In this document: piece by piece, positions 1 to 64,000 of the stretch
Numbering within the stretch: position 1 is the first letter of the stretch
How the letters are laid out: every line of letters starts with the position of its first letter
Source of the DNA: an uncultured Nocardioides sp.
GTDB taxonomy: Bacteria > Actinomycetota > Actinomycetes > Propionibacteriales > Nocardioidaceae
NCBI RefSeq assembly: GCF_947488025.1
Contig: NZ_CANKYS010000001.1
Coordinates: forward strand, 620,001 to 684,000
DNA length: 64,000 nt
Reading direction: 5' to 3'
Notes under the pieces: model-generated
The model's input: the letters and a program-made list of their open reading frames with translations, nothing else
Databases searched by the model: none
Told to the model about the DNA's origin: nothing
Position numbers and translations under genes: made by a program

Positions 1-171
1 CACGTCCGCGGTCAGCGAGACGTCGAGGGACACCACGTCGCTGATCTCGCGGATGTCGGAGTCCGGGTCCGCAACCAGCGTGGCCAGTCGGGCGACGGTG
101 TGGGGCAGGGGTTCGACGGACTCGGCGGCGGCCAGCAGGTCCGCCGGGTCCACGAGCGGTGCGGTGGTCAC
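1..171 (-). CDS. HDOD domain protein (partial, N-terminal part only)
   Basis: The gene runs off the left edge of the window, so only about 57 N-terminal residues are visible. Read from a GTG at 171-169, they contain LPHTVARLATLVADPDSD followed by an EI..VVSLDVSLTADV segment. This matches the start of the HDOD domain (pattern LP-x-TV-x-RL-x-x-L-x-x-DPD-x-D, then EI-x-x-V-x-x-D-x-x-LT). HDOD proteins are signalling or output proteins related to HD phosphohydrolases that lack their catalytic residues. The start is uncertain: no clear Shine-Dalgarno precedes the GTG, and the frame stays open further upstream. The domain call rests on this short stretch only. Confidence 0.55.
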   Translation of the reverse strand, partial: MTTAPLVDPADLLAAAESVEPLPHTVARLATLVADPDSDIREISDVVSLDVSLTADV

Positions 172-424
172 GTCCGGGTGATCGGCACGCCGGGGCGAGA
201 CCTGAGGGAGACGGGGGCGGCAGATCGCTCGGCGGGTCACAGATCCGCAACGACCGGACTTCTCAGGATGCACGGGGTGAATCCCTCAACGGTCCCTCAG
301 AGGCGCTTGGTGTAGTCCTCTCCGGCGGTGGTCCGATGGAACCCCCGAAACGTCGGGCCACCGTCCCCCCGCGTGGTGGCGCCACGCCCGACGTCGTCAT
401 GTGCAACGACGCCGGGCGAAGCGA

Positions 425-868
425 CTAGCTCGCCTGCTGGAGCGCCTTGACCTCGTCGCGGGCAGCGACCACAGCAGCCTGCTGGCGTACGACGACCTCG
501 CGGAACCCGGCGCTGAGGTCCTTCTTCAGGGCGTCCTCGTACTCGGAGACCGCGTGGTCCTCACCGGTCAGGGCCGCCTTGAGCACGGCCTCGGGGTCGT
601 CGCCGGTGAGGGCATCCTTCACCGCGATCCAGCCGCGGTGCACCGCCGCGGCGACAGTGCCGCTCTCGTCGACGTCGTCACCGTAGTCGTGACCCATGTC
701 GACGATCTCGCGCCAGAATCCGGCACGCTGGTCGGAGAAGCGCTGCAGGGTCGTGGCCCATTCGGGGTGCTTGCCGTCGCGGAGCTTCTCGGCCGCGTCG
801 GCGAAGCCCCGCTCGCCGTCCTTCAGCGTCTCGACGAGTTCCTGGGCCGCCTTGGCGTCATCAGACAT
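425..868 (-). CDS. PA2169/DUF2383 family four-helix-bundle protein
   Basis: This 147-residue protein is rich in Glu, Asp and Ala and looks all-helical. It has the DUF2383 pattern of an N-terminal ETLKDGERGF segment, a central W-x-x-x-L-x-x-F-x-x-QR helix pair, and a second half (GWIAVKDAL, GEDHAVSEYEDAL) that resembles the ferritin-like bundle of PA2169-type proteins. Function in this family is not established; stress or metal roles have been proposed. I chose the ATG at 868 because GGAGCAG sits just upstream (reading minus) and the family starts here; a longer upstream frame lacks homologous character. It is a monocistronic gene downstream of etfA. There are no membrane or secretion signals. 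Confidence 0.75.
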   Translation of the reverse strand: MSDDAKAAQELVETLKDGERGFADAAEKLRDGKHPEWATTLQRFSDQRAGFWREIVDMGHDYGDDVDESGTVAAAVHRGWIAVKDALTGDDPEAVLKAALTGEDHAVSEYEDALKKDLSAGFREVVVRQQAAVVAARDEVKALQQAS

Positions 869-980
869 CTCTGCTCCTTCGTGGGATGGAAGTCCCACCG
901 TTGCGGACTCCTCGCGTCCACGAATCACCCGTGGGGATGCGACGGCTCCGCAGGCGCCACCACTGGGCCCGCGCCCCTGA

Positions 981-1961
981 CTAGCCGCGGCGGCGTCGGA
1001 TCTCGGCGTTGATCGCCGGGACGACCTCGTGCAGGTCGCCGATCACCGCGTGGGTCGCCCGGGTGACCATCGGGGCGTCCGGGTCGGTGTTGATGGCGAG
1101 GATGGTCTTGGCGCTGCTGCACCCCGCCCAGTGCTGGATGGCACCGCTGATGCCGCACGGGATGTAGAGGTCGGGCGAGATCCGGCTGCCCGTCTGGCCG
1201 ACCTGCTCGTGGTGCGGTCGCCACCCGAGCGAGGTCACGACCCGCGAGACCCCGAGCGAGCCGCCGAGCAGCTCGGTGAGCTCGAGGATGTCGTCGAACC
1301 CCTCGGCCGACCCGGCGCCGCGCCCGGCGCCGACGACGACGCGGGCCGACTTCAGGGTGCCCGAGAGGTCGGGCTCCGGCTCCTCGGTCGAGACGACCCG
1401 GGCCAGCAGGTCGGCGTGGGCCACGTCGGGGGTCTCCACGACCAGCTCACCGGCACCCGCGGTGGCGGCGGGCGTGGCCTCCACCGCGTGGCCGGCCAGG
1501 GTGAAGATGGCCGGCCGCTGGGCCAGGCTCATCTCCTCGAGCGCGGCGCCGCCGACGACCTGGCGGGTCACGGTGAAGGGCGACAGGCTGCTGAACGACA
1601 CGACGTTGGCGGCCATCGGCAGCCCCGACCGGGCCGCGACGTGGGCCAGGACCTCGTTGCCGCGCGCGGTGCCGGCGGCGGTAACCACGACCGAGCCGGC
1701 CCGCTCCCGCACCTCGAGCAGGCCTGCCGCCCATGCGGCCCCGGAGAAGGAGTCGTACGCCGGGCCGGTGAGGGCGTGGACGCGACGTGCGCCGTACGAC
1801 GCCAGGGTGCCGACGAGCGCGTCGCCGGCGTGGCCGACGACCACCGCGTCGACGGGCACCCCTCCCCCGGCAGCGGCGAGGTCGCGCGCGAAGGTCATCG
1901 CCTCGCGCGAGGTCTCCACGACCTCGCCCGCCGGCGTCACCTCGACCAGGACGACGATCAT
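981..1961 (-). CDS. etfA: electron transfer flavoprotein subunit alpha
   Basis: This is the FAD-binding subunit (326 aa) of an electron transfer flavoprotein, passing electrons from flavin dehydrogenases to the respiratory chain. The C-terminal FAD domain is complete: VVVGAGRGAGS, then SLGWRPHHEQVGQTG, then ISPDLYIPCGISGAIQH and AINTDPDAPM. The N-terminal Rossmann-like half is full length. Its start overlaps the etfB stop by 4 bp, and etfB overlaps the dehydrogenase gene the same way, so the three are one operon. The context suggests this ETF serves dimethylglycine/sarcosine oxidation rather than general beta-oxidation; that specificity is inference. Confidence 0.95.
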   Translation of the reverse strand: MIVVLVEVTPAGEVVETSREAMTFARDLAAAGGGVPVDAVVVGHAGDALVGTLASYGARRVHALTGPAYDSFSGAAWAAGLLEVRERAGSVVVTAAGTARGNEVLAHVAARSGLPMAANVVSFSSLSPFTVTRQVVGGAALEEMSLAQRPAIFTLAGHAVEATPAATAGAGELVVETPDVAHADLLARVVSTEEPEPDLSGTLKSARVVVGAGRGAGSAEGFDDILELTELLGGSLGVSRVVTSLGWRPHHEQVGQTGSRISPDLYIPCGISGAIQHWAGCSSAKTILAINTDPDAPMVTRATHAVIGDLHEVVPAINAEIRRRRG

Positions 1962-2731
1962 CGCGCGAGCACCCCCAGCTCCTCGAAGAGGTCGACGACC
2001 GCGGGTGCGCTCGCCGGCCCCTCACCCAGCACCTGCACGGTCGACGGCGACGGCGACGGCAGCACCAGCCGGACGCGGGACGGTCCGACCGGGTCGGTGG
2101 TGGGCCGGCGCTCCTCGATCGGCGCCTTCTTGGCCTTCATCCGCCCCGGGACGCTCGGGTAGCGGGGGTCGACGCCGCCCTCGAGGACCGTGACCACGGC
2201 CGGCAGGGGGAGCCGGAAGGTCTCGTGCCCGTCGGGCCCGGAGCCGCTCGCGGTCACCACGCCGTCGGTCACCGAGACGGTGCTGACGCCGTTGACGACG
2301 GGCCAGCCGAGCTCGTAGGCGAGGCGGATGCCGACCTGGAAGTCACCGGTGTCGGCCGCGTCGTTGCCGAGCAGCACCAGCTCGTGCGGCGTGCCTGCCG
2401 CCTCGTGGTCGCGGACGACCGCGGCGATCTCACGGGCGACGTCGGCCGGGCCGAACGCCTGCGGGTCGGCCACCACGTGGGTGGCTGCGGCACAGCCGAC
2501 GGCGAGCGCCGCGCGGAGCTGCTCCACGGCGTCGCCGTCGCCGAGCGTCATGACCGTCGCCGCACCATCGTCGGCGGCGATGCGGACCGCGAGCTCGACC
2601 GCGCACTCCTCGTGGGCGCTCGTCGTGAAGCCGGCGTACCGCCCGTCGACGCCCTGGGCGTCCTCGGTGAGGACGACCTCGCTCGTCGCGTCGACGACGC
2701 GCTTCACGCACACGAGCGGGTGGACCATCAC
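1958..2731 (-). CDS. etfB: electron transfer flavoprotein subunit beta
   Basis: EtfB (257 aa) binds AMP and is the partner of EtfA. Family features seen are the N-terminal VCVKRVVD, an EECAVELAVRIA helix, TLGDGDAVEQLRAAL, and the late ELGWPVVNGVS and LPAVVTVLEGGVDPRYPS segments ending in the MKAKK motif. It overlaps the upstream flavoprotein dehydrogenase gene (stop region 2728-2731) and the downstream etfA by ATGA junctions. This implies translational coupling and equal stoichiometry. The length matches the family. Confidence 0.95.
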   Translation of the reverse strand: MMVHPLVCVKRVVDATSEVVLTEDAQGVDGRYAGFTTSAHEECAVELAVRIAADDGAATVMTLGDGDAVEQLRAALAVGCAAATHVVADPQAFGPADVAREIAAVVRDHEAAGTPHELVLLGNDAADTGDFQVGIRLAYELGWPVVNGVSTVSVTDGVVTASGSGPDGHETFRLPLPAVVTVLEGGVDPRYPSVPGRMKAKKAPIEERRPTTDPVGPSRVRLVLPSPSPSTVQVLGEGPASAPAVVDLFEELGVLAR

Positions 2732-5250
2732 CTGATCCGCTCGTTCGAGGGGTCGAGGAGCGGGGTGGCGTCGACGGACCCGACGGTCACCGGGTAGAGC
2801 TCCTCCATGTAGGACACGGCGAGCTCGTTGCCGACCACCGCCTCCTCGGGAGGCAGGTAGGCGAGCAGCACGTGCTTGCCCAGCGACGGCGCGGACCCCG
2901 CGCTGGTGACGTACGGGTGGTGACCGTGCCCGTCGGTGAGCGTGCCGCCGTCGCGGGTCAGGATCGGCTCACCGCCGAGCATGTAGCGCTTCGTGCCGGC
3001 AGCGGACGTGTGGTCGTCGACGGTGAGCGTGCAGAGAACCGATGCCGGGTCCTCGGCGCGCTGTGCCAGGTAGGCCTCCTTGCCGACGAAGTCGGCCGCC
3101 TTGACCTTGGGACGCTGCATCCCGGCCTCGACGATGGTCCGCTCGGAGTCGAGCTCGGCGCCGTAGGCCCGGTAGCCCTTCTCGATGCGACCCGTCGTGC
3201 CGTAGACGCCTATCCCAGCCGGGACCGCTCCGTGCGGCGCGCCCGCCTCGAGGAGTGCGTCCCACAGCCCGGCGGCGTGCTCCATCGGGACGTAGAGCTC
3301 CCAGCCCAGCTCGCCGACGTAGGAGATGCGGGAGGCCAGGACGGACGTGTCGGCGAGCTCGACCTCCCGGCAGGTGAGGAAGCCGAACCCGGCGTCGGAG
3401 ACGTCGTCGGACGTCAGCGAGGAGACGATGTCGCGTGCCCGCGGCCCCCAGATGCCGATGGTGGACACGTCGTCGGTGAGGTCGGTCAGGGTCGTGGATC
3501 CGGTGTCGGGCAGGTGGCTCGTGAACCAGGCCCGGTCGGCCATGCCGTGCGCGCCGCCGGTGACGACCCGGTAGTGCTCGTCGCCCAGCCGCATCACCGT
3601 GAGGTCGGAGCGGAAGCCGCCCTTCGCGTCCAGGACCGGGGTGTAGACAACCTTGCCGACCGGGACGTCGCACTGCGCGACGCAGGTCGTCTGCACCACG
3701 TCGAGCGCCTCGGGTCCCTCGATGTCGAAGACGCAGAAGGCGGACAGGTCGATGACGGCAGCGGCCTCGCGCATGCGGAGGTGCTCGGCGTTGATGATCG
3801 GGCTCCACCACCGGGCGTCCCACTCGTGCTCGCGCGGCATCACGGCGTCGCCGTACTGCTCGAGCAGCGCGGCGTTCGACTCGTACCAGAAGGGTCGCTC
3901 CCAGCCGGCGGTCTCGAAGAAGACGGCGCCGAGCTTGGTCTGCGAGTCGTGCATCGGGGAGAGTCGCTGATCGCGGTCGGACTCGTACTGCTCGGCGGGG
4001 TGGACGATGCCGTAGGTCTTGATGAACGACTCGGTGGTGCGCAGCCGGGTGTGCTCGCGGCGCTTCTGGTGCTGGTGGAAGCGAGCGATGTCGCTGTGGT
4101 GCAGGTCGATCTCCGAGTGGCCGTGGGTCATCCACTCCGCGACGGCACGCCCGACACCAGGACCCTCCTTGATCCACACCGCGGCGGCGGTCCAGAGCCC
4201 GGCGACCTCGCTCTCGCCCAGGATCGGGTTGCCGTCGCAGGTGAGCGAGAGCAGACCGTTGATGGCGTAGCGCATCTCCGCCCCCTCGGCCCCGAGCAGC
4301 TCGGGCATCAGCTCGTAGGCCTGCTCGAGCTGCGGGTCGAAGTCGTCAGAGGTGAACGGCATCTCGGTCGGCGACAGCTTGGCCTGCTCGATCGAGGGGA
4401 TGTCCTCGGGCTCGTGCAGGATCGCGCGGTGGGCGTAGGAGCCGACCTCCATGTCGGCGCCGTGCTGGCGCTCGTAGCAGAAGGTGTCCATGTCGCGGAT
4501 GATCGGGAAGGAGATCTCGCCCTCCTTCTCCGCCAGCTGCGGACACGGACCGACGCTGATCATCTGATGCACCGCCGGGGTGAGCGGGATGCTCACCCCG
4601 GCCATGTCACCGAGCTTGGGGCTCCACACGCCCGCCGCGATGACGACGGTGTCGGTCTCGATGTCGCCGCCGGTGGTGCGCACGCGGGTGATCCGTCGCC
4701 CGCGCGGGCCGTCCTGGGTGTCGAGTCCGACGACCTCGACCGTGGGCACCACCGTCAGCTCGCCGGTCGCGAGCGCCCGCTCACGCATGATGGTGCCGGC
4801 GCGCAGCGAGTCGACCACGCCCACTCCGGGCGTCCAGAACGCGCCGATGAACTGGTCCTCCTCGATGAAGGGCACCTTCTCCTTCACGAAGGCCGGGCTG
4901 ACGAGCTCGGCCTCGATCCCCCAGGCCTTCGCGCTGGACATGCGGCGCCGCAGCTCCTCCATCCGCTCCTCGGTGCGGGCGATCTCGAAGCCGCCGGACT
5001 GCGTGAAGACACCCATCTCCCGGTACTGCGCGACCGAGTCGAGCGTCAGGTCGGTGATCTCGCGGGAGTGGTCGACGGTGAAGATGAAGTTGGACGCGTG
5101 GCCCGTCGACCCACCGGGGTTGGGCAACGCCCCCTTGTCGATCTGCACCACGTCCGTCCACCCGAGCCGGGTGAGGTGGTGCACGAGGCTGTTGCCGACG
5201 ATGCCGGCTCCGATCACGACGACGCCGGCGGTCGCGGGGACATCTGCCAT
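2728..5250 (-). CDS. dimethylglycine/sarcosine dehydrogenase-like FAD protein with GcvT folate domain
   Basis: This 840-residue, two-part enzyme has an N-terminal DAO-type FAD domain (GAGIVG at residues 14-19, NAD-like strand ending in D38). His51 lies in a GSTGHAS motif at the position where dimethylglycine dehydrogenases carry covalent FAD. The C-terminal half is a GcvT/T-protein-like folate domain (SYVGELGWELYVP, GIGVYGTTGRIEKGYRAYG). Family members oxidatively demethylate dimethylglycine or sarcosine and trap the one-carbon unit as 5,10-methylene-THF. The downstream overlapping etfBA supplies the acceptor, so it is probably a dehydrogenase rather than an oxidase. An AGGAG lies 7 nt before the ATG. 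Paired palindromic operators (5284-5319) sit 34-69 nt upstream. Whether it handles dimethylglycine, sarcosine or both cannot be read from sequence. Confidence 0.9.
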   Translation of the reverse strand: MADVPATAGVVVIGAGIVGNSLVHHLTRLGWTDVVQIDKGALPNPGGSTGHASNFIFTVDHSREITDLTLDSVAQYREMGVFTQSGGFEIARTEERMEELRRRMSSAKAWGIEAELVSPAFVKEKVPFIEEDQFIGAFWTPGVGVVDSLRAGTIMRERALATGELTVVPTVEVVGLDTQDGPRGRRITRVRTTGGDIETDTVVIAAGVWSPKLGDMAGVSIPLTPAVHQMISVGPCPQLAEKEGEISFPIIRDMDTFCYERQHGADMEVGSYAHRAILHEPEDIPSIEQAKLSPTEMPFTSDDFDPQLEQAYELMPELLGAEGAEMRYAINGLLSLTCDGNPILGESEVAGLWTAAAVWIKEGPGVGRAVAEWMTHGHSEIDLHHSDIARFHQHQKRREHTRLRTTESFIKTYGIVHPAEQYESDRDQRLSPMHDSQTKLGAVFFETAGWERPFWYESNAALLEQYGDAVMPREHEWDARWWSPIINAEHLRMREAAAVIDLSAFCVFDIEGPEALDVVQTTCVAQCDVPVGKVVYTPVLDAKGGFRSDLTVMRLGDEHYRVVTGGAHGMADRAWFTSHLPDTGSTTLTDLTDDVSTIGIWGPRARDIVSSLTSDDVSDAGFGFLTCREVELADTSVLASRISYVGELGWELYVPMEHAAGLWDALLEAGAPHGAVPAGIGVYGTTGRIEKGYRAYGAELDSERTIVEAGMQRPKVKAADFVGKEAYLAQRAEDPASVLCTLTVDDHTSAAGTKRYMLGGEPILTRDGGTLTDGHGHHPYVTSAGSAPSLGKHVLLAYLPPEEAVVGNELAVSYMEELYPVTVGSVDATPLLDPSNERIR

Positions 5251-5283
5251 GGCTGGCTCCTGGTGCGGGAGGACTCACGATGT

Positions 5284-5319
5284 GTTGCGCATCGCGCAAC
5301 AGGTTGCGCTATGTGCGAC
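5284..5319. promoter_or_regulatory. paired 17-bp operator sites upstream of the dimethylglycine dehydrogenase operon
   Basis: The first site, 5284-5300, is the perfect inverted repeat GTTGCGC-ATC-GCGCAAC. The second, 5303-5319, is GTTGCGC-TAT-GTGCGAC, with 12 of 14 arm positions matching. The starts are 19 bp apart, about two helical turns. The same arrangement recurs at 7124, 13414 and 22505, so this is probably the operator of the IclR-family regulator encoded at 12605-13390; the link to that protein is inference. Confidence 0.7.
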
Positions 5320-5404
5320 GCCTCGAAATGTACGCCGCCGCCCCGGCGCACTGTCAAGGGTGCGCAGGGGCGGCGGCTCGGTCCGAGCGGGGTTCGCGTC
5401 CGGG

Positions 5405-7108
5405 TCAGGCCCTCGCGTCGTCGTCCGGCCCGGGGCTGACGTCGTCGGGGTCGGCGCCGAGCGCGGCCAGGGCGACCGAGTGGTTCTCGACCGAGTCGTA
5501 CTTCTGCGCGTGCAGCACGGCCTTGCGCACGCGCGACGGGAGGGTCGACTCGTACGGCTCGGCGCGCAGCGCCTTCATCAGGGACACGCACATCGCGCAG
5601 ATCACCAGCATGAACGGCCCGGCCACGATGATCACCAGCGTCTGGAGCGCGCCCAGGCCGCCGGAGAACAGCAGCACGGCCGCCACCGCGCCCTGCGCGA
5701 CGCCCCAGAAGATGACGAGCCAGCGCATCGGCTCCTCCTTGCCGTGCTGGCTCAGCATGCCCATCACGATCGAGGCCGAGTCGGCACCGGTGATGAAGAA
5801 GATCGCCACGAGGAACACGGCGAGCACGACGGTGATGCTCGCGAGGGGGTACTCGCGCAGCGTCGTGAACAGCGCGCTCTCGGTGCCCTCCTCCGCGAGC
5901 ACCGCGCCGAGGTCCTTGGCGCCGGAGAGCTGCAGGTCGAAGGCGGAGCCGGCCAGGATGGAGAACCACACGAACGAGACCAGGCTCGGCACGAGGATCA
6001 CGTAGACCACGAACTGCCGGATCGTGCGGCCCTTGGAGATGCGTGCGATGAACATGCCGACGAAGGGCGTCCAGGAGATCCACCACGCCCAGTAGAAGAT
6101 CGTCCAGGCGCTCAGGAACTCGCTGCCACCGAAGGCTCCGGTGCGGAAGGCCATCGTGGGCAGGTGGGTCAGGTAGCCGCCCAGGGACTCGGTGAAGGTG
6201 CTGAGGATGAACACCGTCGGGCCGACCACGAAGAGGAAGAGGACGAGCAGCAGGGCTGCGATCGCGTTGGCGTTGGACAGCAGCTGCACGCCCTTCTCGA
6301 TGCCGGTGACCGCCGAGATCACGAAGCAGACCGTGAGGAACCCGATGACGGCCACGGTCAGCCACCGGGAGTCCCCGGCGCCGAAGACGTCGTCGAGGCC
6401 GCCGGTGATCTGCAGGGCGCCGAGACCGAGGGAGGTCGCGGACCCGAAGAGAGTGGCGAAGATGGCGATGATGTCGATCGCCTTGCCGGGACCACCCGTG
6501 GCGTGGCGGCCGAGCAGGGGACCGAAGGCGCCGGACACCAGGTTGCCGGTGCCCTTGCGGTAGGCGAAGTAGCCGATCGCGAGGCCGATGACGGCGTACA
6601 TCGACCACGGGTGGAAGCCCCAGTGGAAGAAGGCGTACTCCATCGCGACGCGTGCGCTGTCAGGTGTGGACGGGTCCCCACGGCCCGGCGGGATGCTGCT
6701 GGCGTCGGTGGCGGTGAGGTAGGTGAGCGGCTCCGCGACACCCCAGAACATCAGGCCGATGCCCATGCCGGTCGCGAACATCATCGAGACCCAGGAGAAC
6801 GTCGAGAACTCCGGGGTCGAGTCGTCTGGACCCAGCCGGATGTTGCCGTAGCGACTGATGGCGAGGTAGGCGGAGAAGGTGAGGAAGAGCGCGCTGACGA
6901 GGATGAACAGCCAGCCGAACAGCGACGTCAGCTTGCCGAGGATCGTGGACGTCGTCTCGCCCATCCCGGTCGAGTCGATCGTTCCCCACAGGAGGAACGC
7001 GACGGCCAGCCCGGCGGCGACACCGAAGGTCACCTTGTCGAGCGGGAAGTTCCCGTCCTTGCCGGCCGGTGGGACCAGGGACTCACCCACGGGTTCCTTG
7101 AGCGCCAT
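5405..7108 (-). CDS. BCCT family transporter, betaine-type
   Basis: This 567-residue transporter has about 12 membrane helices and belongs to the betaine/carnitine/choline family. The signature region reads GMGIGLMFWGVAEP (GMGIG at residues 114-118), followed by the conserved FHWGFHPWSMYAVIGL and WTIFYWAWWISWTPFVGMFIARISKGRTIR. The glycine at residue 118 corresponds to the betaine-specific form of BetP, whereas choline carriers have Asp, so betaine or dimethylglycine uptake is favoured. GGGAG precedes the ATG by 6 nt. Paired operators lie directly upstream. It is followed after 154 bp by the dimethylglycine dehydrogenase operon, which has its own operator pair. Confidence 0.9.
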   Translation of the reverse strand: MALKEPVGESLVPPAGKDGNFPLDKVTFGVAAGLAVAFLLWGTIDSTGMGETTSTILGKLTSLFGWLFILVSALFLTFSAYLAISRYGNIRLGPDDSTPEFSTFSWVSMMFATGMGIGLMFWGVAEPLTYLTATDASSIPPGRGDPSTPDSARVAMEYAFFHWGFHPWSMYAVIGLAIGYFAYRKGTGNLVSGAFGPLLGRHATGGPGKAIDIIAIFATLFGSATSLGLGALQITGGLDDVFGAGDSRWLTVAVIGFLTVCFVISAVTGIEKGVQLLSNANAIAALLLVLFLFVVGPTVFILSTFTESLGGYLTHLPTMAFRTGAFGGSEFLSAWTIFYWAWWISWTPFVGMFIARISKGRTIRQFVVYVILVPSLVSFVWFSILAGSAFDLQLSGAKDLGAVLAEEGTESALFTTLREYPLASITVVLAVFLVAIFFITGADSASIVMGMLSQHGKEEPMRWLVIFWGVAQGAVAAVLLFSGGLGALQTLVIIVAGPFMLVICAMCVSLMKALRAEPYESTLPSRVRKAVLHAQKYDSVENHSVALAALGADPDDVSPGPDDDARA

Positions 7109-7123
7109 GCCCGTCTCCCATCT

Positions 7124-7159
7124 GTTGCGCTTGGCGCAACGTTGTGCGTGACCTGCAAC
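7124..7159. promoter_or_regulatory. paired 17-bp operator sites upstream of the betaine-type BCCT gene
   Basis: Site one, 7124-7140, is the perfect repeat GTTGCGC-TTG-GCGCAAC. Site two, 7143-7159, is TGTGCGT-GAC-CTGCAAC, a weaker copy whose right half-site is 5 of 7. The start-to-start spacing is again 19 bp. The pair lies 16-51 nt before the ATG at 7108, where a repressor would block transcription or initiation. Confidence 0.65.
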
Positions 7160-7218
7160 AACGAAGAGTGCTCCGGCCCCGTGCGCGTGTCAAGGGTGGC
7201 GGTTCGGGACCGCGGTCG

Positions 7219-7266
7219 TCACTGGGTAGGTCACTGGGTACGTCACTCGGTACGTCACTCGGTGCG
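7219..7266. repeat. four tandem 12-bp repeats across the betT stop codon
   Basis: Four head-to-tail 12-mers of the type TCACTSGGTACG occupy 7219-7230, 7231-7242, 7243-7254 and 7255-7266. Because 12 is a multiple of three, each copy offers TGA in the betT frame on the minus strand; the first one read (7257-7255) is the real stop. The outer copies look like a slippage expansion with no coding effect. Confidence 0.7.
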
Positions 7267-9285
7267 CAGGAACTCCAGGTGGCGCTCGTACTGGTCGAGG
7301 CAGTCGTGGATGACCTGGTCGCTCGTGTAGCCCATCACGTCGTAGTCCTGCCCCCCGTCGAGGAGGTGCACCTCGAGCCGCGCGTACTGGTCGCGGTCGC
7401 CGATCATCCGCCCGCCGTAGGTCGGCACCGGTGAGAGCCGCACCTGCACCCGGTAGACGAACTGCCCCTCGTCGCCGTCGGTGGTGAGCTCGGCGTAGGG
7501 GGCTCCGGCCACGTCGCCGTGGACCACCGAGGCCCGGACGCCCATCGACGTGAGCTCCTCGGCGACCTCGCGCACGGCGGGCTCGACCGTCGAGCCGAGG
7601 TAGGCCGTGGCCGCCTCCTCGTCGACGAAGTTGATCGTCCTGGCGAGGCGGGACTTCCACGCCTTCCGCGTGTCGTGCCCGGCACCCGTGCGGGCCGAGA
7701 GCAGCGGAGACATCCCGCGTACGCCGGTGTCGGCCTTGCGTCCTTCGTTGCGGATCGCGCGGAACAGGCCCCACATGACGAGCACGAGCACGAACGCGAA
7801 CGGCAGGCCCATGATGATCGTGGCGTACTGCAGGGCCAGGATCCCGCCCACGGCGAGCATCGCGATGGTCAGCAGGCCGGTGATGCTGGCCCAGCTGATC
7901 CGCAGCCACGCGGCGCAGTCCTGCTGCACGTCGTGGAGCTCCGAGCACAGGTTGCCCATCACCAGCGCCGCGGAGTCGGCCGAGGTGATGTAGAACAGCA
8001 GGCCGACCACGACGGCCAGGAAGATGACGGCGTCGGCGAACGGGTAGTCGCGCAGCAGGTCGTAGAAGCCGACCCCGGTGAAGTCGACGGCCGCCTCGGC
8101 GAACGCGTCGTCGCCGTTGCGGACCTTGTCGATCGCGGCGTTGCCGAAGATCGAGATCCACATGACGATGTAGCTGAACGGGATCACCATCGTGCCGAGC
8201 ACGAACTGCCGGATCGTGCGGCCCCGGGAGATCCGGGCCAGGAACTGGCCCACGAACGACGCCCACGCCACCCACCACGCCCAGAAGAACAGCGTCCAGA
8301 GCTGCATCCACTCCTGGGTGTCGGTGAAGGCGAAGGTCTCCATCGACTTGGCCGGGAACGAGCGGACGAAGTCGCCCACGTTCATCACCACGGCGTTGAG
8401 CAGGAACGACGTCTGGCCGGTGATCAGCACCCAGCCGGCGAGCGCGAGGGCGAGCAGCACGTTGAGCTGGGACAGGAACCGGATGCCCTTGTCCACGCCG
8501 GTGGTGGCCGACACGGCAGCGACCGTGACCGCCAGGATCGCCAGGGCCGACTGGGCCGCCGTGCCCACGGGCACGCCGAAGATGACGTTGAGCCCGACGT
8601 TGAGGAACACCACGCCGATGCCGAGGCTGGTGGCCACCCCGAAGATCGTGCCGAGGACCGCCGCGGTGTCGACGACGTGGCCCAGCGGCCCCTCGACCCT
8701 CTTGCCGAAGACCGGGTAGAGCGCGGACCGGACGGCCAGCGGCAGGTTCTTGCGGTAGGAGAAGTAGGCCAGGGCCAGGCCCATCAGCGCGTACATCGCC
8801 CAGCCCGTGACGCCGTAGTGGAACAGCGTCCAGACCGTCGCGTCGCGAGCCGCGTCGACGGTCCCCGGCTCACCCACGGGCGGCGCGGTGTACTGCGAGA
8901 CCGGCTCGATGACGGAGTAGAACATCACGTCGGTGCCGATGCCGGCCGCGAAGAGCATGCTCGCCCACGCGAAGGTCGAGAACTCCGGGCGCGAGTGGTC
9001 GGGACCGAGGCGGATGCTGCCGTAGCGGGACATCCCGAGGAAGACGACGAAGACGACGATGGCCGTGGCCAGGGCGACGTAGAACCAGCCGAACCCGGTG
9101 CCGACCCTGCCCACGAGGTCGCCGATGACGCTCTCCGCGTTGGCCGGAGCCACGATCGCCCACAGCGTGACCAGGCACACGCCCGCGAACGCCGTGATGA
9201 AGACCGGCCACCGCACGTTGGGGCGGGGGGCACGCTCCGGGTGGGGATCGCCGGGTGGAGCGGAAGCGTCGAGCTGTGCGGTCAT
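7255..9285 (-). CDS. betT: BCCT family transporter, choline-type (BetT-like)
   Basis: This 676-residue BCCT carrier has a cytosolic C-terminal extension of about 140 residues, as in BetT-type choline transporters. Its signature is GIGTDVMFYSVIEP, with Asp119 where the neighbouring carrier has Gly118; an acidic residue here is associated with choline rather than betaine selectivity. Other conserved parts are FHYGVTGWAMYALMGL and TLFFWAWWVAWASFVGQFLARISRGRTIR. The gene starts 27 bp after the betA stop, so it is the last gene of the betB-betA-betT run and probably supplies choline to BetA. Confidence 0.9.
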   Translation of the reverse strand: MTAQLDASAPPGDPHPERAPRPNVRWPVFITAFAGVCLVTLWAIVAPANAESVIGDLVGRVGTGFGWFYVALATAIVVFVVFLGMSRYGSIRLGPDHSRPEFSTFAWASMLFAAGIGTDVMFYSVIEPVSQYTAPPVGEPGTVDAARDATVWTLFHYGVTGWAMYALMGLALAYFSYRKNLPLAVRSALYPVFGKRVEGPLGHVVDTAAVLGTIFGVATSLGIGVVFLNVGLNVIFGVPVGTAAQSALAILAVTVAAVSATTGVDKGIRFLSQLNVLLALALAGWVLITGQTSFLLNAVVMNVGDFVRSFPAKSMETFAFTDTQEWMQLWTLFFWAWWVAWASFVGQFLARISRGRTIRQFVLGTMVIPFSYIVMWISIFGNAAIDKVRNGDDAFAEAAVDFTGVGFYDLLRDYPFADAVIFLAVVVGLLFYITSADSAALVMGNLCSELHDVQQDCAAWLRISWASITGLLTIAMLAVGGILALQYATIIMGLPFAFVLVLVMWGLFRAIRNEGRKADTGVRGMSPLLSARTGAGHDTRKAWKSRLARTINFVDEEAATAYLGSTVEPAVREVAEELTSMGVRASVVHGDVAGAPYAELTTDGDEGQFVYRVQVRLSPVPTYGGRMIGDRDQYARLEVHLLDGGQDYDVMGYTSDQVIHDCLDQYERHLEFLRTE

Positions 9286-9312
9286 GTGGACCTCCGGGCT
9301 GGGCGGGACGGG

Positions 9313-11031
9313 TCACGTGGCGTTGCGAGGATCTCCGGGCGGGTAGAGCGGGGACGGGTCGCGGTGGCGGTAGTAGGGCACGTCGGCGGGCGACAGCGGG
9401 GTGTTGCCGAGGACCAGGTCCGCGGCCTTCTCGGCGACCATCATCACCGGGGCGTAGATGTTGCCGTTGGTGACGTAGGGGAAGACCGAGGCGTCGACGA
9501 CCCGAAGCCCCTCGGTGCCGTGCACCCGCAGGGAGAGGGGGTCCACGACCGACAGGTCGTCGGTGCCCATCTTCGCGGTGCACGAGGGGTGGAGGGCGGT
9601 CTCGGCGTCCTTCCGCACCCAGTCCAGGATCTCCTCGTCGGTCTCCACCGCAGTGCCCGGCGACAGCTCACCGCCGTTGAACGGTGCGAACGCCGGCTGG
9701 TTGAGGATGTCGCGCGCGACGTGCACCGCCTCGACCCACTCGCGCTTGTCGTTGACGGTGGAGAGGTAGTTGAAGAGCATCTTCGGCTTCTGGCGCGGAT
9801 CGCTCGAGGCGATCCGCACCCAGCCGCGGGTGTCGGCGTACATCGGGCCGATGTGCACCTGGTAGCCGTGGGCGTAGCGGTCCTGACCGGCGGGCGGCGA
9901 CCCGTCGTAGCGGATCGCGATCGGCAGGAAGTGGAACATGAGGTTGGGCCAGTCGACGTCCTCGTTGGACCGGGCGAAGCCACCGCCCTCGAAGTGGTTG
10001 GACGCCGCGGTGCCGGTGCGCTTGAACAGCCACTCGAGCCCGACCAGCGGGCGGTTGCGCCACTTGAGGCCCTCGACGATCGAGACCGGCTGGAGCGAGG
10101 CGTACTGGATGTAGACCTCGAGGTGGTCCTGGAGGTTCTCGCCGACGCCCGGCAGGTCGTGCACCATCTCCACGCCGAGCGGCTGGAGGTGCTCCGGGTT
10201 GCCGATGCCGGAGAGCTGGAGCAGCTGCGGGGAGTTGATCGCACCCCCGCAGAGGATGACCTCGCCGGCATCGACGCGGTCGTGCCTGCGACCGGCGCGC
10301 AGGTAGTCCACGCCGACCGCGCGCCTGCCCTCGAAGCGGACCTTGGTGACGTGGGCGAACGTCTCGACGGTGAGGTTCTTGCGGCCCATCACCGGGTGCA
10401 GGTAGGCGCGGGCCGCTGACATCCGTACGCCGTTGACGATGTTGCGGTCGAAGCGGCCGAAGCCCTCCTGCCGGTAGCCGTTGACGTCATCGGTCAGCGG
10501 GTAGCCGGCCTGCTGGGCGGACTCGAAGAACGCGCTGAAGAGCGGGTTCGTCGCCGGGCTCCGCTCGAGCTTGAGCGGCCCGGAGCCACCGCGCCACGCG
10601 TCGGCACCGACCATGCCGTCGGGCAGGACCAACGACTCCATGCGCTTGAAGTAGGGCAGGCAGTGCCGGTAGTCCCAGGTCTCCATGCCCGGGTCGGCGG
10701 CCCAACGCTCGTAGTCCATCGGGTTGCCGCGCTGGAAGATCATCCCGTTGATCGACGACGAGCCGCCGAGCACCTTGCCGCGGGCGTGGTAGACCCGGCG
10801 ACCGCCCATGGCGGGCTCCGGCTCCGACTCGTACCTCCAGTCGTAGAGCGGGTTGCCGATCGGGAAGGGCAGGGCCGCCGGGGCGTGGATGAGCGGGTCG
10901 AACCGGTCCGTGCGACCGGCCTCGAGCACCAGGACGCTCGTGGCGGGGTCGGCCGAGAGCCGGTTCGCGAGCGCGCACCCGGCGGAGCCGCCGCCGACGA
11001 TCACGAAGTCGTACGCCTTGCGCGTGCTCAT
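9313..11031 (-). CDS. betA: choline dehydrogenase (GMC oxidoreductase)
   Basis: This is a GMC-family flavoprotein of 572 aa. Its N-terminal FAD-binding motif is [17 protein letters not shown], followed by the GMC signatures [18 protein letters not shown] and, later, [16 protein letters not shown]. The active-site histidine is in HPSCTAKMG and the C-terminal segment reads [18 protein letters not shown]. BetA oxidises choline to betaine aldehyde, and in many cases further. I chose the ATG at 11031 because it overlaps the betB stop (ATGA) and puts the FAD motif near the N-terminus; a longer frame reaches 11163 but lies inside betB. The neighbours betB and betT make choline the likely substrate among GMC alcohols. 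Confidence 0.93.
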
Positions 11032-12506
11032 GAGCCCGACCCTCCGAACCATCGCTGCGGCTCGGGGGCGATGTTGTGCCAGACGTGCTTTGTCTCGCGG
11101 TACTCCTCCAGCCCGGCACGGCCGAGCTCGCGCCCGATGCCCGACTGCTTGTATCCGCCCCACTCCGCCTGGGCGACGTAGGGGTGGTAGTCGTTGATCC
11201 AGACCGTGCCCATCCGCAGCCCGGCCGCGACGCGTTGGCCCCGGCCCGCGTCCTGCGTCCAGACCGCGCCCGCGAGGCCGTAGATGCTGTCGTTGGCGAT
11301 CCGCACGGCCTCGGCCTCGTCGGTGAAGGTCTCGACCGTGAGCACCGGGCCGAAGGACTCGTCCTGAGTCACGCTCATCGAGCTGGTGCAGCGGTCGAGC
11401 ACCGTCGGGAGGTAGTAGAAGCCGTCAGCCAGGGCGGGGTCGTCCGGGCGGGCCCCGCCGCAGCGCAGCACCGCCCCCTCCGCGAGACCGGCCGCGACGT
11501 AGGCCTCGACCTTCTCGCGGTGCGCGGCGCTGGTCAGCGGCCCGGTCTCGGCGGCCTCGTCGAACGGTCCGCCGAGGCGGATGTCGCGGGCGCGGGCGAC
11601 GAGGTCGTCGACGAAGCGGTCGTGGAGCGACTCCTCGACGAGGAGGCGGGCGCCGGCCGAGCACACCTGGCCGGAGTGCAGGAACACCGCCGTCAGCGCG
11701 AAGTCGAGTGCGGTGTCGTAGTCGGCGTCGGCGAAGACGATGTTGGGGTTCTTGCCGCCGAGCTCGAGGGCGACCCGCTTCACGGTGCCCGACGCGGCGG
11801 CCATGATGCGCTTGCCGGTGGCCAGGCCACCCGTGAAGGAGACCAGGTCCACGCGGGGGTCCTCCGAGAGCGGGGCTCCCGCGGTCGGTCCCTCCCCCAG
11901 CACCAGGTTGGCCACGCCCGCGGGGAGCCCCGCCTCCTCGAGCACCCGCATGAGGTGGACGGCGGTGTGCGGCGTGATCTCGCTCGGCTTGAGGACGAAC
12001 GTGTTGCCCGCGGCCAGGCACGGCGCGACCTTCCACGCGACCTGCAGCAGCGGGTAGTTCCACGGCGTGATCAGCCCGCAGACCCCGACGGGCTCGTGCA
12101 CCACCCGGCTGACCACGGACGGGTTGCCGGTGTCGACGACCCGCCCGCCCTCGGCGTCGGCCGCGTGACCGAAGTGGCGGAACACCGACACGACGTCGTC
12201 GACGTCGTACCCGCCCTCGACCAGCCGCTTGCCGGTGTCGAGGGACTCCGCGCGGGCGACGGCGTCCCGGTCGCGCTCGAGCAGGTCGGCGACACGGAGC
12301 AGCAGGTCGCCGCGCTCCCGGCTCGACCACCCGGGCCACGGTCCCTCGTGGAACGCCCGGTGGGCCGCCGCCACGGCCAGCTCGGTGTCTCCGGCGTCCG
12401 CCTCGGCGACCTCGCCCACCAGTGAGCCGTCCGCCGGGCAGCGGATCTCCCGCCGACCACCCCCGCGGGCCGGGATCCAGCTGCCGTCGATGTACAGGTC
12501 GGCCAC
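11028..12506 (-). CDS. betB: betaine-aldehyde dehydrogenase
   Basis: This NAD(P)-dependent aldehyde dehydrogenase (492 aa) oxidises betaine aldehyde to glycine betaine. Conserved elements are [15 protein letters not shown], the glycine-rich [12 protein letters not shown], the catalytic glutamate in [12 protein letters not shown], the catalytic cysteine in [14 protein letters not shown], and [12 protein letters not shown]. The C-terminus has the usual [13 protein letters not shown]. It is 98 bp downstream of the iclR gene on the same strand and overlaps betA by 4 bp. No operator pair lies between iclR and betB, so transcription from the iclR promoter is plausible. Confidence 0.93.
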
Positions 12507-12604
12507 GGTCGCCTCGCTCTCTCTGCGGAAGGATCCTGCTGCCCGGGTCCGGGCGTCAAGGTGTGGGCTGGTCCGGCGATCCCCCCGTCGGCCGGGCCCC
12601 TACG

Positions 12605-13390
12605 TCAGCGGTGCCCCCAGCCGAGGCGGTGGGAGACCTCGGACGCGGCCGCGACGACGCGGCGTACGACCTCCTCCACCTGCTCCTCGGGGAGCCGGAA
12701 CGACGGACCGGACACGCTCATCGACGCGACCACGTCCCCGTGCGCGTTGCGGACGGGTGCGGCCACCGCCGTGAGCCCGACCTCGAGCTCGTCGACCGCG
12801 ACCGCGTAGCCCTGCTCACGCACGCGCGCCACCTCCTCGCGCAGCTCCCGGCGTCCGGTGATGGTGCGCGGCGTGTAGGTCGCCAGCGTGCCGAGGACGG
12901 CCTCGAGGCCGGCGTCGTCGAGGCCGGCGAGGAGCACCTTGCCGTTGCTCGTCGCGTGCAGGGGGATGTGCTGGCCGACCCAGTTGTGCGGCTGGAGGGC
13001 CGATGACCCCGCGACCTGGTCGAGGTAGAGCGCAGAGCTCTCGGCGAGCACCGCGATGTTGACGGTCTCCCCCGTGTCGGCGGCGAGCTGGCGGGCGATC
13101 GGCCGTGCCTCCTGCACGAGGTCGAGCCGGGCCGTGGTGGCACCGGCGAGTCGCAGGATGCCGACGCCGAGGCGGTAGCGGCCCCGGTCGGCGGTCTGCT
13201 CCACGAGCCGGTGCGCCTCGAGGGTGGCGACCAGGCGGAAGGCCGTGCTCTTGTGCACGCCGAGCTCCGTGGCGATCTCGGTGACGCCGGACTCGCCCGT
13301 GCGGGCCAGCACCTCGAGGATCCCGAGCGCCCGGTCGACCGACTGCACGCCGGCGCCCGTCACGGCGGGGCTGGAGACGGTGTCCACCAT
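12605..13390 (-). CDS. IclR family transcriptional regulator
   Basis: This 261-residue regulator has an N-terminal winged helix-turn-helix (residues about 15-80, including ELGVHKSTAFRLVATLEAHRLV) and an IclR effector domain (GKVLLAGLDDAGLEAVL, REEVARVREQGYAVAVDELEVGLTAVAAPV). It sits divergently from fhs, and the gap holds two GTTGCGC-type sites 24-59 nt before its start. It is the best candidate to bind the same paired sites at 5284, 7124 and 22505, which would give one regulon for choline uptake, betaine and dimethylglycine oxidation and C1 recycling. The effector is unknown; choline, betaine or dimethylglycine are guesses. Confidence 0.92.
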   Translation of the reverse strand: MVDTVSSPAVTGAGVQSVDRALGILEVLARTGESGVTEIATELGVHKSTAFRLVATLEAHRLVEQTADRGRYRLGVGILRLAGATTARLDLVQEARPIARQLAADTGETVNIAVLAESSALYLDQVAGSSALQPHNWVGQHIPLHATSNGKVLLAGLDDAGLEAVLGTLATYTPRTITGRRELREEVARVREQGYAVAVDELEVGLTAVAAPVRNAHGDVVASMSVSGPSFRLPEEQVEEVVRRVVAAASEVSHRLGWGHR

Positions 13391-13413
13391 GGGGGGACAC
13401 TAGCGCAGGCGCT

Positions 13414-13449
13414 GTTGCGTATCGCAGACTGCGTTTCGTCAAGCGCAAC
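13414..13449. promoter_or_regulatory. paired operator sites between iclR and fhs
   Basis: Site one, 13414-13430, begins with the half-site GTTGCGT and has a degenerate right arm. Site two, 13433-13449, is GTTTCGT-CAA-GCGCAAC with a perfect right half. The starts are 19 bp apart as at the other three promoters. The region separates the divergent iclR (ATG at 13390) and fhs genes, so it could provide autoregulation and fhs control together. Confidence 0.6.
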
Positions 13450-13520
13450 ACCGCTGTCACCCCCAGCGCGGCCCCACCGCGCGAGGAGCCACCGTGCCGC
13501 CCACCGGCGAGGAGCCCGCC

Positions 13521-15200
13521 ATGCAGTCCGACATCGAGATCGCCAACGCCGCCGTCCTGCGACCGATCCGCGAGATCGCCGAGGAGACGCTCGGGATCAG
13601 CGAGGAGCACCTCGTCCCCTACGGCCACCACAAGGCCAAGGTCGACGTCGGCTACCTCACCTCGCTGGCCGACCGACCGCTCGGCCGGCTCGTGATGGTC
13701 ACCGCCCTGTCTCCCACGCCACCGGGCGAGGGCAAGACGACCACGACCGTCGGCCTGACGGACGCGCTCCACGGCCTCGGTCACCGGACCGTCGCCTGCC
13801 TGCGCGAGCCGTCGATGGGGCCCGTGTTCGGCATGAAGGGTGGTGCGGCCGGGGGCGGCTGGAGCCAGGTCGTGCCGATGACCGACATCAACCTGCACTT
13901 CACCGGCGACTTCGCCGCCATCGCGGCCGCCAACAACCTGCTCGCGGCGCTCATCGACAACCACGTCCACCACGGCAACGAGCTCGACATCGACGTACGC
14001 AGCGTGACCTGGAAGCGCGTCGTGGACACCAACGACCGGGCGCTGCGCGAGGTCGTCGTCGCACTGGGCGGGCACGCCAACGGCTTCCCGCGGGAGGACG
14101 GCTTCGACATCGTCGTGGCCTCCGAGCTGATGGCGATCTTCTGCCTCACCGAGTCGTGGGCCGACCTCAAGAAGCGCATCGGCGACATCGTCATCGGCTA
14201 CACCCGGGCGATGGCTCCGGTCACCGCCCGCGACCTCGGCGCCGAGGGCGCCATGGCCGCGCTGCTGCGCGACGCCCTCGCCCCCAACCTCGTCCAGACC
14301 CTGGAGGGAGCACCCGCCTTCGTCCACGGCGGTCCGTTCGCCAACATCGCCCATGGCTGCAGCTCGGTGATGGCCACCCGCGCGGGCCTGCGGCTGGCCG
14401 ACATCGTCGTCACCGAGGCCGGCTTCGGCGCCGACCTCGGCGCCGAGAAGTTCGTCGACATCAAGTGCCGCAAGTCCGGCCTGCGTCCGGACCTGGCCGT
14501 CGTGGTCGCGACCGTGCGCGCCCTGAAGTACCACGGCGGTGTCGCGCTGGCCGACCTCGGCCGCGAGGACGTCGCGGCCGTCGAGGCCGGCATGACCAAC
14601 CTGCGCCGCCACCTCGCCAACATCCGTGACGTCTACGGCGTCCCCGCCGTCGTCGCGGTGAACCGCTTCCCCACCGACACCGACCGTGAGGTCGACCGGG
14701 TGGTCGCGCTCGTGGCCGACGAGGGAGTGCGGGCCTTCCCCGCCACCCACTTCGCCGACGGGGGCAACGGCGCGAAGGGCCTTGCGGAGGGCGTCCTGGC
14801 GTCGCTGGCCGAGCCGTCGCCGTACGAGTTCTCCTACACCTACGACGACGACCTCTCCCTGACCGCCAAGGTCGAGGCGATCGCGACCCGGCTCTACGGC
14901 GCCGGCCTCGTGACGTGGGACGCCAGGGCGCGCCGGCGCCTGCAACGCATCGAGCGCGACGGCTACTCGCAGCTGCCGGTCTGCGTCGCCAAGACCCAGT
15001 ACTCCTTCTCCACCGACCCGGCGGCGCTGGGCGCGCCGTCGGGCCACGAGCTGCACGTGCGGGAGGTACGTCTCTCCGCGGGCGCGGGGTTCGTGGTCGT
15101 CGTGTGCGGCGACATGATGACCATGCCCGGACTGCCCAGGGACCCCTCGGCCGCGCGCATCGACCTCGCGGACGACGGGACGATCCTGGGGCTCAGCTGA
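13521..15200 (+). CDS. fhs: formate--tetrahydrofolate ligase
   Basis: Fhs (559 aa from this start) interconverts 10-formyl-THF plus ADP/Pi and formate plus THF plus ATP. The family P-loop is [14 protein letters not shown]; other hallmarks are [57 protein letters not shown] and the C-terminal [10 protein letters not shown]. In this cluster it most likely runs towards formate and ATP, disposing of C1 units released by demethylation; direction is inference. The ATG at 13521 follows GAGGAG by 6 nt and matches the usual N-terminus (SDIEIA). A GTG at 13494 in the same frame, also with GAGGAG, would add nine residues. Confidence 0.95.
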
Positions 15201-15219
15201 TCCCCGCGTCGGGCGCTGC

Positions 15220-16659
15220 TCAGTCGCCGAGCTCGGCGCGCCGACGGATGACGTAGTCCTCGAGCTCCTCGCGGACCGCGTCGTCGATCGGCGGCTGCTC
15301 GTAGTCCTCGAGCGCCTTCTTGTAGGCCACCTGGGCGCGGTCGTTGGCGTCGTGGCCGCCGTTGCGCATCCAGCGCTCGTAGTTCTCCGAGGACGACAGC
15401 AGCGGGCGGTAGAAGCACGTGCGGAAGCGCTCCATCGTGTGCATCGCCCCGAGGAAGTGCCCACCGTGACCGACCTCCTCGTGCGCCCCGAAGGCCATCG
15501 AGTCCTCGTCGATCTCCAGGGGCGTGAACTCGTGGCGGAGCATCTGGAGCAGCTCGACGTCGACGATGAACTTCTCGTAGCCGGCGACCAGGCCGCCCTC
15601 GAGCCAGCCGGCGGAGTGCATCACCCAGTTGGCACCGGCCAGGAAGGTCGGCATCAACGTCATCAGCGCCTCGTAGCCGGCCTGCGCGTCCGCCACCTGC
15701 GAGGAGGTGAGGCCGCCTCCGGTGCGGAACGGGAGCCCGAAGTGGCGGGCGATCTGCCCGGTGCAGAGCAGGCCGAGCCCCGACTCCGGCGTGCCGAAGG
15801 TCGGCGACCCGGACTGCATGTCGATGTTGGAGAGGAACGACCCGAAGATCACCGGCGTACCGGGCCGGACCAGCTGGGACAGCGCGATCCCCGACAGGGC
15901 CTCGACGATCTGCTGGACCAGGGCGGCGGGGATGGTCACCGGTGACATCGCGCCCATCAGGATGAAGGGCGTCAGCACCACCGGCTGGCCGGCGGCGGAG
16001 TACTCGAGCTGGGCCTCCAGCATGCGATCGTCCCAGCGCAGCGGCGAGTTGCAGTTGATCAACGAGATCGTCGCCGGCGTCTCCTCGATCGCCTCGCGCG
16101 ACCCGAACAGGATCGAGGTCATCGCGATCGTGTCCGCGGCATTGACGCCCGAGACGACGTTGCCCATGTAGACCTTGTCCGTCAGCGTCTGCAGGGCGTA
16201 CGTCATGTCGAGGTGACGGCTGTCGAGCGGCGTGTCGTTGGGCTCGCAGATCACTCCCCCGGCGGAGTCGAGCACCGGGAAGGACTGCGCCAGCTTGGTG
16301 AAGCTGCGGAAGTCCTCCATCGTCGCGTCGCGGCGTACGTCGCCCTGCCGCACGAACGGCGGCCCGTAGACCGCGCCGAAGGCCATCGAGTCACCGCCGA
16401 TGTGGATGGTGTGCTGGGGGTTGCGCGCCTGCACGTCGAACTCGCGCGGCGCCTTGGCGACCTGCTCGAGCACGAAGTCGGGATCGAGGAAGACGGTGTT
16501 GTCCTCGACGCGCTGCCCCGCCCGGCGGAAGAGCTCGAGCGCTCGCTCGTCCATGAACTCCACGCCGATCTCGGTCATCAGCCGGCGCCACCCGCGATCG
16601 AGGGTCGCCATGGCCTCCTCGGACAGCACCTCGTAGCGCGGCATCGCGTTGCGGAACAC
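15220..16659 (-). CDS. MttB-superfamily methyltransferase, non-pyrrolysine (glycine betaine methyltransferase-like)
   Basis: This 479-residue member of the trimethylamine methyltransferase (MttB) superfamily has no in-frame amber codon, so it belongs to the non-pyrrolysine branch, whose characterised members demethylate quaternary amines such as glycine betaine, proline betaine or carnitine onto a corrinoid protein. Recognisable stretches are LINCNSPLRWDDRMLEAQ, PFILMGAMSPVTIPAAL, LGLLCTGQIARHFGLPFRTGG and the C-terminal GGHFLGAMHTMERF. I chose the GTG at 16659 because GGGAGG lies 6 nt upstream; ATG 16644 is an alternative. It is divergent from the iclR-corrinoid operon with a shared palindrome at 16701-16730. 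Surrounding betaine genes make betaine the leading substrate. Confidence 0.88.
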   Translation of the reverse strand: MFRNAMPRYEVLSEEAMATLDRGWRRLMTEIGVEFMDERALELFRRAGQRVEDNTVFLDPDFVLEQVAKAPREFDVQARNPQHTIHIGGDSMAFGAVYGPPFVRQGDVRRDATMEDFRSFTKLAQSFPVLDSAGGVICEPNDTPLDSRHLDMTYALQTLTDKVYMGNVVSGVNAADTIAMTSILFGSREAIEETPATISLINCNSPLRWDDRMLEAQLEYSAAGQPVVLTPFILMGAMSPVTIPAALVQQIVEALSGIALSQLVRPGTPVIFGSFLSNIDMQSGSPTFGTPESGLGLLCTGQIARHFGLPFRTGGGLTSSQVADAQAGYEALMTLMPTFLAGANWVMHSAGWLEGGLVAGYEKFIVDVELLQMLRHEFTPLEIDEDSMAFGAHEEVGHGGHFLGAMHTMERFRTCFYRPLLSSSENYERWMRNGGHDANDRAQVAYKKALEDYEQPPIDDAVREELEDYVIRRRAELGD

Positions 16660-16700
16660 CGGGACCTCCCTTGACCTCGACTGACGACGGCTTCTAGCCT

Positions 16701-16730
16701 CATGATGTGGAACCAAGGTTCCACATCATG
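16701..16730. promoter_or_regulatory. perfect 30-bp palindrome, probable IclR operator
   Basis: Two 14-bp arms (CATGATGTGGAACC and its exact complement) are separated by AA. The core TGGAACC-AA-GGTTCCA resembles IclR-type operators of the form TGGAA-N-TTCCA. It lies between the divergent MttB-like gene and the iclR gene at 16767, and differs from the GTTGCGC sites, so the second IclR protein probably has its own target. Confidence 0.75.
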
Positions 16731-16766
16731 GAACGACTGGGAACCCCTCCGAAAGAGGACTCACGC

Positions 16767-17540
16767 ATGAGCGAGACGGCCACCGGCACCAGGGCGCTGG
16801 ACCGCGCCGCCGACCTGGTCGCCACGGTCGTCCACGCCGACGAGCCGATGTCCTTCGCCGAGCTCCAGGACGCGAGCGGGCTCGCCAAGTCGACGACCTC
16901 GCGACTGCTCACCGCGCTCGAGCGCTCCGGCCTGCTCGAGCGGGACCCCTCCGGGTCCTACGTCGCCGGCCGGCTCTTCTGGCTCTACGCCGCGCGCCAC
17001 GACCCGTGGGAGGAGCTGGTCCGGCTCGCCCGGCCGGTGATGGACCAGCTCGGCGCCGACACCGGTGAGACCGTGCACCTCAGCGTCTCCCGTGGCGACC
17101 GGGTGGTGCAGGTGGCGCAGGTCGACTCGACCTTCCTGCTCGGCACCCGCGACTGGACCGACATCGAGGTGCCGGCGCACTGCTCGGCCCTCGGGAAGGT
17201 CCTGCTGGCCTGGGGTGCGCTGGAGCTCCCCGACGGCGAGCTCGAGCGGCCGACGCCCGCCACGCTCCAGGATCGCGAGGCCGTACGCCGCGACGGCGTG
17301 CGGTGCCGCGAGCGCGGTTATGCGTTGACAGAGGACGAGCTGGAGATCGGCCTGACCGGAATCGCCGTGCCCGTCTTCGGCATCCGCGACGACGTCGTCG
17401 CCTCGCTCGGGATCTCCGGCCCCACCCCCCGGCTGGCGCAGCGGCTCGACGAGCTCGGCCGCCGCCTGCTGGACCAGTCCACCGCGCTGTCCTCCCTGCT
17501 GCGCGGCCCCGCCCGTCCGACCGAGGAGGTGGTCGCATGA
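16767..17540 (+). CDS. IclR family transcriptional regulator (corrinoid methyltransferase cluster)
   Basis: This 257-residue IclR protein has a winged helix (residues about 10-70, with LQDASGLAKSTTSRLLTALERSGLLER) and an effector domain (HCSALGKVLLAWG, RERGYALTEDELEIGLTGIAVPVFGIRDD). The ATG at 16767 follows AGAGGA by about 8 nt; an upstream in-frame ATG at 16707 falls inside the palindromic operator and is unlikely. Its stop overlaps the start of the corrinoid-protein gene (ATGA), making it the first gene of the methyltransferase operon. It probably regulates both its own operon and the divergent MttB-like gene. Confidence 0.9.
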   Translation: MSETATGTRALDRAADLVATVVHADEPMSFAELQDASGLAKSTTSRLLTALERSGLLERDPSGSYVAGRLFWLYAARHDPWEELVRLARPVMDQLGADTGETVHLSVSRGDRVVQVAQVDSTFLLGTRDWTDIEVPAHCSALGKVLLAWGALELPDGELERPTPATLQDREAVRRDGVRCRERGYALTEDELEIGLTGIAVPVFGIRDDVVASLGISGPTPRLAQRLDELGRRLLDQSTALSSLLRGPARPTEEVVA

Positions 17541-18202
17541 CCCCCGAGGACATCCTGCAGGCCCTCTACGACGAGACACTGGTGGGCAACGCCCCGCGGG
17601 TGCTCGAGCTGACCAACCAGGGGCTCGACCTGTCGATGGAGCCGCAGACGCTGCTCTTCGACGCGTTGATCCCGTCGCTGGAGGAGGTCGGCGCCCGCTT
17701 CGAGCGCGGCGACTTCTTCGTCCCGGAGATGCTCATCGCCGGTCGCGCGATGGCAGGAGCCATGGAGCGGCTGCGCCCGTTGCTCGCCGAGACCGGGGTG
17801 GCCACCGTCGGCAAGTTCCTGATGGGCACCGTCAAGGGCGACGTGCACGACATCGGCAAGAACCTCGTCAACATCATGCTCGAGGGCGCCGGGTTCGAGG
17901 TGATCGACCTCGGCGTGCAGGTGGCGCCGGAGAAGTTCGTCAGCGCGATCGACGAGCACCAGCCCGACATCGTCGGCTTCTCGGCGTTCCTCACCACCAC
18001 GATGCCGATGTTCAAGGCCAACATGAACGCCCTCGAGAAGGCCGGGATGCGCAACGACGTGATCGTCATGGTCGGCGGCGCGCCCGTCACCCAGGAGTAC
18101 GCCGATGCCGTCGGGGCCGACGGCTACGCGGCCGACGCCTCGCAGACGGTCAAGCGCGCCAAGAGCCTGCTCGAGGCGAAGCGCACGAAGGTCCCCGCCT
18201 GA
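17537..18202 (+). CDS. corrinoid (cobalamin-binding) methyltransferase protein, MtgC/MtbC-like
   Basis: This 221-residue protein has a helical cap domain (residues 1-85, with ERGDFFVPEMLIAGRAM) and a Rossmann B12-binding domain with the base-off DxHxxG motif (Asp102, His104, Gly107), followed by GFSAFLTTT and VGGAPV. It is the methyl carrier between the MttB-like enzyme and the methyl-THF methyltransferase. It overlaps the iclR gene by 4 bp and the next gene by 1 bp. All corrinoid landmarks are intact and the length is typical for MtbC/MtgC-type proteins. Confidence 0.93.
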   Translation: MTPEDILQALYDETLVGNAPRVLELTNQGLDLSMEPQTLLFDALIPSLEEVGARFERGDFFVPEMLIAGRAMAGAMERLRPLLAETGVATVGKFLMGTVKGDVHDIGKNLVNIMLEGAGFEVIDLGVQVAPEKFVSAIDEHQPDIVGFSAFLTTTMPMFKANMNALEKAGMRNDVIVMVGGAPVTQEYADAVGADGYAADASQTVKRAKSLLEAKRTKVPA

Positions 18203-19086
18203 TGAGCATCGCCGAGCCGCTGCGCACCGTCCTGCGCTCGGCCTCGCGCGAGGTCGTGATCGGGCACGACACCCGGTTCACGATCATCGGCGAGCGGATC
18301 AACCCCACCGGTCGCCGGATCTTCCAGGAGCAGCTGCGCGCGGGGGACTTCTCCGCGATCGAGCGCGACGTGAAGGCCCAGGTCGAGGGCGGCGCCGACG
18401 TCCTCGACATCAACATGGGCGTGCCGCTCACCGACGAGCCCGACCTGCTGGCGAAGGCCATCACGATGGTCCAGGGCCTCACCGACCTGCCCGTGTGCAT
18501 CGACTCCTCGGTGGTCGAGGCCCTCGAGGCCGGCCTCACCGCGTACGAGGGACGCGCCCTCGTCAACTCCGTCACCGCGGAGGACGAGCGCCTCGAGCTG
18601 ATCCTCCCGCTGGTGAAGAAGCACGACGCGGCGATCATCGCGCTGCCCAACGACCACGACGAGATCCCGATGGAGGCCGACAAGCGCCTCGAGCTCACCG
18701 CCAAGATCGTCCGGGTCGCCACCGAGGAGTTCGGCATCGCGCAGGCCGACATCGTCATCGACCCGCTGGCGATGCCGATCGGCGCCGACACCACGACGAG
18801 CCTGGTGACCTTCGAGGTGATGCGCCGCATCCGCGACGACTTCGGGGTGAACATGACCTGCGGAGCCTCCAACGTGTCCTTCGGCATGCCCGGACGCCAC
18901 ACCCTCAACGCCGCCTGGCTGCCGATGGCGATGGCGTCGGGCCTCACCAGCGCGATCATGGACGCGCGGACGCCGCAGGTGGTGGAGGCGGTCAAGGCCG
19001 CCGACCTGTTCCTGGGCCACGACGACTGGGGCATGGCCTGGATCTCCGCCCACCGGGCCAAGCAGGCAGCCGTCGAGGGCGCGTGA
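18202..19086 (+). CDS. methyltetrahydrofolate:corrinoid methyltransferase (MtgA/pterin-binding family)
   Basis: This 294-residue TIM-barrel of the pterin-binding (MeTr/DHPS) family contains IIGERINPTGRRIFQE, GGADVLDINMGVP, VCIDSSVVEALEAGL, NSVTAEDERL, DPLAMPIGAD and CGASNVSFGMPGR. These are the THF-binding signatures of methyl-THF:corrinoid enzymes such as MtgA, AcsE and the MetH pterin domain. It takes the methyl group from the adjacent corrinoid protein to THF, yielding 5-methyl-THF. It overlaps the upstream gene by 1 bp and lies 10 bp before the activator gene. It lacks the homocysteine-binding domain of MetH, so methionine synthesis is not its job. Confidence 0.93.
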   Translation: MSIAEPLRTVLRSASREVVIGHDTRFTIIGERINPTGRRIFQEQLRAGDFSAIERDVKAQVEGGADVLDINMGVPLTDEPDLLAKAITMVQGLTDLPVCIDSSVVEALEAGLTAYEGRALVNSVTAEDERLELILPLVKKHDAAIIALPNDHDEIPMEADKRLELTAKIVRVATEEFGIAQADIVIDPLAMPIGADTTTSLVTFEVMRRIRDDFGVNMTCGASNVSFGMPGRHTLNAAWLPMAMASGLTSAIMDARTPQVVEAVKAADLFLGHDDWGMAWISAHRAKQAAVEGA

Positions 19087-19096
19087 CGGCGTCCCG

Positions 19097-21088
19097 ATGA
19101 GCCGACCGCCCGACGGGCCGGACTTCTCGCTCGCCGACGTCGCCCGCGAGGGCCTCATCGAGCGGCCGGGAGCCGAGCCCGTACCCCACGACGGCTCCGG
19201 CCGCGTCGACCTGTCCTTCACCGTCCACGGCACGGCCGAGGACGGCGCGGAGGTCCCGCCGACGCTGCGCGGCGTACGCGTGCCCCCGGGCGTGACCGTC
19301 TTCGACGCCGCCTCGTGGAACGGCATCGCGATCGACTCGACCTGCGGCGGCCACGGCACCTGCCACAAGTGCCGCATCCAGGTCACCTCCGACGGCGAGG
19401 TCCCCCTCACCCGCCACGACGTCCGCACGTTCACCCCCGACCAGCTCTCCGCAGGCTGGCGGCTCGGCTGCCTGCTCCACGCCACCCGCGACCTGGCCGT
19501 CGAGGTCCCGCCGCTGACCACGCGACCCAAGGCCGCGACGGTGGGCATCGGTCGCCAGGTCATCCTCCGGCCGGCCCTGCAGAAGCGCTACGTCGAGCTC
19601 GACGAGCCGACGCTCGCCGACCAGCGCACCGACCTCGTCCGGCTCACCGACGCCATCGACGACCTCGAGCTGACCGCCGACCTCCACGTCCTGCGTCGGC
19701 TCTCCACGGTGCTGCGCCAGGCCGACTTCAAGGTCACCGCCGTGGTCCTCGACGAGGCGCTCGTCGACGTCGAGCCCGGCGACACCACCGCCATCCGCTA
19801 CGCGATCGCCTTCGACCTCGGCACCACGACCGTCGTCGGCACCCTCCTCGACGTCGGCACCGGGACCCCGCTGGCCGTCGCGTCCAGCCTCAACGCCCAG
19901 CAGCCCTTCGGCGGCGACGTCATCACCCGGATCAGCGCCACGATGATGGACCCGGATGCGCTCGGCCGCCTCCAGCAGGCCGCCGGCGCCACCCTCGCCG
20001 ACCTGGCGCGGCGCGTGTGCCGCGAGGCGGGCATCGAGCCCACCGACGTCTACGAGGTGGCGGTCGCCGGCAACGCGACGATGACCGCCCTCGTGCTGGG
20101 CATCGACCCCGAGCCGCTGGGGGTCGCCCCGTTCGTCATGTCGGCGGCCCAGCCGCCCTCCGTGCTGGCCTCGGAGATCGGGCTCGTCCTCCATCCGCGG
20201 GCACGCGCGTTCTTCTTCCCGGCGCTCGGCGCCTACGTCGGCGGCGACATCGTCGCCGGCATGCTCGCCACCGGCATGGACCGCGACAAGCGCACCCGCC
20301 TGTTCATCGACGTCGGCACCAACTGCGAGATCGTGCTGAGCGACGGCGAGACGCTCCTCTCCACCGCTGCTCCCGCCGGCCCGGCCTTCGAGGGCGGCGC
20401 GATCCGCTGCGGCATGCGCGCCGCGGACGGGGCGATCGAGGTGGTCAAGGTCGACCCGCACACCGACGACCCGGCCGAGGCGGTCCGGCTCGGCGTGATC
20501 GGTGACGTCGAGCCCAGGGGGCTGTGCGGCTCCGGCCTGGTCGACGCCGTCGCCGAGCTGGTGCGGGTGGGACTGCTCGACCACACCGGACGCCTGGTGC
20601 CCGACGAGGAGGCGAAGGGGATCGCCCCGGCGCTGGCCGACCGCCTGGCCCTCGTCGGCGAGGAGCGGGTCTTCCTGCTGCACCGGCCGGCTCCCGACGC
20701 CGAACCCGCCGAGTGCGTCTACCTCTCGCAGCGCGACGTCCGCGAGCTGCAGTTCGCCAAGGCTGCGATCTCCACCGGCTGGTCGCTGCTGCTCGACGAG
20801 CTCGGGCTCGAGCACCGCGACGTCCAGCAGGTGCTGCTCGCCGGGTCGTTCGGCAGCTACCTCTCCCCCGCATCGGCCGTCCGCATCGGCCTGGTGCCGC
20901 GGCTTCCCGTGCTGCGGATCGTCGCTGCCGGCAACGTCGCCGGCGAGGGGGCGAAGATGGCCCTGCTGTCGGTGCGCGAGCGCGCCGGCGCCCTGGCGCT
21001 GCTGGAGGAGGTGACGTATGTCGAGCTCTCCGACCGTCCCGACTTCAACGACGCCTTCGTCGAGCAGCTCTCGTTCGGTCCGCCGTGA
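19097..21088 (+). CDS. corrinoid activation protein with 2Fe-2S and ASKHA domains (RACo-like, DUF4445)
   Basis: This 663-residue protein has an N-terminal ferredoxin-like domain with Cys83, Cys89, Cys92 and Cys125 (C-x5-C-x2-C...C, a plant-type 2Fe-2S site). A linker and a large ASKHA domain follow, with FDLGTTTVVGTL (residues 239-250), VAGNATMTALVLG, FIDVGTNCEIVLSDG and LLAGSFGSYLSP. Proteins of this build use ATP to reduce accidentally oxidised Co(II) corrinoid back to Co(I). It lies directly downstream of the corrinoid and methyltransferase genes, which is the expected position. The first 40 residues are extra relative to the Fe-S domain. Confidence 0.92.
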   Translation: MSRPPDGPDFSLADVAREGLIERPGAEPVPHDGSGRVDLSFTVHGTAEDGAEVPPTLRGVRVPPGVTVFDAASWNGIAIDSTCGGHGTCHKCRIQVTSDGEVPLTRHDVRTFTPDQLSAGWRLGCLLHATRDLAVEVPPLTTRPKAATVGIGRQVILRPALQKRYVELDEPTLADQRTDLVRLTDAIDDLELTADLHVLRRLSTVLRQADFKVTAVVLDEALVDVEPGDTTAIRYAIAFDLGTTTVVGTLLDVGTGTPLAVASSLNAQQPFGGDVITRISATMMDPDALGRLQQAAGATLADLARRVCREAGIEPTDVYEVAVAGNATMTALVLGIDPEPLGVAPFVMSAAQPPSVLASEIGLVLHPRARAFFFPALGAYVGGDIVAGMLATGMDRDKRTRLFIDVGTNCEIVLSDGETLLSTAAPAGPAFEGGAIRCGMRAADGAIEVVKVDPHTDDPAEAVRLGVIGDVEPRGLCGSGLVDAVAELVRVGLLDHTGRLVPDEEAKGIAPALADRLALVGEERVFLLHRPAPDAEPAECVYLSQRDVRELQFAKAAISTGWSLLLDELGLEHRDVQQVLLAGSFGSYLSPASAVRIGLVPRLPVLRIVAAGNVAGEGAKMALLSVRERAGALALLEEVTYVELSDRPDFNDAFVEQLSFGPP

Positions 21089-21668
21089 CCGGGTCGCCCT
21101 GATCGCCTGCGGGGCCCTCGCCCAGCCCGCTGCGGCCGTCGTCGACCGCCACGGCTGGGCCGTGGACGTCCATCCGCTCCCACCGCTGCTGCACAACCAC
21201 CCCGAGCGGATCGCGGGCGAGGTGCGCACGCTGGCGGCGCGGCTCGCGGCGACGTACGGCCGGGTCGTCGTCGGCTACGCCGACTGCGGCACCTACGGCG
21301 CCCTCGACGACGTGTGCCGCGAGCTCGGGCTCACCAGGCTCCCCGGCCTCCACTGCTACGACGTCTATGCCGGCGCGTCCCGCCTCGAGCGCTTCTTCGA
21401 CGAGCAGCCCGGCACCTACCTGCTCACCGACTTCCTGGTGCGGTCCTTCGCCCGCACCGTGGTCCAGGAGATGGGGCTCGACCGCTACCCCGAGCTGCGG
21501 GAGGCCTACTTCGGCAACTACACCCGCGTCGTCTGGCTGGCCCAGGCGCCCGACGACGAGCTGCGCGAGCTGGCCGACGGTGCAGCCGCGACGATCGGGC
21601 TGCCCCTCACGGTCGTGGAGACCGGCGACCACGGGCTCGAGCAGGCCCTGGCCGGCCTCGTCACCTAG
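21018..21668 (+). CDS. DUF1638 domain protein of unknown function
   Basis: This protein of 216 aa has the DUF1638 pattern: ALIACGAL near the N-terminus, PLPPLLHNHPERI, a VVVGYADCGTYGALD segment with conserved Asp and Cys, GLHCYDVYAG, GTYLLTDFLVRSF and FGNYTRVVWLAQ. The family is common beside corrinoid methyltransferases, but its role is not established; the conserved Cys, His and Asp residues could bind a metal or thiol. The ATG at 21018 lies inside the activator gene (71-bp overlap), yet it has a very strong GGAGGAGG 7 nt upstream and is the only start in this frame before the domain. Translation is therefore coupled to the activator. Confidence 0.85.
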   Translation: MSSSPTVPTSTTPSSSSSRSVRRDRVALIACGALAQPAAAVVDRHGWAVDVHPLPPLLHNHPERIAGEVRTLAARLAATYGRVVVGYADCGTYGALDDVCRELGLTRLPGLHCYDVYAGASRLERFFDEQPGTYLLTDFLVRSFARTVVQEMGLDRYPELREAYFGNYTRVVWLAQAPDDELRELADGAAATIGLPLTVVETGDHGLEQALAGLVT

Positions 21669-22525
21669 ACATCGCGCAGTCGTTCGAGCATCTCGGTGCG
21701 CCAGGCCTCGGTCTCGGCGACCTGGTTGAACGTGAAGACGTGCAGGCCCTCGACGAGCGCTCCGTCCTCCCCCAGTGCGGGCGCGCACTTCTCCAGGAAG
21801 GACTCGCCGGTGAACCCGCCCGGTGCGGCGAGCCGGGCGAAGAGGCCCTTGTTCTTGGCGAGGAACTTCGTCGACTCGCCCACCCCGATCCTGGTCGCCA
21901 TCGCCAGCAGCTTGGTGCGCTCGACCGGCCCGGGCAGCCCCAGCAGCAGCGGCATCGCGACACCCCGGGCGCGGAGCCTGCGCACCCAGTCGCGCACGAC
22001 CGCGGGGTCGAAGGTGAGGTTGCTGACGATGTGGGTGGCGTAGCGCCGCTTGTCCCACATGGACTGCACGGTGAGGTCGTCGTGGATGGTCGGGTGCGAC
22101 TCGGGGTAGCCGGTGATCCCGACGTGGGCGAACGGCGAGCCGAGCTCCTTCAGGTCCTCGAGCAGCGCGAGCGCGTCGGGGTAGTCACCGACCGCCTCGG
22201 CGTCGCCGCCGGGCACGAACACCCGGCTGATGCCCTTGCCGCGCAGCCGTTCGGCGATCTCGGCCAGCTCGGCACGTCCGGACACCATGCGTGCGGCCAG
22301 GTGGGGGACGACGACGTAGCCGTGCCCGGTGAGGCGCTCGGACAGGTCGAGGGTGGCCTCCAGCCCCTTGGACGGCGACGCGGTCACCGTGACCGCACGG
22401 TCGCGGGGCAGGTGGGTGAGGACCTTGTCCTCGGTGGCCGCGGTGGGCAGCACCTCGTAGCGGGCGTTCTCCAGCAGCCGGACCACGGTCGCCGCAGCTC
22501 GCTTGTTGCGCATGGAGCAACTCAT
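21665..22525 (-). CDS. divergent methylenetetrahydrofolate reductase (MetF-like)
   Basis: This 286-residue TIM-barrel flavoprotein of the MTHFR family is considerably diverged from classical MetF: the usual SxTWGAGG and HLTC stretches are replaced by VTVTASPSKG and VPHLAAR. The VFVPGGD loop, the GYPESHP motif and the C-terminal HVFTFNQ remain. In this cluster it probably oxidises the 5-methyl-THF made from betaine to methylene-THF, opposite to biosynthetic use; direction is inference. Start choices are ATG 22525, ATG 22513 or a GTG near 22486. A GTTGCGC-type operator pair (22505-22540) overlaps the first two, which would suit a leaderless or very short leader. Its 3' end overlaps the convergent DUF1638 gene by 4 bp. 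Confidence 0.8.
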   Translation of the reverse strand: MSCSMRNKRAAATVVRLLENARYEVLPTAATEDKVLTHLPRDRAVTVTASPSKGLEATLDLSERLTGHGYVVVPHLAARMVSGRAELAEIAERLRGKGISRVFVPGGDAEAVGDYPDALALLEDLKELGSPFAHVGITGYPESHPTIHDDLTVQSMWDKRRYATHIVSNLTFDPAVVRDWVRRLRARGVAMPLLLGLPGPVERTKLLAMATRIGVGESTKFLAKNKGLFARLAAPGGFTGESFLEKCAPALGEDGALVEGLHVFTFNQVAETEAWRTEMLERLRDV

Positions 22526-22540
22526 TTCATGATGCGCATC
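22505..22540. promoter_or_regulatory. paired operator sites at the metF-like start
   Basis: Site one, 22505-22521, is GTTGCGC-ATG-GAGCAAC (13 of 14 arm bases). Site two, 22524-22540, has the right arm GCGCATC (6 of 7) and a poor left arm; it also overlaps a 12-bp palindrome (TGATGCGCATCA, 22530-22541). The starts are again 19 bp apart. The sites cover the likely translation start, so binding would block initiation of transcription or translation. Confidence 0.6.
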
Positions 22541-22599
22541 AGATGCGCCTCATGGTAGTCCGTCGACCACCCGAGGAGAAGTGGCATCGGACGCCCGAG

Positions 22600-22630
22600 C
22601 GGCGGCCGCCACGGCGAGTGGCGGCCGCCG
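22600..22630 (-). terminator. strong hairpin downstream of the membrane protein gene
   Basis: A perfect 13-bp stem (CGGCGGCCGCCAC at 22600-22612 and its complement at 22618-22630) encloses a 5-nt loop. It begins 12 nt past the stop of the minus-strand gene ending at 22643. There is no strong U-tract, which is common for terminators in high-GC actinobacteria. Confidence 0.55.
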
Positions 22631-22642
22631 GACGGGTGGGGG

Positions 22643-23353
22643 TCAGGCGCCGACCCGGTTGCGCTGCACCAGGCGCCAGCCGACGACGTACGACGGCGCG
22701 TAGCACAGCAGGGCGAGCCCGATGCCGATCGGACCGCCGACGACGCCGAAGGCGATCATCGGGAGCAGGCTGAGCGGCACGAGCCACCAGGCGATCACGC
22801 CGGCGCGGGCCAGCCCGGCGTAGAGCACCGGGAAGCCGAGCAGGGCGAAGACCTTCGCCGACAGCAGCCACACCGCGACCGAGGGAGCGCCGGTGACCTC
22901 CTCGAAGACCGAGACCGCGGTCGCGGCCGGGAGCTGGTGGTCCAACGCGGGCAGGACCCAGTCGCTGTAGAGCAACCCGGAGAACTGGATGGAGCCGAAC
23001 GCCGCAGCCAGCCCGCCGAGGACGGTGAGCATCCGTCCCCGGCGTCCGCGGACCAGGCCGATCGCGGCGATCGCCCCGAACGCCGCGAGCACCCACGAGT
23101 AGTGGAAGAGGTTGGCCGAGAGACCGGTGAGGAACGGGTCCGCGCCCAGGGACTCGATGTAGGCCCCGGCACTGCCGTCGTCCTGCGGGGGGCTGGTCGC
23201 CGCCCCGGCGACGAAGAGCAGCGACGACGACGCCAGGGCGACACCGCCGAGGGCGCCCAGCAGGCCGGGCTGGCCGGCGGCTGCCGGCTGATCGGTGGAC
23301 CGCGCGGTGGTCTCGGCGGCGTGACGGGTGGTCGCGGTGGGTGAGCTGGTCAC
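22643..23353 (-). CDS. polytopic membrane protein of unknown function
   Basis: This 236-residue protein has about six hydrophobic segments, including GLLGALGGVALASSSLLFVA, WVLAAFGAIAAIGLV, MLTVLGGLAAAFGSIQF, VWLLSAKVFALLGFPVLYAGL and IAWWLVPLSLLPMIAFGVVG. A polar N-terminus of about 40 residues is rich in Thr and Ala. I do not recognise a family. The GTG at 23353 follows AAGGA by 7 nt; an upstream in-frame start at 23494 would add non-homologous sequence. It is divergent from a two-component system (23550-25423), which may control it. Confidence 0.7.
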   Translation of the reverse strand: MTSSPTATTRHAAETTARSTDQPAAAGQPGLLGALGGVALASSSLLFVAGAATSPPQDDGSAGAYIESLGADPFLTGLSANLFHYSWVLAAFGAIAAIGLVRGRRGRMLTVLGGLAAAFGSIQFSGLLYSDWVLPALDHQLPAATAVSVFEEVTGAPSVAVWLLSAKVFALLGFPVLYAGLARAGVIAWWLVPLSLLPMIAFGVVGGPIGIGLALLCYAPSYVVGWRLVQRNRVGA

Positions 23354-23549
23354 GATCTGTCCTTCGGTGAGGTGGTGGTCTGACACCTCGAAGTCTTCGC
23401 CGTGGAGGACGTGCCGTGGATCGGCCGCGGAGCCCGTGACGGCCGCCCTCACGGACCCCTCCCCGCAGCTCGGGGTCCTCCGCCGGGAGGACACCGGGTC
23501 GTCTGCGCGGACGACCCCGGGAGCGCCGACCGCTCCCTAGAGTGAGCGC

Positions 23550-24749
23550 ATGGACAGCACGGCCCGCCGCACCGCCGCCTATCTCGTGGTCGCCACTGTC
23601 GTCGCGATCGCGGCGCTCCTCGAGGCCGGTTACGGCGGCCCCGGCGCGGCCCTGTCCCCCGTGACCGTCCTCGCCGCGCTGCTCACCGGCGTCTCGGTGG
23701 CGCTCGGCCGGTGGTTCCCGCTGGTCGGCGTCGTGCTGCTCAACGCGACCATGGTCGCCTCCCAGCTGATCAGCTCCTCCGGCCTCCCGATGGTCGGCGG
23801 GGCGCAGCTGATCGCCTGCGTCCTGCTCGTGGGCAACGCCGCCTACCTGCTTCCGCGCGTCCCGGCGCTGGTCGCCTACGGCGTCTCGGCCGTCGTCCCA
23901 CCGCTGTGCCTCGTCATCGAGGGCGAGTCGGTCTGGGAGTTCGTCTTCTTCGCCCTCATCCTCGCACCGGCGTGGGCTGTCGGCGTCCTGCTGCGGCGGG
24001 AGCAGCTCCGCTCCGCCGAGCTCGCCGCCCTCGCGGCCGAGCTCCACGCCGAGCGGGAGAAGCAGGCCGAGGTGGCGGTGGCCGAGGAGCGCACGCGGAT
24101 CTCGCGGGAGCTCCACGACGCCGTCGCGCACACCGTCAGCGTGATGACCCTGCAGGTCGGGGTCGTACGCCGTCGGCAGGAGCCCGGGTCGGTCGAGGAG
24201 GAGACCCTCCTGCGCGCCGAGGGCCTGGGCCGCCAGGCCGTCGACGAGCTGCGCCGGATCGTCGGCATCGTGCGCCAGGGGGAGTCCGCGACGCTGGCTC
24301 CCGTGCCGTCGCTCGACCTGCTTCCCGGCCTCGTGGAGGAGGTGCGCCGCACCGGGGCGGTCATCGAGCTGCAGACGTCGGGCGATGCCTCGACGGTCCC
24401 GCGAGCCGTGGCGATCTCGGCCTACCGGGTGGCGCAGGAGGGCCTGACCAACGCCCTGCGCCACGCGCCCGGGGCGCCCGTCGTCGTACGCGTCGACGTC
24501 CGTCCCGGCGAGGTCCGCGTCACCGTCGACAACGCGGCGCCCGACCGGCACGCGGAGGCACCGGTGGGCGATCCTGCCCACGGCGGCCACGGGCTGGCCG
24601 GACTGCGCGAGCGCGTCTCCGTGCTGGGTGGCGACCTCGTCGCCGGCCCCACCCCGGACGGTGGCCACCGACTGGCCGCCACCTTGCCCACTGCCGTGCC
24701 CGCCTCGGTGCCCACTGCCGCTCCGACTGCCGGGGCGGTGCCGCGGTGA
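23550..24749 (+). CDS. two-component sensor histidine kinase (NarL-type, HisKA_3)
   Basis: This 399-residue kinase has an N-terminal membrane region of about four to five helices (residues 10-150). A short coiled linker leads to the HisKA_3 dimerisation helix with the phospho-acceptor His189 in RISRELHDAVAHTVSVM. The HATPase domain follows, with VAQEGLTNALRHAP (N box) and GGHGLAGLRERVSVLGGDL (G box). No extracellular sensor domain is evident, so sensing is probably within the membrane. The next gene starts 4 bp before its stop, giving a kinase-regulator pair. The divergent membrane protein is a plausible target. The signal is unknown. Confidence 0.93.
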   Translation: MDSTARRTAAYLVVATVVAIAALLEAGYGGPGAALSPVTVLAALLTGVSVALGRWFPLVGVVLLNATMVASQLISSSGLPMVGGAQLIACVLLVGNAAYLLPRVPALVAYGVSAVVPPLCLVIEGESVWEFVFFALILAPAWAVGVLLRREQLRSAELAALAAELHAEREKQAEVAVAEERTRISRELHDAVAHTVSVMTLQVGVVRRRQEPGSVEEETLLRAEGLGRQAVDELRRIVGIVRQGESATLAPVPSLDLLPGLVEEVRRTGAVIELQTSGDASTVPRAVAISAYRVAQEGLTNALRHAPGAPVVVRVDVRPGEVRVTVDNAAPDRHAEAPVGDPAHGGHGLAGLRERVSVLGGDLVAGPTPDGGHRLAATLPTAVPASVPTAAPTAGAVPR

Positions 24750-25423
24750 GCGGTACGACGTTGCGCGTCGTGGTCGCCGACGACGAGGCGATGGTCCGGG
24801 CCGGGTTGCGGCTGCTCCTCGACGGCGAGGCCGACCTCGAGGTCGTCGGGGAGGCGGTCGACGGGGAGGACGCCGTCCGCGTCGTCCGCGACCTGCGACC
24901 CGACGTCGTGCTGATGGACGTGCGCATGCCCCGGCTCAACGGGCTCGACGCGGCGCGGGAGGTGCTCGCCGACGTGCCGGGCACGCAGGTCGTGGTGCTC
25001 ACGACCTTCGACGAGGACGAGGTCGTCGACGAGGCCCTGCGGCGCGGGGTCGCCGGCTTCCTGCTGAAGAGCTCACCGCCGGAGGCCATGCTGGACGCCG
25101 TGCGCCGGGCGGCCGCGGGGCAGGGGGTGATCGACCCGAGCGTCGTCCCCGGCGTGATCAGGAGGCTGGGCCACGCACCCGCGGCCCGGCGGCGCGCACC
25201 CGAGCTCGACCTCCTCACCCCGCGGGAGACCGACGTGCTGCGCCTGGTCGGGCTGGGCCTGTCCAACGCCGAGATCGCAGCCGACCTCTATCTCGGCGAG
25301 ACGACCGTCAAGACCCACCTCGGCCGCGTCCTCGACAAGCTCGGGCTGCGGGACCGGGCCCGCGCGATCGCGTGGGCCCACCGGTCGGGGCTGCTCGAGG
25401 ACGACGGCACCACCCCGCCCTGA
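24746..25423 (+). CDS. LuxR/NarL family response regulator
   Basis: This 225-residue regulator has a receiver domain with Asp12 and Asp13 in the acidic pocket, phospho-acceptor Asp58 (VVLMDVRMPRLNG), the conserved Thr (VVLTTFDED) and Lys (GFLLKSSPPE). Its C-terminal LuxR helix-turn-helix reads LTPRETDVLRLVGLGLSNAEI and ETTVKTHLGRVLDKL. The GTG start overlaps the kinase stop (GTGA). It is the cognate regulator of the upstream kinase. Confidence 0.95.
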   Translation: MSGTTLRVVVADDEAMVRAGLRLLLDGEADLEVVGEAVDGEDAVRVVRDLRPDVVLMDVRMPRLNGLDAAREVLADVPGTQVVVLTTFDEDEVVDEALRRGVAGFLLKSSPPEAMLDAVRRAAAGQGVIDPSVVPGVIRRLGHAPAARRRAPELDLLTPRETDVLRLVGLGLSNAEIAADLYLGETTVKTHLGRVLDKLGLRDRARAIAWAHRSGLLEDDGTTPP

Positions 25424-25461
25424 CAGCGGCCCTGAGGCGCTGACGGCGGGGCCAGGACAGC

Positions 25462-25499
25462 CGAAGGGCGGCCACCCCTGCTGGGGTGACCGCCCTTCG
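25462..25499. terminator. bidirectional hairpin terminator between the response regulator and rplL
   Basis: A 17-bp stem with one mismatch (CGAAGGGCGGCCACCCC paired across a TGCT loop) lies between the convergent ends of the response regulator (25423) and rplL (25547). It is well placed to stop both transcripts. Confidence 0.75.
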
Positions 25500-25546
25500 A
25501 CGGTTGCTGCGGTGCAGCGAGTGCTAGCCCACGGACCAGCGGAGCG

Positions 25547-25936
25547 TCACTTGACGGTGACGGTGGCGCCGGCGGCCTCGAGGGCCTCCTTGGCCTTGTC
25601 CGCGGCGGCCTTGTCGACGTTCTCGAGGATCGTCTTGGGCGCGGCCTCGACGAGGTCCTTGGCCTCCTTCAGGCCGAGGGAGGTCAGGGCGCGCACCTCC
25701 TTGATGACGTTGATCTTCTTGTCGCCGGCGGCCTCGAGGACGACCTCGAAGTCGGTCTTCTCCTCGGCGGCGTCGCCACCGGCAGCGCCACCGGCGGCCG
25801 GGGCAGCGGCCACGGCGACGGGGGCAGCGGCGGTCACGCCGAAGGTGTCCTCGAACTGCTTCACGAACTCGGAGAGCTCGATGAGGGTCATCTCCTTGAA
25901 CGCGTCAAGGAGCTCGTCGGTGCTGAGCTTCGCCAT
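25547..25936 (-). CDS. rplL: 50S ribosomal protein L7/L12
   Basis: This is L7/L12 (129 aa), the stalk protein that recruits translation factors. The N-terminal dimerisation domain is [21 protein letters not shown]. An Ala/Gly/Pro-rich hinge follows, and then the C-terminal domain [23 protein letters not shown] ... [11 protein letters not shown] ... [20 protein letters not shown], abbreviated here. The ATG at 25936 is the family start; AAAGG lies upstream on the minus strand. It follows rplJ by 89 bp, as in the standard L10 operon. Confidence 0.97.
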
Positions 25937-26025
25937 GATGGCAAACCTTTCGTCAGTGGGCGGCAGCGTGGCGCGGAGCGACACGCTCGCCCGATGTGTT
26001 CTGTAGGTGGTGTACGTCGGCCTGG

Positions 26026-26691
26026 TCAGGCGTCGGTGGACTCGGCGGCCGGCTCGGCAGCCTCGTCGGTCGCCGCGGGCTCGGCGGCCTCCTCCGAAGA
26101 GGGGGCCTCCTCGACCGGGGCGTCCTCGGCAGCCGGAGCAGCCGGCGTACCGGCACCACCTGCGAGGATCGAGGGGTCCTGCTCGGCCTTGGCCTGCAGC
26201 GCACCCGCGAGACGGGCGGCCTGGGCGATCGGCGCGTTGAGCAGGTAGACGGCCTGGGAGAGGCTGGCGAGCATCGCGCCCGCCATCTTGCCCAGGAGCA
26301 CCTCGCGCGACTCGAGATCGGCCAGCTTGGCGATCTCGGCAGCGTCGAGGGGCTTGCCGTCCAGGACTCCACCCTTGATCACAAGGGCGGGGTTGGCCTT
26401 GGCAAAGTCACGCAGACCCTTGGCGGCCTCGACCACGTCTCCATTGATGAAGGCGATGGCGGTGGGGCCGGTCAGCAGGTCGTCGAAGCCTTCGATGCCC
26501 ACCTCGGTGGCGGCGATCTTGGCAAGCGTGTTCTTGACCACGGCATAGTTGGCGTTCTCGCCGAGGGCACGCCGCAGGTCCTGCAGCTGCTTCACGGTGA
26601 GCCCGCGGTACTCGGTCAGCACAGCGCCGGCGGAGCCGTTGAAGGACTCAACGATCTCTGCGACGGCGGCAGTCTTTTCTGGCCGCGCCAT
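26026..26691 (-). CDS. rplJ: 50S ribosomal protein L10
   Basis: L10 (221 aa) forms the base of the ribosomal stalk and binds L7/L12 dimers. Family features are [28 protein letters not shown], cut here to its landmark [16 protein letters not shown], and [29 protein letters not shown] and [15 protein letters not shown] long acidic Ala/Glu tail of about 45 residues follows the L12-binding helix, longer than in most bacteria but usual in actinobacteria. A leader of about 270 nt with a hairpin precedes it. Confidence 0.96.
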
Positions 26692-26739
26692 GGGTCTCCT
26701 TCCGGGGTTGACCACCGGCATCTGGCCCACAGACGACGA

Positions 26740-26765
26740 ACGCCCTGAGCACAGGCTCAGGGCGT
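26740..26765 (-). promoter_or_regulatory. hairpin in the rplJ leader (possible L10 leader element)
   Basis: Eleven-bp arms (ACGCCCTGAGC and its complement) flank a 4-nt loop 49-75 nt before the rplJ start codon. In transcript sense it is followed by a U-containing stretch. L10 operons are often autoregulated through a leader RNA; assigning this hairpin to that role is inference. Confidence 0.4.
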
Positions 26766-26976
26766 GGGTGCGGCCGGAGCCGCTGCTCTGAATCCTGCGC
26801 CGGCCGCCCGCTGCTGCGGACCTTCGGTCACGAGCGAGGAGCTCGTGACAACCTGCGGTCTCTGGTTTCGAGTGGAACAGTACGCGCCGGGGCGCGGACC
26901 AGACAAATCGGTGGGGTCGGCCCGCAAACCGCGCAATCGCCCCACCCCGGCCGCCCATCACTGGTCCAATGGCCCC

Positions 26977-27966
26977 GTGGATCACCAGCTCATGACCGTG
27001 GGGGCCTCCCTGGCCCGTAGCGACGAACGCATGCTCACCGGACGCAACGCGGCCGGGCGCCTCTGGAAGACCGGCTTCGGGGGCCTCGACCCCCTGATCG
27101 GGGGCGGGATGCGGGCCGGCTCCCTGGTGCTGCTCGCCGGACCTCAGGGCCTCGGCAAGTCGACGTTCGCCCTCCAGGTCGCGCGCAACAACGCCGCCAC
27201 CGGCCGCCCGGTCCTCTACTTCTCCTACGAGCACGACGCCGAGGACCTGACGCAGAAGCTCATCGCCATGGAGGCCGGCGAGCTCGACGACTCCGACCAG
27301 GTGCGGGTCACCAGCATCAGGTCCATCTTCGACGACCTGTGGGTCAGCTCCCTGGAGCACCGCCTGGAGTCGGTCCCCTCCGGTGTCGAGGCGCTGACCC
27401 GTGTCGCGCAGTACTCCGAGATGCTGTTCGTGCACCGCTCCACCGGCTCACGCACCGACCTCGCCGCGATCCAGAACGCCATCGACGCCGTGCGCGAGCT
27501 CTCGGGCACGACCCCGCTGGTGGTCGTGGACTACCTGCAGAAGGTGAAGTCGGCCCACGAGGACGAGGAGTCCAGCACCACCGAGATCGTCGAGGGCCTC
27601 AAGGACCTCGCCATCGACATCAGCGCGCCGGTCCTCGCGATCGCCGCGGCCGACAAGGAGGCCCTCCGCTCGGGCAAGCGGATGCGGGCCAACGACCTGC
27701 GCGGCTCGAGCGCCCTGGCCTACGAGGCCGATGTCGTGCTGGTGCTCAACAACAAGTTCGACATCGTCGCCCGCCACCACCTGACCTACGACCTCGGCAA
27801 CGCCGAGCGCTTCCGCGACTACGCCGTCCTGACGGTGGAGAAGAACCGATTCGGTCGCGACGGAGCGGTGCTGCAGTTCCGCACCCGCTTCGACCAGGGC
27901 CGCTACGAGCCGGAGGGCTCGGAGGTCAAGGAGCAGCTGATCGACGAGCGGGTCTTCCGGGAGTGA
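26977..27966 (+). CDS. stand-alone DnaB-like helicase-domain ATPase
   Basis: This 329-residue protein consists of only the RecA-fold DnaB C-terminal domain. It has Walker [10 protein letters not shown] (about residues 51-59), a Walker B strand ending in VVVDYLQK and a late DnaB-type segment [19 protein letters not shown], then [18 protein letters not shown]. The DnaB N-terminal primase-binding domain is absent, so it is not the replicative helicase; a role in DNA repair or another RecA-like process is possible. The GTG at 26977 is chosen as the first start consistent with the domain; the frame is open upstream to 26764 but there it would cover the rplJ leader. It is divergent from rplJ. Confidence 0.75.
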
Positions 27967-28003
27967 GGGGCCGTGTCAGTCTTGGCGACCCGCCCGCCGT
28001 CGC

Positions 28004-28861
28004 TCACATCCCCGGCTGCTGGGTGACCTGGCTGGCCGGGGGCTCCTCGATCTCGACGTCGGTGCCGAAGTCGGAGTAGGTGCCCTCGGTGGTCGTGGTG
28101 GTCGGCTTGCCGCCGCCGACGGCCGGGATCTGCATGGTCTGGGTGAACTTGCGGGGCAGGTCGTCGGCGTCGACCCACATCTCGGTCACGAGCTCGTCGG
28201 GGAGCATGTCGGCCATCGCGGCCGGGAACTCCATGGCCTTGAGGTACTGCGTCGGGTCGAGGGTGATCCGGTAGCGGTTGGCCTCGACGCCGTCGACGTC
28301 CTCGGACCCGACGAGCTCGAGCTTCTTCGGCGCCTCCATGGCCTTGAACATGACCTCGGGATCGGTCGCCTTGCCGATCATCCCGAACAGCGAGTTGGGG
28401 TCGCTCAGGTCGATCTTGAGCCACTTGTCGCCGGTGCCGAGGTCGGGCGACTTCATGTACATCGCCTTGCCGAGCAGGATCATCTCCATCGCCTGCGCGC
28501 CCGTGCTGGAGGCCTGCATCTCGACGCCGTCGGCACCGAAGCGGGCCTGGCCCGTCATGGTCTGCGTCTGGCCGGCGGAGCCCGACGTGGTCTCGAACGC
28601 GAAGGTCTCGGCCTCGCGCATGGCCTCCATGACGGCGGGATAGAACTCGTCGGCGGACAGCTCGGCCAGCGAGGCCTCGGCAGGCTCCTCGGTCTCCTCG
28701 CCGCCGGCCGCCTCGTCGGTGGTCGCGTCGCTGCTCTCGTCGGTCGCCGAGCTGGTGGACTCGCCGGAGCCGGAGTCGTCGCTGCACGCGGCGAGCCCGA
28801 CCCCCATGGTCAGCACCAGGGCGGCAGAGCCGAGGCGGCGGGCGAGGGGCGTGACGCGCAT
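28004..28861 (-). CDS. LppX/LprAFG-like lipoprotein
   Basis: This 285-residue secreted lipoprotein has a signal peptide of about 25 residues ending in a lipobox (LAAC, lipidated Cys26). An acidic Ser/Asp/Glu linker of about 45 residues follows, and then a beta-rich domain (FAFETTSGSAGQTQTMTGQA, LGKAMYMKSPD, KWLKIDLSDP, RYRITLDPTQYLKAM, EMWVDADDLPRKFTQTM). This order resembles the LppX/LprG family of lipid-carrying lipoproteins in actinobacteria. The ATG follows AGGAGAC. It stands alone downstream of the rplK-rplA unit with a terminator between. Ligand unknown. Confidence 0.7.
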   Translation of the reverse strand: MRVTPLARRLGSAALVLTMGVGLAACSDDSGSGESTSSATDESSDATTDEAAGGEETEEPAEASLAELSADEFYPAVMEAMREAETFAFETTSGSAGQTQTMTGQARFGADGVEMQASSTGAQAMEMILLGKAMYMKSPDLGTGDKWLKIDLSDPNSLFGMIGKATDPEVMFKAMEAPKKLELVGSEDVDGVEANRYRITLDPTQYLKAMEFPAAMADMLPDELVTEMWVDADDLPRKFTQTMQIPAVGGGKPTTTTTEGTYSDFGTDVEIEEPPASQVTQQPGM

Positions 28862-28980
28862 GTGTGTCTCCTGGGACGAGTGGTACGACGGTTCGGGTGG
28901 CAGGTGTGCCACTGACGTTCTACCCGATGCACCCCCAGCCAAACGGCGTACGGCCGCGGGAAGCAGAACGGGAAGCAGAA

Positions 28981-29013
28981 CGGCCCGGCCGCCCCGAGGG
29001 GGCGACCGGGCCG
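28981..29013 (-). terminator. terminator after rplA
   Basis: A 15-bp stem with one mismatch and a 3-nt loop (CGGCCCGGCCGCCCC / GAG / complement) lies 17 nt past the rplA stop codon and before the lipoprotein gene, closing the rplK-rplA transcript. Confidence 0.65.
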
Positions 29014-29029
29014 GTCAGGCGGCGGTGGA

Positions 29030-29752
29030 TCAGGCCTGGACGGCCTCGTCCTCCGACGCGACGTTCTTCACGCGGTTGGGGTCGACCTGGATGCCGGGGC
29101 CCATCGTCGTGGAGACGGTGATCTTCTTGATGTAGCGACCCTTGGAGCTGGCCGGCTTGAGACGCAGCACCTCCTCGAGGGCAGCGGCATAGTTCTCCGC
29201 GAGCTGGGCCTCGGAGAAGGACGCCTTGCCGATGATGAAGTGCAGGTTGGCGTGGCGGTCGACGCGGAACTCGATCTTGCCGCCCTTGATGTCCGTGACG
29301 GCCTTGGCGACGTCGGGGGTCACCGTGCCGGTCTTCGGGTTGGGCATGAGCGAGCGCGGGCCGAGGACGCGGCCGAGGCGGCCGACCTTGCCCATCATGT
29401 CGGGCGTCGCGACGACGGCGTCGAAGTCGAGCCAGCCGCCGGCGACCTTCTCGATCAGCTCGTCGCCACCGACGAACTCGGCGCCGGCCTCTCGGGCGGC
29501 GTCGGCCTTGTCGGCGTTGGCGAACACGAGGACACGGGCGGTCTTGCCGGTGCCGTGCGGGAGGTTGACGGTGCCGCGGACCATCTGGTCGGCCTTGCGC
29601 GGGTCGACACCCAGGCGCATGACGACGTCGAGGGTCTCGTCGAACTTCTTCTTGGAGCCACCCTTGGCGATCTTGATGGCGGCCAGCGGCGCGTAGAGCT
29701 CGTCCTTGTCGAACGTCTCGGCGGCCGCGCGGTAGGTCTTGCTGCGCTGCAT
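29030..29752 (-). CDS. rplA: 50S ribosomal protein L1
   Basis: L1 (240 aa) forms the mobile L1 stalk of the large subunit. It has [21 protein letters not shown], cut to its core [51 protein letters not shown] and [18 protein letters not shown]. The length matches the bacterial family. It follows rplK by 62 bp. L1 often autoregulates this operon by binding a leader; I see no distinctive hairpin in the short gap. Confidence 0.97.
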
Positions 29753-29814
29753 TGTCTTCTCGATTCTCTGGTGCGAAGGATGTGGTTAGCGAGCCAGCGC
29801 GGCTCTCCCACGTG

Positions 29815-30243
29815 TCAGTCGGTCGTGACGCCCATCGAGCGCGCAGTGCCCTCGACGATCTTCATGGCCGCGTCGATGTCGTTGGCGTTCAGGTCAGGCA
29901 GCTTGGTGGTCGCGATCTCGCGGACCTGGTCCTTGGTCAGCTTGCCGACCTTGTCCTTGTGCGGGACGCCCGAACCCTTGGAAAGCCCGGCAGCCTTCTT
30001 GATGAGCTCGGCGGCCGGCGGGGTCTTGGTGATGAAGTCGAACGTGCGGTCCTCGTAGATGGTGATCTCGACGGGGATCACGTTGCCGCGCATGGACTCG
30101 GTCTGGGCGTTGTAGGCCTTGCAGAAGTCCATGATGTTGACGCCGTGCGGGCCGAGCGCCGTACCGACCGGCGGGGCCGGGGTGGCCGAACCGGCCTGCA
30201 GCTGCACCTTGACGAGTGCGGCGATCTTCTTCTTGGGAGGCAT
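29815..30243 (-). CDS. rplK: 50S ribosomal protein L11
   Basis: L11 (142 aa) binds 23S rRNA at the GTPase-associated centre. Landmarks are [55 protein letters not shown] and the C-terminal [20 protein letters not shown]. The Pro-rich hinge that binds thiopeptides is intact. It is first of the rplK-rplA pair; nusG and secE lie upstream on the same strand, separated by a 218-bp gap with a dispersed repeat. Confidence 0.97.
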
Positions 30244-30358
30244 TGCCTTCTTCTTTCTCTCGTGTGGTCATGACGAGGGCACCTGCCCCCTGCCACGGGT
30301 TGTTGCTACTTCATTGTCGCTTCTGCACGGCCAGCGATGAAATCAAGCCGCTCAGGTG

Positions 30359-30420
30359 GGTTTCAAGACGCGTCACGCAATCCCTCGCTCCGCTCGGGTC
30401 TACGTCGACGCTCCTCAACC
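30359..30420. repeat. dispersed intergenic repeat copy A (GGTTTCRA ... CTCAACC type)
   Basis: The stretch begins GGTTTCAAGACGCG, has GCTCCGCTCG in the middle and ends GCTCCTCAACC. It matches the layout of the copy at 35028-35080 (opposite orientation) and the short core at 49725-49743. It lies between rplK and nusG. Confidence 0.5.
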
Positions 30421-30461
30421 TCTTCGTCCTGCGAAGTCCTCGCAAGCTCGGACTTCGGGAC

Positions 30462-31310
30462 TCAGACCTTCTGGATCTGCGAGAACGACAGCTCGACCGG
30501 CGTCTCGCGGCCGAAGATCTCGACGAGGGCCTTGACGCGCTGGGACTCGGCGTTGATCTCGGTGATCGTCGCGTGGAGCGTGGCGAACGGACCGTCGACC
30601 ACCATGACCGAGTCGGACACGTCGAAGTCGGCGACCTCGACCGGCTTGCGCGGCGTGGTGGAGGCACCCTTCTCGCCCGAGGCGGCGGCCTCGGCCTCGG
30701 CGACGGCAACGACGGCCGGCGCGAGCATGTCCTCGACCTCGCTCATGCTCAGCGGCACGGGCTGGTGGCTGTGGCCCACGAAGCCGGTGACCGACGGCGT
30801 GTGGCGCACGGCGGACCAGGACTCGTCGGTGAGGTCCATGCGGACCAGGACGTAGCCGGGGAGGACGGTGCGGGTGACCATCTTGCGCTGGCCGTTCTTG
30901 ATCTCCGCGACCTCCTCGGTGGGGACCACGATCTCGTGGATGTAGTCCTCCATGTTGAGGGAGATGATGCGGTTCTCGAGGTTGTGCTTGACCCGCTTCT
31001 CCATACCGGAGTAGGTGTGCACGACGAACCAGTCGCCCGGCTTGGCCCACAGCTCGCGGCGGAAGGCCTCGAGGGGGTCGTTGTCCTCGGCGGCGGTGTC
31101 GGTGGACTCCTCGTCGGAGTCGGCGGACTCCTCGTCGACCGGCTCCTGGTCGGCGGCCTCGGTGTCGGACACCTCAGGGGCGTCGTCACCGGCCTCGTCG
31201 GTCACGTCCTCGGTGTCCTCGACGACGTCGGCGTCGGCGTCCTCGGGGGTCACCTCGTCGACGGACTCGACCTGGTCGTCGACCTGGTCCACGTCATGGT
31301 TGTCAGACAC
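30462..31310 (-). CDS. nusG: transcription termination/antitermination protein NusG
   Basis: NusG (282 aa) binds RNA polymerase and couples transcription with translation and Rho. An acidic Asp/Glu/Val extension of about 85 residues comes first, as is usual in actinobacteria. The NGN domain follows ([40 protein letters not shown]) with a C-terminal KOW domain ([39 protein letters not shown]). An Ala/Glu/Gly linker of about 40 residues separates the two. It sits 50 bp downstream of secE. Confidence 0.96.
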
Positions 31311-31360
31311 GTCTCACTCCGTAGTTCGTAGCTGGGGGCGGGGAACTGTCTCCCCCGTCG

Positions 31361-31618
31361 TCACTGGACGCTGCTGCCGCCGGTGAAGACCTCGAAGACC
31401 AGCTTTCCGAAAGCCAGGTCGAGGACCGTCACGAGCGCCATCACCACGACGACGAAGACCAGCACGACGAAGAAGTAGGTGATCAGCTGCTGCTGGGTGG
31501 GCCACACCACCTTGCGGAGCTCGGCCACCACCTGGCGCAGGAACGTGGCGGGGCTGGTGCGCCCACGGTCGTCGCCGCGCGAGTCGCGCCGGTCCTGAAC
31601 CGCGTTGCCGTCAGCCAC
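31361..31618 (-). CDS. secE: preprotein translocase subunit SecE
   Basis: SecE (85 aa) is an essential partner of SecY in the Sec channel. After a basic N-terminus it has the conserved amphipathic LRQVVAELRKVVWPTQQQL and a single membrane helix (TYFFVVLVFVVVVMALVTVL). The GTG at 31618 is preceded by GAAGG at 8 nt; a GTG at 31627 is possible. It lies between tRNA-Trp and nusG, the standard actinobacterial order. Confidence 0.95.
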   Translation of the reverse strand: MADGNAVQDRRDSRGDDRGRTSPATFLRQVVAELRKVVWPTQQQLITYFFVVLVFVVVVMALVTVLDLAFGKLVFEVFTGGSSVQ

Positions 31619-31657
31619 GTCATCCACCTTCTCGTTGTTGCTGTGCAGTGTTCCTCG

Positions 31658-31730
31658 CAGGGCACGAGGGACTTGAACCCCCAACCTTCGGTTTTGGAGA
31701 CCGATGCTCTGCCAGTTGAGCTAGTGCCCT
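31658..31730 (-). tRNA. tRNA-Trp (anticodon CCA)
   Basis: The cloverleaf is complete: 7-bp acceptor AGGGCAC/GTGCCCT, D-arm AGCTCAACTGGCAGAGC, anticodon loop with CCA, T-loop GGTTCAAGTCC and discriminator G. CCA is not encoded. It sits just upstream of secE. Confidence 0.95.
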
Positions 31731-31880
31731 CCGGTGGCCTCGTCCCCATCACTGGGGGCATGCCGAAGCATGTGGCGAAACCACCAATCCGGAAGCATAC
31801 GGGGCGGCCCCGGTCCCAGTCGAACCGAGGCACCCCACCGGCCGAGCGGGACGCGCACCGGGTCCCCCTACGATGCGGGC

Positions 31881-32930
31881 ATGGCAGGTGCGGGGGCAGG
31901 GCCGGCGGAGGGTGCTGAGCAGCGCCGCGAGGTGTCCCGGCTCCCGAAGGCCCACCTCCACCTGCACTTCACCGGGTCGATGCGGCACGGCACGCTGCTC
32001 GAGCTGGCCGAGCGCGACGGCATCGCGCTGCCCGACTCGCTGGTCGAGGACTGGCCACCGCGGCTGAGCGCCGCCGACGAGAAGGGCTGGTTCCGCTTCC
32101 AGCGCCTCTACGACGTGGCGCGCTCGGTGCTGCGCACGCCCGACGACGTACGCCGCCTCGTGCTGGAGGCGGCCGAGGACGACGTGCGCGACGGCGGTCG
32201 CTGGCTGGAGATCCAGGTCGACCCCAGCGGCTACGCCGCCCGCTTCGGCGGCATCACCGCCTTCACCGACCTCGTCCTCGACTGCGTGCGCAACGCGTCG
32301 GAGCGCACCGGGCTGGGCATCGCGGTCGTCATCGCCGCCAACCGCACCCGCCACCCGCTCGACGCCCGCACGCTGGCGCGCCTGGCCGCCCAGTACGCGG
32401 GCCGGGGCGTGGTCGGCTTCGGGCTGTCCAACGACGAGCGCCGTGGGCGCACGGAGGACTTCGAGGGGGCGTTCCGGATCGCCGAGCGCGCCGGTCTGCT
32501 GCTCGTGCCGCACGGCGGCGAGCTGCGCGGGCCCGACCACGTGCGGCAGTGCCTCGACCGCCTCGGCGCCCACCGCCTCGGGCACGGCGTACGCAGCGCG
32601 GAGGACCCGGCACTGCTGGACCGGCTCGTCGGGTCCGGCGTCGCGCTCGAGGTCTGCCCGGTCTCCAACGTCTCGCTCGGCGTCTACAGCGACCTGACCT
32701 CGGTGCCGCTGCCGCAGCTCCTCGCCGCCGGCGCGACGGTCGCGCTGGGCGCCGACGACCCGCTGCTCTTCGGCTCCCGGCTCGCCGGTCAGTACGCCAC
32801 GATGCGCGCCGCCCACGACCTCGACGACGCCACGCTGGCCCGGCTGGCGCTGATGTCGTTCGAGGCCTCGCAGGCACCGTCCGACGTCGTGGCGGCGGCG
32901 AAGCGGGACATCGCCACCTGGCTCGCCTGA
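31881..32930 (+). CDS. add: adenosine deaminase
   Basis: This amidohydrolase-fold deaminase (349 aa) converts adenosine to inosine in purine salvage. It has the metal-binding HLHLHFTGS (family: H-x-H), PHGGELRGP (family HAGE-type His and Glu), the HRLGHGVR histidine motif, CPVSNVSLG and GADDPLLFGS with the catalytic Asp pair. Gly replaces the usual Ala in HAGE, a mild change. I chose the ATG at 31881; upstream frame sequence overlaps the tRNA. It converges on murB across two long inverted repeats. Confidence 0.88.
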   Translation: MAGAGAGPAEGAEQRREVSRLPKAHLHLHFTGSMRHGTLLELAERDGIALPDSLVEDWPPRLSAADEKGWFRFQRLYDVARSVLRTPDDVRRLVLEAAEDDVRDGGRWLEIQVDPSGYAARFGGITAFTDLVLDCVRNASERTGLGIAVVIAANRTRHPLDARTLARLAAQYAGRGVVGFGLSNDERRGRTEDFEGAFRIAERAGLLLVPHGGELRGPDHVRQCLDRLGAHRLGHGVRSAEDPALLDRLVGSGVALEVCPVSNVSLGVYSDLTSVPLPQLLAAGATVALGADDPLLFGSRLAGQYATMRAAHDLDDATLARLALMSFEASQAPSDVVAAAKRDIATWLA

Positions 32931-32942
32931 GCCTCCCCACGA

Positions 32943-33005
32943 GGTATCTAGGGACGATCTGGCGGCAAAAGGGGTCCCCCGCCCACAGTTTCGTCCCTAG
33001 ATACC
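32943..33005. repeat. inverted repeat 1 between add and murB
   Basis: Perfect 15-bp arms GGTATCTAGGGACGA (32943-32957) and the complement (32991-33005) flank 33 nt that themselves can pair (GGCGG/CCGCC, GGGG/CCCC). It lies 12 nt past the add stop. It could act as a terminator or be a miniature inverted-repeat element; no coding potential is seen. Confidence 0.65.
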
Positions 33006-33023
33006 GGATGAGCCCAGGACCGC

Positions 33024-33084
33024 GCACGTGCGGCGGAAGTGGCCCCGGATCCGCCGTTCCAAGGGCCACATCCGCCGCACGTGC
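33024..33084. repeat. inverted repeat 2 between add and murB
   Basis: Arms of 22 bp with one mismatch (33024-33045 and 33063-33084, beginning GCACGTGCGGCGGA) flank a 17-nt loop. It lies 18 bp beyond inverted repeat 1 and 28 bp before the murB stop, so it probably serves as the murB terminator in the minus direction. Its length and perfection are well above a routine terminator. Confidence 0.65.
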
Positions 33085-33111
33085 TGACAGGTGGGCCGCC
33101 GAGGCCTGGGG

Positions 33112-34170
33112 TCAGAGGGAGCAGCCGACCGTCACGGGCTCGTTGACGAGGGTGACCCCGAAGCGCTCGCGCACCCCGTCGCGGACCTCCCGGGCCAGGG
33201 TGAGCAGCTCCTCGGTGGTGGCGCCGCCGCGGTTGGTGAGGGCGAGCGTGTGCTTGGTGGACAGCCGTACCCGGTCCCCCGCGGCCGCGCTGGCGTAGCC
33301 CTTGCCGAAGCCGGCGTGCTCGATGAGCCACGCGGCGCTCGACTTCACCGAGCCGTCGGGCTGGTCCCAGCGCGGGGCGCCGTCGGGCAGCGCGGCGGCC
33401 TGCTCGGGGGTCAGGAACGGGTTGGTGAAGAACGAGCCCGCGCTCCAGGTGTCGTGGTCGGCGTCGTCGAGGACCATCCCCTTGCCGCCCCTGAGGGCGA
33501 GCACGGCGTCGCGCACCGCCGCCAGCGGGGCCCGCTCGCCCGGCTGGACGCCGAGGTGGCGCGCCAGCTCGGCGTACGCCACCGGCTCGGACAGGTCGCC
33601 CTGCCGCAGCTGGAAGGTCACCTCGAGCACGACGTAGCGCCCGGGCTCGGCCTTGAAGCGGCTGTGGCGGTAGCCGAAGGCGCAGTCCGCGGCGGCGAAG
33701 GTGCGCTGCGTGCGGTCGACGCGGTCCCACGTGCGGACCCGGGAGATGGTCTGCGAGACGTCCTGGCCGTAGGCGCCGACGTTCTGGATCGGCGTCGAGC
33801 CGACGGCTCCGGGGATCCCGGACAGCGCCTCGATACCGGCCCACCCGTGGGTGACGGCCCGCGCCACCAGCGCGTCCCAGTCCTCGCCTGCCGCCACCGT
33901 GAGCACCACGCCCCCGCACTGGGCGAGGGCGTCCACGTCGCAGGTGTCGGTGTCGGCGTCGACGCCGGTGGTCGCGACCTGCACCACCCGGCCGTCGAAG
34001 CCCTCGTCGGCGACCACCAGGTTGGAGCCGCCGGACAGCAGCAGGACGGGCGTGCCGGCAGCGTCGGCGTCGGCGACGGCGGCGACCAGCTCGCACTCGG
34101 TGGTGGCCCGCACCCACTCGCGGCCGGGACCACCCAGGCGCAGGGTGGTGTGGTCGCGCAGGTCAGGCAC
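33112..34170 (-). CDS. murB: UDP-N-acetylenolpyruvoylglucosamine reductase
   Basis: MurB (352 aa) is the NADPH/FAD enzyme making UDP-N-acetylmuramate for peptidoglycan. It has TTLRLGGPG, the FAD-binding VLLLSGGSNLVVAD, GWAGIEALSGIPGAVGSTPIQNVGAYGQ (landmark IPGAVGSTPIQNVGAYG), AFGYRHSRFK, and the catalytic Ser in SAGSFFTNPF with a C-terminal Glu in GATTEELLTLAREV. This is a type I MurB. It overlaps the hadB stop by 8 bp and is therefore the third gene of hadA-hadB-murB. Confidence 0.95.
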   Translation of the reverse strand: MPDLRDHTTLRLGGPGREWVRATTECELVAAVADADAAGTPVLLLSGGSNLVVADEGFDGRVVQVATTGVDADTDTCDVDALAQCGGVVLTVAAGEDWDALVARAVTHGWAGIEALSGIPGAVGSTPIQNVGAYGQDVSQTISRVRTWDRVDRTQRTFAAADCAFGYRHSRFKAEPGRYVVLEVTFQLRQGDLSEPVAYAELARHLGVQPGERAPLAAVRDAVLALRGGKGMVLDDADHDTWSAGSFFTNPFLTPEQAAALPDGAPRWDQPDGSVKSSAAWLIEHAGFGKGYASAAAGDRVRLSTKHTLALTNRGGATTEELLTLAREVRDGVRERFGVTLVNEPVTVGCSL

Positions 34171-34567
34171 GGACGGTGGCCTCGCGCACGACGGCCTTCG
34201 GCATGCCGAGCACCTTCTGGCCCTCGCAGGTCACCTCGAGCGCGAGGGTGACGAGTCCGTCCGCCACCGACTTCACGGTGCCGCCGACGACGACCTCCGC
34301 ACCGCCCTCGGCGGGTACGACGACGGGGCTGGTGAACTTCGCCCCGAGGTCGACGACCTCCGCGCCGCCGGTCCACTCCGCGACCGCGCGGCCGACCAGG
34401 GCGAGGGTGTACATGCCGTGCGCGATCACCCCGGGGAGGCCGACGCTGCGGGCGACGTCCTCGTCCTGGTGGATCGGGTTGTGGTCGCCGCTCGCGTCGG
34501 CGTAGGCGACGAGGTCGGCACGGGTGACCGTGAAGGTCCTGGTCCCGAGCACGTCCCCGGCGATCAC
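34163..34567 (-). CDS. hadB: MaoC-family (3R)-hydroxyacyl dehydratase, HadB-like
   Basis: This hot-dog-fold dehydratase (134 aa) carries the hydratase-2 catalytic motif DASGDHNPIHQDEDVAR (Asp and His) and GVIAHGMYTLALVGRAV. In mycobacteria HadB is the catalytic partner of HadA or HadC in FAS-II elongation. Its start overlaps the hadA stop by 4 bp. In a Nocardioides-like host without mycolates the role is probably fatty acyl dehydration in another lipid pathway; that is inference. Confidence 0.88.
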   Translation of the reverse strand: MIAGDVLGTRTFTVTRADLVAYADASGDHNPIHQDEDVARSVGLPGVIAHGMYTLALVGRAVAEWTGGAEVVDLGAKFTSPVVVPAEGGAEVVVGGTVKSVADGLVTLALEVTCEGQKVLGMPKAVVREATVRA

Positions 34568-34977
34568 TGGCCCGCCTCCGACCCGGCGGAGTGGACGAGG
34601 GTGGCCTTGCCGGTGCAGACGACCGCTCCGGTGGCGTCGGTGATCTCGCTGGCCGTGGCGATGATGTCGGCACCGCCGATCTGCCGCAGACCGGTCACGG
34701 TGAGGGTCGCGGCGAGCTCGTCGCCGACGGCCAGCGGGCGGGCGTAGGCGAAGCGCTGCTCGCCGTGCACGATGCGGTGCAGGTCGATCGCCTCGGCGTC
34801 GAGGAAGGCCTGCATCGCGTCGAAGGCGAGCACGATCGGGAAGGTCGGCGGGACGGCGTCACCGGGCTCCCCCGGGTGGCCGACGGCAGCGGCGAAGGCG
34901 CTGACCCGCTCGGGGGTCACGGACAGGGGGGCCGGCGCGGGGAACTCACGCCCCACCAGCGAGGGGTCGACGGGCAT
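34564..34977 (-). CDS. hadA: MaoC-family dehydratase N-terminal protein, HadA-like
   Basis: This FAS1-type dehydratase domain protein (137 aa) is the non-catalytic, substrate-binding partner of HadB. It has VDPSLVGREFPAPAPLSVTPE, shortened here to SLVGREFPAP, then VPPTFPIVLAFDAMQAFL and RIVHGEQRFAYARPL. The hydratase catalytic Asp/His pair is absent, as expected for HadA. It lies just downstream of rpmG, the order also seen in mycobacteria. Confidence 0.88.
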   Translation of the reverse strand: MPVDPSLVGREFPAPAPLSVTPERVSAFAAAVGHPGEPGDAVPPTFPIVLAFDAMQAFLDAEAIDLHRIVHGEQRFAYARPLAVGDELAATLTVTGLRQIGGADIIATASEITDATGAVVCTGKATLVHSAGSEAGQ

Positions 34978-35027
34978 GTCACGACACTAGCCGGGCACGA
35001 GGGACGAGTGCGCGGCGTGGGGCGGGA

Positions 35028-35080
35028 GGTCGAGCAAGCGCGCGAGCGAGCTTGCGAGCTCGCGACCGCGCGTCGAAACC
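35028..35080. repeat. dispersed intergenic repeat copy B
   Basis: Read on the minus strand it begins GGTTTCGACGCGCG, has GAGCTCGCAAGCTCGCTCG and ends GCTTGCTCGACC, the same build as copy A at 30359. It is also internally palindromic (CGAGCGAGCTTGCGAGCTCG-like). It lies between hadA and rpmG. Confidence 0.55.
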
Positions 35081-35099
35081 AGGGCCTACAAACACGACA

Positions 35100-35123
35100 A
35101 CCCGTCCGAGTACTCGGACGGGT
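35100..35123 (-). terminator. rpmG terminator
   Basis: A perfect 11-bp stem ACCCGTCCGAG / TA / complement lies 21 nt after the rpmG stop. On the minus strand it is followed by TTGTCGTGTTTGT, a T-rich tract, so it is a good intrinsic terminator. Confidence 0.8.
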
Positions 35124-35144
35124 CGGGTGTGACGAAGAACGGCG

Positions 35145-35315
35145 TCAGCGGGTCTCGCGGTGGATCGTGTGCCGGCGGTCGCGCGGGCAGAACTTCTTCA
35201 GCTCGATCCGGTCGGGGTCGTTGCGCCGGTTCTTCTTGGTGATGTAGTTGCGCTCCTTGCACTCCGTGCACGCGAGCGTGATCTTGGGGCGAACGTCAGA
35301 GCTCTTGCTGGCCAT
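35145..35315 (-). CDS. rpmG: 50S ribosomal protein L33
   Basis: This is L33 (56 aa), with [20 protein letters not shown] and [20 protein letters not shown] as the core. The first zinc pair (CTEC) is intact, but the second reads CPRD where zinc-binding L33 proteins have CPxC, so the fourth Cys is Asp. The ATG at 35315 is preceded by GGATCTCCTC-type SD on the minus strand. It is shorter than the usual minimum for gene callers but unambiguous. It is followed by the hadAB-murB genes. Confidence 0.95.
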
Positions 35316-35367
35316 GAGGAGATCCTTGGGTTGCGGGTGGTGCGGAGGCTGCTGCGATTTCGGGTGG

Positions 35368-35441
35368 TAGCGGGGGCGGGACTCGAACCCGCGACACCAC
35401 GATTATGAGCCGTGTGCTCTAACCACCTGAGCTACCCCGCC
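35368..35441 (-). tRNA. tRNA-Met (anticodon CAT)
   Basis: Cloverleaf with acceptor GGCGGGG/CCCCGCT (one G-U at the top), D-arm AGCTCAGGTGGTTAGAGC, anticodon loop with CAT, T-loop GGTTCGAGTCC and discriminator A. It lacks initiator features, so it is an elongator Met tRNA; a lysidine-modified Ile tRNA is the alternative for CAT. Confidence 0.9.
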
Positions 35442-35479
35442 GCGGAGGAAGGACCACCCCGGAGGGAGGACCGACCCAG

Positions 35480-35552
35480 AGCCCCTTTACGGAATCGAAC
35501 CGTAGACCTTCTCCTTACCATGGAGACGCTCTGCCGACTGAGCTAAAGGGGC
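35480..35552 (-). tRNA. tRNA-Thr (anticodon GGT)
   Basis: Cloverleaf with 7-bp acceptor GCCCCTT/AAGGGGC, D-arm AGCTCAGTCGGCAGAGC, anticodon stem TCTCC/GGAGA with loop ATGGTAA (GGT) and T-loop GGTTCGATTCC. It is paired with tRNA-Met upstream of rpmG, all on one strand. Confidence 0.93.
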
Positions 35553-35598
35553 AACGACGGAGAACGATACACACGCCCCGCCACGATGAGAAATCGGC

Positions 35599-37017
35599 TC
35601 AGGCAACGCCCGGATCGGCGTGGATCCGGGGCCATCCGACGGCCTCCTCGAGCTCGTAGGCGAGCCCCAGGAGGCGTGCCTCGCGGCCCGCTCCGGCGCC
35701 CAGCATCATGCCGTGCGGCAGCCCGGCGGCGGTAGTGGCGAGGGGCAGCGAGATCGCCGGCTCACCGGTCGCGTTCTGCAGTGGCGTGAAGGCCACCCAG
35801 TCCATCAGCCGGCCCATGATCTCGTCGTAGTCCTGGTCGGGACGCAGGTGCCCGACGCGCGGCGTCTCGGTCGCGAGGGTCGGCGTCAGCGTGATGTCGT
35901 ACGACGCCCGGTGCCGCGCGGCGAGACGCTGGGAGCCCCGCAGCACCGCGATCGAGAAGGGCTGCTTGTGCAGGTTGCGCGCCGCGTGGCGGGCCAGGCC
36001 GAGGGTCAGGTTGTCGAGCTTGGTCGGGTCCCAGGTGGGCCCGAAGTCCTTCTTGCCGCGGCGCGCGATGGCCAGGGCGAGCATCGACCAGAAGCGGACG
36101 AAGTGCTCGGGGAAGCTGTCCGGCACCGGGTTGTCGACCTCCTCGACGTGGTGGCCGAGCTGCTCGAGCAGCGCGGCGGTGCGCAGCGTCAGCTCGCGCA
36201 CCTCGGGGCTGCAGGAGCGGCCGATGCCCTCGGTCACCACCGCGACGCGGAGCCGGGCCCGGCTGGGCCGGGTGATGTCGCCCACGGGAGCGAGGAGCGG
36301 GTTGCGCCACACCTTCTCGGCCTCGCGATAGAACGCGGCCGTGTCGCGGACGCTCCGGGTGAGGACGCCGTCGGAGACGATCCGCACCGGCATGTCGCGC
36401 ATCATCCGGTCCTGGGCGAGGCGACCGCGGGTGGGCTTGAGGCCGACGAGACCGTTGACCGCGGCCGGGATCCGGATCGACCCGCCGCCGTCGTTGGCGT
36501 GCGCGATGGGCACTGCCCCGGCCGCGACCAGGGCGGCGGAGCCGGCGGACGAGGCGCCGGCGTAGTGGTCGGGGCTCCACGGCGAGCGCACCGGCCCGAG
36601 GCGCACGTGGTCGGCCGCCCCGGAGAAGCCGAACTCCGAGAGCTGGGTCTTCCCGAGCGGGATGAGCCCCGTGGCGAGGTACATCCGGGCGAAGTCGCCG
36701 TCGGCCTGCTGGGGCTGCGCGGTGAAGGCGTCGGAGCCGTGCTGGGTCGGCATGCCGGCCACGTCGACGTTGTCCTTGACGAACGTCGGCACGCCGGCGA
36801 ACCAGCCGCCGCGCGGGTGGCGCGCCTCGGCGCGGGCGCGGTCGTAGGCGGCGTACGCCACCGCGCCGAGGGCGGCGTCGACCTGCTCGGTGCGGGTGAT
36901 GGCGGCCTCGACGACCTCGGGCACGGACACCAGCCCGGAGCGCAGGGCCTCGACGAGGCCGGTGGCGTCGAGGTGGGCGAGGGCGTCGTCGGCGGAGAAG
37001 GCGTGCACGCGCGTCAT
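35599..37017 (-). CDS. amidase signature family protein
   Basis: This 472-residue amidase has the Ser-cisSer-Lys catalytic triad: Lys in PTFVKDNVDVAG, the cis-Ser in YAGASSAGSAALVAAG and the nucleophile in DGGGSIRIPAAVNGLVGLKP. The C-terminal QNATGEPAISLPL is also typical. The substrate is not predictable; related actinobacterial enzymes include 6-aminohexanoate cyclic dimer hydrolase-like and aryl-acylamidases. I chose the ATG at 37017; an open frame continues upstream but lies over tag. It is a single gene downstream of tag on the same strand. Confidence 0.88.
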   Translation of the reverse strand: MTRVHAFSADDALAHLDATGLVEALRSGLVSVPEVVEAAITRTEQVDAALGAVAYAAYDRARAEARHPRGGWFAGVPTFVKDNVDVAGMPTQHGSDAFTAQPQQADGDFARMYLATGLIPLGKTQLSEFGFSGAADHVRLGPVRSPWSPDHYAGASSAGSAALVAAGAVPIAHANDGGGSIRIPAAVNGLVGLKPTRGRLAQDRMMRDMPVRIVSDGVLTRSVRDTAAFYREAEKVWRNPLLAPVGDITRPSRARLRVAVVTEGIGRSCSPEVRELTLRTAALLEQLGHHVEEVDNPVPDSFPEHFVRFWSMLALAIARRGKKDFGPTWDPTKLDNLTLGLARHAARNLHKQPFSIAVLRGSQRLAARHRASYDITLTPTLATETPRVGHLRPDQDYDEIMGRLMDWVAFTPLQNATGEPAISLPLATTAAGLPHGMMLGAGAGREARLLGLAYELEEAVGWPRIHADPGVA

Positions 37018-37058
37018 AGCGGGGCAGCCTACGGACTGCACCGGCGCGGCGGGAGGGA

Positions 37059-37613
37059 TCAGCGGTCGGCGCACCCGCGCCGGTGGCAGCCCTCGAGGTG
37101 GTCGTCGACGAGGCCGACGGCCTCCATCAGGGCGTACATGGTGGTGGGGCCGACGAAGGCGAAGCCGGCCTTCTTGAGCGCCTTGGACAGGGCGACCGAC
37201 TCGGCCGAGGTGGTGGGCACGTCGGCCGTGGTGCGCGGCGGCGGACCTGGCTCGGGCCGGAAGGACCAGATGAACGCCTCCAGCCCGCCACGGTCGCGCA
37301 GGTCGACCGTCGCACGCGCGTTGGTGATCGCCGCGTCGACCTTGCGTCGGTTGCGGACGATGCCCGCGTCGGCCATCAGCCGTACGACGTCGCTGTCGTC
37401 GTAGGCGGCGACCGCGTCGGCGTCGAACCCGGCGAAGGCGGCGCGGAAGTTGTCGCGCTTGTCGAGGATCGTGCGCCACGACAGGCCGGACTGGAAGGCC
37501 TCGAGCGTCAGCCGCTCGAGGTGGGCGGCCTCGCCGTCGACGCGCAGGCCCCACTCGGTGTCGTGGTAGGCGAGGTTGACGGGGTCACCCGCCCCCCAGG
37601 GGCAGCGCGCCAC
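37059..37613 (-). CDS. tag: DNA-3-methyladenine glycosylase I
   Basis: Tag (184 aa) excises 3-methyladenine from alkylated DNA. The zinc-snap residues are present: Cys in VARCPWG, His in YHDTEWG, and the C-terminal His and Cys in DDHLEGCHRRG. Other landmarks are LERLTLEAFQSGLSW, RNRRKVDAAITNA and FVGPTTMYALMEAVGLVDDH. The GTG at 37613 puts CPW at the usual position; the frame is open upstream into the pirin gene, whose stop is 32 nt before it. Confidence 0.9.
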   Translation of the reverse strand: MARCPWGAGDPVNLAYHDTEWGLRVDGEAAHLERLTLEAFQSGLSWRTILDKRDNFRAAFAGFDADAVAAYDDSDVVRLMADAGIVRNRRKVDAAITNARATVDLRDRGGLEAFIWSFRPEPGPPPRTTADVPTTSAESVALSKALKKAGFAFVGPTTMYALMEAVGLVDDHLEGCHRRGCADR

Positions 37614-37645
37614 CCCGTCAGGGCCGACGACGGGACCGGCGCCGC

Positions 37646-38593
37646 TCAGCGCCGCTCCTTGAGCCGCACGTTGGGCAGGACCGGGGCGGGGATGGGCGGC
37701 AGGTCGAGGTCGACCGTGCCGAAGCGGCCCGCGGACACCTCCCGGCCGTCGGCCACGACGTCGTCGGGGCCGCCACCTGCCGCGATCTGGTCCTGCCACT
37801 CCTGGCGGTAGCCGGCGATCTCGTCGTGGCTGCGGCCGATGAAGTTCCACCACATCACGATGGGCTCGCCGAAGGGCGGCCCGCCGAGGAGGAGCAGCCG
37901 GGCCTCCTCCTGCGCGGTCAGGGTGACGGTGGTCCGCCCGTGCGGGAGGTGGGCGAGGTCGCTGGGTGCCAGCTCCTGGCCGTCGACGTCGACGGTGCCC
38001 ACGTCGAGCAGGACGCCGTGCTCGAAGGTCGGGTCGACCTCCACCTCGAGGCTCCTGCCGGGGGCGAGCATGACCTCGGCCCCGAGGAGCGGGGTGTGCA
38101 CGGCGACGGGCGAGCTCGCGCCGAGCAGCGAGCCGATGAAGACCCGGGCCTCCCACCCCGGCCCGCGGACCGGGTCGGGGGCGAAGTGCTCGAAGCGGGG
38201 CTCGACGTGACGACTGTCGTCGGGCAGCGCGATCCAGAGCTGGGCGCCGTGGAGCGTGGTGGTGCCGCGCGTGGAGACCTCGGTGTGGCTGATCCCGCGG
38301 CCGGCGGTCATCAGGTTGATCTCGCCGGGGCGCACGGTGGCCAGGCTGCCGACGGAGTCGCGGTGCTCGAGCTCGCCGTCGAAGAGCCAGCTCACGGTCT
38401 GCAGCCCGGTGTGCGGGTGGGCCGGGAGGACCATGCCGCCGGTCTCGTCCACCTCGTCGGGGCCGTAGTGGTCGATGAAGCACCAGGCGCCGATCAGGGA
38501 CCGGTGGCGCTGCGGGAGCGTACGTCGTACGCGCATCGCACGCGGGCCCCCGAGCGGGACGTCACGCGGAGCGAGCACCTCGACATCGGTCAT
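37646..38593 (-). CDS. pirin family protein (bicupin)
   Basis: This 315-residue pirin has the N-terminal cupin metal motif HPHTGLQTVSWLFDGELEHRDS, abbreviated as HPHTG ... ELEHRDS, and GRGISHTE. The C-terminal part contains FGEPIVMWWNFIGRS. Members bind iron; some act as quercetinases and others as redox-sensing regulators. The start is the ATG at 38593 without an obvious SD. It is convergent with nothing and lies just upstream of tag on the same strand. Confidence 0.88.
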   Translation of the reverse strand: MTDVEVLAPRDVPLGGPRAMRVRRTLPQRHRSLIGAWCFIDHYGPDEVDETGGMVLPAHPHTGLQTVSWLFDGELEHRDSVGSLATVRPGEINLMTAGRGISHTEVSTRGTTTLHGAQLWIALPDDSRHVEPRFEHFAPDPVRGPGWEARVFIGSLLGASSPVAVHTPLLGAEVMLAPGRSLEVEVDPTFEHGVLLDVGTVDVDGQELAPSDLAHLPHGRTTVTLTAQEEARLLLLGGPPFGEPIVMWWNFIGRSHDEIAGYRQEWQDQIAAGGGPDDVVADGREVSAGRFGTVDLDLPPIPAPVLPNVRLKERR

Positions 38594-38727
38594 CGACCGC
38601 CACGCTACCCCCAGGGGTGAACGAGCGCAGGTGGTCGCGTCCCCTGCGGCCCCGGGCCGACCGTGAACAGGGTCACGGTGGCCGCGGCGCCGGAACAACC
38701 GACCGGTCGCGACGGTTGGCGGCTGGC

Positions 38728-39822
38728 GTGCCCTTCCTCTTCGAGCCCCTGTCCCTCGGCGCCGTCCGCGCCGACAACCGCGTGCTGATGGCACCGCTGA
38801 CCCGGATGCGCGCCTCGGTGCCGGGCGACGTGCCCAACGACCTGATGCGCGAGTACTACGTGCAGCGCGCCGGCGCCGGCCTGCTCATCTCCGAGGGCAC
38901 CCAGATCAGCCCCGAGGGCAAGGGCTACATGGACACCCCCGGCATCCACAGCGACGAGCAGGTCGCCGGCTGGCGCCGCATCACCGACGCCGTGCACGAG
39001 GCCGGCGGGCGGATCGCCGCGCAGCTGTGGCACGTGGGGCGGGTCTCGCACGAGTCGTTCCACGACGGCGAGCTACCGGTCTCGGCGAGCGACGGGCCCT
39101 ACCGCAACCGTACGACCGTGCGCGGCGAGGACGGCCGCCCGACCCGGGTCAGCTGCCCGGTCCCCCGGCCGCTCGGCCTCGACGAGATCCCCCGGCTGCT
39201 GGAGGACTACCGGCGCGCCACCGTCAACGCCCGCGAGGCCGGCTTCGACCTCGTCGAGATCCACGGCGCCCACGGCTACCTGCTCCACCAGTTCCTCGCC
39301 GCGGACAGCAACCGGCGCACCGACGAGTACGGCGGCTCGCTCACCAACCGGGCACGACTGATGCTCGAGGTCACCGACGCCGTCGTCGACGCCTGGTCCG
39401 CCGATCGCGTCGCGATCCGGATCTCCCCGATCGGCTCGTTCAACGGCACCGAGGACTCCGAGGGCGCCGAGGCGGGGTTGTACGTCGCCGGCGAGCTCGG
39501 CCGGCGCGACCTGGCCTTCCTGCACCTCTCCGAGCCGGACTGGGCCGGTGGCCCGGCGCTCGACGACGACTACCGCCGCGCCCTGCGCGCGGCCCACCCC
39601 GGCCCGATCGTCGGCGCGGGCAGCTACGACCTCGCCAAGGCCGAGCGTCTGCTCGGCGCCGGGCTGATCGACGCCGCGGCCTTCGGCCGGTCCTTCATCG
39701 CCAACCCCGACCTGCCGCGCCGGCTCGCGGAGGGGCTGCCGCTCAACCCGCCGCGGCCCGAGACGTTCTACGGCGGCGACGCCGAGGGCTACACCGACTA
39801 CCCGGCGTACGGCGCGGCGTGA
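38728..39822 (+). CDS. alkene reductase (old yellow enzyme, NemA-like)
   Basis: This FMN-dependent ene-reductase (364 aa) has LFEPLSLGAVRADNRVLMAP, QLWHVGRVSH, the substrate-binding pair in VEIHGAHGYLLHQFLA and the SNRRTDEYGGSLTNRARL signature, then AAFGRSFIANPDLPRRL. The closest characterised type is N-ethylmaleimide reductase, which reduces activated C=C bonds. The GTG at 38728 (VPFLFEPL) matches the family N-terminus; an upstream ATG at 38617 would add unrelated residues. Confidence 0.88.
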   Translation: MPFLFEPLSLGAVRADNRVLMAPLTRMRASVPGDVPNDLMREYYVQRAGAGLLISEGTQISPEGKGYMDTPGIHSDEQVAGWRRITDAVHEAGGRIAAQLWHVGRVSHESFHDGELPVSASDGPYRNRTTVRGEDGRPTRVSCPVPRPLGLDEIPRLLEDYRRATVNAREAGFDLVEIHGAHGYLLHQFLAADSNRRTDEYGGSLTNRARLMLEVTDAVVDAWSADRVAIRISPIGSFNGTEDSEGAEAGLYVAGELGRRDLAFLHLSEPDWAGGPALDDDYRRALRAAHPGPIVGAGSYDLAKAERLLGAGLIDAAAFGRSFIANPDLPRRLAEGLPLNPPRPETFYGGDAEGYTDYPAYGAA

Positions 39823-39880
39823 CCCCCGGTCGATAACGGTTCGTGCCCGCACGGCACCGACGCCTAGGGTTCGACACGAG

Positions 39881-41764
39881 ATGCAGGACTACCCACCTCG
39901 GATCGCGACGTTCTTCACGGGCACGGACGCCGCACCCACGCCGGACCCCGACACCCGATCGCCGTTGGCGTTCCTGCGCTGGATCCTCGGCCAGCAGAAG
40001 GCCCTGATCGCCCTCTCGTCGCTCTGCTACGCGCTGTGGTTCCTCCCGATGACGCTCGGGCCGTGGATCTTCGGTCGAGCCGTCGACGAGGGCATCGTCG
40101 GCGGGTCCGAGGCAGCGCTGCTGGGCTGGGCGGCGCTGCTGCTGGTCGTGGTCGTGATCGGCGGCGTGTTCGGCATCGTGTCGCACACGCTGGTCGTGCG
40201 CAGCTGGCTGGTCGCGCTCTACGGGGCCCTGGAGATGGTCACCCGCAAGGTGGCCCAGATGGGCCACGTGCTGCCGCGCCGCTCGCCCACCGGCGAGGTG
40301 CTCAGCGTGGCCTCGAGCGACTCCGACGAGTTCGGTGCGCTCAGTGAGATCCTGGCGCGCACGGTGGGCCAGCTGGCGTCCTACCTCACCGTCGCCTTCA
40401 TCGTGCTGACGATGTCGTGGCAGCTGGGGCTGCTGACCCTGGTGGCCGCACCGGTCCTCGTGGGTGCGGCCCTGCCGCTGCTGCGCCCCCTGCACCGTCG
40501 CCAGCAGCTCGAGCGCTCCCGGACCTCCGACCTGACCTCCCTGGCGACCGACATCGTGGCCGGGCTGCGCATCCTGCGCGGCATCGGCGGCGAGCAGACC
40601 TTCGGTGCCAACTACGCCCGGCAGTCGCAGTCGGCCCGGCAGGCCGGCGTGGCCGCCGGCATCTGGCAGGCGGTCGTCGAGGCCGTCGGCGTGCTGCTCT
40701 CGGGCATCTTCCTCGTGGCGCTGGTGTGGCTCGGGACCCGGCAGGTGCAGGACGGCACCCTCAGCATCGGCCAGCTCATCACCTTCCTCGGCTACGGCCT
40801 CTTCATGGTGAGCCCGATCCGCACCTTCTTCGAGTTCGCCCAGAAGAGCACCCGGTCGCTCGTCAGCGCCCGCAAGGCCGTCGCGATCTTCGACGAGCAG
40901 CCGCCGTGGCGCGACCCGGCCGAGCCGGTCGCCCTCGACGGCACCGCACCGCTGCACGACGCGGCCAGCGGGCTCACCGTGCAACCGGGAGTGCTCACCG
41001 TGGTCGTCAGCGCGGTGCCCGAGCAGAGCGCTGCGCTGGCCGACCGGCTCGGGCGCTACCTGCCCGCCGACACCGAGCCCGTTCCCCTCGCGGAGGAGGA
41101 CGGCACCAAGGGGCGCGCCGCCCGACGCTCGCGGGCCGAGCGGGCTGCCGAGCGCGCCCGGATCGCGGCGCTCGACGAGGAGCGGGCGCGCCGGGAGTGG
41201 GGCGTCACCCTCGGCGGGATCGACCTCTCCCACGCCCGCCTCGACGACGTACGCCGGCAGGTGCTGGTCAGCGACACCACCAGCCAGCTCTTCGCCGGCA
41301 CGCTGCAGGACGCCGTGGACCCCCACGCGCGGCTGACGCGCGAGCAGGCCGAGGAGGCGCTGCGGATCGCCAGCGCCGAGGACGTCTACGACGCGCTGCC
41401 CGAGGGGTGGCAGGGCCAGCTCGACGAGCGCGGTCGTGGTCTGTCCGGCGGCCAGCGCCAGCGGGTGGTCCTGGCTCGCGCCCTGGCCGTCGACGCGCCG
41501 GTCCTCGTGCTGGTCGAGCCCACGTCCGCGGTGGACGCCCACACCGAGGCCCGCATCGCGGCCCGGGTCGCGGAGTCGCGCCGGGGCCGCACGACCGTGG
41601 TCACCACGGTCTCGCCGTTGTGGCTGCACCACGCCGACCGGGTCGCGCTGCTGCACGACGGCACCGTGGTCGCCGAGGGTCGCCACGCCGACCTGCTGGC
41701 CGACGACGAGGCCTACCGGCGCGTGGTCACCCGCGAGCTCGACGAGGAGGAGATCGTCCGATGA
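39881..41764 (+). CDS. ABC exporter half-transporter with degenerate P-loop
   Basis: This 627-residue TM-NBD half transporter has six membrane helices within residues 40-310. In its NBD the Walker A site is lost: the region around residues 371-386 reads VLTVVVSAVPEQSAAL with no GxxGxGKS. The signature LSGGQ (521-525) is intact, and Walker B is altered to VLVLVEPTSAVD (Val for the metal-binding Asp). An unusual charged insert (residues about 405-440) interrupts the NBD. It pairs with the next gene through an ATGA overlap and must function as a heterodimer. Substrate unknown. Confidence 0.88.
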   Translation: MQDYPPRIATFFTGTDAAPTPDPDTRSPLAFLRWILGQQKALIALSSLCYALWFLPMTLGPWIFGRAVDEGIVGGSEAALLGWAALLLVVVVIGGVFGIVSHTLVVRSWLVALYGALEMVTRKVAQMGHVLPRRSPTGEVLSVASSDSDEFGALSEILARTVGQLASYLTVAFIVLTMSWQLGLLTLVAAPVLVGAALPLLRPLHRRQQLERSRTSDLTSLATDIVAGLRILRGIGGEQTFGANYARQSQSARQAGVAAGIWQAVVEAVGVLLSGIFLVALVWLGTRQVQDGTLSIGQLITFLGYGLFMVSPIRTFFEFAQKSTRSLVSARKAVAIFDEQPPWRDPAEPVALDGTAPLHDAASGLTVQPGVLTVVVSAVPEQSAALADRLGRYLPADTEPVPLAEEDGTKGRAARRSRAERAAERARIAALDEERARREWGVTLGGIDLSHARLDDVRRQVLVSDTTSQLFAGTLQDAVDPHARLTREQAEEALRIASAEDVYDALPEGWQGQLDERGRGLSGGQRQRVVLARALAVDAPVLVLVEPTSAVDAHTEARIAARVAESRRGRTTVVTTVSPLWLHHADRVALLHDGTVVAEGRHADLLADDEAYRRVVTRELDEEEIVR

Positions 41765-43686
41765 GCACCGACCTCCTCGCCACCTCCGCCGAGACCTGGC
41801 GCGACCGGGCCGCTGACCCGCCGGCCGTCCCGCCCGAGCTCGACCCTCCCGGCCGGGTCGGGCTGCGCGAGCGCAACCACGCGCTCTGGCAGCGCCACGA
41901 CCTGCGCCGGCAGCGGGCCGAGGCCGTCTACGACTCCTCGCGCAACCCGGTGCGCGGCTGGCCGGTGTCGGGCAACCGCGCGGTGCTGGCCTTCTTCGGC
42001 GGCCTCGTGCGAGAGCGCAAGCGCTCGTTCGTGCTGCTGGTGGTCCTCAACGCGCTCGCCGCCGCGTCCGCGCTGGTCGTGCCGCGGCTGCTCGGGTCGC
42101 TCGTCAACCGGGTCGCCGCCGAGGGCGCCGCGGTGACCGGCCTCGGCACGCTCGCGCTGGCCGTGGTCGGCGTCGTCGTCCTGCAGGCCGTCTTCACCTT
42201 CGGGGCCCAGCGCACCTCGACCCACTTCGGCCAGGACCTCCTCGCCTCGGCGCGCGAGCACGTGGTGCGCACGATCCTGCGGCTCCCGGTCGGCCGGGTC
42301 GAGGGGGCCAGCACGGGCGACCTCGTCACCCGCGTCACCCGCGACGTCGGCACCATGGCCCGCTCGGTGCAGTGGGGCGTGCCGCGGCTGCTGATCTCCT
42401 TGATGACCGTCGTGCTGTCGGTCGTGGCGATGCTGCTCAACTCGGTCGTGCTCGCCGTGCCCGCCCTCGTGGTGTTCGCCCTCTGCGCCCCGGCCGTGCG
42501 CACCTACCTGCGACGCGCGCCCAAGGCGTACATCACCGAGGGCGCGACGTACTCCCGCATCAACACCACCCTCACCGAGACCGTGGAGGGCTCGCGCACC
42601 GTCGAGGCGCTGGGCCTCTCCTTGGCGCGGGTCCGGGCGGGCTCGGACGACATCGCCGTCTCGGCGCAGGCCGAGCGCTACGGCATGACCCTGCGCAACG
42701 TGCTCTTCGCGGCCCTCAACGCGGCCTTCCAGGTGCCGCAGGTCGTCACGCTCGTCGTGGGCGCCTACGGCTACAGCCAGGGGTGGGTCGACCTCGGCCA
42801 GATCACCACCGCGCTGTTGTACGTCGTCGCGCTGGCCGAGCCGCTCGACGCGGTGATCGGCGAGGTCGATCGCCTGCAGGTCGGTGCCGCCTCGACCAGC
42901 CGCCTGCTCGGCATCGCCGAGGTGCCGCCCGACCGGGAGCCCGGCGACCGGGTGCCGGCCGGCGTCGACCTGGCCGCCGAGGACCTCCGGTTCGCCTACC
43001 GGGAGGGCCACGACGTGCTGCACGGCGTGGACCTGCGGCTGCGCACCGGCGAGCGGCTGGCGGTCGTGGGACCGAGCGGGTCCGGCAAGTCGACGCTCGG
43101 GCGCCTGCTGTCGGGGATCAACCGCCCCCGCACCGGCTACGCGCGCGTGGGCGGCGTGGACCTCGTCGACCTCCCGCTCGAGGTGCTGCGCACGGAGGTC
43201 GCGCTCGTGACCCAGGAGCACCACGTCTTCATCGGCACCGTGCGCGACAACGTCGTGCTGGCCCGCGAGGACTCGCCCGACGACGCGGTGCGACAGGCGC
43301 TCGCCGCCGTCGGCGGGTGGTCGTGGGTCGAGCGGCTGCCCGAGGGGCTCGACACGATGATCGGCTCCGGCCGCTTCTCACTGACGCCGGCGCAGGCCCA
43401 GCAGGTGGCGCTGGCCCGGCTGATCATCGCCGACCCCCACACGCTCGTGCTCGACGAGGCCACCTCGCTCATCGACCCGCGCACCGCGCGCACGCTCGAG
43501 GGCTCGATGAACAACCTGCTCGAGGGCCGCACCGTCGTGGCGATCGCCCACCGGCTCCACACCGCCCACGACGCCGACCGCATCGCGGTGGTCCTCGACG
43601 GGCGCATCGTGGAGCTCGGCAGCCACGACGAGCTGATCGACCTCGACGGGGAGTACGCCGACCTCTGGCACGCCTGGACGTCCTGA
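41761..43686 (+). CDS. ABC exporter half-transporter with intact P-loop and degenerate signature
   Basis: This 641-residue partner half-transporter has six helices within residues 85-365. The NBD has an intact Walker A GPSGSGKST (437-445) and Walker B TLVLDEATS (561-569), but the signature motif is LTPAQ (541-545) instead of LSGGQ. Its Walker A/B would pair with the LSGGQ of the first subunit to form the one competent ATP site. The cytosolic N-terminal extension is about 70 residues. Confidence 0.9.
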   Translation: MSTDLLATSAETWRDRAADPPAVPPELDPPGRVGLRERNHALWQRHDLRRQRAEAVYDSSRNPVRGWPVSGNRAVLAFFGGLVRERKRSFVLLVVLNALAAASALVVPRLLGSLVNRVAAEGAAVTGLGTLALAVVGVVVLQAVFTFGAQRTSTHFGQDLLASAREHVVRTILRLPVGRVEGASTGDLVTRVTRDVGTMARSVQWGVPRLLISLMTVVLSVVAMLLNSVVLAVPALVVFALCAPAVRTYLRRAPKAYITEGATYSRINTTLTETVEGSRTVEALGLSLARVRAGSDDIAVSAQAERYGMTLRNVLFAALNAAFQVPQVVTLVVGAYGYSQGWVDLGQITTALLYVVALAEPLDAVIGEVDRLQVGAASTSRLLGIAEVPPDREPGDRVPAGVDLAAEDLRFAYREGHDVLHGVDLRLRTGERLAVVGPSGSGKSTLGRLLSGINRPRTGYARVGGVDLVDLPLEVLRTEVALVTQEHHVFIGTVRDNVVLAREDSPDDAVRQALAAVGGWSWVERLPEGLDTMIGSGRFSLTPAQAQQVALARLIIADPHTLVLDEATSLIDPRTARTLEGSMNNLLEGRTVVAIAHRLHTAHDADRIAVVLDGRIVELGSHDELIDLDGEYADLWHAWTS

Positions 43687-43692
43687 GGCCGG

Positions 43693-45538
<1,846 letters not shown>

Positions 45539-45549
<11 letters not shown>

Positions 45550-46957
45550 CGGCGTCGCCGCTCCCGAGACGCCAGCCCCCCTCGGGCAGGTCGAGCGCCT
45601 CGGCCGGACCCCACGAGCCCTGCACGTAGGGCAGCGGCGCGGGCCGGTCGTCGAGCACCGGCTGGCACACCTCCCACAGCCGTCGCGTCTCGTCGGCGTG
45701 GGCGAACAACGTGTGGTCGCCGTGGAGCACGTCGAGGAGCAGGCGCTCGTAGGCCTCCAGCGGCTCGTCGTGCGGGAGCTCCTCGCCCAGGTCGAGGCGC
45801 ATGGTGGCCGGGGCCAGCTCCATCTCCGGGCCCGGCCGCTTGCCGAGGACGTCGACGTGGATCTGCGCCTCGTCGGCCAGCTCCAGCACCAGCTCGTCGC
45901 GAGCGCGTCCCACGCCGAAGACCGTCGAGTCGGGCGCGCGGAAGCGCAGCGTGACCGTGCGCCGGGTCCCCGCCATCGCCTTGCCGGTGCGCAGGAAGAA
46001 CGGCACGCCCTGCCAGCGGTCGTTGTCGACCCGGGCCTCGAGGGCGACGAAGGTCTCGACGTCGGAGTCCTCGTCCACGTCGTCCTCGTCGCGGTAGCCG
46101 TCGTACTGGCCGAGCACGACGCGGGCCGGGTCGATCGGGCGGACGTCGGCGAACACCGCGGCACGCGCGCGTCGTACGGCGTCGGCGGACCACTCCCCCG
46201 GGTCCTCGAGGGCGACCGCGCCGAGGATCTGGAACAGGTGCGTGGAGACCATGTCGCGCAGCGCGCCGGTGGACTCGTAGAACGAGCCGCGGCCCTCCAT
46301 CGCCAGCGTCTCGGGGACGTCGACCTGCACCGAGGCGATGCTGTGGCGGTTCCACGCCGGCTCGAAGAGGGCGTTGGCGAAGCGCAGGGCGAGCAGGTTC
46401 TGCACGGCCTCCTTGCCGAGGAAGTGGTCGATGCGGAAGACCTGCTCCTCCTCGAAGACCTCGTGCACGTCGCGGTCGAGCTCGTCGAAGGACGCGAGGT
46501 CGAGCCCGAACGGCTTCTCGATGACCAGGCGGGCCCGCTCGGCCAGCCCCTCCCGCCCGAGCATGCCGACCATCCCGGACATCGCGGTCGGCGGCACCGA
46601 CAGGTAGACGACGCGGCGTACGTCGTCGCCGAGCCCCTCCTCGACCTCCCGCACCCGGGCGGCGAGGTCCGCACCGTCGTCGGCGTCGGAGGTCTGGAAC
46701 GACAGCCGCTCGAGCAGGTCGCGCGCGACGTCGTCGTCGAGGTCGTCGACCGAGTCGCGCAGGCCCGCGCGCACCTCGTCGCGGAACTCGTCGTCCGAGC
46801 CCGGCGAGTGCCGGCCGCTGCCGATGACGGCGTAGTCCTGCGGCAGCCGTCCGGCCGCCGCGAGCCGGTAGAGGCCGGGGAACAGCTTGCGGGCCGCGAG
46901 GTCGCCGCGGGCGCCGAAGAGGAGGAAGACGCAGGGCGGGAGGTCTGCGGAGCTCAT
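45539..46957 (-). CDS. zwf: glucose-6-phosphate 1-dehydrogenase
   Basis: Zwf (472 aa) catalyses the first step of the oxidative pentose phosphate route. It has the Rossmann [30 protein letters not shown], the active-site [19 protein letters not shown] (landmark RIDHFLGKE with catalytic His), and [17 protein letters not shown]. The ATG at 46957 gives the usual N-terminus. The coupling with a GH15 glycosidase downstream suggests glucose released there feeds this pathway; inference. Confidence 0.95.
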
Positions 46958-47019
46958 GCCGACCACGCTAGTGACCACCCGAAGAGAGGGGCCGCCTCGC
47001 GCCCGCCCGGGCCGCGGCC

Positions 47020-48267
47020 TCAGCTGTTGCTGTAGACCGCCGGTCCCCCGTCGTCCCCGGCTGCGCCCTCCGGAGCGGCGGGGCCGCGTCCCGCCCACGT
47101 CCAGGCGTACGCCGGGTCCTCCACCGCGAGGCCGCCTTCACCGAGCTCGAGCGGGGCGAACGTGTCGACCATGACGGCCGACTCGTCGAAGTACTGCACG
47201 CCGAGGCTCGCCTCGATCGCGCTGGGCTGCGGGCCGTGCGCGTGACCACCGGGGTGCAGGCTGATCGAGCCGATGCCGATGCCCGATCCCTTGCGTGCCT
47301 CGTAGTCGCCGCCGACGTAGAACATGACCTCGTCGGAGTCGACGTTGGAGTGGTAGTAGGGCACCGGGATGGCGAGCTCGTGGTAGTCGACCTTGCGGGG
47401 CAGGAAGTTGCAGATCACGAAGTTCCAGCCCTCGAAGACCTGGTGGACCGGCGGCGGCTGGTGCACCTTGCCGGTGATCGGCATGTAGTCCTCGATGTTG
47501 AACGTGTACGGGTAGAGGCAGCCGTCCCAGCCGACCACGTCGAAGGGGTGGGTGGCGTACGTCATCCGGGTGCCGACGATCCCCGCGCTCGTGCGGTGCT
47601 TGACCAGCACCTCGACGTCGGCGCCGTCAGCCTGGAACGTCTCGGCGGGGCCGTGGAGGTCGCGCTCGCAGTAGGGGGCGTGCTCGAGGAGCTGGCCGAA
47701 GCGGGAGAGGTAGCGCTTGGGCGGGTGGATGTGGCTGTTGGCCTCGACGGCGTAGAGCCGCGACGGCTCGGCCGGGACCCAGCGGTGGTCGGTCGCGCGC
47801 GGGACGACGACGTAGTCGCCGGCGCGGTAGGGCACGACCCCGAAGACGGTCTCGACGGTGCCGCTGCCGGCCTCGACGAAGACGCACTCGTCGCCGATGG
47901 CGTTGCGGTAGAGCGGCGAGGGGTCCGTGCCGGTGACGACGTACGCGATCCGGACGTCGTTGTTGCCCAGCACCAGCCGGCGGCCCTCGACCGGGCAGGC
48001 GCCTGCCCCGGAACCGGGGTAGTGCAGGTCGTGCAGCTTGAGGTGGCGCGGCTTGAGCGGGTGGTTGGGCGCGCGCGTCTGGTCGGGCTGCTCCCAGACC
48101 TGGCTGTCCACGATCGCGCTCGGCACGCCCCGGCGGTAGAGGAGCGAGGAGTCGGACGAGAACCCCTCCTCGCCCATCAGCTCCTCGCGGAAGAGGTGGC
48201 CGTCGTCGTCGCGCAGCTGGGTGTGGCGCTGGCGGGGCAGCCGGCCGAGTGCTCGGTAGTGGGCCAT
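47020..48267 (-). CDS. hmgA: homogentisate 1,2-dioxygenase
   Basis: HmgA (415 aa) is a non-haem iron dioxygenase that opens homogentisate to maleylacetoacetate in tyrosine and phenylalanine breakdown. Conserved parts are [32 protein letters not shown] (landmark [12 protein letters not shown]), and the iron ligands in [14 protein letters not shown] and [13 protein letters not shown]. The ATG at 48267 was preferred over a TTG at 48279. It is divergent from the 48332 gene and fahA with a palindrome between. Confidence 0.94.
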
Positions 48268-48291
48268 GGGTGCGTCCAATCATCCGACTAT

Positions 48292-48307
48292 CGGACGCGA
48301 GCGTCCG
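48292..48307. promoter_or_regulatory. palindrome in the hmgA/fahA divergent promoter region
   Basis: CGGACGC-GA-GCGTCCG is a perfect 7-2-7 inverted repeat midway between the divergent starts (48267 and 48332). Its position suggests an operator for homogentisate genes; no regulator gene is present in the vicinity. Confidence 0.45.
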
Positions 48308-48331
48308 CTATCTGGTGGCTAGAGTAGCCCC

Positions 48332-49210
48332 GTGACCCCGTCCCCCGCATCTGTCGAACCTCCCGGAGCAGCGGGCTGGCCCGAGGAGTGGCGCGGCCTC
48401 GTCGACGACGCCGCGATCTTCCCGCCGGGCGACGTCCCCCTCCACGACGCCACCGCCGCGCACACCGAGCGCCGCCGTGAGTGGTGGGGCGACCTGGTCG
48501 GCAGCTTCGTCCTGCGCGACACCGACTTCCCGCTCGTACGCGGGTTCGGCGCACCGCTGTCGGTGGTCGTCACCGGCGGAGCGGGCCAGCTCGCCGGTCC
48601 CCTCGGGGCGGCGACCCGGCTCGGTCTGCACGTGGCGGCCGTCGAGATCGCGGTCCGCGACGTCGACGACCCGGTGGGCAACGTCCGCCGGATCGACGCC
48701 GCCCTGCGGGCGGCCGAGGTCGACGTGCCGCTGTACGTCGAGCTCCCCGGCCCCGCGACCGCCCGCTGGCTCGCGGCCGCCGACGAGGTCGCCGCCTGCG
48801 GGCACCGGCTCAAGCTGCGCCTCGGCAACGTCGACCACGACCTGGTCCCCGACTCCGCGACCGTCGCCGGCTGGATCGATGCCGCGCTCGACCGCGAGAC
48901 CCGCTTCAAGGCGACCGCCGGGCTGCACCGCGCGGTCCGCCACGACCCCGAGGGCGGCGGCGCGCACGGCTTCGTCAACGTCCTGGTCGCCACGAGGACC
49001 CTCTGGGACGGCGGCAGCGTCGTCGACGCCGAGGCCGTGCTCGAGCAGCGTGACGGTGCCGCGCTCGCGGCCGCCCTCGCCGACGGCGGGGTCGCCGCGA
49101 CGCGGCGCTGGTTCACCTCGTTCGGCTCGTGCTCGGTCACCGAGCCGCGCGACGACCTGCTCGCCCTCGGACTCGTTCCCGTATCCACCGACCTGGAGGA
49201 CAACGCATGA
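48332..49210 (+). CDS. conserved protein of unknown function, tyrosine-degradation operon
   Basis: This 292-residue protein looks like an alpha/beta barrel with no signal or membrane segments. Landmarks are DDAAIFPPGDVPL, LKLRLGNVDHDL, RFKATAGLHRAVRH and GAHGFVNVLVATRTLW. The KLR-x-G ... FKATAGLH arrangement occurs in a family of uncharacterised actinobacterial proteins that I know only as hypothetical. Its stop overlaps the fahA start (ATGA), so it is translationally coupled to fumarylacetoacetase and divergent from hmgA. No maleylacetoacetate isomerase is visible nearby, which makes this protein a candidate, but there is no sequence evidence for that activity. Confidence 0.7.
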   Translation: MTPSPASVEPPGAAGWPEEWRGLVDDAAIFPPGDVPLHDATAAHTERRREWWGDLVGSFVLRDTDFPLVRGFGAPLSVVVTGGAGQLAGPLGAATRLGLHVAAVEIAVRDVDDPVGNVRRIDAALRAAEVDVPLYVELPGPATARWLAAADEVAACGHRLKLRLGNVDHDLVPDSATVAGWIDAALDRETRFKATAGLHRAVRHDPEGGGAHGFVNVLVATRTLWDGGSVVDAEAVLEQRDGAALAAALADGGVAATRRWFTSFGSCSVTEPRDDLLALGLVPVSTDLEDNA

Positions 49211-50436
49211 ACCGCACCAGCTGGGTCGAGGGAGCCGCCGGCTCCGGCTTCGACGTCGACCACCTGCCCTACGGCGTCTTCGCGCGCTCCGGCGAGCGTC
49301 CGCGGGTGGCGGTGCGCATCGGCGACCAGGTGCTCGACCTCAGCGTGGTCGCGGCCGCGGACATGGTCGACACCCACGCGCTGTTCGACCAGCCCACCCT
49401 CAACCCGTTCATGGCGGCCGGGCCGGCGGTCTGGGAGTCCACCCGGGCCTGGGTGACCGGGCTGCTGACCGACCAGACCGAGCGCGACCTCGTCGAGCCG
49501 GCCCTGGCCCCGGTCGACTCGGTGACGATGCTGCTGCCGTTCAGCGTGGGCGACTACGTCGACTTCTACGCCTCCGAGCACCACGCCTCCAACGTCGGGC
49601 GGATGTTCCGCCCCGACTCCGAGCCGCTGCTGCCCAACTGGAAGAACCTCCCCGTGGGCTACCACGGTCGCTCGGGCACGGTCGTGGTGTCGGGCACCGA
49701 CGTCGTACGCCCGTGCGGGCAGCGGGTTTCGACAGGCTCAACCGACGGCAGCGTGCCGACGCCGACCTACGGGCCCTCGCAGCGGCTCGACATCGAGGCG
49801 GAGCTCGGCTTCGTGGTCGGCGTGCCGTCGGCGCTCGGCGACCGGGTCCCGACCGCCGACTTCGCGCGCCACACGTTCGGCGTCGTGGGTCTCAACGACT
49901 GGTCCGCGCGCGACATCCAGGCCTGGGAGTACGTCCCGCTCGGTCCGTTCCTCGGCAAGTCGTTCGCCACGTCGATCAGCGCGTGGGTCACCCCGCTGGC
50001 CGCGCTCGACGCCGCCTGGACCGAGCTGCCCGGCCAGGACGACCCGGAGGTCCTCGACTACCTCCGCGTCGACGGGCCCGCCGGCCTCGACATCGAGGTG
50101 GAGGTGGTGCTCGACGGCGAGGTCGTCGCGCGCCCGCCCTACCGCACGATGTACTGGTCGCCTGCCCAGATGCTCGCCCACACCACGGTCAACGGCGCCA
50201 GCCTGCGCACCGGCGACCTGTGGGGGTCGGGCACCGTCTCGGGCCCCGAGCGTGACCAGCGCGGCTCGCTGCTCGAGCTGTCGTGGGGTGGCAAGGAGCC
50301 GTTCACCGTCGCGGGGCGCGAGCGCACCTTCCTCGAGGACGGTGACGAGGTGACGCTGCGCTACTCGGCGCCGGGCACCGGCGGCGGCCGGATCTCGCTC
50401 GGCGAGGTCACCGGGCGGATCCTGCCCGCCCGCTGA
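49207..50436 (+). CDS. fahA: fumarylacetoacetase
   Basis: Fah (409 aa) splits fumarylacetoacetate to fumarate and acetoacetate. It has LPFSVGDYVDFYASEHHASNVG (landmark DYVDFYASEHHA with metal and catalytic His), PVGYHGRSGT, LDIEAELGFVVG, GLNDWSARDIQAWEY, LGPFLGKSFATSISAWVTP (landmark FLGKSFATSIS) and the C-terminal GSGTVSGPERD. Between RPCGQR and YGPSQRLD the protein carries an unusual VSTGSTDGSVPTP loop; its DNA (49725-49743) is a copy of the dispersed repeat. The frame is kept and all catalytic residues are intact. Confidence 0.95.
   Translation: MNRTSWVEGAAGSGFDVDHLPYGVFARSGERPRVAVRIGDQVLDLSVVAAADMVDTHALFDQPTLNPFMAAGPAVWESTRAWVTGLLTDQTERDLVEPALAPVDSVTMLLPFSVGDYVDFYASEHHASNVGRMFRPDSEPLLPNWKNLPVGYHGRSGTVVVSGTDVVRPCGQRVSTGSTDGSVPTPTYGPSQRLDIEAELGFVVGVPSALGDRVPTADFARHTFGVVGLNDWSARDIQAWEYVPLGPFLGKSFATSISAWVTPLAALDAAWTELPGQDDPEVLDYLRVDGPAGLDIEVEVVLDGEVVARPPYRTMYWSPAQMLAHTTVNGASLRTGDLWGSGTVSGPERDQRGSLLELSWGGKEPFTVAGRERTFLEDGDEVTLRYSAPGTGGGRISLGEVTGRILPAR
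49725..49743. repeat. dispersed repeat core inside fahA
   Basis: The 19-bp core GGTTTCGACAGGCTCAACC matches the ends of intergenic copies A and B, but here lies inside a coding region, adding a few residues to a surface loop of fumarylacetoacetase without a frameshift. Confidence 0.6.
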
Positions 50437-50487
50437 CGTCCAGACCGCGCTCGCCGACCGTTCACCTGCCTGGGCCAGCCTGCGCCC

Positions 50488-51669
50488 ATGCGCATCGCCC
50501 AGCTGGCCAACTTCGTCGGACCTGCGTCGGGAGGCATGCGCACCGCCCTGCGCGCCCTGGGCAGGGGGTACGTCGCAGCCGGCAACGCCCGCCTGCTCGT
50601 CGTACCCGGCCCGGAGGACGCCCGGACCACGACCCCGCTGGGCGACGTGGTGCAGCTCCGGGCGCCGCGGGTCGGTGGCGGCTACCGCCTGATCGTCGAG
50701 CCGTGGCGCGTCATCGAGGTCCTCGAGCAGTGGCGGCCCACGTCGGTCGAGCTCAGCGACAAGCTGACGCTGCTGCCGGTCGCCCGGTGGGCCGGGCGCA
50801 ACGGGGTCGGCTCGGTCCTGCTGTCGCACGAGCGCCTCGACGACATGCTCGCGCTGCGCACCGGCCTCGACACGACGTCCAAGGTCTCCGTGGGGCTGCT
50901 CAACCGGCTGCTGGTGCGCAGCGTGGACACGGTGGTCGTCACCTCCGACTACGCCCGGCGCGAGTTCCAGCAGGTCGCCGACGCCGCGGACTGCCCGGTC
51001 GTCCGTGTGCCGCTCGGCGTCGACCTCGAGACGTTCCGGCCCCGGCCGTACGCCGCGGGAGACGTGCTGCGCCTCGTGCACGCCGGCCGTCTCTCCCGCG
51101 AGAAGAGCCCCCACCTCGCCGTCGCGACCGCGGTCGCGCTGCACCGCCGCGGCGTACCCGTGCGCCTGGACGTCTACGGCGTCGGACCGCACCTCGACGA
51201 GCTCGTCGAGGTCGCGGAGGACGCACGCGTCCGCTTCCACGGCTACGTCGACTCCCCCGACCGGCTGAGCCGGGCCCTGGCGCGCGCCGACGTCGCCCTG
51301 AGCGTGTGCCCGGGCGAGACGTTCGGGCTCGCCGTGCTGGAGGCACTCGCCTCCGGCACCCCCGTGGTCACCGCCGACCGCGGCGGTGCGCGCGAGCTCG
51401 TGGACGAGTCGTCCGGCGCCTGGGCGGCACCGGAACCGGAGCCGCTGGCCGACGCCGTCCTCGAGGTGACGGCCCGCCCGGTGGCCGGGCGCCGCGCGGC
51501 CGCACGGGCGCGTGCGGAGGACTACCCGTGGTCGACGACCGTGGCGTCGATGCTCGCGGTCCACTCCTCGGCCGCGATGCCGGAGAGCCGCTCGCGCGCC
51601 CGGCGGGTCACCAGCAGCACCACGGCCACGGCGGCCACCACGAGGGAGCCGACCACGATCGCCAGGTAG
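50488..51669 (+). CDS. glycosyltransferase family 4 protein
   Basis: This GT-B glycosyltransferase of 393 aa has an N-terminal acceptor domain (QLANFVGPASGGMRTALRAL) and a C-terminal nucleotide-sugar domain with RLVHAGRLSREKSPHLAVATA (landmark HAGRLSREK) and the E-x7-E motif PGETFGLAVLEALASGTPVV. It resembles mannosyltransferases of lipoglycan synthesis (PimB/MgtA type); sugar and acceptor are not certain. Its last 148 bp overlap the convergent MptB-type gene, and the terminal Ser/Thr/Arg tail looks like read-through beyond the domain. Confidence 0.85.
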   Translation: MRIAQLANFVGPASGGMRTALRALGRGYVAAGNARLLVVPGPEDARTTTPLGDVVQLRAPRVGGGYRLIVEPWRVIEVLEQWRPTSVELSDKLTLLPVARWAGRNGVGSVLLSHERLDDMLALRTGLDTTSKVSVGLLNRLLVRSVDTVVVTSDYARREFQQVADAADCPVVRVPLGVDLETFRPRPYAAGDVLRLVHAGRLSREKSPHLAVATAVALHRRGVPVRLDVYGVGPHLDELVEVAEDARVRFHGYVDSPDRLSRALARADVALSVCPGETFGLAVLEALASGTPVVTADRGGARELVDESSGAWAAPEPEPLADAVLEVTARPVAGRRAAARARAEDYPWSTTVASMLAVHSSAAMPESRSRARRVTSSTTATAATTREPTTIAR

Positions 51670-53009
51670 GCGCCGTGCAGGGAGGAGTCCATCGGCGCCA
51701 CCAGGCCGCCGACGAGCGAGACGGCGACCAGCGCCACGGTGGCTCCCCGGCCGAGCCGCTGGACCGCCACGAACGGCACCATCCACAGCAGGTACCACAG
51801 GTGCACCACCGGACTCAGAGCGACGACGGCGAGCATGACCAGACCGAGCGCGCGGACCGCCGCTGCGGGGTCGGCGGTCGGGCGGGTGGCCAGCACGCGG
51901 GCGACGACCGCGACGACCGCGACCTGCGCCAGGGTGCGGACGAGGTCGAGGAACGTCGCGTCCGGCAGGCCGGAGCCCACGGCCCGGGCGAGGAGGTCGA
52001 GCCAGCCGCCGAGCAGCGTCGGCAGCGACAGCGGGGTGAGGACGCTGCCGGGCACGGACAGCGCCCCGACCCAGCCGACGCCCAGTCCCCAGACCACGCC
52101 CGGCAGGACGAGCGCCGTGACCGCGACGGCTGCGACGCGGACCGCGTGGCGCACCCGGAGCACGAGGGGCGCCGCGGCGGGCAGGGTCAGCAGCACGACT
52201 GCCACGCAGGCCAGGCCTCCCGGCAGCTTCACCCCGGCCGCAAGGCCGGCGACCAGGGCACCGGCGACCCACCCGTGGTCGCGGGCGAGGACGACGGCGG
52301 CCGCCATCAGCCCGACCGTGAGGAGGTCGTTGTGCAACCCGGCGACACCGTTGGCGAGCACCAGCGGCGAGGCGAGCACGAGGCCGGAGGCGAGGGCCGG
52401 GTCCGCCCCGCACCAGCGCGCCATCCTCGGCACCGCCCACGCCAGCAGCACCAGCCCGACGAGCGCCAGGCCGCGGTGGGCCACCACGAGCAGCCACGGG
52501 TCGCCGGTCAGGCCCGCGGCGAGGTCGCCGCCGATCAGCGGCACGGGACCGTACGGCGTGGGCGTGCCCATCCAGCGCGGGTCGACGCCCTCCACGATCG
52601 GGCCCGGCACCGCGCGCGGCCCGACCAGGCTCCACGGCCCGTGCCCGTAGGGCGAGATCCCCCGGTCCGCCATCGTGCCCTGGGCGGCGTACGACCATCC
52701 GTCGCGGGAGAAGAGCGGCGGAGCCAGGAGGAGCGGCAGCGACCAGGCGACTGTCGCGGCGCGCACCCTGGTCACCAGGGCCGGTCGGCTCACGACGTCG
52801 GCGCGGGACGCGAGGCGGCACAGGCGGAGCCAGGCCGAGGCCAGCAGACCGAGGCCCACCAGCACGACCACCAGACCCAGCATCCGCCCGGTGGCCGAGC
52901 CCCGTACGGGCTGCAGCAGGTCCACCACCGCGTAGCCGCTGGGGATGGTCGCGACCACCAACCCGCCGAGCAGCACCAGCAGGCTGCCGACCACCCCGCG
53001 CGCCACCAC
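51522..53009 (-). CDS. polyprenol-phosphate-mannose alpha-1,6-mannosyltransferase, MptA/MptB-like
   Basis: This GT-C membrane glycosyltransferase of 495 aa has about 12 helices. The first periplasmic loop has FSRDGWSYAAQGTMADRGISPY (landmark SRDGWSYAAQG), as in MptB, where the acidic residue is catalytic, followed by GPWSLVGPR and TPTPYGPVPL. Later SPVVHLWYLLWMVPF is also typical. Such enzymes build the mannan core of lipoglycans. It starts with GTG at 53009 and ends inside the convergent GT4 gene; the last ~22 residues appear to be a non-conserved tail. Confidence 0.85.
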   Translation of the reverse strand: MVARGVVGSLLVLLGGLVVATIPSGYAVVDLLQPVRGSATGRMLGLVVVLVGLGLLASAWLRLCRLASRADVVSRPALVTRVRAATVAWSLPLLLAPPLFSRDGWSYAAQGTMADRGISPYGHGPWSLVGPRAVPGPIVEGVDPRWMGTPTPYGPVPLIGGDLAAGLTGDPWLLVVAHRGLALVGLVLLAWAVPRMARWCGADPALASGLVLASPLVLANGVAGLHNDLLTVGLMAAAVVLARDHGWVAGALVAGLAAGVKLPGGLACVAVVLLTLPAAAPLVLRVRHAVRVAAVAVTALVLPGVVWGLGVGWVGALSVPGSVLTPLSLPTLLGGWLDLLARAVGSGLPDATFLDLVRTLAQVAVVAVVARVLATRPTADPAAAVRALGLVMLAVVALSPVVHLWYLLWMVPFVAVQRLGRGATVALVAVSLVGGLVAPMDSSLHGAYLAIVVGSLVVAAVAVVLLVTRRARERLSGIAAEEWTASIDATVVDHG

Positions 53010-53121
53010 GAGCGGGACGCTATTCGCGGACGCCGACCGCGACCCGACGGCCGGGTGAACGGCCGGCCAACCCCGGTGACGACGCGTCGCTGTCCTTGTC
53101 GCTGGTCCTAGGCTGCTCCCC

Positions 53122-54030
53122 GTGAAGCAGCTCGGCCAGTACGCCGCCCCGCGGCACGTCGTCGCCCACCTCAGCGACCCGCACCTGATCGGCGGCGGCG
53201 GTCTCCACTACGGCGTCGTCGACAACGACGCCAACCTGCGCCGCACGCTCGACCGGCTGGCGGCCGTGTCCCCGGCCCCGCAGGCGATCGTCTTCACCGG
53301 TGACCTCGCCGACCGGGCCGAGCCCGACGCGTACGACACCCTCCGCTCGATCGTCGAGCCCTTCGCCGCAGGGATCGGCGCGACGGCGGTCTGGACGATG
53401 GGCAACCACGACGAGCGAGCGCCGTTCGCGAAGGCACTCTTCGACTCCGACGACGCCGGATGCCAGGACCGCGTCCACGAGGTCGACGGGCTGCGGATCG
53501 TCGCGCTCGACACCAGCGTGCCGGGCTACCACCACGGCGAGCTGCTCCCCGAGCAGCTGGCGTGGCTCGCCGACGTGCTGGCCGCCCCTGCCGAGCACGG
53601 CACGCTGCTGGCGATGCACCACCCGCCGCTCCCGCTGCCGATGATCCGCGCCGCCGAGCTGATCGAGCTGCACGACCAGCAGGCGCTCGCCGACGTCATC
53701 GCCGGGACCGACGTGCGCGGCATCCTGGCCGGCCACCTCCACCTGCCGACGTGGTCCACCTTCGCCGGCGTACCCGTCTCGGTGACCGCGGCCAGCTGCT
53801 ACACCATCGACCCGGCGCCGGTCGACCGCTTCGTCTCGGGGGTCGACGCGGGCCAGGGGTTCACGATGGTGCACGCCTACGACGACCGCCTCGTGCACAC
53901 CCAGGTGCTGCTCGAGCGCGGCACCGAGGTGAGCCACCTCGGCTCGGACATCGCCGCCGCCCTGGAGGACGTGCCGCTGGAGCAGGCGCGCGAGCTCGCC
54001 TCCAGCAAGACGTCCCCGTTCAACACCTGA
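53122..54030 (+). CDS. CpdA-like calcineurin-type phosphodiesterase
   Basis: This metallophosphoesterase of 302 aa has the five metal-site motifs: HLSDPHLIGG, FTGDLADRAE, MGNHDERAPF, MHHPPLPLP and GHLHLPTWSTF. It resembles CpdA, the cyclic 3',5'-AMP phosphodiesterase, and Rv0805. The GTG at 53122 is the chosen start. It lies 35 bp before a phosphatase gene on the same strand, probably one transcript. Confidence 0.88.
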   Translation: MKQLGQYAAPRHVVAHLSDPHLIGGGGLHYGVVDNDANLRRTLDRLAAVSPAPQAIVFTGDLADRAEPDAYDTLRSIVEPFAAGIGATAVWTMGNHDERAPFAKALFDSDDAGCQDRVHEVDGLRIVALDTSVPGYHHGELLPEQLAWLADVLAAPAEHGTLLAMHHPPLPLPMIRAAELIELHDQQALADVIAGTDVRGILAGHLHLPTWSTFAGVPVSVTAASCYTIDPAPVDRFVSGVDAGQGFTMVHAYDDRLVHTQVLLERGTEVSHLGSDIAAALEDVPLEQARELASSKTSPFNT

Positions 54031-54065
54031 CCCACCTCCCCCAGCCCAGCCCGAGGACCACTGCC

Positions 54066-54746
54066 TTGCGACTCCTGCTCATGCGTCACGGCCAGACCCA
54101 CGCCAACGTCTCCGGCGAGCTCGACACCGCCCACCCCGGCCTCGACCTGACCGACCTGGGCCGCGCGCAGGCAGCCGCGGCCGCGCAGGCGATCGCCGAC
54201 GAGCGCCTCGACGCGATCTACGTCTCGAGCCGGGTGCGCACCCACCAGACCGCCGCCCCCACCGCCGCGGACCGCGGCCTCGAGCCGGTCCAGCTCGACG
54301 GGTTGCAGGAGATCGACGCCGGCGACTTCGAGATGCGCAGCGACCACGATGCCGTCGCCGGCTACATCGGCGCCGTCGCCACGTGGCTCGAGGGGGACCT
54401 CGCCCACCGGATGCCCGGCGGTGAGACGGGTGAGGAGTTCCTCGCCCGCTACGACGCGGCGGTGCGCGCCATCGTCGAGGCCGGCCACGACGCCGCCCTC
54501 GTCGTCAGCCACGGCGCCGCGCTCCGCACCTGGGTCTCGACCCGGATGGTCCCCCATCCCGACGCCCCGCCTGCGACCCAGCCGCTCCACAACACCGCGC
54601 TCATCGTGCTCGAGGGCGACCACGACTCCGGCTGGGAGATGGTGTCCTGGCAGGGCCACCCCGTCGGTGGTGACTTCCTCGACGACCCGACCGCCGAGGA
54701 CCCCACCGGCGACCTCGACCCCGACGGCGACGGCGAGATCGGCTGA
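54066..54746 (+). CDS. histidine phosphatase family protein (phosphoglycerate mutase-like)
   Basis: This 226-residue protein has the phosphohistidine motif LLMRHGQTHAN (catalytic His near residue 8), the second-half acid in EIDAGDFEMRS, and the second catalytic His in ALVVSHGAALRTW. An acidic Asp/Gly-rich C-terminal tail follows. The TTG at 54066 follows GAGGA by 8 nt; the ATG three codons before RHG is too close to the catalytic site to be the start. Substrate unknown. Confidence 0.85.
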   Translation: MRLLLMRHGQTHANVSGELDTAHPGLDLTDLGRAQAAAAAQAIADERLDAIYVSSRVRTHQTAAPTAADRGLEPVQLDGLQEIDAGDFEMRSDHDAVAGYIGAVATWLEGDLAHRMPGGETGEEFLARYDAAVRAIVEAGHDAALVVSHGAALRTWVSTRMVPHPDAPPATQPLHNTALIVLEGDHDSGWEMVSWQGHPVGGDFLDDPTAEDPTGDLDPDGDGEIG

Positions 54747-54765
54747 CCCCTGCGCGCCGGGCGCG

Positions 54766-56106
54766 CTACACGCCCTCGGTGCCGATGCCCGGGTGGACGA
54801 AGGGGTGCCCGGCTTTCATCTGCTCGACCGAGCCCGGGTGCATGCGGGCAAGGTGGGCCAGGCCGCGGCGGCGGTAGCGGAGGGTCTGGACGACGCCGAG
54901 CGTCCAGAAGACGTACTGCACGGCCAGCGCGAGCTTGAAGTCGCCGAGGGTGTAGGACTCCATGCCGCCCGGCGAGGACAGGTCGAGGACGACGCCGATC
55001 AGCGCCATGGTCAGCAGCGAGGCGGTGAAGCCGCCGATGTTGACGAGCCCGTTGGCGCGGCCGGTCTCGTGCGGGGGCGTGAACGAGCGGGCGAGGTCGA
55101 AGCCGACCATCGAGGCCGGTCCCCCGCTGGCCGTGGCGAACGCCATCACCACCACCAGCCACGTCGGCGCGACGCCGGGCCAGAGCAGGACCGCGGTCCA
55201 CGGCACCACCATGGTGAGGACGACACCGACCACGATCCACGAGCGGTAGTAGGGCAGCCGGCCCACCAGGCGTGCGAGGACCAGCCCACTCACCACGGCC
55301 CACGCCGTCATCGCCATCAGCAGGGTGCTGGCCTCGCGCGACGACCAGCCGAGGCCCTGCACCAGGAACGGGTAGCCCCACAGCAGGGTGAAGACCGTGA
55401 CGGAGAACTGCGAGGAGAAGTGCGACCACATCCCCAGCCGCGTGCCGGGGTTGCCCCACACCGTGCGCACCGACTGGGCCAGCGCGCGCAGCTTGATGGC
55501 CACCACGTCCGAGCGCCGGTAGGGCGAGTCCTTGACGAGGGCGAGGACCGCGACGAGCATCACGACTCCGAGACTGGAGGCCAGCGCGAACGTGCGCGTC
55601 CAGCCCAGCTCCTGGAGGAGGTACGCCAGCGGGCCGGCCGCGGCGATCGCGCCGAGCTGCCCGGTGAGGCCGGTGAGCTGGGTGACCATCGGCGCCTGCC
55701 GCACCAGGAACCAGATCGTGACGAGCCGGATCACGCTCACGAAGATCATCGCGTCGCCCGCGCCCACGACGGCGCGGGCCGCGACTGCTCCGCCGAAGGA
55801 GGTCGTGAAGGCGAAGGCCAGCTGGCCCGCACTCATCATCACCAGGCCGGCCAGCAGCATGGCGCGCGAGCCGTAGCGGTCCAGCAGGACCCCGACCGGC
55901 ACCTGCATGCCGGCGTAGACCACCAGCTGCAGCACGGTGAACGTCGCCAGGCGGGTGGCGCTGATGTCGAACCGCTCGGACGCGATGATCCCTGCGACGC
56001 CGAGCGAGCTGCGGTTGAAGACCGCCAGCACGTAGACGGCGAGGGAGACCAGCCAGATGATCCAGGCCCGCCGCCTGCCGATGTCGTGGATCTGCTCCGC
56101 GCTCAC
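54766..56106 (-). CDS. MFS transporter
   Basis: This 446-residue transporter of the major facilitator superfamily has 12 predicted helices. The loop 2-3 motif reads QVPVGVLLDRYGSRAMLLAG, followed by the helix-4 GAGDAMIFVSVIRL and the seventh-helix region SQFSVTVFTLLWGYPF. The substrate is not evident. The GTG at 56106 overlaps the kinase stop, so it is the last gene of the isomerase-kinase-transporter operon; a sugar or sugar derivative is the reasonable cargo. Confidence 0.85.
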   Translation of the reverse strand: MSAEQIHDIGRRRAWIIWLVSLAVYVLAVFNRSSLGVAGIIASERFDISATRLATFTVLQLVVYAGMQVPVGVLLDRYGSRAMLLAGLVMMSAGQLAFAFTTSFGGAVAARAVVGAGDAMIFVSVIRLVTIWFLVRQAPMVTQLTGLTGQLGAIAAAGPLAYLLQELGWTRTFALASSLGVVMLVAVLALVKDSPYRRSDVVAIKLRALAQSVRTVWGNPGTRLGMWSHFSSQFSVTVFTLLWGYPFLVQGLGWSSREASTLLMAMTAWAVVSGLVLARLVGRLPYYRSWIVVGVVLTMVVPWTAVLLWPGVAPTWLVVVMAFATASGGPASMVGFDLARSFTPPHETGRANGLVNIGGFTASLLTMALIGVVLDLSSPGGMESYTLGDFKLALAVQYVFWTLGVVQTLRYRRRGLAHLARMHPGSVEQMKAGHPFVHPGIGTEGV

Positions 56107-57059
56107 TCCTGCCCGGCTTCGCGGCCCACGCCGAGCGCGGAGGAGAGCTCCGCGCGCGTCGGCGGGTCGGCGCCCGGTCGGGAGACGTTGATCGCCGCGC
56201 CCACGGCGGCGGTGGTGACGACGTCGAGCAGGTCGCGGTCGGTCAGCGCTGCGAGCGCCTCGGCGGCACCCTCTCCGTGCACGCCGAGCGCGAGGAGGGC
56301 GTCGATGAGCACGCCGCTGAACGTGTCGCCCGCACCGACGGTGTCGGCCACGGCGACGGGCACGCCCGGCACCTCGAGCGCGGTCCCGCCGGGGCGTACG
56401 GCGACCGCGCCGGCGCCGCCACGCGTCACGACGACCAGCCCCGGGCCGGCGTCGGCCCACCGGGTGGCGGTCGCGACGGGATCGTCGCCGGGGTGGAGCC
56501 AGTGGAGGTCCTCGTCGCTCACCTTGACCACGTCGGCGAGCGCGACGAGCTGCTCGACGCGGGCCACCGGGCCGGCGCGGTCGGGGGTGATCGCCGGACG
56601 CGCGTTGGGGTCGAGGGAGAGGAGCGCCCGTCCGCGGTGGGTGCGGAACGCCTCGAGCACCGTGTCGGCACCCGGGTCGAGGACCGTCGCGATCGAGCCC
56701 ACGTGGAGCACGTCGCACGCCTCCTCGGGCACCGACCGCAGGTCCCAGTCGAGGTCGAACTCATAGGTCGCGGCGCCGGTCTCGTCGAGGGTCACCGCCG
56801 CGCTCGACGTGCGTCCCGAGCTGGTCGGGCCGGCCAGCACGGTGACGTCACTGGCCTCCAGCCACGCGCGGACGGCGACACCACGCTCGTCGTCGCCGAG
56901 CAGCGTGACGAGGCGTACGTCGCGCTCGAGCCGGCCGAGGGTGATCGCGACGTTGGCGGGGCTGCCGCCGGGGTGGTCGCGCGTCGTCCCGTCGGGAGCG
57001 GGCACCACGTCGACGAGCGCCTCGCCGACGACGAGGATCCGGGGCTGCGCGTCGGTCAT
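56103..57059 (-). CDS. PfkB-family carbohydrate kinase (fructokinase-like)
   Basis: This ribokinase-family kinase of 318 aa has the N-terminal GEALVDVVP and DHPGGSPANVAITLGRLE (di-glycine sugar-binding hinge), and the C-terminal anion hole and catalytic base VADTVGAGDTFSGVLIDALL. The family phosphorylates fructose, 2-keto-3-deoxygluconate, ribose and others. The 7-bp gap to the upstream AGE-type isomerase suggests it phosphorylates the ketose produced there, fructose being the simplest option. Confidence 0.88.
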   Translation of the reverse strand: MTDAQPRILVVGEALVDVVPAPDGTTRDHPGGSPANVAITLGRLERDVRLVTLLGDDERGVAVRAWLEASDVTVLAGPTSSGRTSSAAVTLDETGAATYEFDLDWDLRSVPEEACDVLHVGSIATVLDPGADTVLEAFRTHRGRALLSLDPNARPAITPDRAGPVARVEQLVALADVVKVSDEDLHWLHPGDDPVATATRWADAGPGLVVVTRGGAGAVAVRPGGTALEVPGVPVAVADTVGAGDTFSGVLIDALLALGVHGEGAAEALAALTDRDLLDVVTTAAVGAAINVSRPGADPPTRAELSSALGVGREAGQE

Positions 57060-57066
57060 GCCCCCA

Positions 57067-58296
57067 TCATGCCCGGGCCGTCCGACCGTCCGACAGCGCC
57101 ACCGCACGGGCGAGACTCGGCGCCAGCGGCATCCGTGGGAGGAGGGTCGCCTGGACCGCGTGGTAGAGGTCGGGCTTGCCGGGCCACACGCTGGCCTGCG
57201 GCCAGTTGGCCGCGTCGAGCTCGTGGTGCCACGACCCGCGCTCCCGGTCGAGGAGGTGCTCCCGGGCGTAGGCCCACCACTCGGCGTAGCGCCGTGCGTA
57301 GCGCCCCTCACCCGTGCGCCGGTGCAGCGCCGCGGCGGCCGCGATCGCCTCGGCGGTCACCCAGTGCATCCGCTCGCGGACGACGGGCCGGCCCTCCCAG
57401 TCGGTCGTGTAGACGAAGCCCGGCGCTCCGTCGGCGTGCCAGCCGTCCGCGACCGCCCGGTCGAAGAGCAGGCGCGAGGTGTCGAGGAGCCCGGCGGGTG
57501 CCACCTCGCCCAGGGTCGCCTCGAGGTGGAGCAGCAGTCGCGACCACTCCAGACCGTGCCCGACGGTCGCGCCGTAGGGCTTGAACGGGTCGTCGGGCCG
57601 GTCGCGGTTGAGGTCGAGGTCGACCGCCCAGTCGGGGCCGAAGTGCTCGGGCAGCCGTCCGTCGTACGACGGTGCGAGCTCGACCACCAGGCCGGCCAGC
57701 CGGGCCGCCCGCCGGTGCCACACGTCGTCGCCGGTGACGTCGCCGACGGCCAGCATCGCCTCGAGCGCGTGCATCGTGGAGTTGAGGCCGCGGTAGGGAG
57801 CGGGCGTCGTCCAGGCCCGGTCCCACTCGTCGACCACGCGCCCGAGGTCGTCGTCCCAGAAACGTGCCTCGAAGACCCGCGTCGCCTCGGCCAGCAGCGG
57901 CTCCGCGCCCGGCAGCCCGGCCACCACGGCCGTCGACCCGGCGAGCATGACGAAGGCGTGGGCGTAGCAGGACTTGGCACCGTCGGGCTCGCCGTCGGGG
58001 GCAACGGCGCCGAACCAGCCGCCGTGCTCGTCGTCGCGCAACGTCGTACGCAGCCCCGCGAGGGCGGCCGTGGCGATCGACGCGCTCCCCTCGACGCCCA
58101 TCAGCGCACCGAGCCCGAAGACGTGGACCATGCGGCTGGTGATCCAGGTGTGCACCGGGCGAGCGAGGTCGGGCGCGCCGTCGTCGTCGAGCCACGCCGC
58201 GCCACCGCGTGGGTGCACGACACGGCGGCCGAAGCCGAGCAGGCGCCGGCACTCGTCGTCGAGCCAGGCGTCGTCGGGCGGGGCAGGATCGCTCAC
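57067..58296 (-). CDS. AGE-family sugar isomerase (mannose/YihS-like)
   Basis: This N-acylglucosamine 2-epimerase family (alpha/alpha)6 barrel of 409 aa contains [73 protein letters not shown] and a late GSWHHELD. These Arg, His and Glu positions match the aldose-ketose isomerase branch (mannose isomerase or YihS sulfoquinovose isomerase), not the N-acetylglucosamine epimerases. The GTG at 58296 starts the operon. The kinase and transporter follow. Confidence 0.85.
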
Positions 58297-58345
58297 CCGG
58301 GCAGTCAAGCAGTCGGCACCCACACCGCACGAGGCCCCGGACGCA

Positions 58346-58376
58346 CGAGACCCCCGCACACCGTGCGGGGGTCTCG
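58346..58376 (-). terminator. hairpin terminator downstream of tRNA-Tyr
   Basis: A perfect 13-bp stem CGAGACCCCCGCA / CACCG / complement lies between tRNA-Tyr (58395) and the sugar operon start (58296) on the minus strand. It ends the tRNA transcript and insulates the operon. Confidence 0.7.
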
Positions 58377-58394
58377 CGACTGGACTGCGTCCAG

Positions 58395-58476
58395 TGGCAG
58401 GTAGAGGATTCGAACCTCTGTAGGCAATGCCGGCTGATTTACAGTCAGCTCCCTTTGGCCGCTCGGGCAACCTGCC
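58395..58476 (-). tRNA. tRNA-Tyr (anticodon GTA)
   Basis: This class II tRNA (82 nt) has a long variable arm. Acceptor GGCAGGT/ACCTGCC, D-arm GCCCGAGCGGCCAAAGGG, anticodon GTA in CTGACTGTAAATCAG, T-loop GGTTCGAATCC and discriminator A are all visible. Confidence 0.94.
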
Positions 58477-58562
58477 GGGCCGTGCGGAACAATAGCAAGG
58501 CACGCACTTCACCACGAATCGCCGGGGCCCGCTCCAGGAGGCCCCCAAGGAGGCACAACGAC

Positions 58563-59054
58563 ATGGCTGACTCGAGCTTCGACATCGTGAGCAAGCTGGA
58601 CCGCCAGGAGGTCGACAACGCCCTCAGCCAGGCGGCCCGCGAGATCGCGACCCGCTTCGACTTCAAGGGCACCGGGGCGTCGATCGAGTGGAAGGGCGAG
58701 CAGGCGATCGAGATCACCGCCTCCGCCGACGACCGCGCCAGCGCGGTGCTCAGCGTCTTCCAGGACAAGCTGATCAAGCGCAACCAGAGCCTCAAGATCC
58801 TCGACGCCTCCGAGCCGCGCCAGTCCGGCCAGGTCTCCAAGATCGACATCGCGCTGAAGGAGGGCATCACCTCCGAGGACGCGAAGAAGATCTCCAAGCT
58901 GATCCGCGACGAGGGCCCCAAGGGCGTGAAGGCGCAGGTGCAGGGCGAGGAGCTGCGCGTCTCGTCCAAGAAGCGCGACGACCTCCAGGCCGTCCAGCAG
59001 CTGGTGAAGTCGCAGGACTACGACTTCGCTGTGCAGTTCACCAACTACCGCTGA
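58563..59054 (+). CDS. yajQ: YajQ family cyclic-di-GMP-binding protein
   Basis: YajQ (163 aa) is a small nucleotide-binding protein with two ferredoxin-like domains. It has [48 protein letters not shown], and [20 protein letters not shown] (landmark [12 protein letters not shown]), then the C-terminal [11 protein letters not shown]. The ATG follows AGGAGG. Its last 21 bp are duplicated at 59762-59782, suggesting the gene's 3' end was used as an integration site; the gene itself remains intact. Confidence 0.95.
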
Positions 59055-59055
59055 G
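59035..59055. repeat. attL-like direct repeat, yajQ 3' end
   Basis: The 21-bp stretch covering the last codons and stop of yajQ (core TTCACCAACTACCGCTGAG) recurs exactly at 59762-59782, 727 bp away. Integrases commonly use the 3' ends of genes as attachment sites. Confidence 0.5.
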
Positions 59056-59133
59056 CTGCGACGTCTCCGCAGGTCTGCAGCTGGGGCCGTCGCCCCAGTC
59101 CGTACAGCGTCCGCGAGCAGTCCGCCAGGACCA

Positions 59134-59344
59134 CCCGCATGAGAAGATCGCCGACGCCCGAAGCCAGATTGAGCAGGCACGGGCGTGGCTCGCCGACTTC
59201 GCCGCCGACCACCCGCCAACGCCGCCCCCACCGCCGCACCCGGTCGTGCCCCGGCCCAGCGCGCGGCCCACGGACCCGCGCCAAACCGGCGGCTACGCGG
59301 ATCTGCGCCTGCACCTGTGGCGACGCCCCGGCCGCAACGACTAG
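59134..59344 (+). pseudogene. possible truncated gene remnant between the yajQ-end repeats
   Basis: An open frame ending in TAG at 59342-59344 encodes about 70 residues with plausible protein character: a helix KIADARSQIEQARAWLADFA, a Pro-rich linker, and a C-terminal GGYADLRLHLWRRPGRND. Third positions are GC-rich, as in real genes here. No start codon or SD is found near its beginning, and the frame runs upstream into yajQ in another register. I read it as the 3' remnant of a gene brought in with the insertion; it may be chance. Confidence 0.3.
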
Positions 59345-59523
59345 GGCCGGTCCGGGTCGTCTTTGCCGTCTTGGCTGCTCAGTCCCCATGACCGACGCGC
59401 CTGCTGGTCCTCGAGGGCGTTGCGGTCGTAGGGCGACGTTCCTGCGTACCGCTTCTGACGCCAGGCCACCCATCCGAACAGGGCGATCAGCAGCCCGAGC
59501 AAGATCAACCAGAAGACCAGCAT
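59341..59523 (-). CDS. small single-pass membrane protein
   Basis: This 60-residue protein has one membrane helix right at the N-terminus (MLVFWLILLGLLIALFGWVA) and a polar, charged cytosolic tail (RQKRYAGTSPYDRNALEDQQ, then an Asp-rich end). GAGGTG lies about 7 nt before the ATG at 59523. A longer frame starts at 59568. It lies between the two copies of the yajQ 3' end and may be cargo of the inserted segment. No family recognised. Confidence 0.5.
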   Translation of the reverse strand: MLVFWLILLGLLIALFGWVAWRQKRYAGTSPYDRNALEDQQARRSWGLSSQDGKDDPDRP

Positions 59524-59761
59524 GGCGACCACCTCTGCGACGAGATTACGCCGCCGGGCGGTCTGCATCGCCGTGGTCTAGCCGGGACGCGGGGCCGCCT
59601 TCTGGTGGGACCGAACTGCCCCAGCACTTACTGGCGCGTCGGAATCCCGCCGAATGGCACGGCAAGCCTGTGGAACGGAGCCACGCCTCCAGCATCGACG
59701 GCGCTTGCCCCGACTAGTCCGCAGGACGGCCGTCTAGGACCACCGCCATCGCGGCCGGTGG

Positions 59762-59782
59762 AGTTCACCAACTACCGCTGAG
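59762..59782. repeat. attR-like direct repeat, second copy of the yajQ 3' end
   Basis: An exact 21-bp copy of the yajQ terminal segment including the TGA codon, but preceded by unrelated sequence. With 59035-59055 it brackets a 727-bp segment. Confidence 0.5.
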
Positions 59783-59920
59783 ACCGGCGGTGTCAGGACG
59801 GTTCGGTCGGAAACGTCGAAGATCTGTCGAAGTCCGGGACCGCCGGCGTCGCGCTGCCTAGGTTTGCTCGTACGCGGGTGGGAGTCGCACGGGGGACTGC
59901 CGCACCGCCAGAGGCGGGAG

Positions 59921-59952
59921 CGCCCCGCGACCAGGGGGTTGGTCGTGGGGCG
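59921..59952. terminator. hairpin downstream of the cobalamin-binding protein gene
   Basis: A 13-bp stem with one mismatch (CGCCCCGCGACCA / GGGGGT / TGGTCGTGGGGCG) is followed on the plus strand by TTCTTC. It also lies 33 nt beyond the minus-strand stop at 59986, so it may terminate that gene. Confidence 0.45.
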
Positions 59953-59985
59953 TTCTTCATGCGGCGGGCACCTTCCTGACCACCG

Positions 59986-60642
59986 TCACCAGCCACCGCG
60001 GAGCTGCGCCAGTGCGCCGACCAGCACCACGACGGCACGGACGGGGTCGGCCGGCAGCGGGAGCGCACCGATCTCGGCGAGGGTCTGCTCGTCGGCGCCG
60101 CGCCCGGCGGCGTACAGCGGGTGGTCGGCGGCGAGCTTGCGCAGCGCCGAGGCGTGCGAGGTGAACATCGTCGGTCGCGTCGCCGCCAGCACGACCGCGT
60201 CGGCACCGGTGCCCCGCGCCGCGGTGAGGATGGCCGGCACGGGGGTGTCGGCCCCCAGGAACCGCACCCGTACGCCGCGCTCGCGCAGCATCAGCGCCAC
60301 GCACAGCAGGACCATGTCGTGCCGCTCCCCCGGCGGGCAGGCGAGCAGGACGACCGGCGCGACCGCGGCGGCGTCCGCGAGGAGCGGGGCCGGGGGCACG
60401 GCGGCGAGCGCGGTCAGCTTGCGCCGAAGCATGTCGCTGACGAAGTGCTCGTGGGCGACCGACAGCGTGCCGTCCTCCCAGCGGTCGCCGACCTCCTGCA
60501 GGAAGGGCAGGACGACACCCGTCACCGCGCCGGACAACGGCACGTCCCAGAGCAGCCGGGCGATGGCGACCTCCGCCGCCTCGGCGTCGAAGGTCTCGAC
60601 AGCCGCCCAGAGCTCGTCGGACGTGGTGGTCGTGATGCTCAC
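59986..60642 (-). CDS. orphan CarH/LitR-type cobalamin-binding domain protein
   Basis: This 218-residue protein consists only of the helical cap and B12-binding domain found at the C-terminus of CarH/LitR photoreceptors. The cap motif W-x9-EH is present (DRWEDGTLSVAHEHFVSDML), matching the Trp, Glu and His that contact adenosylcobalamin. The Rossmann part has CPPGERHDMVLL with the lower-ligand-type His, followed by VRVRFLGADTPVPAI. No MerR-type DNA-binding domain is encoded upstream, so it would need a partner to regulate anything. It is divergent from korA. Confidence 0.75.
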   Translation of the reverse strand: MSITTTTSDELWAAVETFDAEAAEVAIARLLWDVPLSGAVTGVVLPFLQEVGDRWEDGTLSVAHEHFVSDMLRRKLTALAAVPPAPLLADAAAVAPVVLLACPPGERHDMVLLCVALMLRERGVRVRFLGADTPVPAILTAARGTGADAVVLAATRPTMFTSHASALRKLAADHPLYAAGRGADEQTLAEIGALPLPADPVRAVVVLVGALAQLRGGW

Positions 60643-60919
60643 AGTCGCACGCTAGCCCCGCCGACGTCCCACCGCAGACGTTCGCCCCGCCCCGCGGGGT
60701 GGTCGGACGGCCGCCGCCTTCCGCGAGCCCAGCACGGGTCCCGCCGCAGGGGTGAGCCAGACGGTGCTGCCGCCGCGAGCGTGTCGTGGGTCACGGACGC
60801 AGCGAACGGGGTACTGGGGAGGCGTCCATCACGTGGGGAGCGGCAGGAATCCGCTGGGCCCGCGACTATCGTGGGCAGCCGGGACAGGACTCTCGCGACA
60901 CGTAGGAAGCAGGGCAGAG

Positions 60920-62860
60920 GTGACCCACACCGACAAGCAGGTCAAGCAGCTCGACCGCGTCATCATCCGGTTCGCAGGGGACTCCGGTGACGGCATGCAG
61001 CTGACCGGTGACCGGTTCACCCAGGAGACCGCGGCGTTCGGCAACGACCTGGTCACCCTGCCCAACTTCCCCGCCGAGATCCGGGCGCCCCAGGGCACCC
61101 TGCCCGGCGTGTCGTCGTTCCAGGTGCACTTCGCCGACCACGACATCCTCACCGCGGGCGATGCCCCCGACGTGCTGGTCGCGATGAACCCGGCTGCGCT
61201 GCGCGCCAACCTCGGCGACCTCCACAAGGGCGCGACGATCATCGTCGACACCCACGACTTCACCGCCCGCAACCTCACCAAGGCGGGCTACACCGCCAGT
61301 CCGCTCGACGGCGACACCCTCGCCGAGTACGCCCTCCACACCGTCGACCTGACCGGCATGACGGTCGAGGCGGTCAAGGAGTTCGGTCTCTCCCGCAAGG
61401 ACGCCTCACGCGCGAAGAACATGTTCGCGCTCGGCCTGCTGTCGTGGATGTACGGCCGTCCCACCGACCCGACGACGGCGTTCCTGACCAAGCGCTTCGC
61501 CAAGGTGCCCGACATCCGCGACGCCAACCTCGCGGCGTTCAAGGCCGGGTGGAACTTCGGCGAGACGACCGAGGCCTTCGCGGTCCAGTACGAGATCAAG
61601 CCGGCGGTGATGGCCCCCGGCACCTACCGCAACATCACCGGCAACCTCGCGCTGGCCTACGGCCTGGTCGCGGGCGGCGTGCAGTCAGGTCTCCCGCTGT
61701 TCCTCGGGACCTACCCGATCACCCCGGCCTCCGACATCCTCCACGAGCTGTCGAAGCACAAGTCCTTCGGCGTGACGACGTTCCAGGCCGAGGACGAGAT
61801 CGCCGGCGTCGGCGCCGCCATCGGTGCGTCGTACGCCGGTCACCTCGGCGTGACGTCCACCTCGGGCCCCGGCGTGGCGCTGAAGTCCGAGGCGATCGGC
61901 CTGGCCGTGATGACCGAGCTGCCGCTGGTCGTCGTCGACGTCCAGCGCGGGGGCCCCTCGACCGGCCTGCCCACCAAGACCGAGCAGGCCGACCTGCTGC
62001 AGGCGATGTTCGGGCGCAACGGCGAGGCGCCGGTGCCGATCGTGGCGCCCCAGTCCCCCGGCGACTGCTTCGCCGCGGCCGTCGAGGCCACCCGCATCGC
62101 CGTCACCTACCGCACCCCGGTGCTGCTGCTCTCCGACGGCTACCTCGCCAACGGCTCCGAGCCCTGGCGCGTCCCGGCCGTCGACGACCTGCCGGTCATC
62201 GACCCCGCGTTCGCCACCGAGAAGAACCACTTCCCCAACGGCGCGGACGACCCTGACTCTTCTGAGTTCTGGCCCTACCTGCGTGACGAGAAGACGCTCG
62301 CGCGACCGTGGGCGATCCCCGGGACCGCCGGCCTCGAGCACCGCATCGGCGGCCTCGAGAAGGGCGACGGGCACGGCAACATCTCCTACGACCCGGCCAA
62401 CCACGACTTCATGGTCCGCACCCGTCAGGCCAAGGTCGACCGGATCGCCGACTCGATCCCGCCGGTCGAGGTCGACGACCCGTCGGGCGAGGCCAAGGTG
62501 CTGGTCCTCGGGTGGGGGTCGACCTACGGCCCCATCGGTGCCGGCGTACGCCGCGTGCGCAAGGCCGGCTACCGGGTCGCCCAGGCGCACCTGCGCCACC
62601 TCAACCCCTTCCCGAGCAACCTCGGCGAGGTCCTCAAGGGCTACGACAAGGTGCTCGTGCCCGAGATGAACCTCGGCCAGCTCTCCCTGCTGCTGCGCGC
62701 GAAGTACCTCGTCGACGCCGTCGGCTACAACCACGTCCGCGGACTGCCCCTCAAGGCCACTGAGCTCGCCCACGCGATCGGCGAGCTGGTCGGACAGGCC
62801 GAGGGCGTCGACATCGACCTCGGCGTCTGGGGCGAGCCCTCCCAGAAGGAGCACATCTGA
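60920..62860 (+). CDS. korA: 2-oxoglutarate:ferredoxin oxidoreductase subunit alpha
   Basis: KorA (646 aa) has the gamma domain fused N-terminal to the alpha domain, as in mycobacterial KorA: IIRFAGDSGDGMQLTGDRF, LPNFPAEIRAPQGTLPGVSSF (landmark PAEIRAPQGT), then FLGTYPITPASDILHEL, FQAEDEIAGVGAAIGASYAG (landmark EDEIAGVGAAIGASY) and TSTSGPGVALKSEAIGLA. With KorB it decarboxylates 2-oxoglutarate to succinyl-CoA and reduced ferredoxin, an alternative TCA step. The GTG at 60920 was chosen near an AGGGCAGAG; an upstream ATG at 60752 is poorly supported. It overlaps korB by 1 bp. Confidence 0.93.
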   Translation: MTHTDKQVKQLDRVIIRFAGDSGDGMQLTGDRFTQETAAFGNDLVTLPNFPAEIRAPQGTLPGVSSFQVHFADHDILTAGDAPDVLVAMNPAALRANLGDLHKGATIIVDTHDFTARNLTKAGYTASPLDGDTLAEYALHTVDLTGMTVEAVKEFGLSRKDASRAKNMFALGLLSWMYGRPTDPTTAFLTKRFAKVPDIRDANLAAFKAGWNFGETTEAFAVQYEIKPAVMAPGTYRNITGNLALAYGLVAGGVQSGLPLFLGTYPITPASDILHELSKHKSFGVTTFQAEDEIAGVGAAIGASYAGHLGVTSTSGPGVALKSEAIGLAVMTELPLVVVDVQRGGPSTGLPTKTEQADLLQAMFGRNGEAPVPIVAPQSPGDCFAAAVEATRIAVTYRTPVLLLSDGYLANGSEPWRVPAVDDLPVIDPAFATEKNHFPNGADDPDSSEFWPYLRDEKTLARPWAIPGTAGLEHRIGGLEKGDGHGNISYDPANHDFMVRTRQAKVDRIADSIPPVEVDDPSGEAKVLVLGWGSTYGPIGAGVRRVRKAGYRVAQAHLRHLNPFPSNLGEVLKGYDKVLVPEMNLGQLSLLLRAKYLVDAVGYNHVRGLPLKATELAHAIGELVGQAEGVDIDLGVWGEPSQKEHI

Positions 62861-63981
62861 TGAGCACCTCCCCTCTCACGGACCTCGGCCTCCCCGGACT
62901 GCGTTCCGGCACCGAGCAGGTACCGGCGGCCGACGGGCCGCAGACCGGCAAGGACTTCACCTCCGACCAGGAGGTGCGCTGGTGCCCCGGGTGCGGCGAC
63001 TACGCCGTGCTCAAGGCCGTCCAGTCGTTCCTGCCCGACCTGGGGCTGCGCCGCGAGAACATCGTCTTCGTCTCCGGCATCGGCTGCTCCTCGCGCTTCC
63101 CCTACTACCTCGACACCTACGGCATGCACTCGATCCACGGCCGTGCGCCGTCGATCGCCACGGGCATCGCCACGGCACGCGAGGACCTGTCGGTGTGGGT
63201 CGTCACCGGTGACGGCGACGCGCTGTCGATCGGCGGCAACCACCTCATCCACGCGCTGCGCCGCAACGTCAACATGACGATCCTGCTCTTCAACAACCGG
63301 ATCTACGGCCTGACCAAGGGCCAGTACTCCCCCACCTCGGAGACCGGCAAGGTCACCAAGTCGACCCCGATGGGATCGGTCGACCACCCATTCAACCCGG
63401 TGTCGCTGGCGCTCGGCGCCGAGGCGTCGTTCGTCGCGCGCACGATCGACTCCGACCGCAAGCACCTCACCTCGGTGCTGGCCGCCGCCGCCGCGCACCG
63501 CGGCACCTCGCTGGTCGAGATCTACCAGAACTGCCCGATCTTCAACGACGGCGCGTTCGACGCGATCAAGTCACCCGACACCAAGGCCGACGCGATCATC
63601 CCGCTCGTGCACGGCGAGCCGATCACCTTCGGCGCCCGGCTGGAGGACGGTCGTGGGTCCAAGGCCCTCGTACGCGACCCGGCGTCCGGCGGCGTGAAGG
63701 TCGTGGCGACCACCGACGTGGCAGCCGACGACGTGCTCGTCCACGACGCCCACTGCGACGACCCGACGATGGCGTTCGCGATCTCGCGCCTGACCGCGGC
63801 CGACTACCTCGACCAGTCGCCGATCGGGATCTTCCGCCAGGTGGAGCGGCCGACCTACGACGACCAGGCCCGCGAGCAGGTCGCGTCCGCGACGACCGAC
63901 GCCGGAAATGACGGCACCGCCGACCCCTCCGCCCGTCTGGCGGAGCTGATCGGCGGTGGCGACACCTGGACGATCATCTGA
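62860..63981 (+). CDS. korB: 2-oxoglutarate:ferredoxin oxidoreductase subunit beta
   Basis: KorB (373 aa) binds thiamine diphosphate and a 4Fe-4S cluster. It has WCPGCGDYAVLKAVQ, FVSGIGCSSRFPYYL, HGRAPSIATGIATAR, the ThDP motif TGDGDALSIGGNHLIHALRR (landmark GDGDALSIGGNH) and LLFNNRIYGLTKGQYSPTS, later IYQNCPIFND. The ATG overlaps the korA stop. It ends 19 bp before the window edge. Confidence 0.95.
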   Translation: MSTSPLTDLGLPGLRSGTEQVPAADGPQTGKDFTSDQEVRWCPGCGDYAVLKAVQSFLPDLGLRRENIVFVSGIGCSSRFPYYLDTYGMHSIHGRAPSIATGIATAREDLSVWVVTGDGDALSIGGNHLIHALRRNVNMTILLFNNRIYGLTKGQYSPTSETGKVTKSTPMGSVDHPFNPVSLALGAEASFVARTIDSDRKHLTSVLAAAAAHRGTSLVEIYQNCPIFNDGAFDAIKSPDTKADAIIPLVHGEPITFGARLEDGRGSKALVRDPASGGVKVVATTDVAADDVLVHDAHCDDPTMAFAISRLTAADYLDQSPIGIFRQVERPTYDDQAREQVASATTDAGNDGTADPSARLAELIGGGDTWTII

Positions 63982-64000
63982 TCGTCCGTCAGGTCGTCGG

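Follow-up and report, generated by a model that had tools for sequence, protein, structure and literature searches.

A role for DUF1638 proteins (PF07796) was described genetically in Phaeobacter inhibens, in which B12-dependent synthesis of methionine requires the DUF1638 gene PGA1_c13340 as well as a RamA-like gene (Price et al. 2018, PMC5764234). The fitness of PGA1_c13340 correlates with that of a RACo/RamA-like gene, the mutant phenotype is rescued by methionine and was attributed by the authors to B12 reactivation, and the presence of DUF1638 and RamA-like genes was reported to be nearly identical across 158 alphaproteobacterial genomes (PMC5764234). The authors stated that they could offer no specific mechanism for DUF1638. 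In a 2025 PNAS paper, the DUF1638 protein SPO2162 of Ruegeria pomeroyi was reported to be more abundant on N-osmolytes and the reactivation idea was repeated (PMC12478193); words beginning with "actinobacter" are absent from the main text of this paper. A DUF1638 protein of S. meliloti is simply listed in a table of PhaR-dependent changes (PMC12542648). Out of 5.39 million papers searched, DUF1638 is mentioned in these three and PF07796 in one. The preliminary description of the present locus, which held a role of DUF1638 in corrinoid handling to be undescribed, was thus mistaken, since genetic evidence tying DUF1638 to B12 reactivation had been published in 2018 and cited in 2025.

The physiological electron source of the ATP-dependent corrinoid activators was stated to be unknown in 2020 and in 2025 (PMC7448270, PMC12155760), and RamQ with ATP and the artificial reductant Ti(III) citrate suffices for activation in vitro (PMC12155760), so that a further partner may act in vivo. 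The papers on RamQ and RamM name no DUF protein and report in-vitro reduction of the cognate corrinoid protein by each of these activators, and DUF1638 would therefore be dispensable when a strong reductant and a reconstituted corrinoid protein are supplied. EmtC, encoded in the estradiol methyltransferase cluster, was said to show no resemblance to known proteins (PMC7448270).

The DUF1638 gene and its genomic island

The window (the whole stretch of DNA analysed, 64,000 nucleotides) contains one ORF matching PF07796, with a score of 77 bits (cut-off 27; E 2e-21) over profile positions 2-160 of 161, which passes the Pfam gathering cut-off across the domain, and a genome-wide profile search gave this single match. 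The GC contents at codon positions 1, 2 and 3 were 0.74, 0.51 and 0.94, the same coding pattern as in the adjoining genes. The ORF is a real gene. The coordinates of the features are collected in Table 1.

Table 1. Features of the window and PF13769 observations at two other loci.
Feature	Coordinates	Strand	Basis or remark
Choline/betaine catabolic genes	981..13390	-	profile matches
ETF pair and two BCCT transporters	within 981..13390	-	profile matches
Dimethylglycine-dehydrogenase-like DAO-GcvT protein	2731-5250	-	profile matches
Choline dehydrogenase	9316-11163	-	profile matches
Betaine-aldehyde-dehydrogenase-like protein	11028-12506	-	below curated cut-offs
IclR (second one)	12605-13390	-	profile matches
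Formate-THF ligase	13494..15200	+	start 13494 or 13521
MttB-superfamily methyltransferase, divergent	15220..16716	-	uninterrupted frame, non-pyrrolysine; MtgB-like by inference
IclR-family regulator, operon head	16707..17540	+	profile match
MtgC-like corrinoid protein	17537..18202	+	B12-binding cap and B12-binding domains; start inferred from ORF translation
MtgD-like methyl-THF:corrinoid protein methyltransferase	18202..19086	+	PF00809; PRK07535 above cut-off
RACo-type ATP-dependent corrinoid activator	19097..21088	+	Fer2 and RACo linker, middle and ASKHA C-terminal domains
Shine-Dalgarno-like GGAGGAGG, within RACo coding sequence	21004..21011	+	six bases 5' of ATG 21018
DUF1638 (PF07796) protein, 216 aa	21018..21668	+	ORF list, profile match, model, codon GC
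Methylene-THF reductase-like protein, convergent	21665..22525	-	29 bits vs cut-off 24
PF13769 observations	L112:8580-10859; L130:6745-8076		

The stop codon TGA of the activator gene was located at 21086-21088, which gives an overlap of exactly 71 bp with the DUF1638 ORF. No second in-frame ATG, GTG or TTG was present before the first conserved motif (IACGAL) of the window protein, and GTG 21085, which overlaps the activator stop, was rejected as a start codon because it is out of frame. Both the sole start inside the activator gene and the near-perfect GGAGG preceding it, as given in the preliminary description, were confirmed. The start was compared among related loci (the best 80 of 149 confirmed), which came mostly from Nocardioides and its relatives, with some Intrasporangiaceae and a few MAGs with other labels; one locus (L111) was dropped from this comparison, its first conserved Cys lying too near the contig edge. 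As a result, a GGAGGT-ATG start within the activator gene was found in 75 of the 80 loci examined, the window copy counted, or in 75 of 79 when L103 is omitted, a miss that begins too close to DUF1638 to contain RACo. The other four (L094, L098, L099 and L101) contain RACo and no overlapping start, and other candidate starts exist there. In 50 of the 75 loci no ATG, GTG or TTG other than the overlapping ATG precedes the first conserved Cys, and the other 25 have at least one later candidate. The Tyr codon that supplies this ATG was TAT in 76 of the 79 RACo-containing loci, and elsewhere in these RACo stretches Tyr was encoded by TAT in 34 of 473 cases and by TAC in 439. Since it recurs in 75 loci, the overlapping start is not due to chance; the codon bias looks like dual coding under selection in this lineage, the loci being closely related and not independent events.

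The preliminary description had also read the overlap as a sign of function. This reading was abandoned, because gene order varies elsewhere, the corrinoid-protein gene preceding DUF1638 in five annotated Pseudomonadota loci, and because four of the 79 RACo loci have no overlapping start; judged from these comparisons, the 71-bp overlap is a trait of the lineage. Residues 1-23 of DUF1638 (21018-21086) form a Ser-rich tail that is read from the conserved C-terminus of the activator in another reading frame, and the model described below has low confidence over about the first 20 residues. The tail seems to be a by-product of the overlap.

Upstream of DUF1638, the activator scored 417 bits against the AcsV model (NF040756, the activator of the CODH/ACS system), under the cut-off of 800, and was not assigned to AcsV. 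The best model for the corrinoid protein was MtgC with 195 bits, below the curated cut-off of 370 (the domain scans of this gene used 17534-18199), and the MtgB model had no match among the window genes in the profile scan. Because the MtgC models scored below their cut-offs and MtgB was not matched, betaine is a putative substrate of the operon. The region 981-22525 looks like a choline/betaine catabolic island, whose entry step would be a first, corrinoid-dependent demethylation. The arrangement is largely retained in the 80 related loci, with RACo in 78, the methylene-THF reductase-like gene in 77, MtgD in 73, MtgC in 72 and MttB in 66; at every locus without one of these genes, the fetched stretch stops within 4.6 kb on that side. 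The genome that carries the island and its corrinoid methyltransferase route has Nocardioides as its nearest relatives in this comparison. No description of a corrinoid betaine route in Actinomycetota was found in the titles among the literature matches listed, and Nocardioides is not mentioned in the papers among the matches listed for corrinoid betaine demethylation. Corrinoid-dependent betaine demethylation is likely in many soil Actinomycetota.

Invariant residues and predicted fold

An alignment of 118 homologues, consisting of 81 near homologues including the window protein, 7 proteobacterial proteins and 30 from other Actinomycetota, showed that exactly five residues, C31, H59, C90, C113 and Y168, are identical in all 118, and Y87 in 117. 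D115, D155 and C100 are invariant in the near group only. Of the conserved Cys, Asp and His residues pointed out earlier, the Cys and His were thus borne out, and the Asp were not, as D115 and D155 vary across the family.

An AlphaFold2 model built with 77 sequences had a mean pLDDT of 88.6 and a pTM of 0.83, with alternating strands and helices. In this model C31 directly follows strand 26-30, H59 follows strand 49-53, C90 follows strand 82-86, and helix 113-118 starts with C113. In a parallel sheet, residues that come after the strands usually lie along the same rim, which makes it plausible that C31, H59, C90 and C113 form one shared site. This Cys3His set is predicted, with fair probability, to form a metal or Fe-S site; alternatively, the four invariant Cys and His residues could be catalytic or bind a structural Zn. 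From the strand order and the fold matches, the fold was read as two-lobed and Rossmann-like. The fold types compared (racemase, carbamoyltransferase and PBP-I) gave middling matches and named no relative: in the VIA fold comparison the best Z was 7.8 over 99 residues (rmsd 2.5), and in Foldseek against solved structures the query-normalised TM was at most 0.32 among the 50 matches listed, the best E of 7e-4 having a TM of 0.27. A search for a solved relative by sequence gave a best E of 0.008, to part of a viral glycoprotein, which was taken as chance, and no credible candidate.

Gene neighbourhoods and co-occurrence with RACo

Profiles of the window genes were run over the flanks of DUF1638, up to 7-8 kb each way, at 27 loci, namely 7 plasmid loci from Alpha- and Betaproteobacteria (7 of 10 matches fetched, two of the seven unannotated) and 20 loci from the 55 Actinomycetota genomes with DUF1638, chosen by family and contig size, several of these stretches being cut by contig ends. 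MtgC was found at 22 loci, MtgD at 20, RACo at 19 and MttB at 14, with at least one of the four at 24. All seven plasmid loci carry MtgC and RACo; in the Actinomycetota, MtgC was near DUF1638 at 15 of 20 loci, where genome-wide counts predict a corrinoid protein by chance at 0.45 of 20, and RACo at 12 of 20. The neighbourhood survey proposed in the preliminary description therefore shows co-occurrence of DUF1638 with MttB and corrinoid genes. None of MtgC, MtgD, RACo and MttB was found within the searched stretch at three loci (L125, L126 and L131), of which L126 is cut by a contig end. DUF1638 directly follows RACo at L120, L121, L122 and L138, and directly follows the corrinoid gene at, for example, L112, L113, L134 and L136; at L112, RACo comes directly after DUF1638. 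A URO-D gene is near DUF1638 at five loci (L128, L132, L133, L135 and L137).

Two neighbourhoods contain further genes beside DUF1638. At L119:5347-8316, DUF1638 lies between a pyridine-nucleotide disulphide oxidoreductase gene and an FMN-reductase-like gene, and at L133:8158-8754 a CobW-type GTPase is encoded two ORFs from DUF1638; the products may possibly be suppliers of electrons or metal.

The distribution was determined in a sample of 246 Actinomycetota genomes, in which a strong CdhD match (best E below 1e-30) was taken as CODH/ACS. DUF1638 was present in 55 genomes, RACo in 96 (95 over the cut-off) and MTTB in 41. RACo was present in 54 of the 55 DUF1638 genomes, the exception being G115 (98% complete), and MTTB in 36, so that the activator, not a single substrate enzyme, is the constant partner of DUF1638. 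The tie to corrinoid methyl-transfer systems, closest to the RACo-type activator, was thus upheld. Fisher values of 1e-26 for DUF1638 with RACo and 6e-24 for DUF1638 with MTTB are descriptive only, the genomes being related.

RACo occurred without DUF1638 in 42 genomes, 33 of which have a strong CdhD match. Among the 187 genomes without strong CdhD, RACo was present in 28 of 29 DUF1638 genomes and DUF1638 in 28 of 37 RACo genomes. The nine RACo genomes with neither strong CdhD nor DUF1638 include one with a RACo match below the cut-off (G150) and five genomes that are 81-92% complete. Three genomes of one genus (G131, G164 and G185; 99-100% complete) have RACo, no strong CdhD and no DUF1638, and constitute a natural control. 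Of the strong-CdhD genomes with RACo, those with DUF1638 had at least two RACo matches in 21 of 26 cases, and those without it had one match in 21 of 33 and more in 12, counts that may be inflated where frame breaks split matches. We read this pattern to suggest that the activator of CoFeSP needs no DUF1638, and that the activator of MtgC-type proteins usually does; DUF1638 would mostly track activators of corrinoid proteins other than CoFeSP.

A second family, PF13769 ("Virulence factor"), was found in 18 of the 246 genomes, all 18 of which have DUF1638. In 11 of these 18 genomes PF13769 is either joined to DUF1638 or separated from it by no more than about 110 bp. At L130, PF13769 is joined to the C-terminus of DUF1638, the frame being read through with no stop between; an N-terminal fusion of the same DUF1638 was rejected, as the frame before ATG 6745 crosses the MtgC gene in the wrong frame. 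In Terrarubrum flagellatum, PF13769 is fused to the N-terminus of RACo. PF13769 also occurs in Bacillus subtilis and is absent from the genome of the window, and no mention of it was found in the literature search, most subscription journals being outside that search. The family appears to be misnamed and to serve as an accessory in the same corrinoid system.

Proposed function and comparison with known systems

An association of DUF1638 with RACo-dependent reactivation is quite likely. On balance we lean towards DUF1638 being a Cys3His accessory, probably with a metal or Fe-S cluster, of RACo-dependent Co(II)-to-Co(I) reactivation of the corrinoid; its metal, its role in electron transfer and any contact with RACo or MtgC are inferred. 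During betaine demethylation, the methyl group would pass from the MttB-like protein to Co(I)-MtgC and then via MtgD to THF. The Co(I) of MtgC would occasionally be oxidised to inactive Co(II), and RACo with ATP would regenerate it, assisted in this reductive step by soluble DUF1638. The site of Cys31, His59, Cys90 and Cys113 (with Tyr168), placed where the first strands of the two-lobed Rossmann-like fold reach their carboxyl ends, would most likely hold a metal or small Fe-S cluster, and DUF1638 may either relay electrons to RACo or dock and prepare the Co(II) corrinoid. An electron relay to RACo in particular is doubtful. A ferredoxin or flavodoxin was suggested as the donor for an O-demethylase activator (PMC6739815), a simple alternative that would leave no electron role for DUF1638. 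Counting against the accessory role are the lack of a nearby RACo at 8 of the 20 Actinomycetota loci, the three of 27 loci with no partner, the nine RACo genomes with neither strong CdhD nor DUF1638, and G115 with DUF1638 alone.

The preliminary description had put loading, activation and methyl transfer side by side; activation is favoured by the distribution, and the equal weighting did not hold. The chief alternative is loading or repair, in which DUF1638 would deliver cobalamin to apo-MtgC or strip off upper or lower ligands that are damaged, with cobalt ligated by the Cys and His residues, and thereby yield a substrate that RACo can reduce. It would give an identical phenotype of the P. 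inhibens mutant (PMC5764234), in-vitro studies use reconstituted MthC and so skip loading (PMC12155760), and MtgC, which precedes DUF1638 in the Pseudomonadota loci mentioned above, is the neighbour found most often (22 of 27 loci vs 19 for RACo). However, the corrinoid-protein model matches some sequence in 211 of the 246 genomes, mostly below the cut-off, and DUF1638 is present in only 55. Proteins with a built-in MetH-type reactivation domain also manage without DUF1638: PF02965 was found in 7 of 14 control genomes and PF07796 in one, a methanogen outside these seven. In addition, essentiality data led Price et al. to argue against a role in B12 synthesis (PMC5764234). Loading or repair is thus possible but rather unlikely.

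It is improbable that DUF1638 is a Zn or other metal enzyme component of methyl transfer itself, such as an extra acceptor or an MtgC-THF shuttle. In its favour, Zn is commonly bound by Cys3His sets, Zn is present in several corrinoid methyltransferases, and corrinoid methyl-transfer genes or RACo are near DUF1638 at 24 of the 27 loci. The operon, however, already holds the donor MttB, the corrinoid protein and the acceptor MtgD, and DUF1638 adjoins unrelated methyltransferase genes (MTTB and URO-D). Moreover, phosphocholine:THF methyl transfer was reconstituted in vitro with a donor enzyme, a corrinoid protein and an acceptor enzyme plus activator (PMC12155760).

A hitchhiker or regulator with an indirect function, carried along by inheritance of the operon, is likewise improbable: the 80 related loci, mostly from Nocardioides and its relatives, share one operon and the co-occurrence counts come from related genomes with no correction for descent, but genomes with both DUF1638 and RACo carry 16 different family labels in the phylum sample, the genes are linked again, in different orders, in Alpha- and Betaproteobacteria, and a polar effect is unlikely in P. 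inhibens because its DUF1638 gene is the last in the operon (PMC5764234).

The invariance of the five residues and the co-occurrence of DUF1638 with RACo, with CODH/ACS as the main exception, are new here. With an invariant Cys3His set, and travelling with the activator except mainly in CODH/ACS genomes, DUF1638 is a concrete candidate for the component missing from corrinoid activation. A bolder and speculative extension of the reactivation role is that DUF1638 is the missing physiological partner of RACo, its Cys3His cluster feeding or gating low-potential electrons for corrinoid proteins with no Fe-S domain of their own, unlike CoFeSP, and that PF13769 is a second, misnamed part of this system.

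PGA1_c13340 and SPO2162 belong to the same Pfam family as the window protein and likewise have a corrinoid protein, a pterin-binding methyltransferase and a RACo/RamA-like activator as partners. In P. inhibens and R. pomeroyi, DUF1638 adjoins the corrinoid gene, whereas it overlaps the activator gene in the window. The P. inhibens protein serves a split methionine synthase, whereas the genome of the window has a MetH-type reactivation domain (PF02965) elsewhere, in a 1291-aa frame, and the operon looks built for betaine; a role of this DUF1638 copy in methionine synthesis is therefore unlikely. The MtgBCD systems of marine Pseudomonadota and Desulfitobacterium resemble the window in having an MttB-superfamily enzyme, MtgC-like and MtgD-like proteins, an activator and folate C1 genes; unlike them, the island is actinobacterial, includes choline import and oxidation genes, and carries the overlapping DUF1638. 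Finally, the RACo-CoFeSP system of CODH/ACS uses an activator of the same ASKHA family as the window RACo, but the 33 strong-CdhD genomes noted above have RACo without DUF1638. CoFeSP carries its own [4Fe-4S] domain, whereas the MtgC-like protein of the window shows B12-binding domains only.
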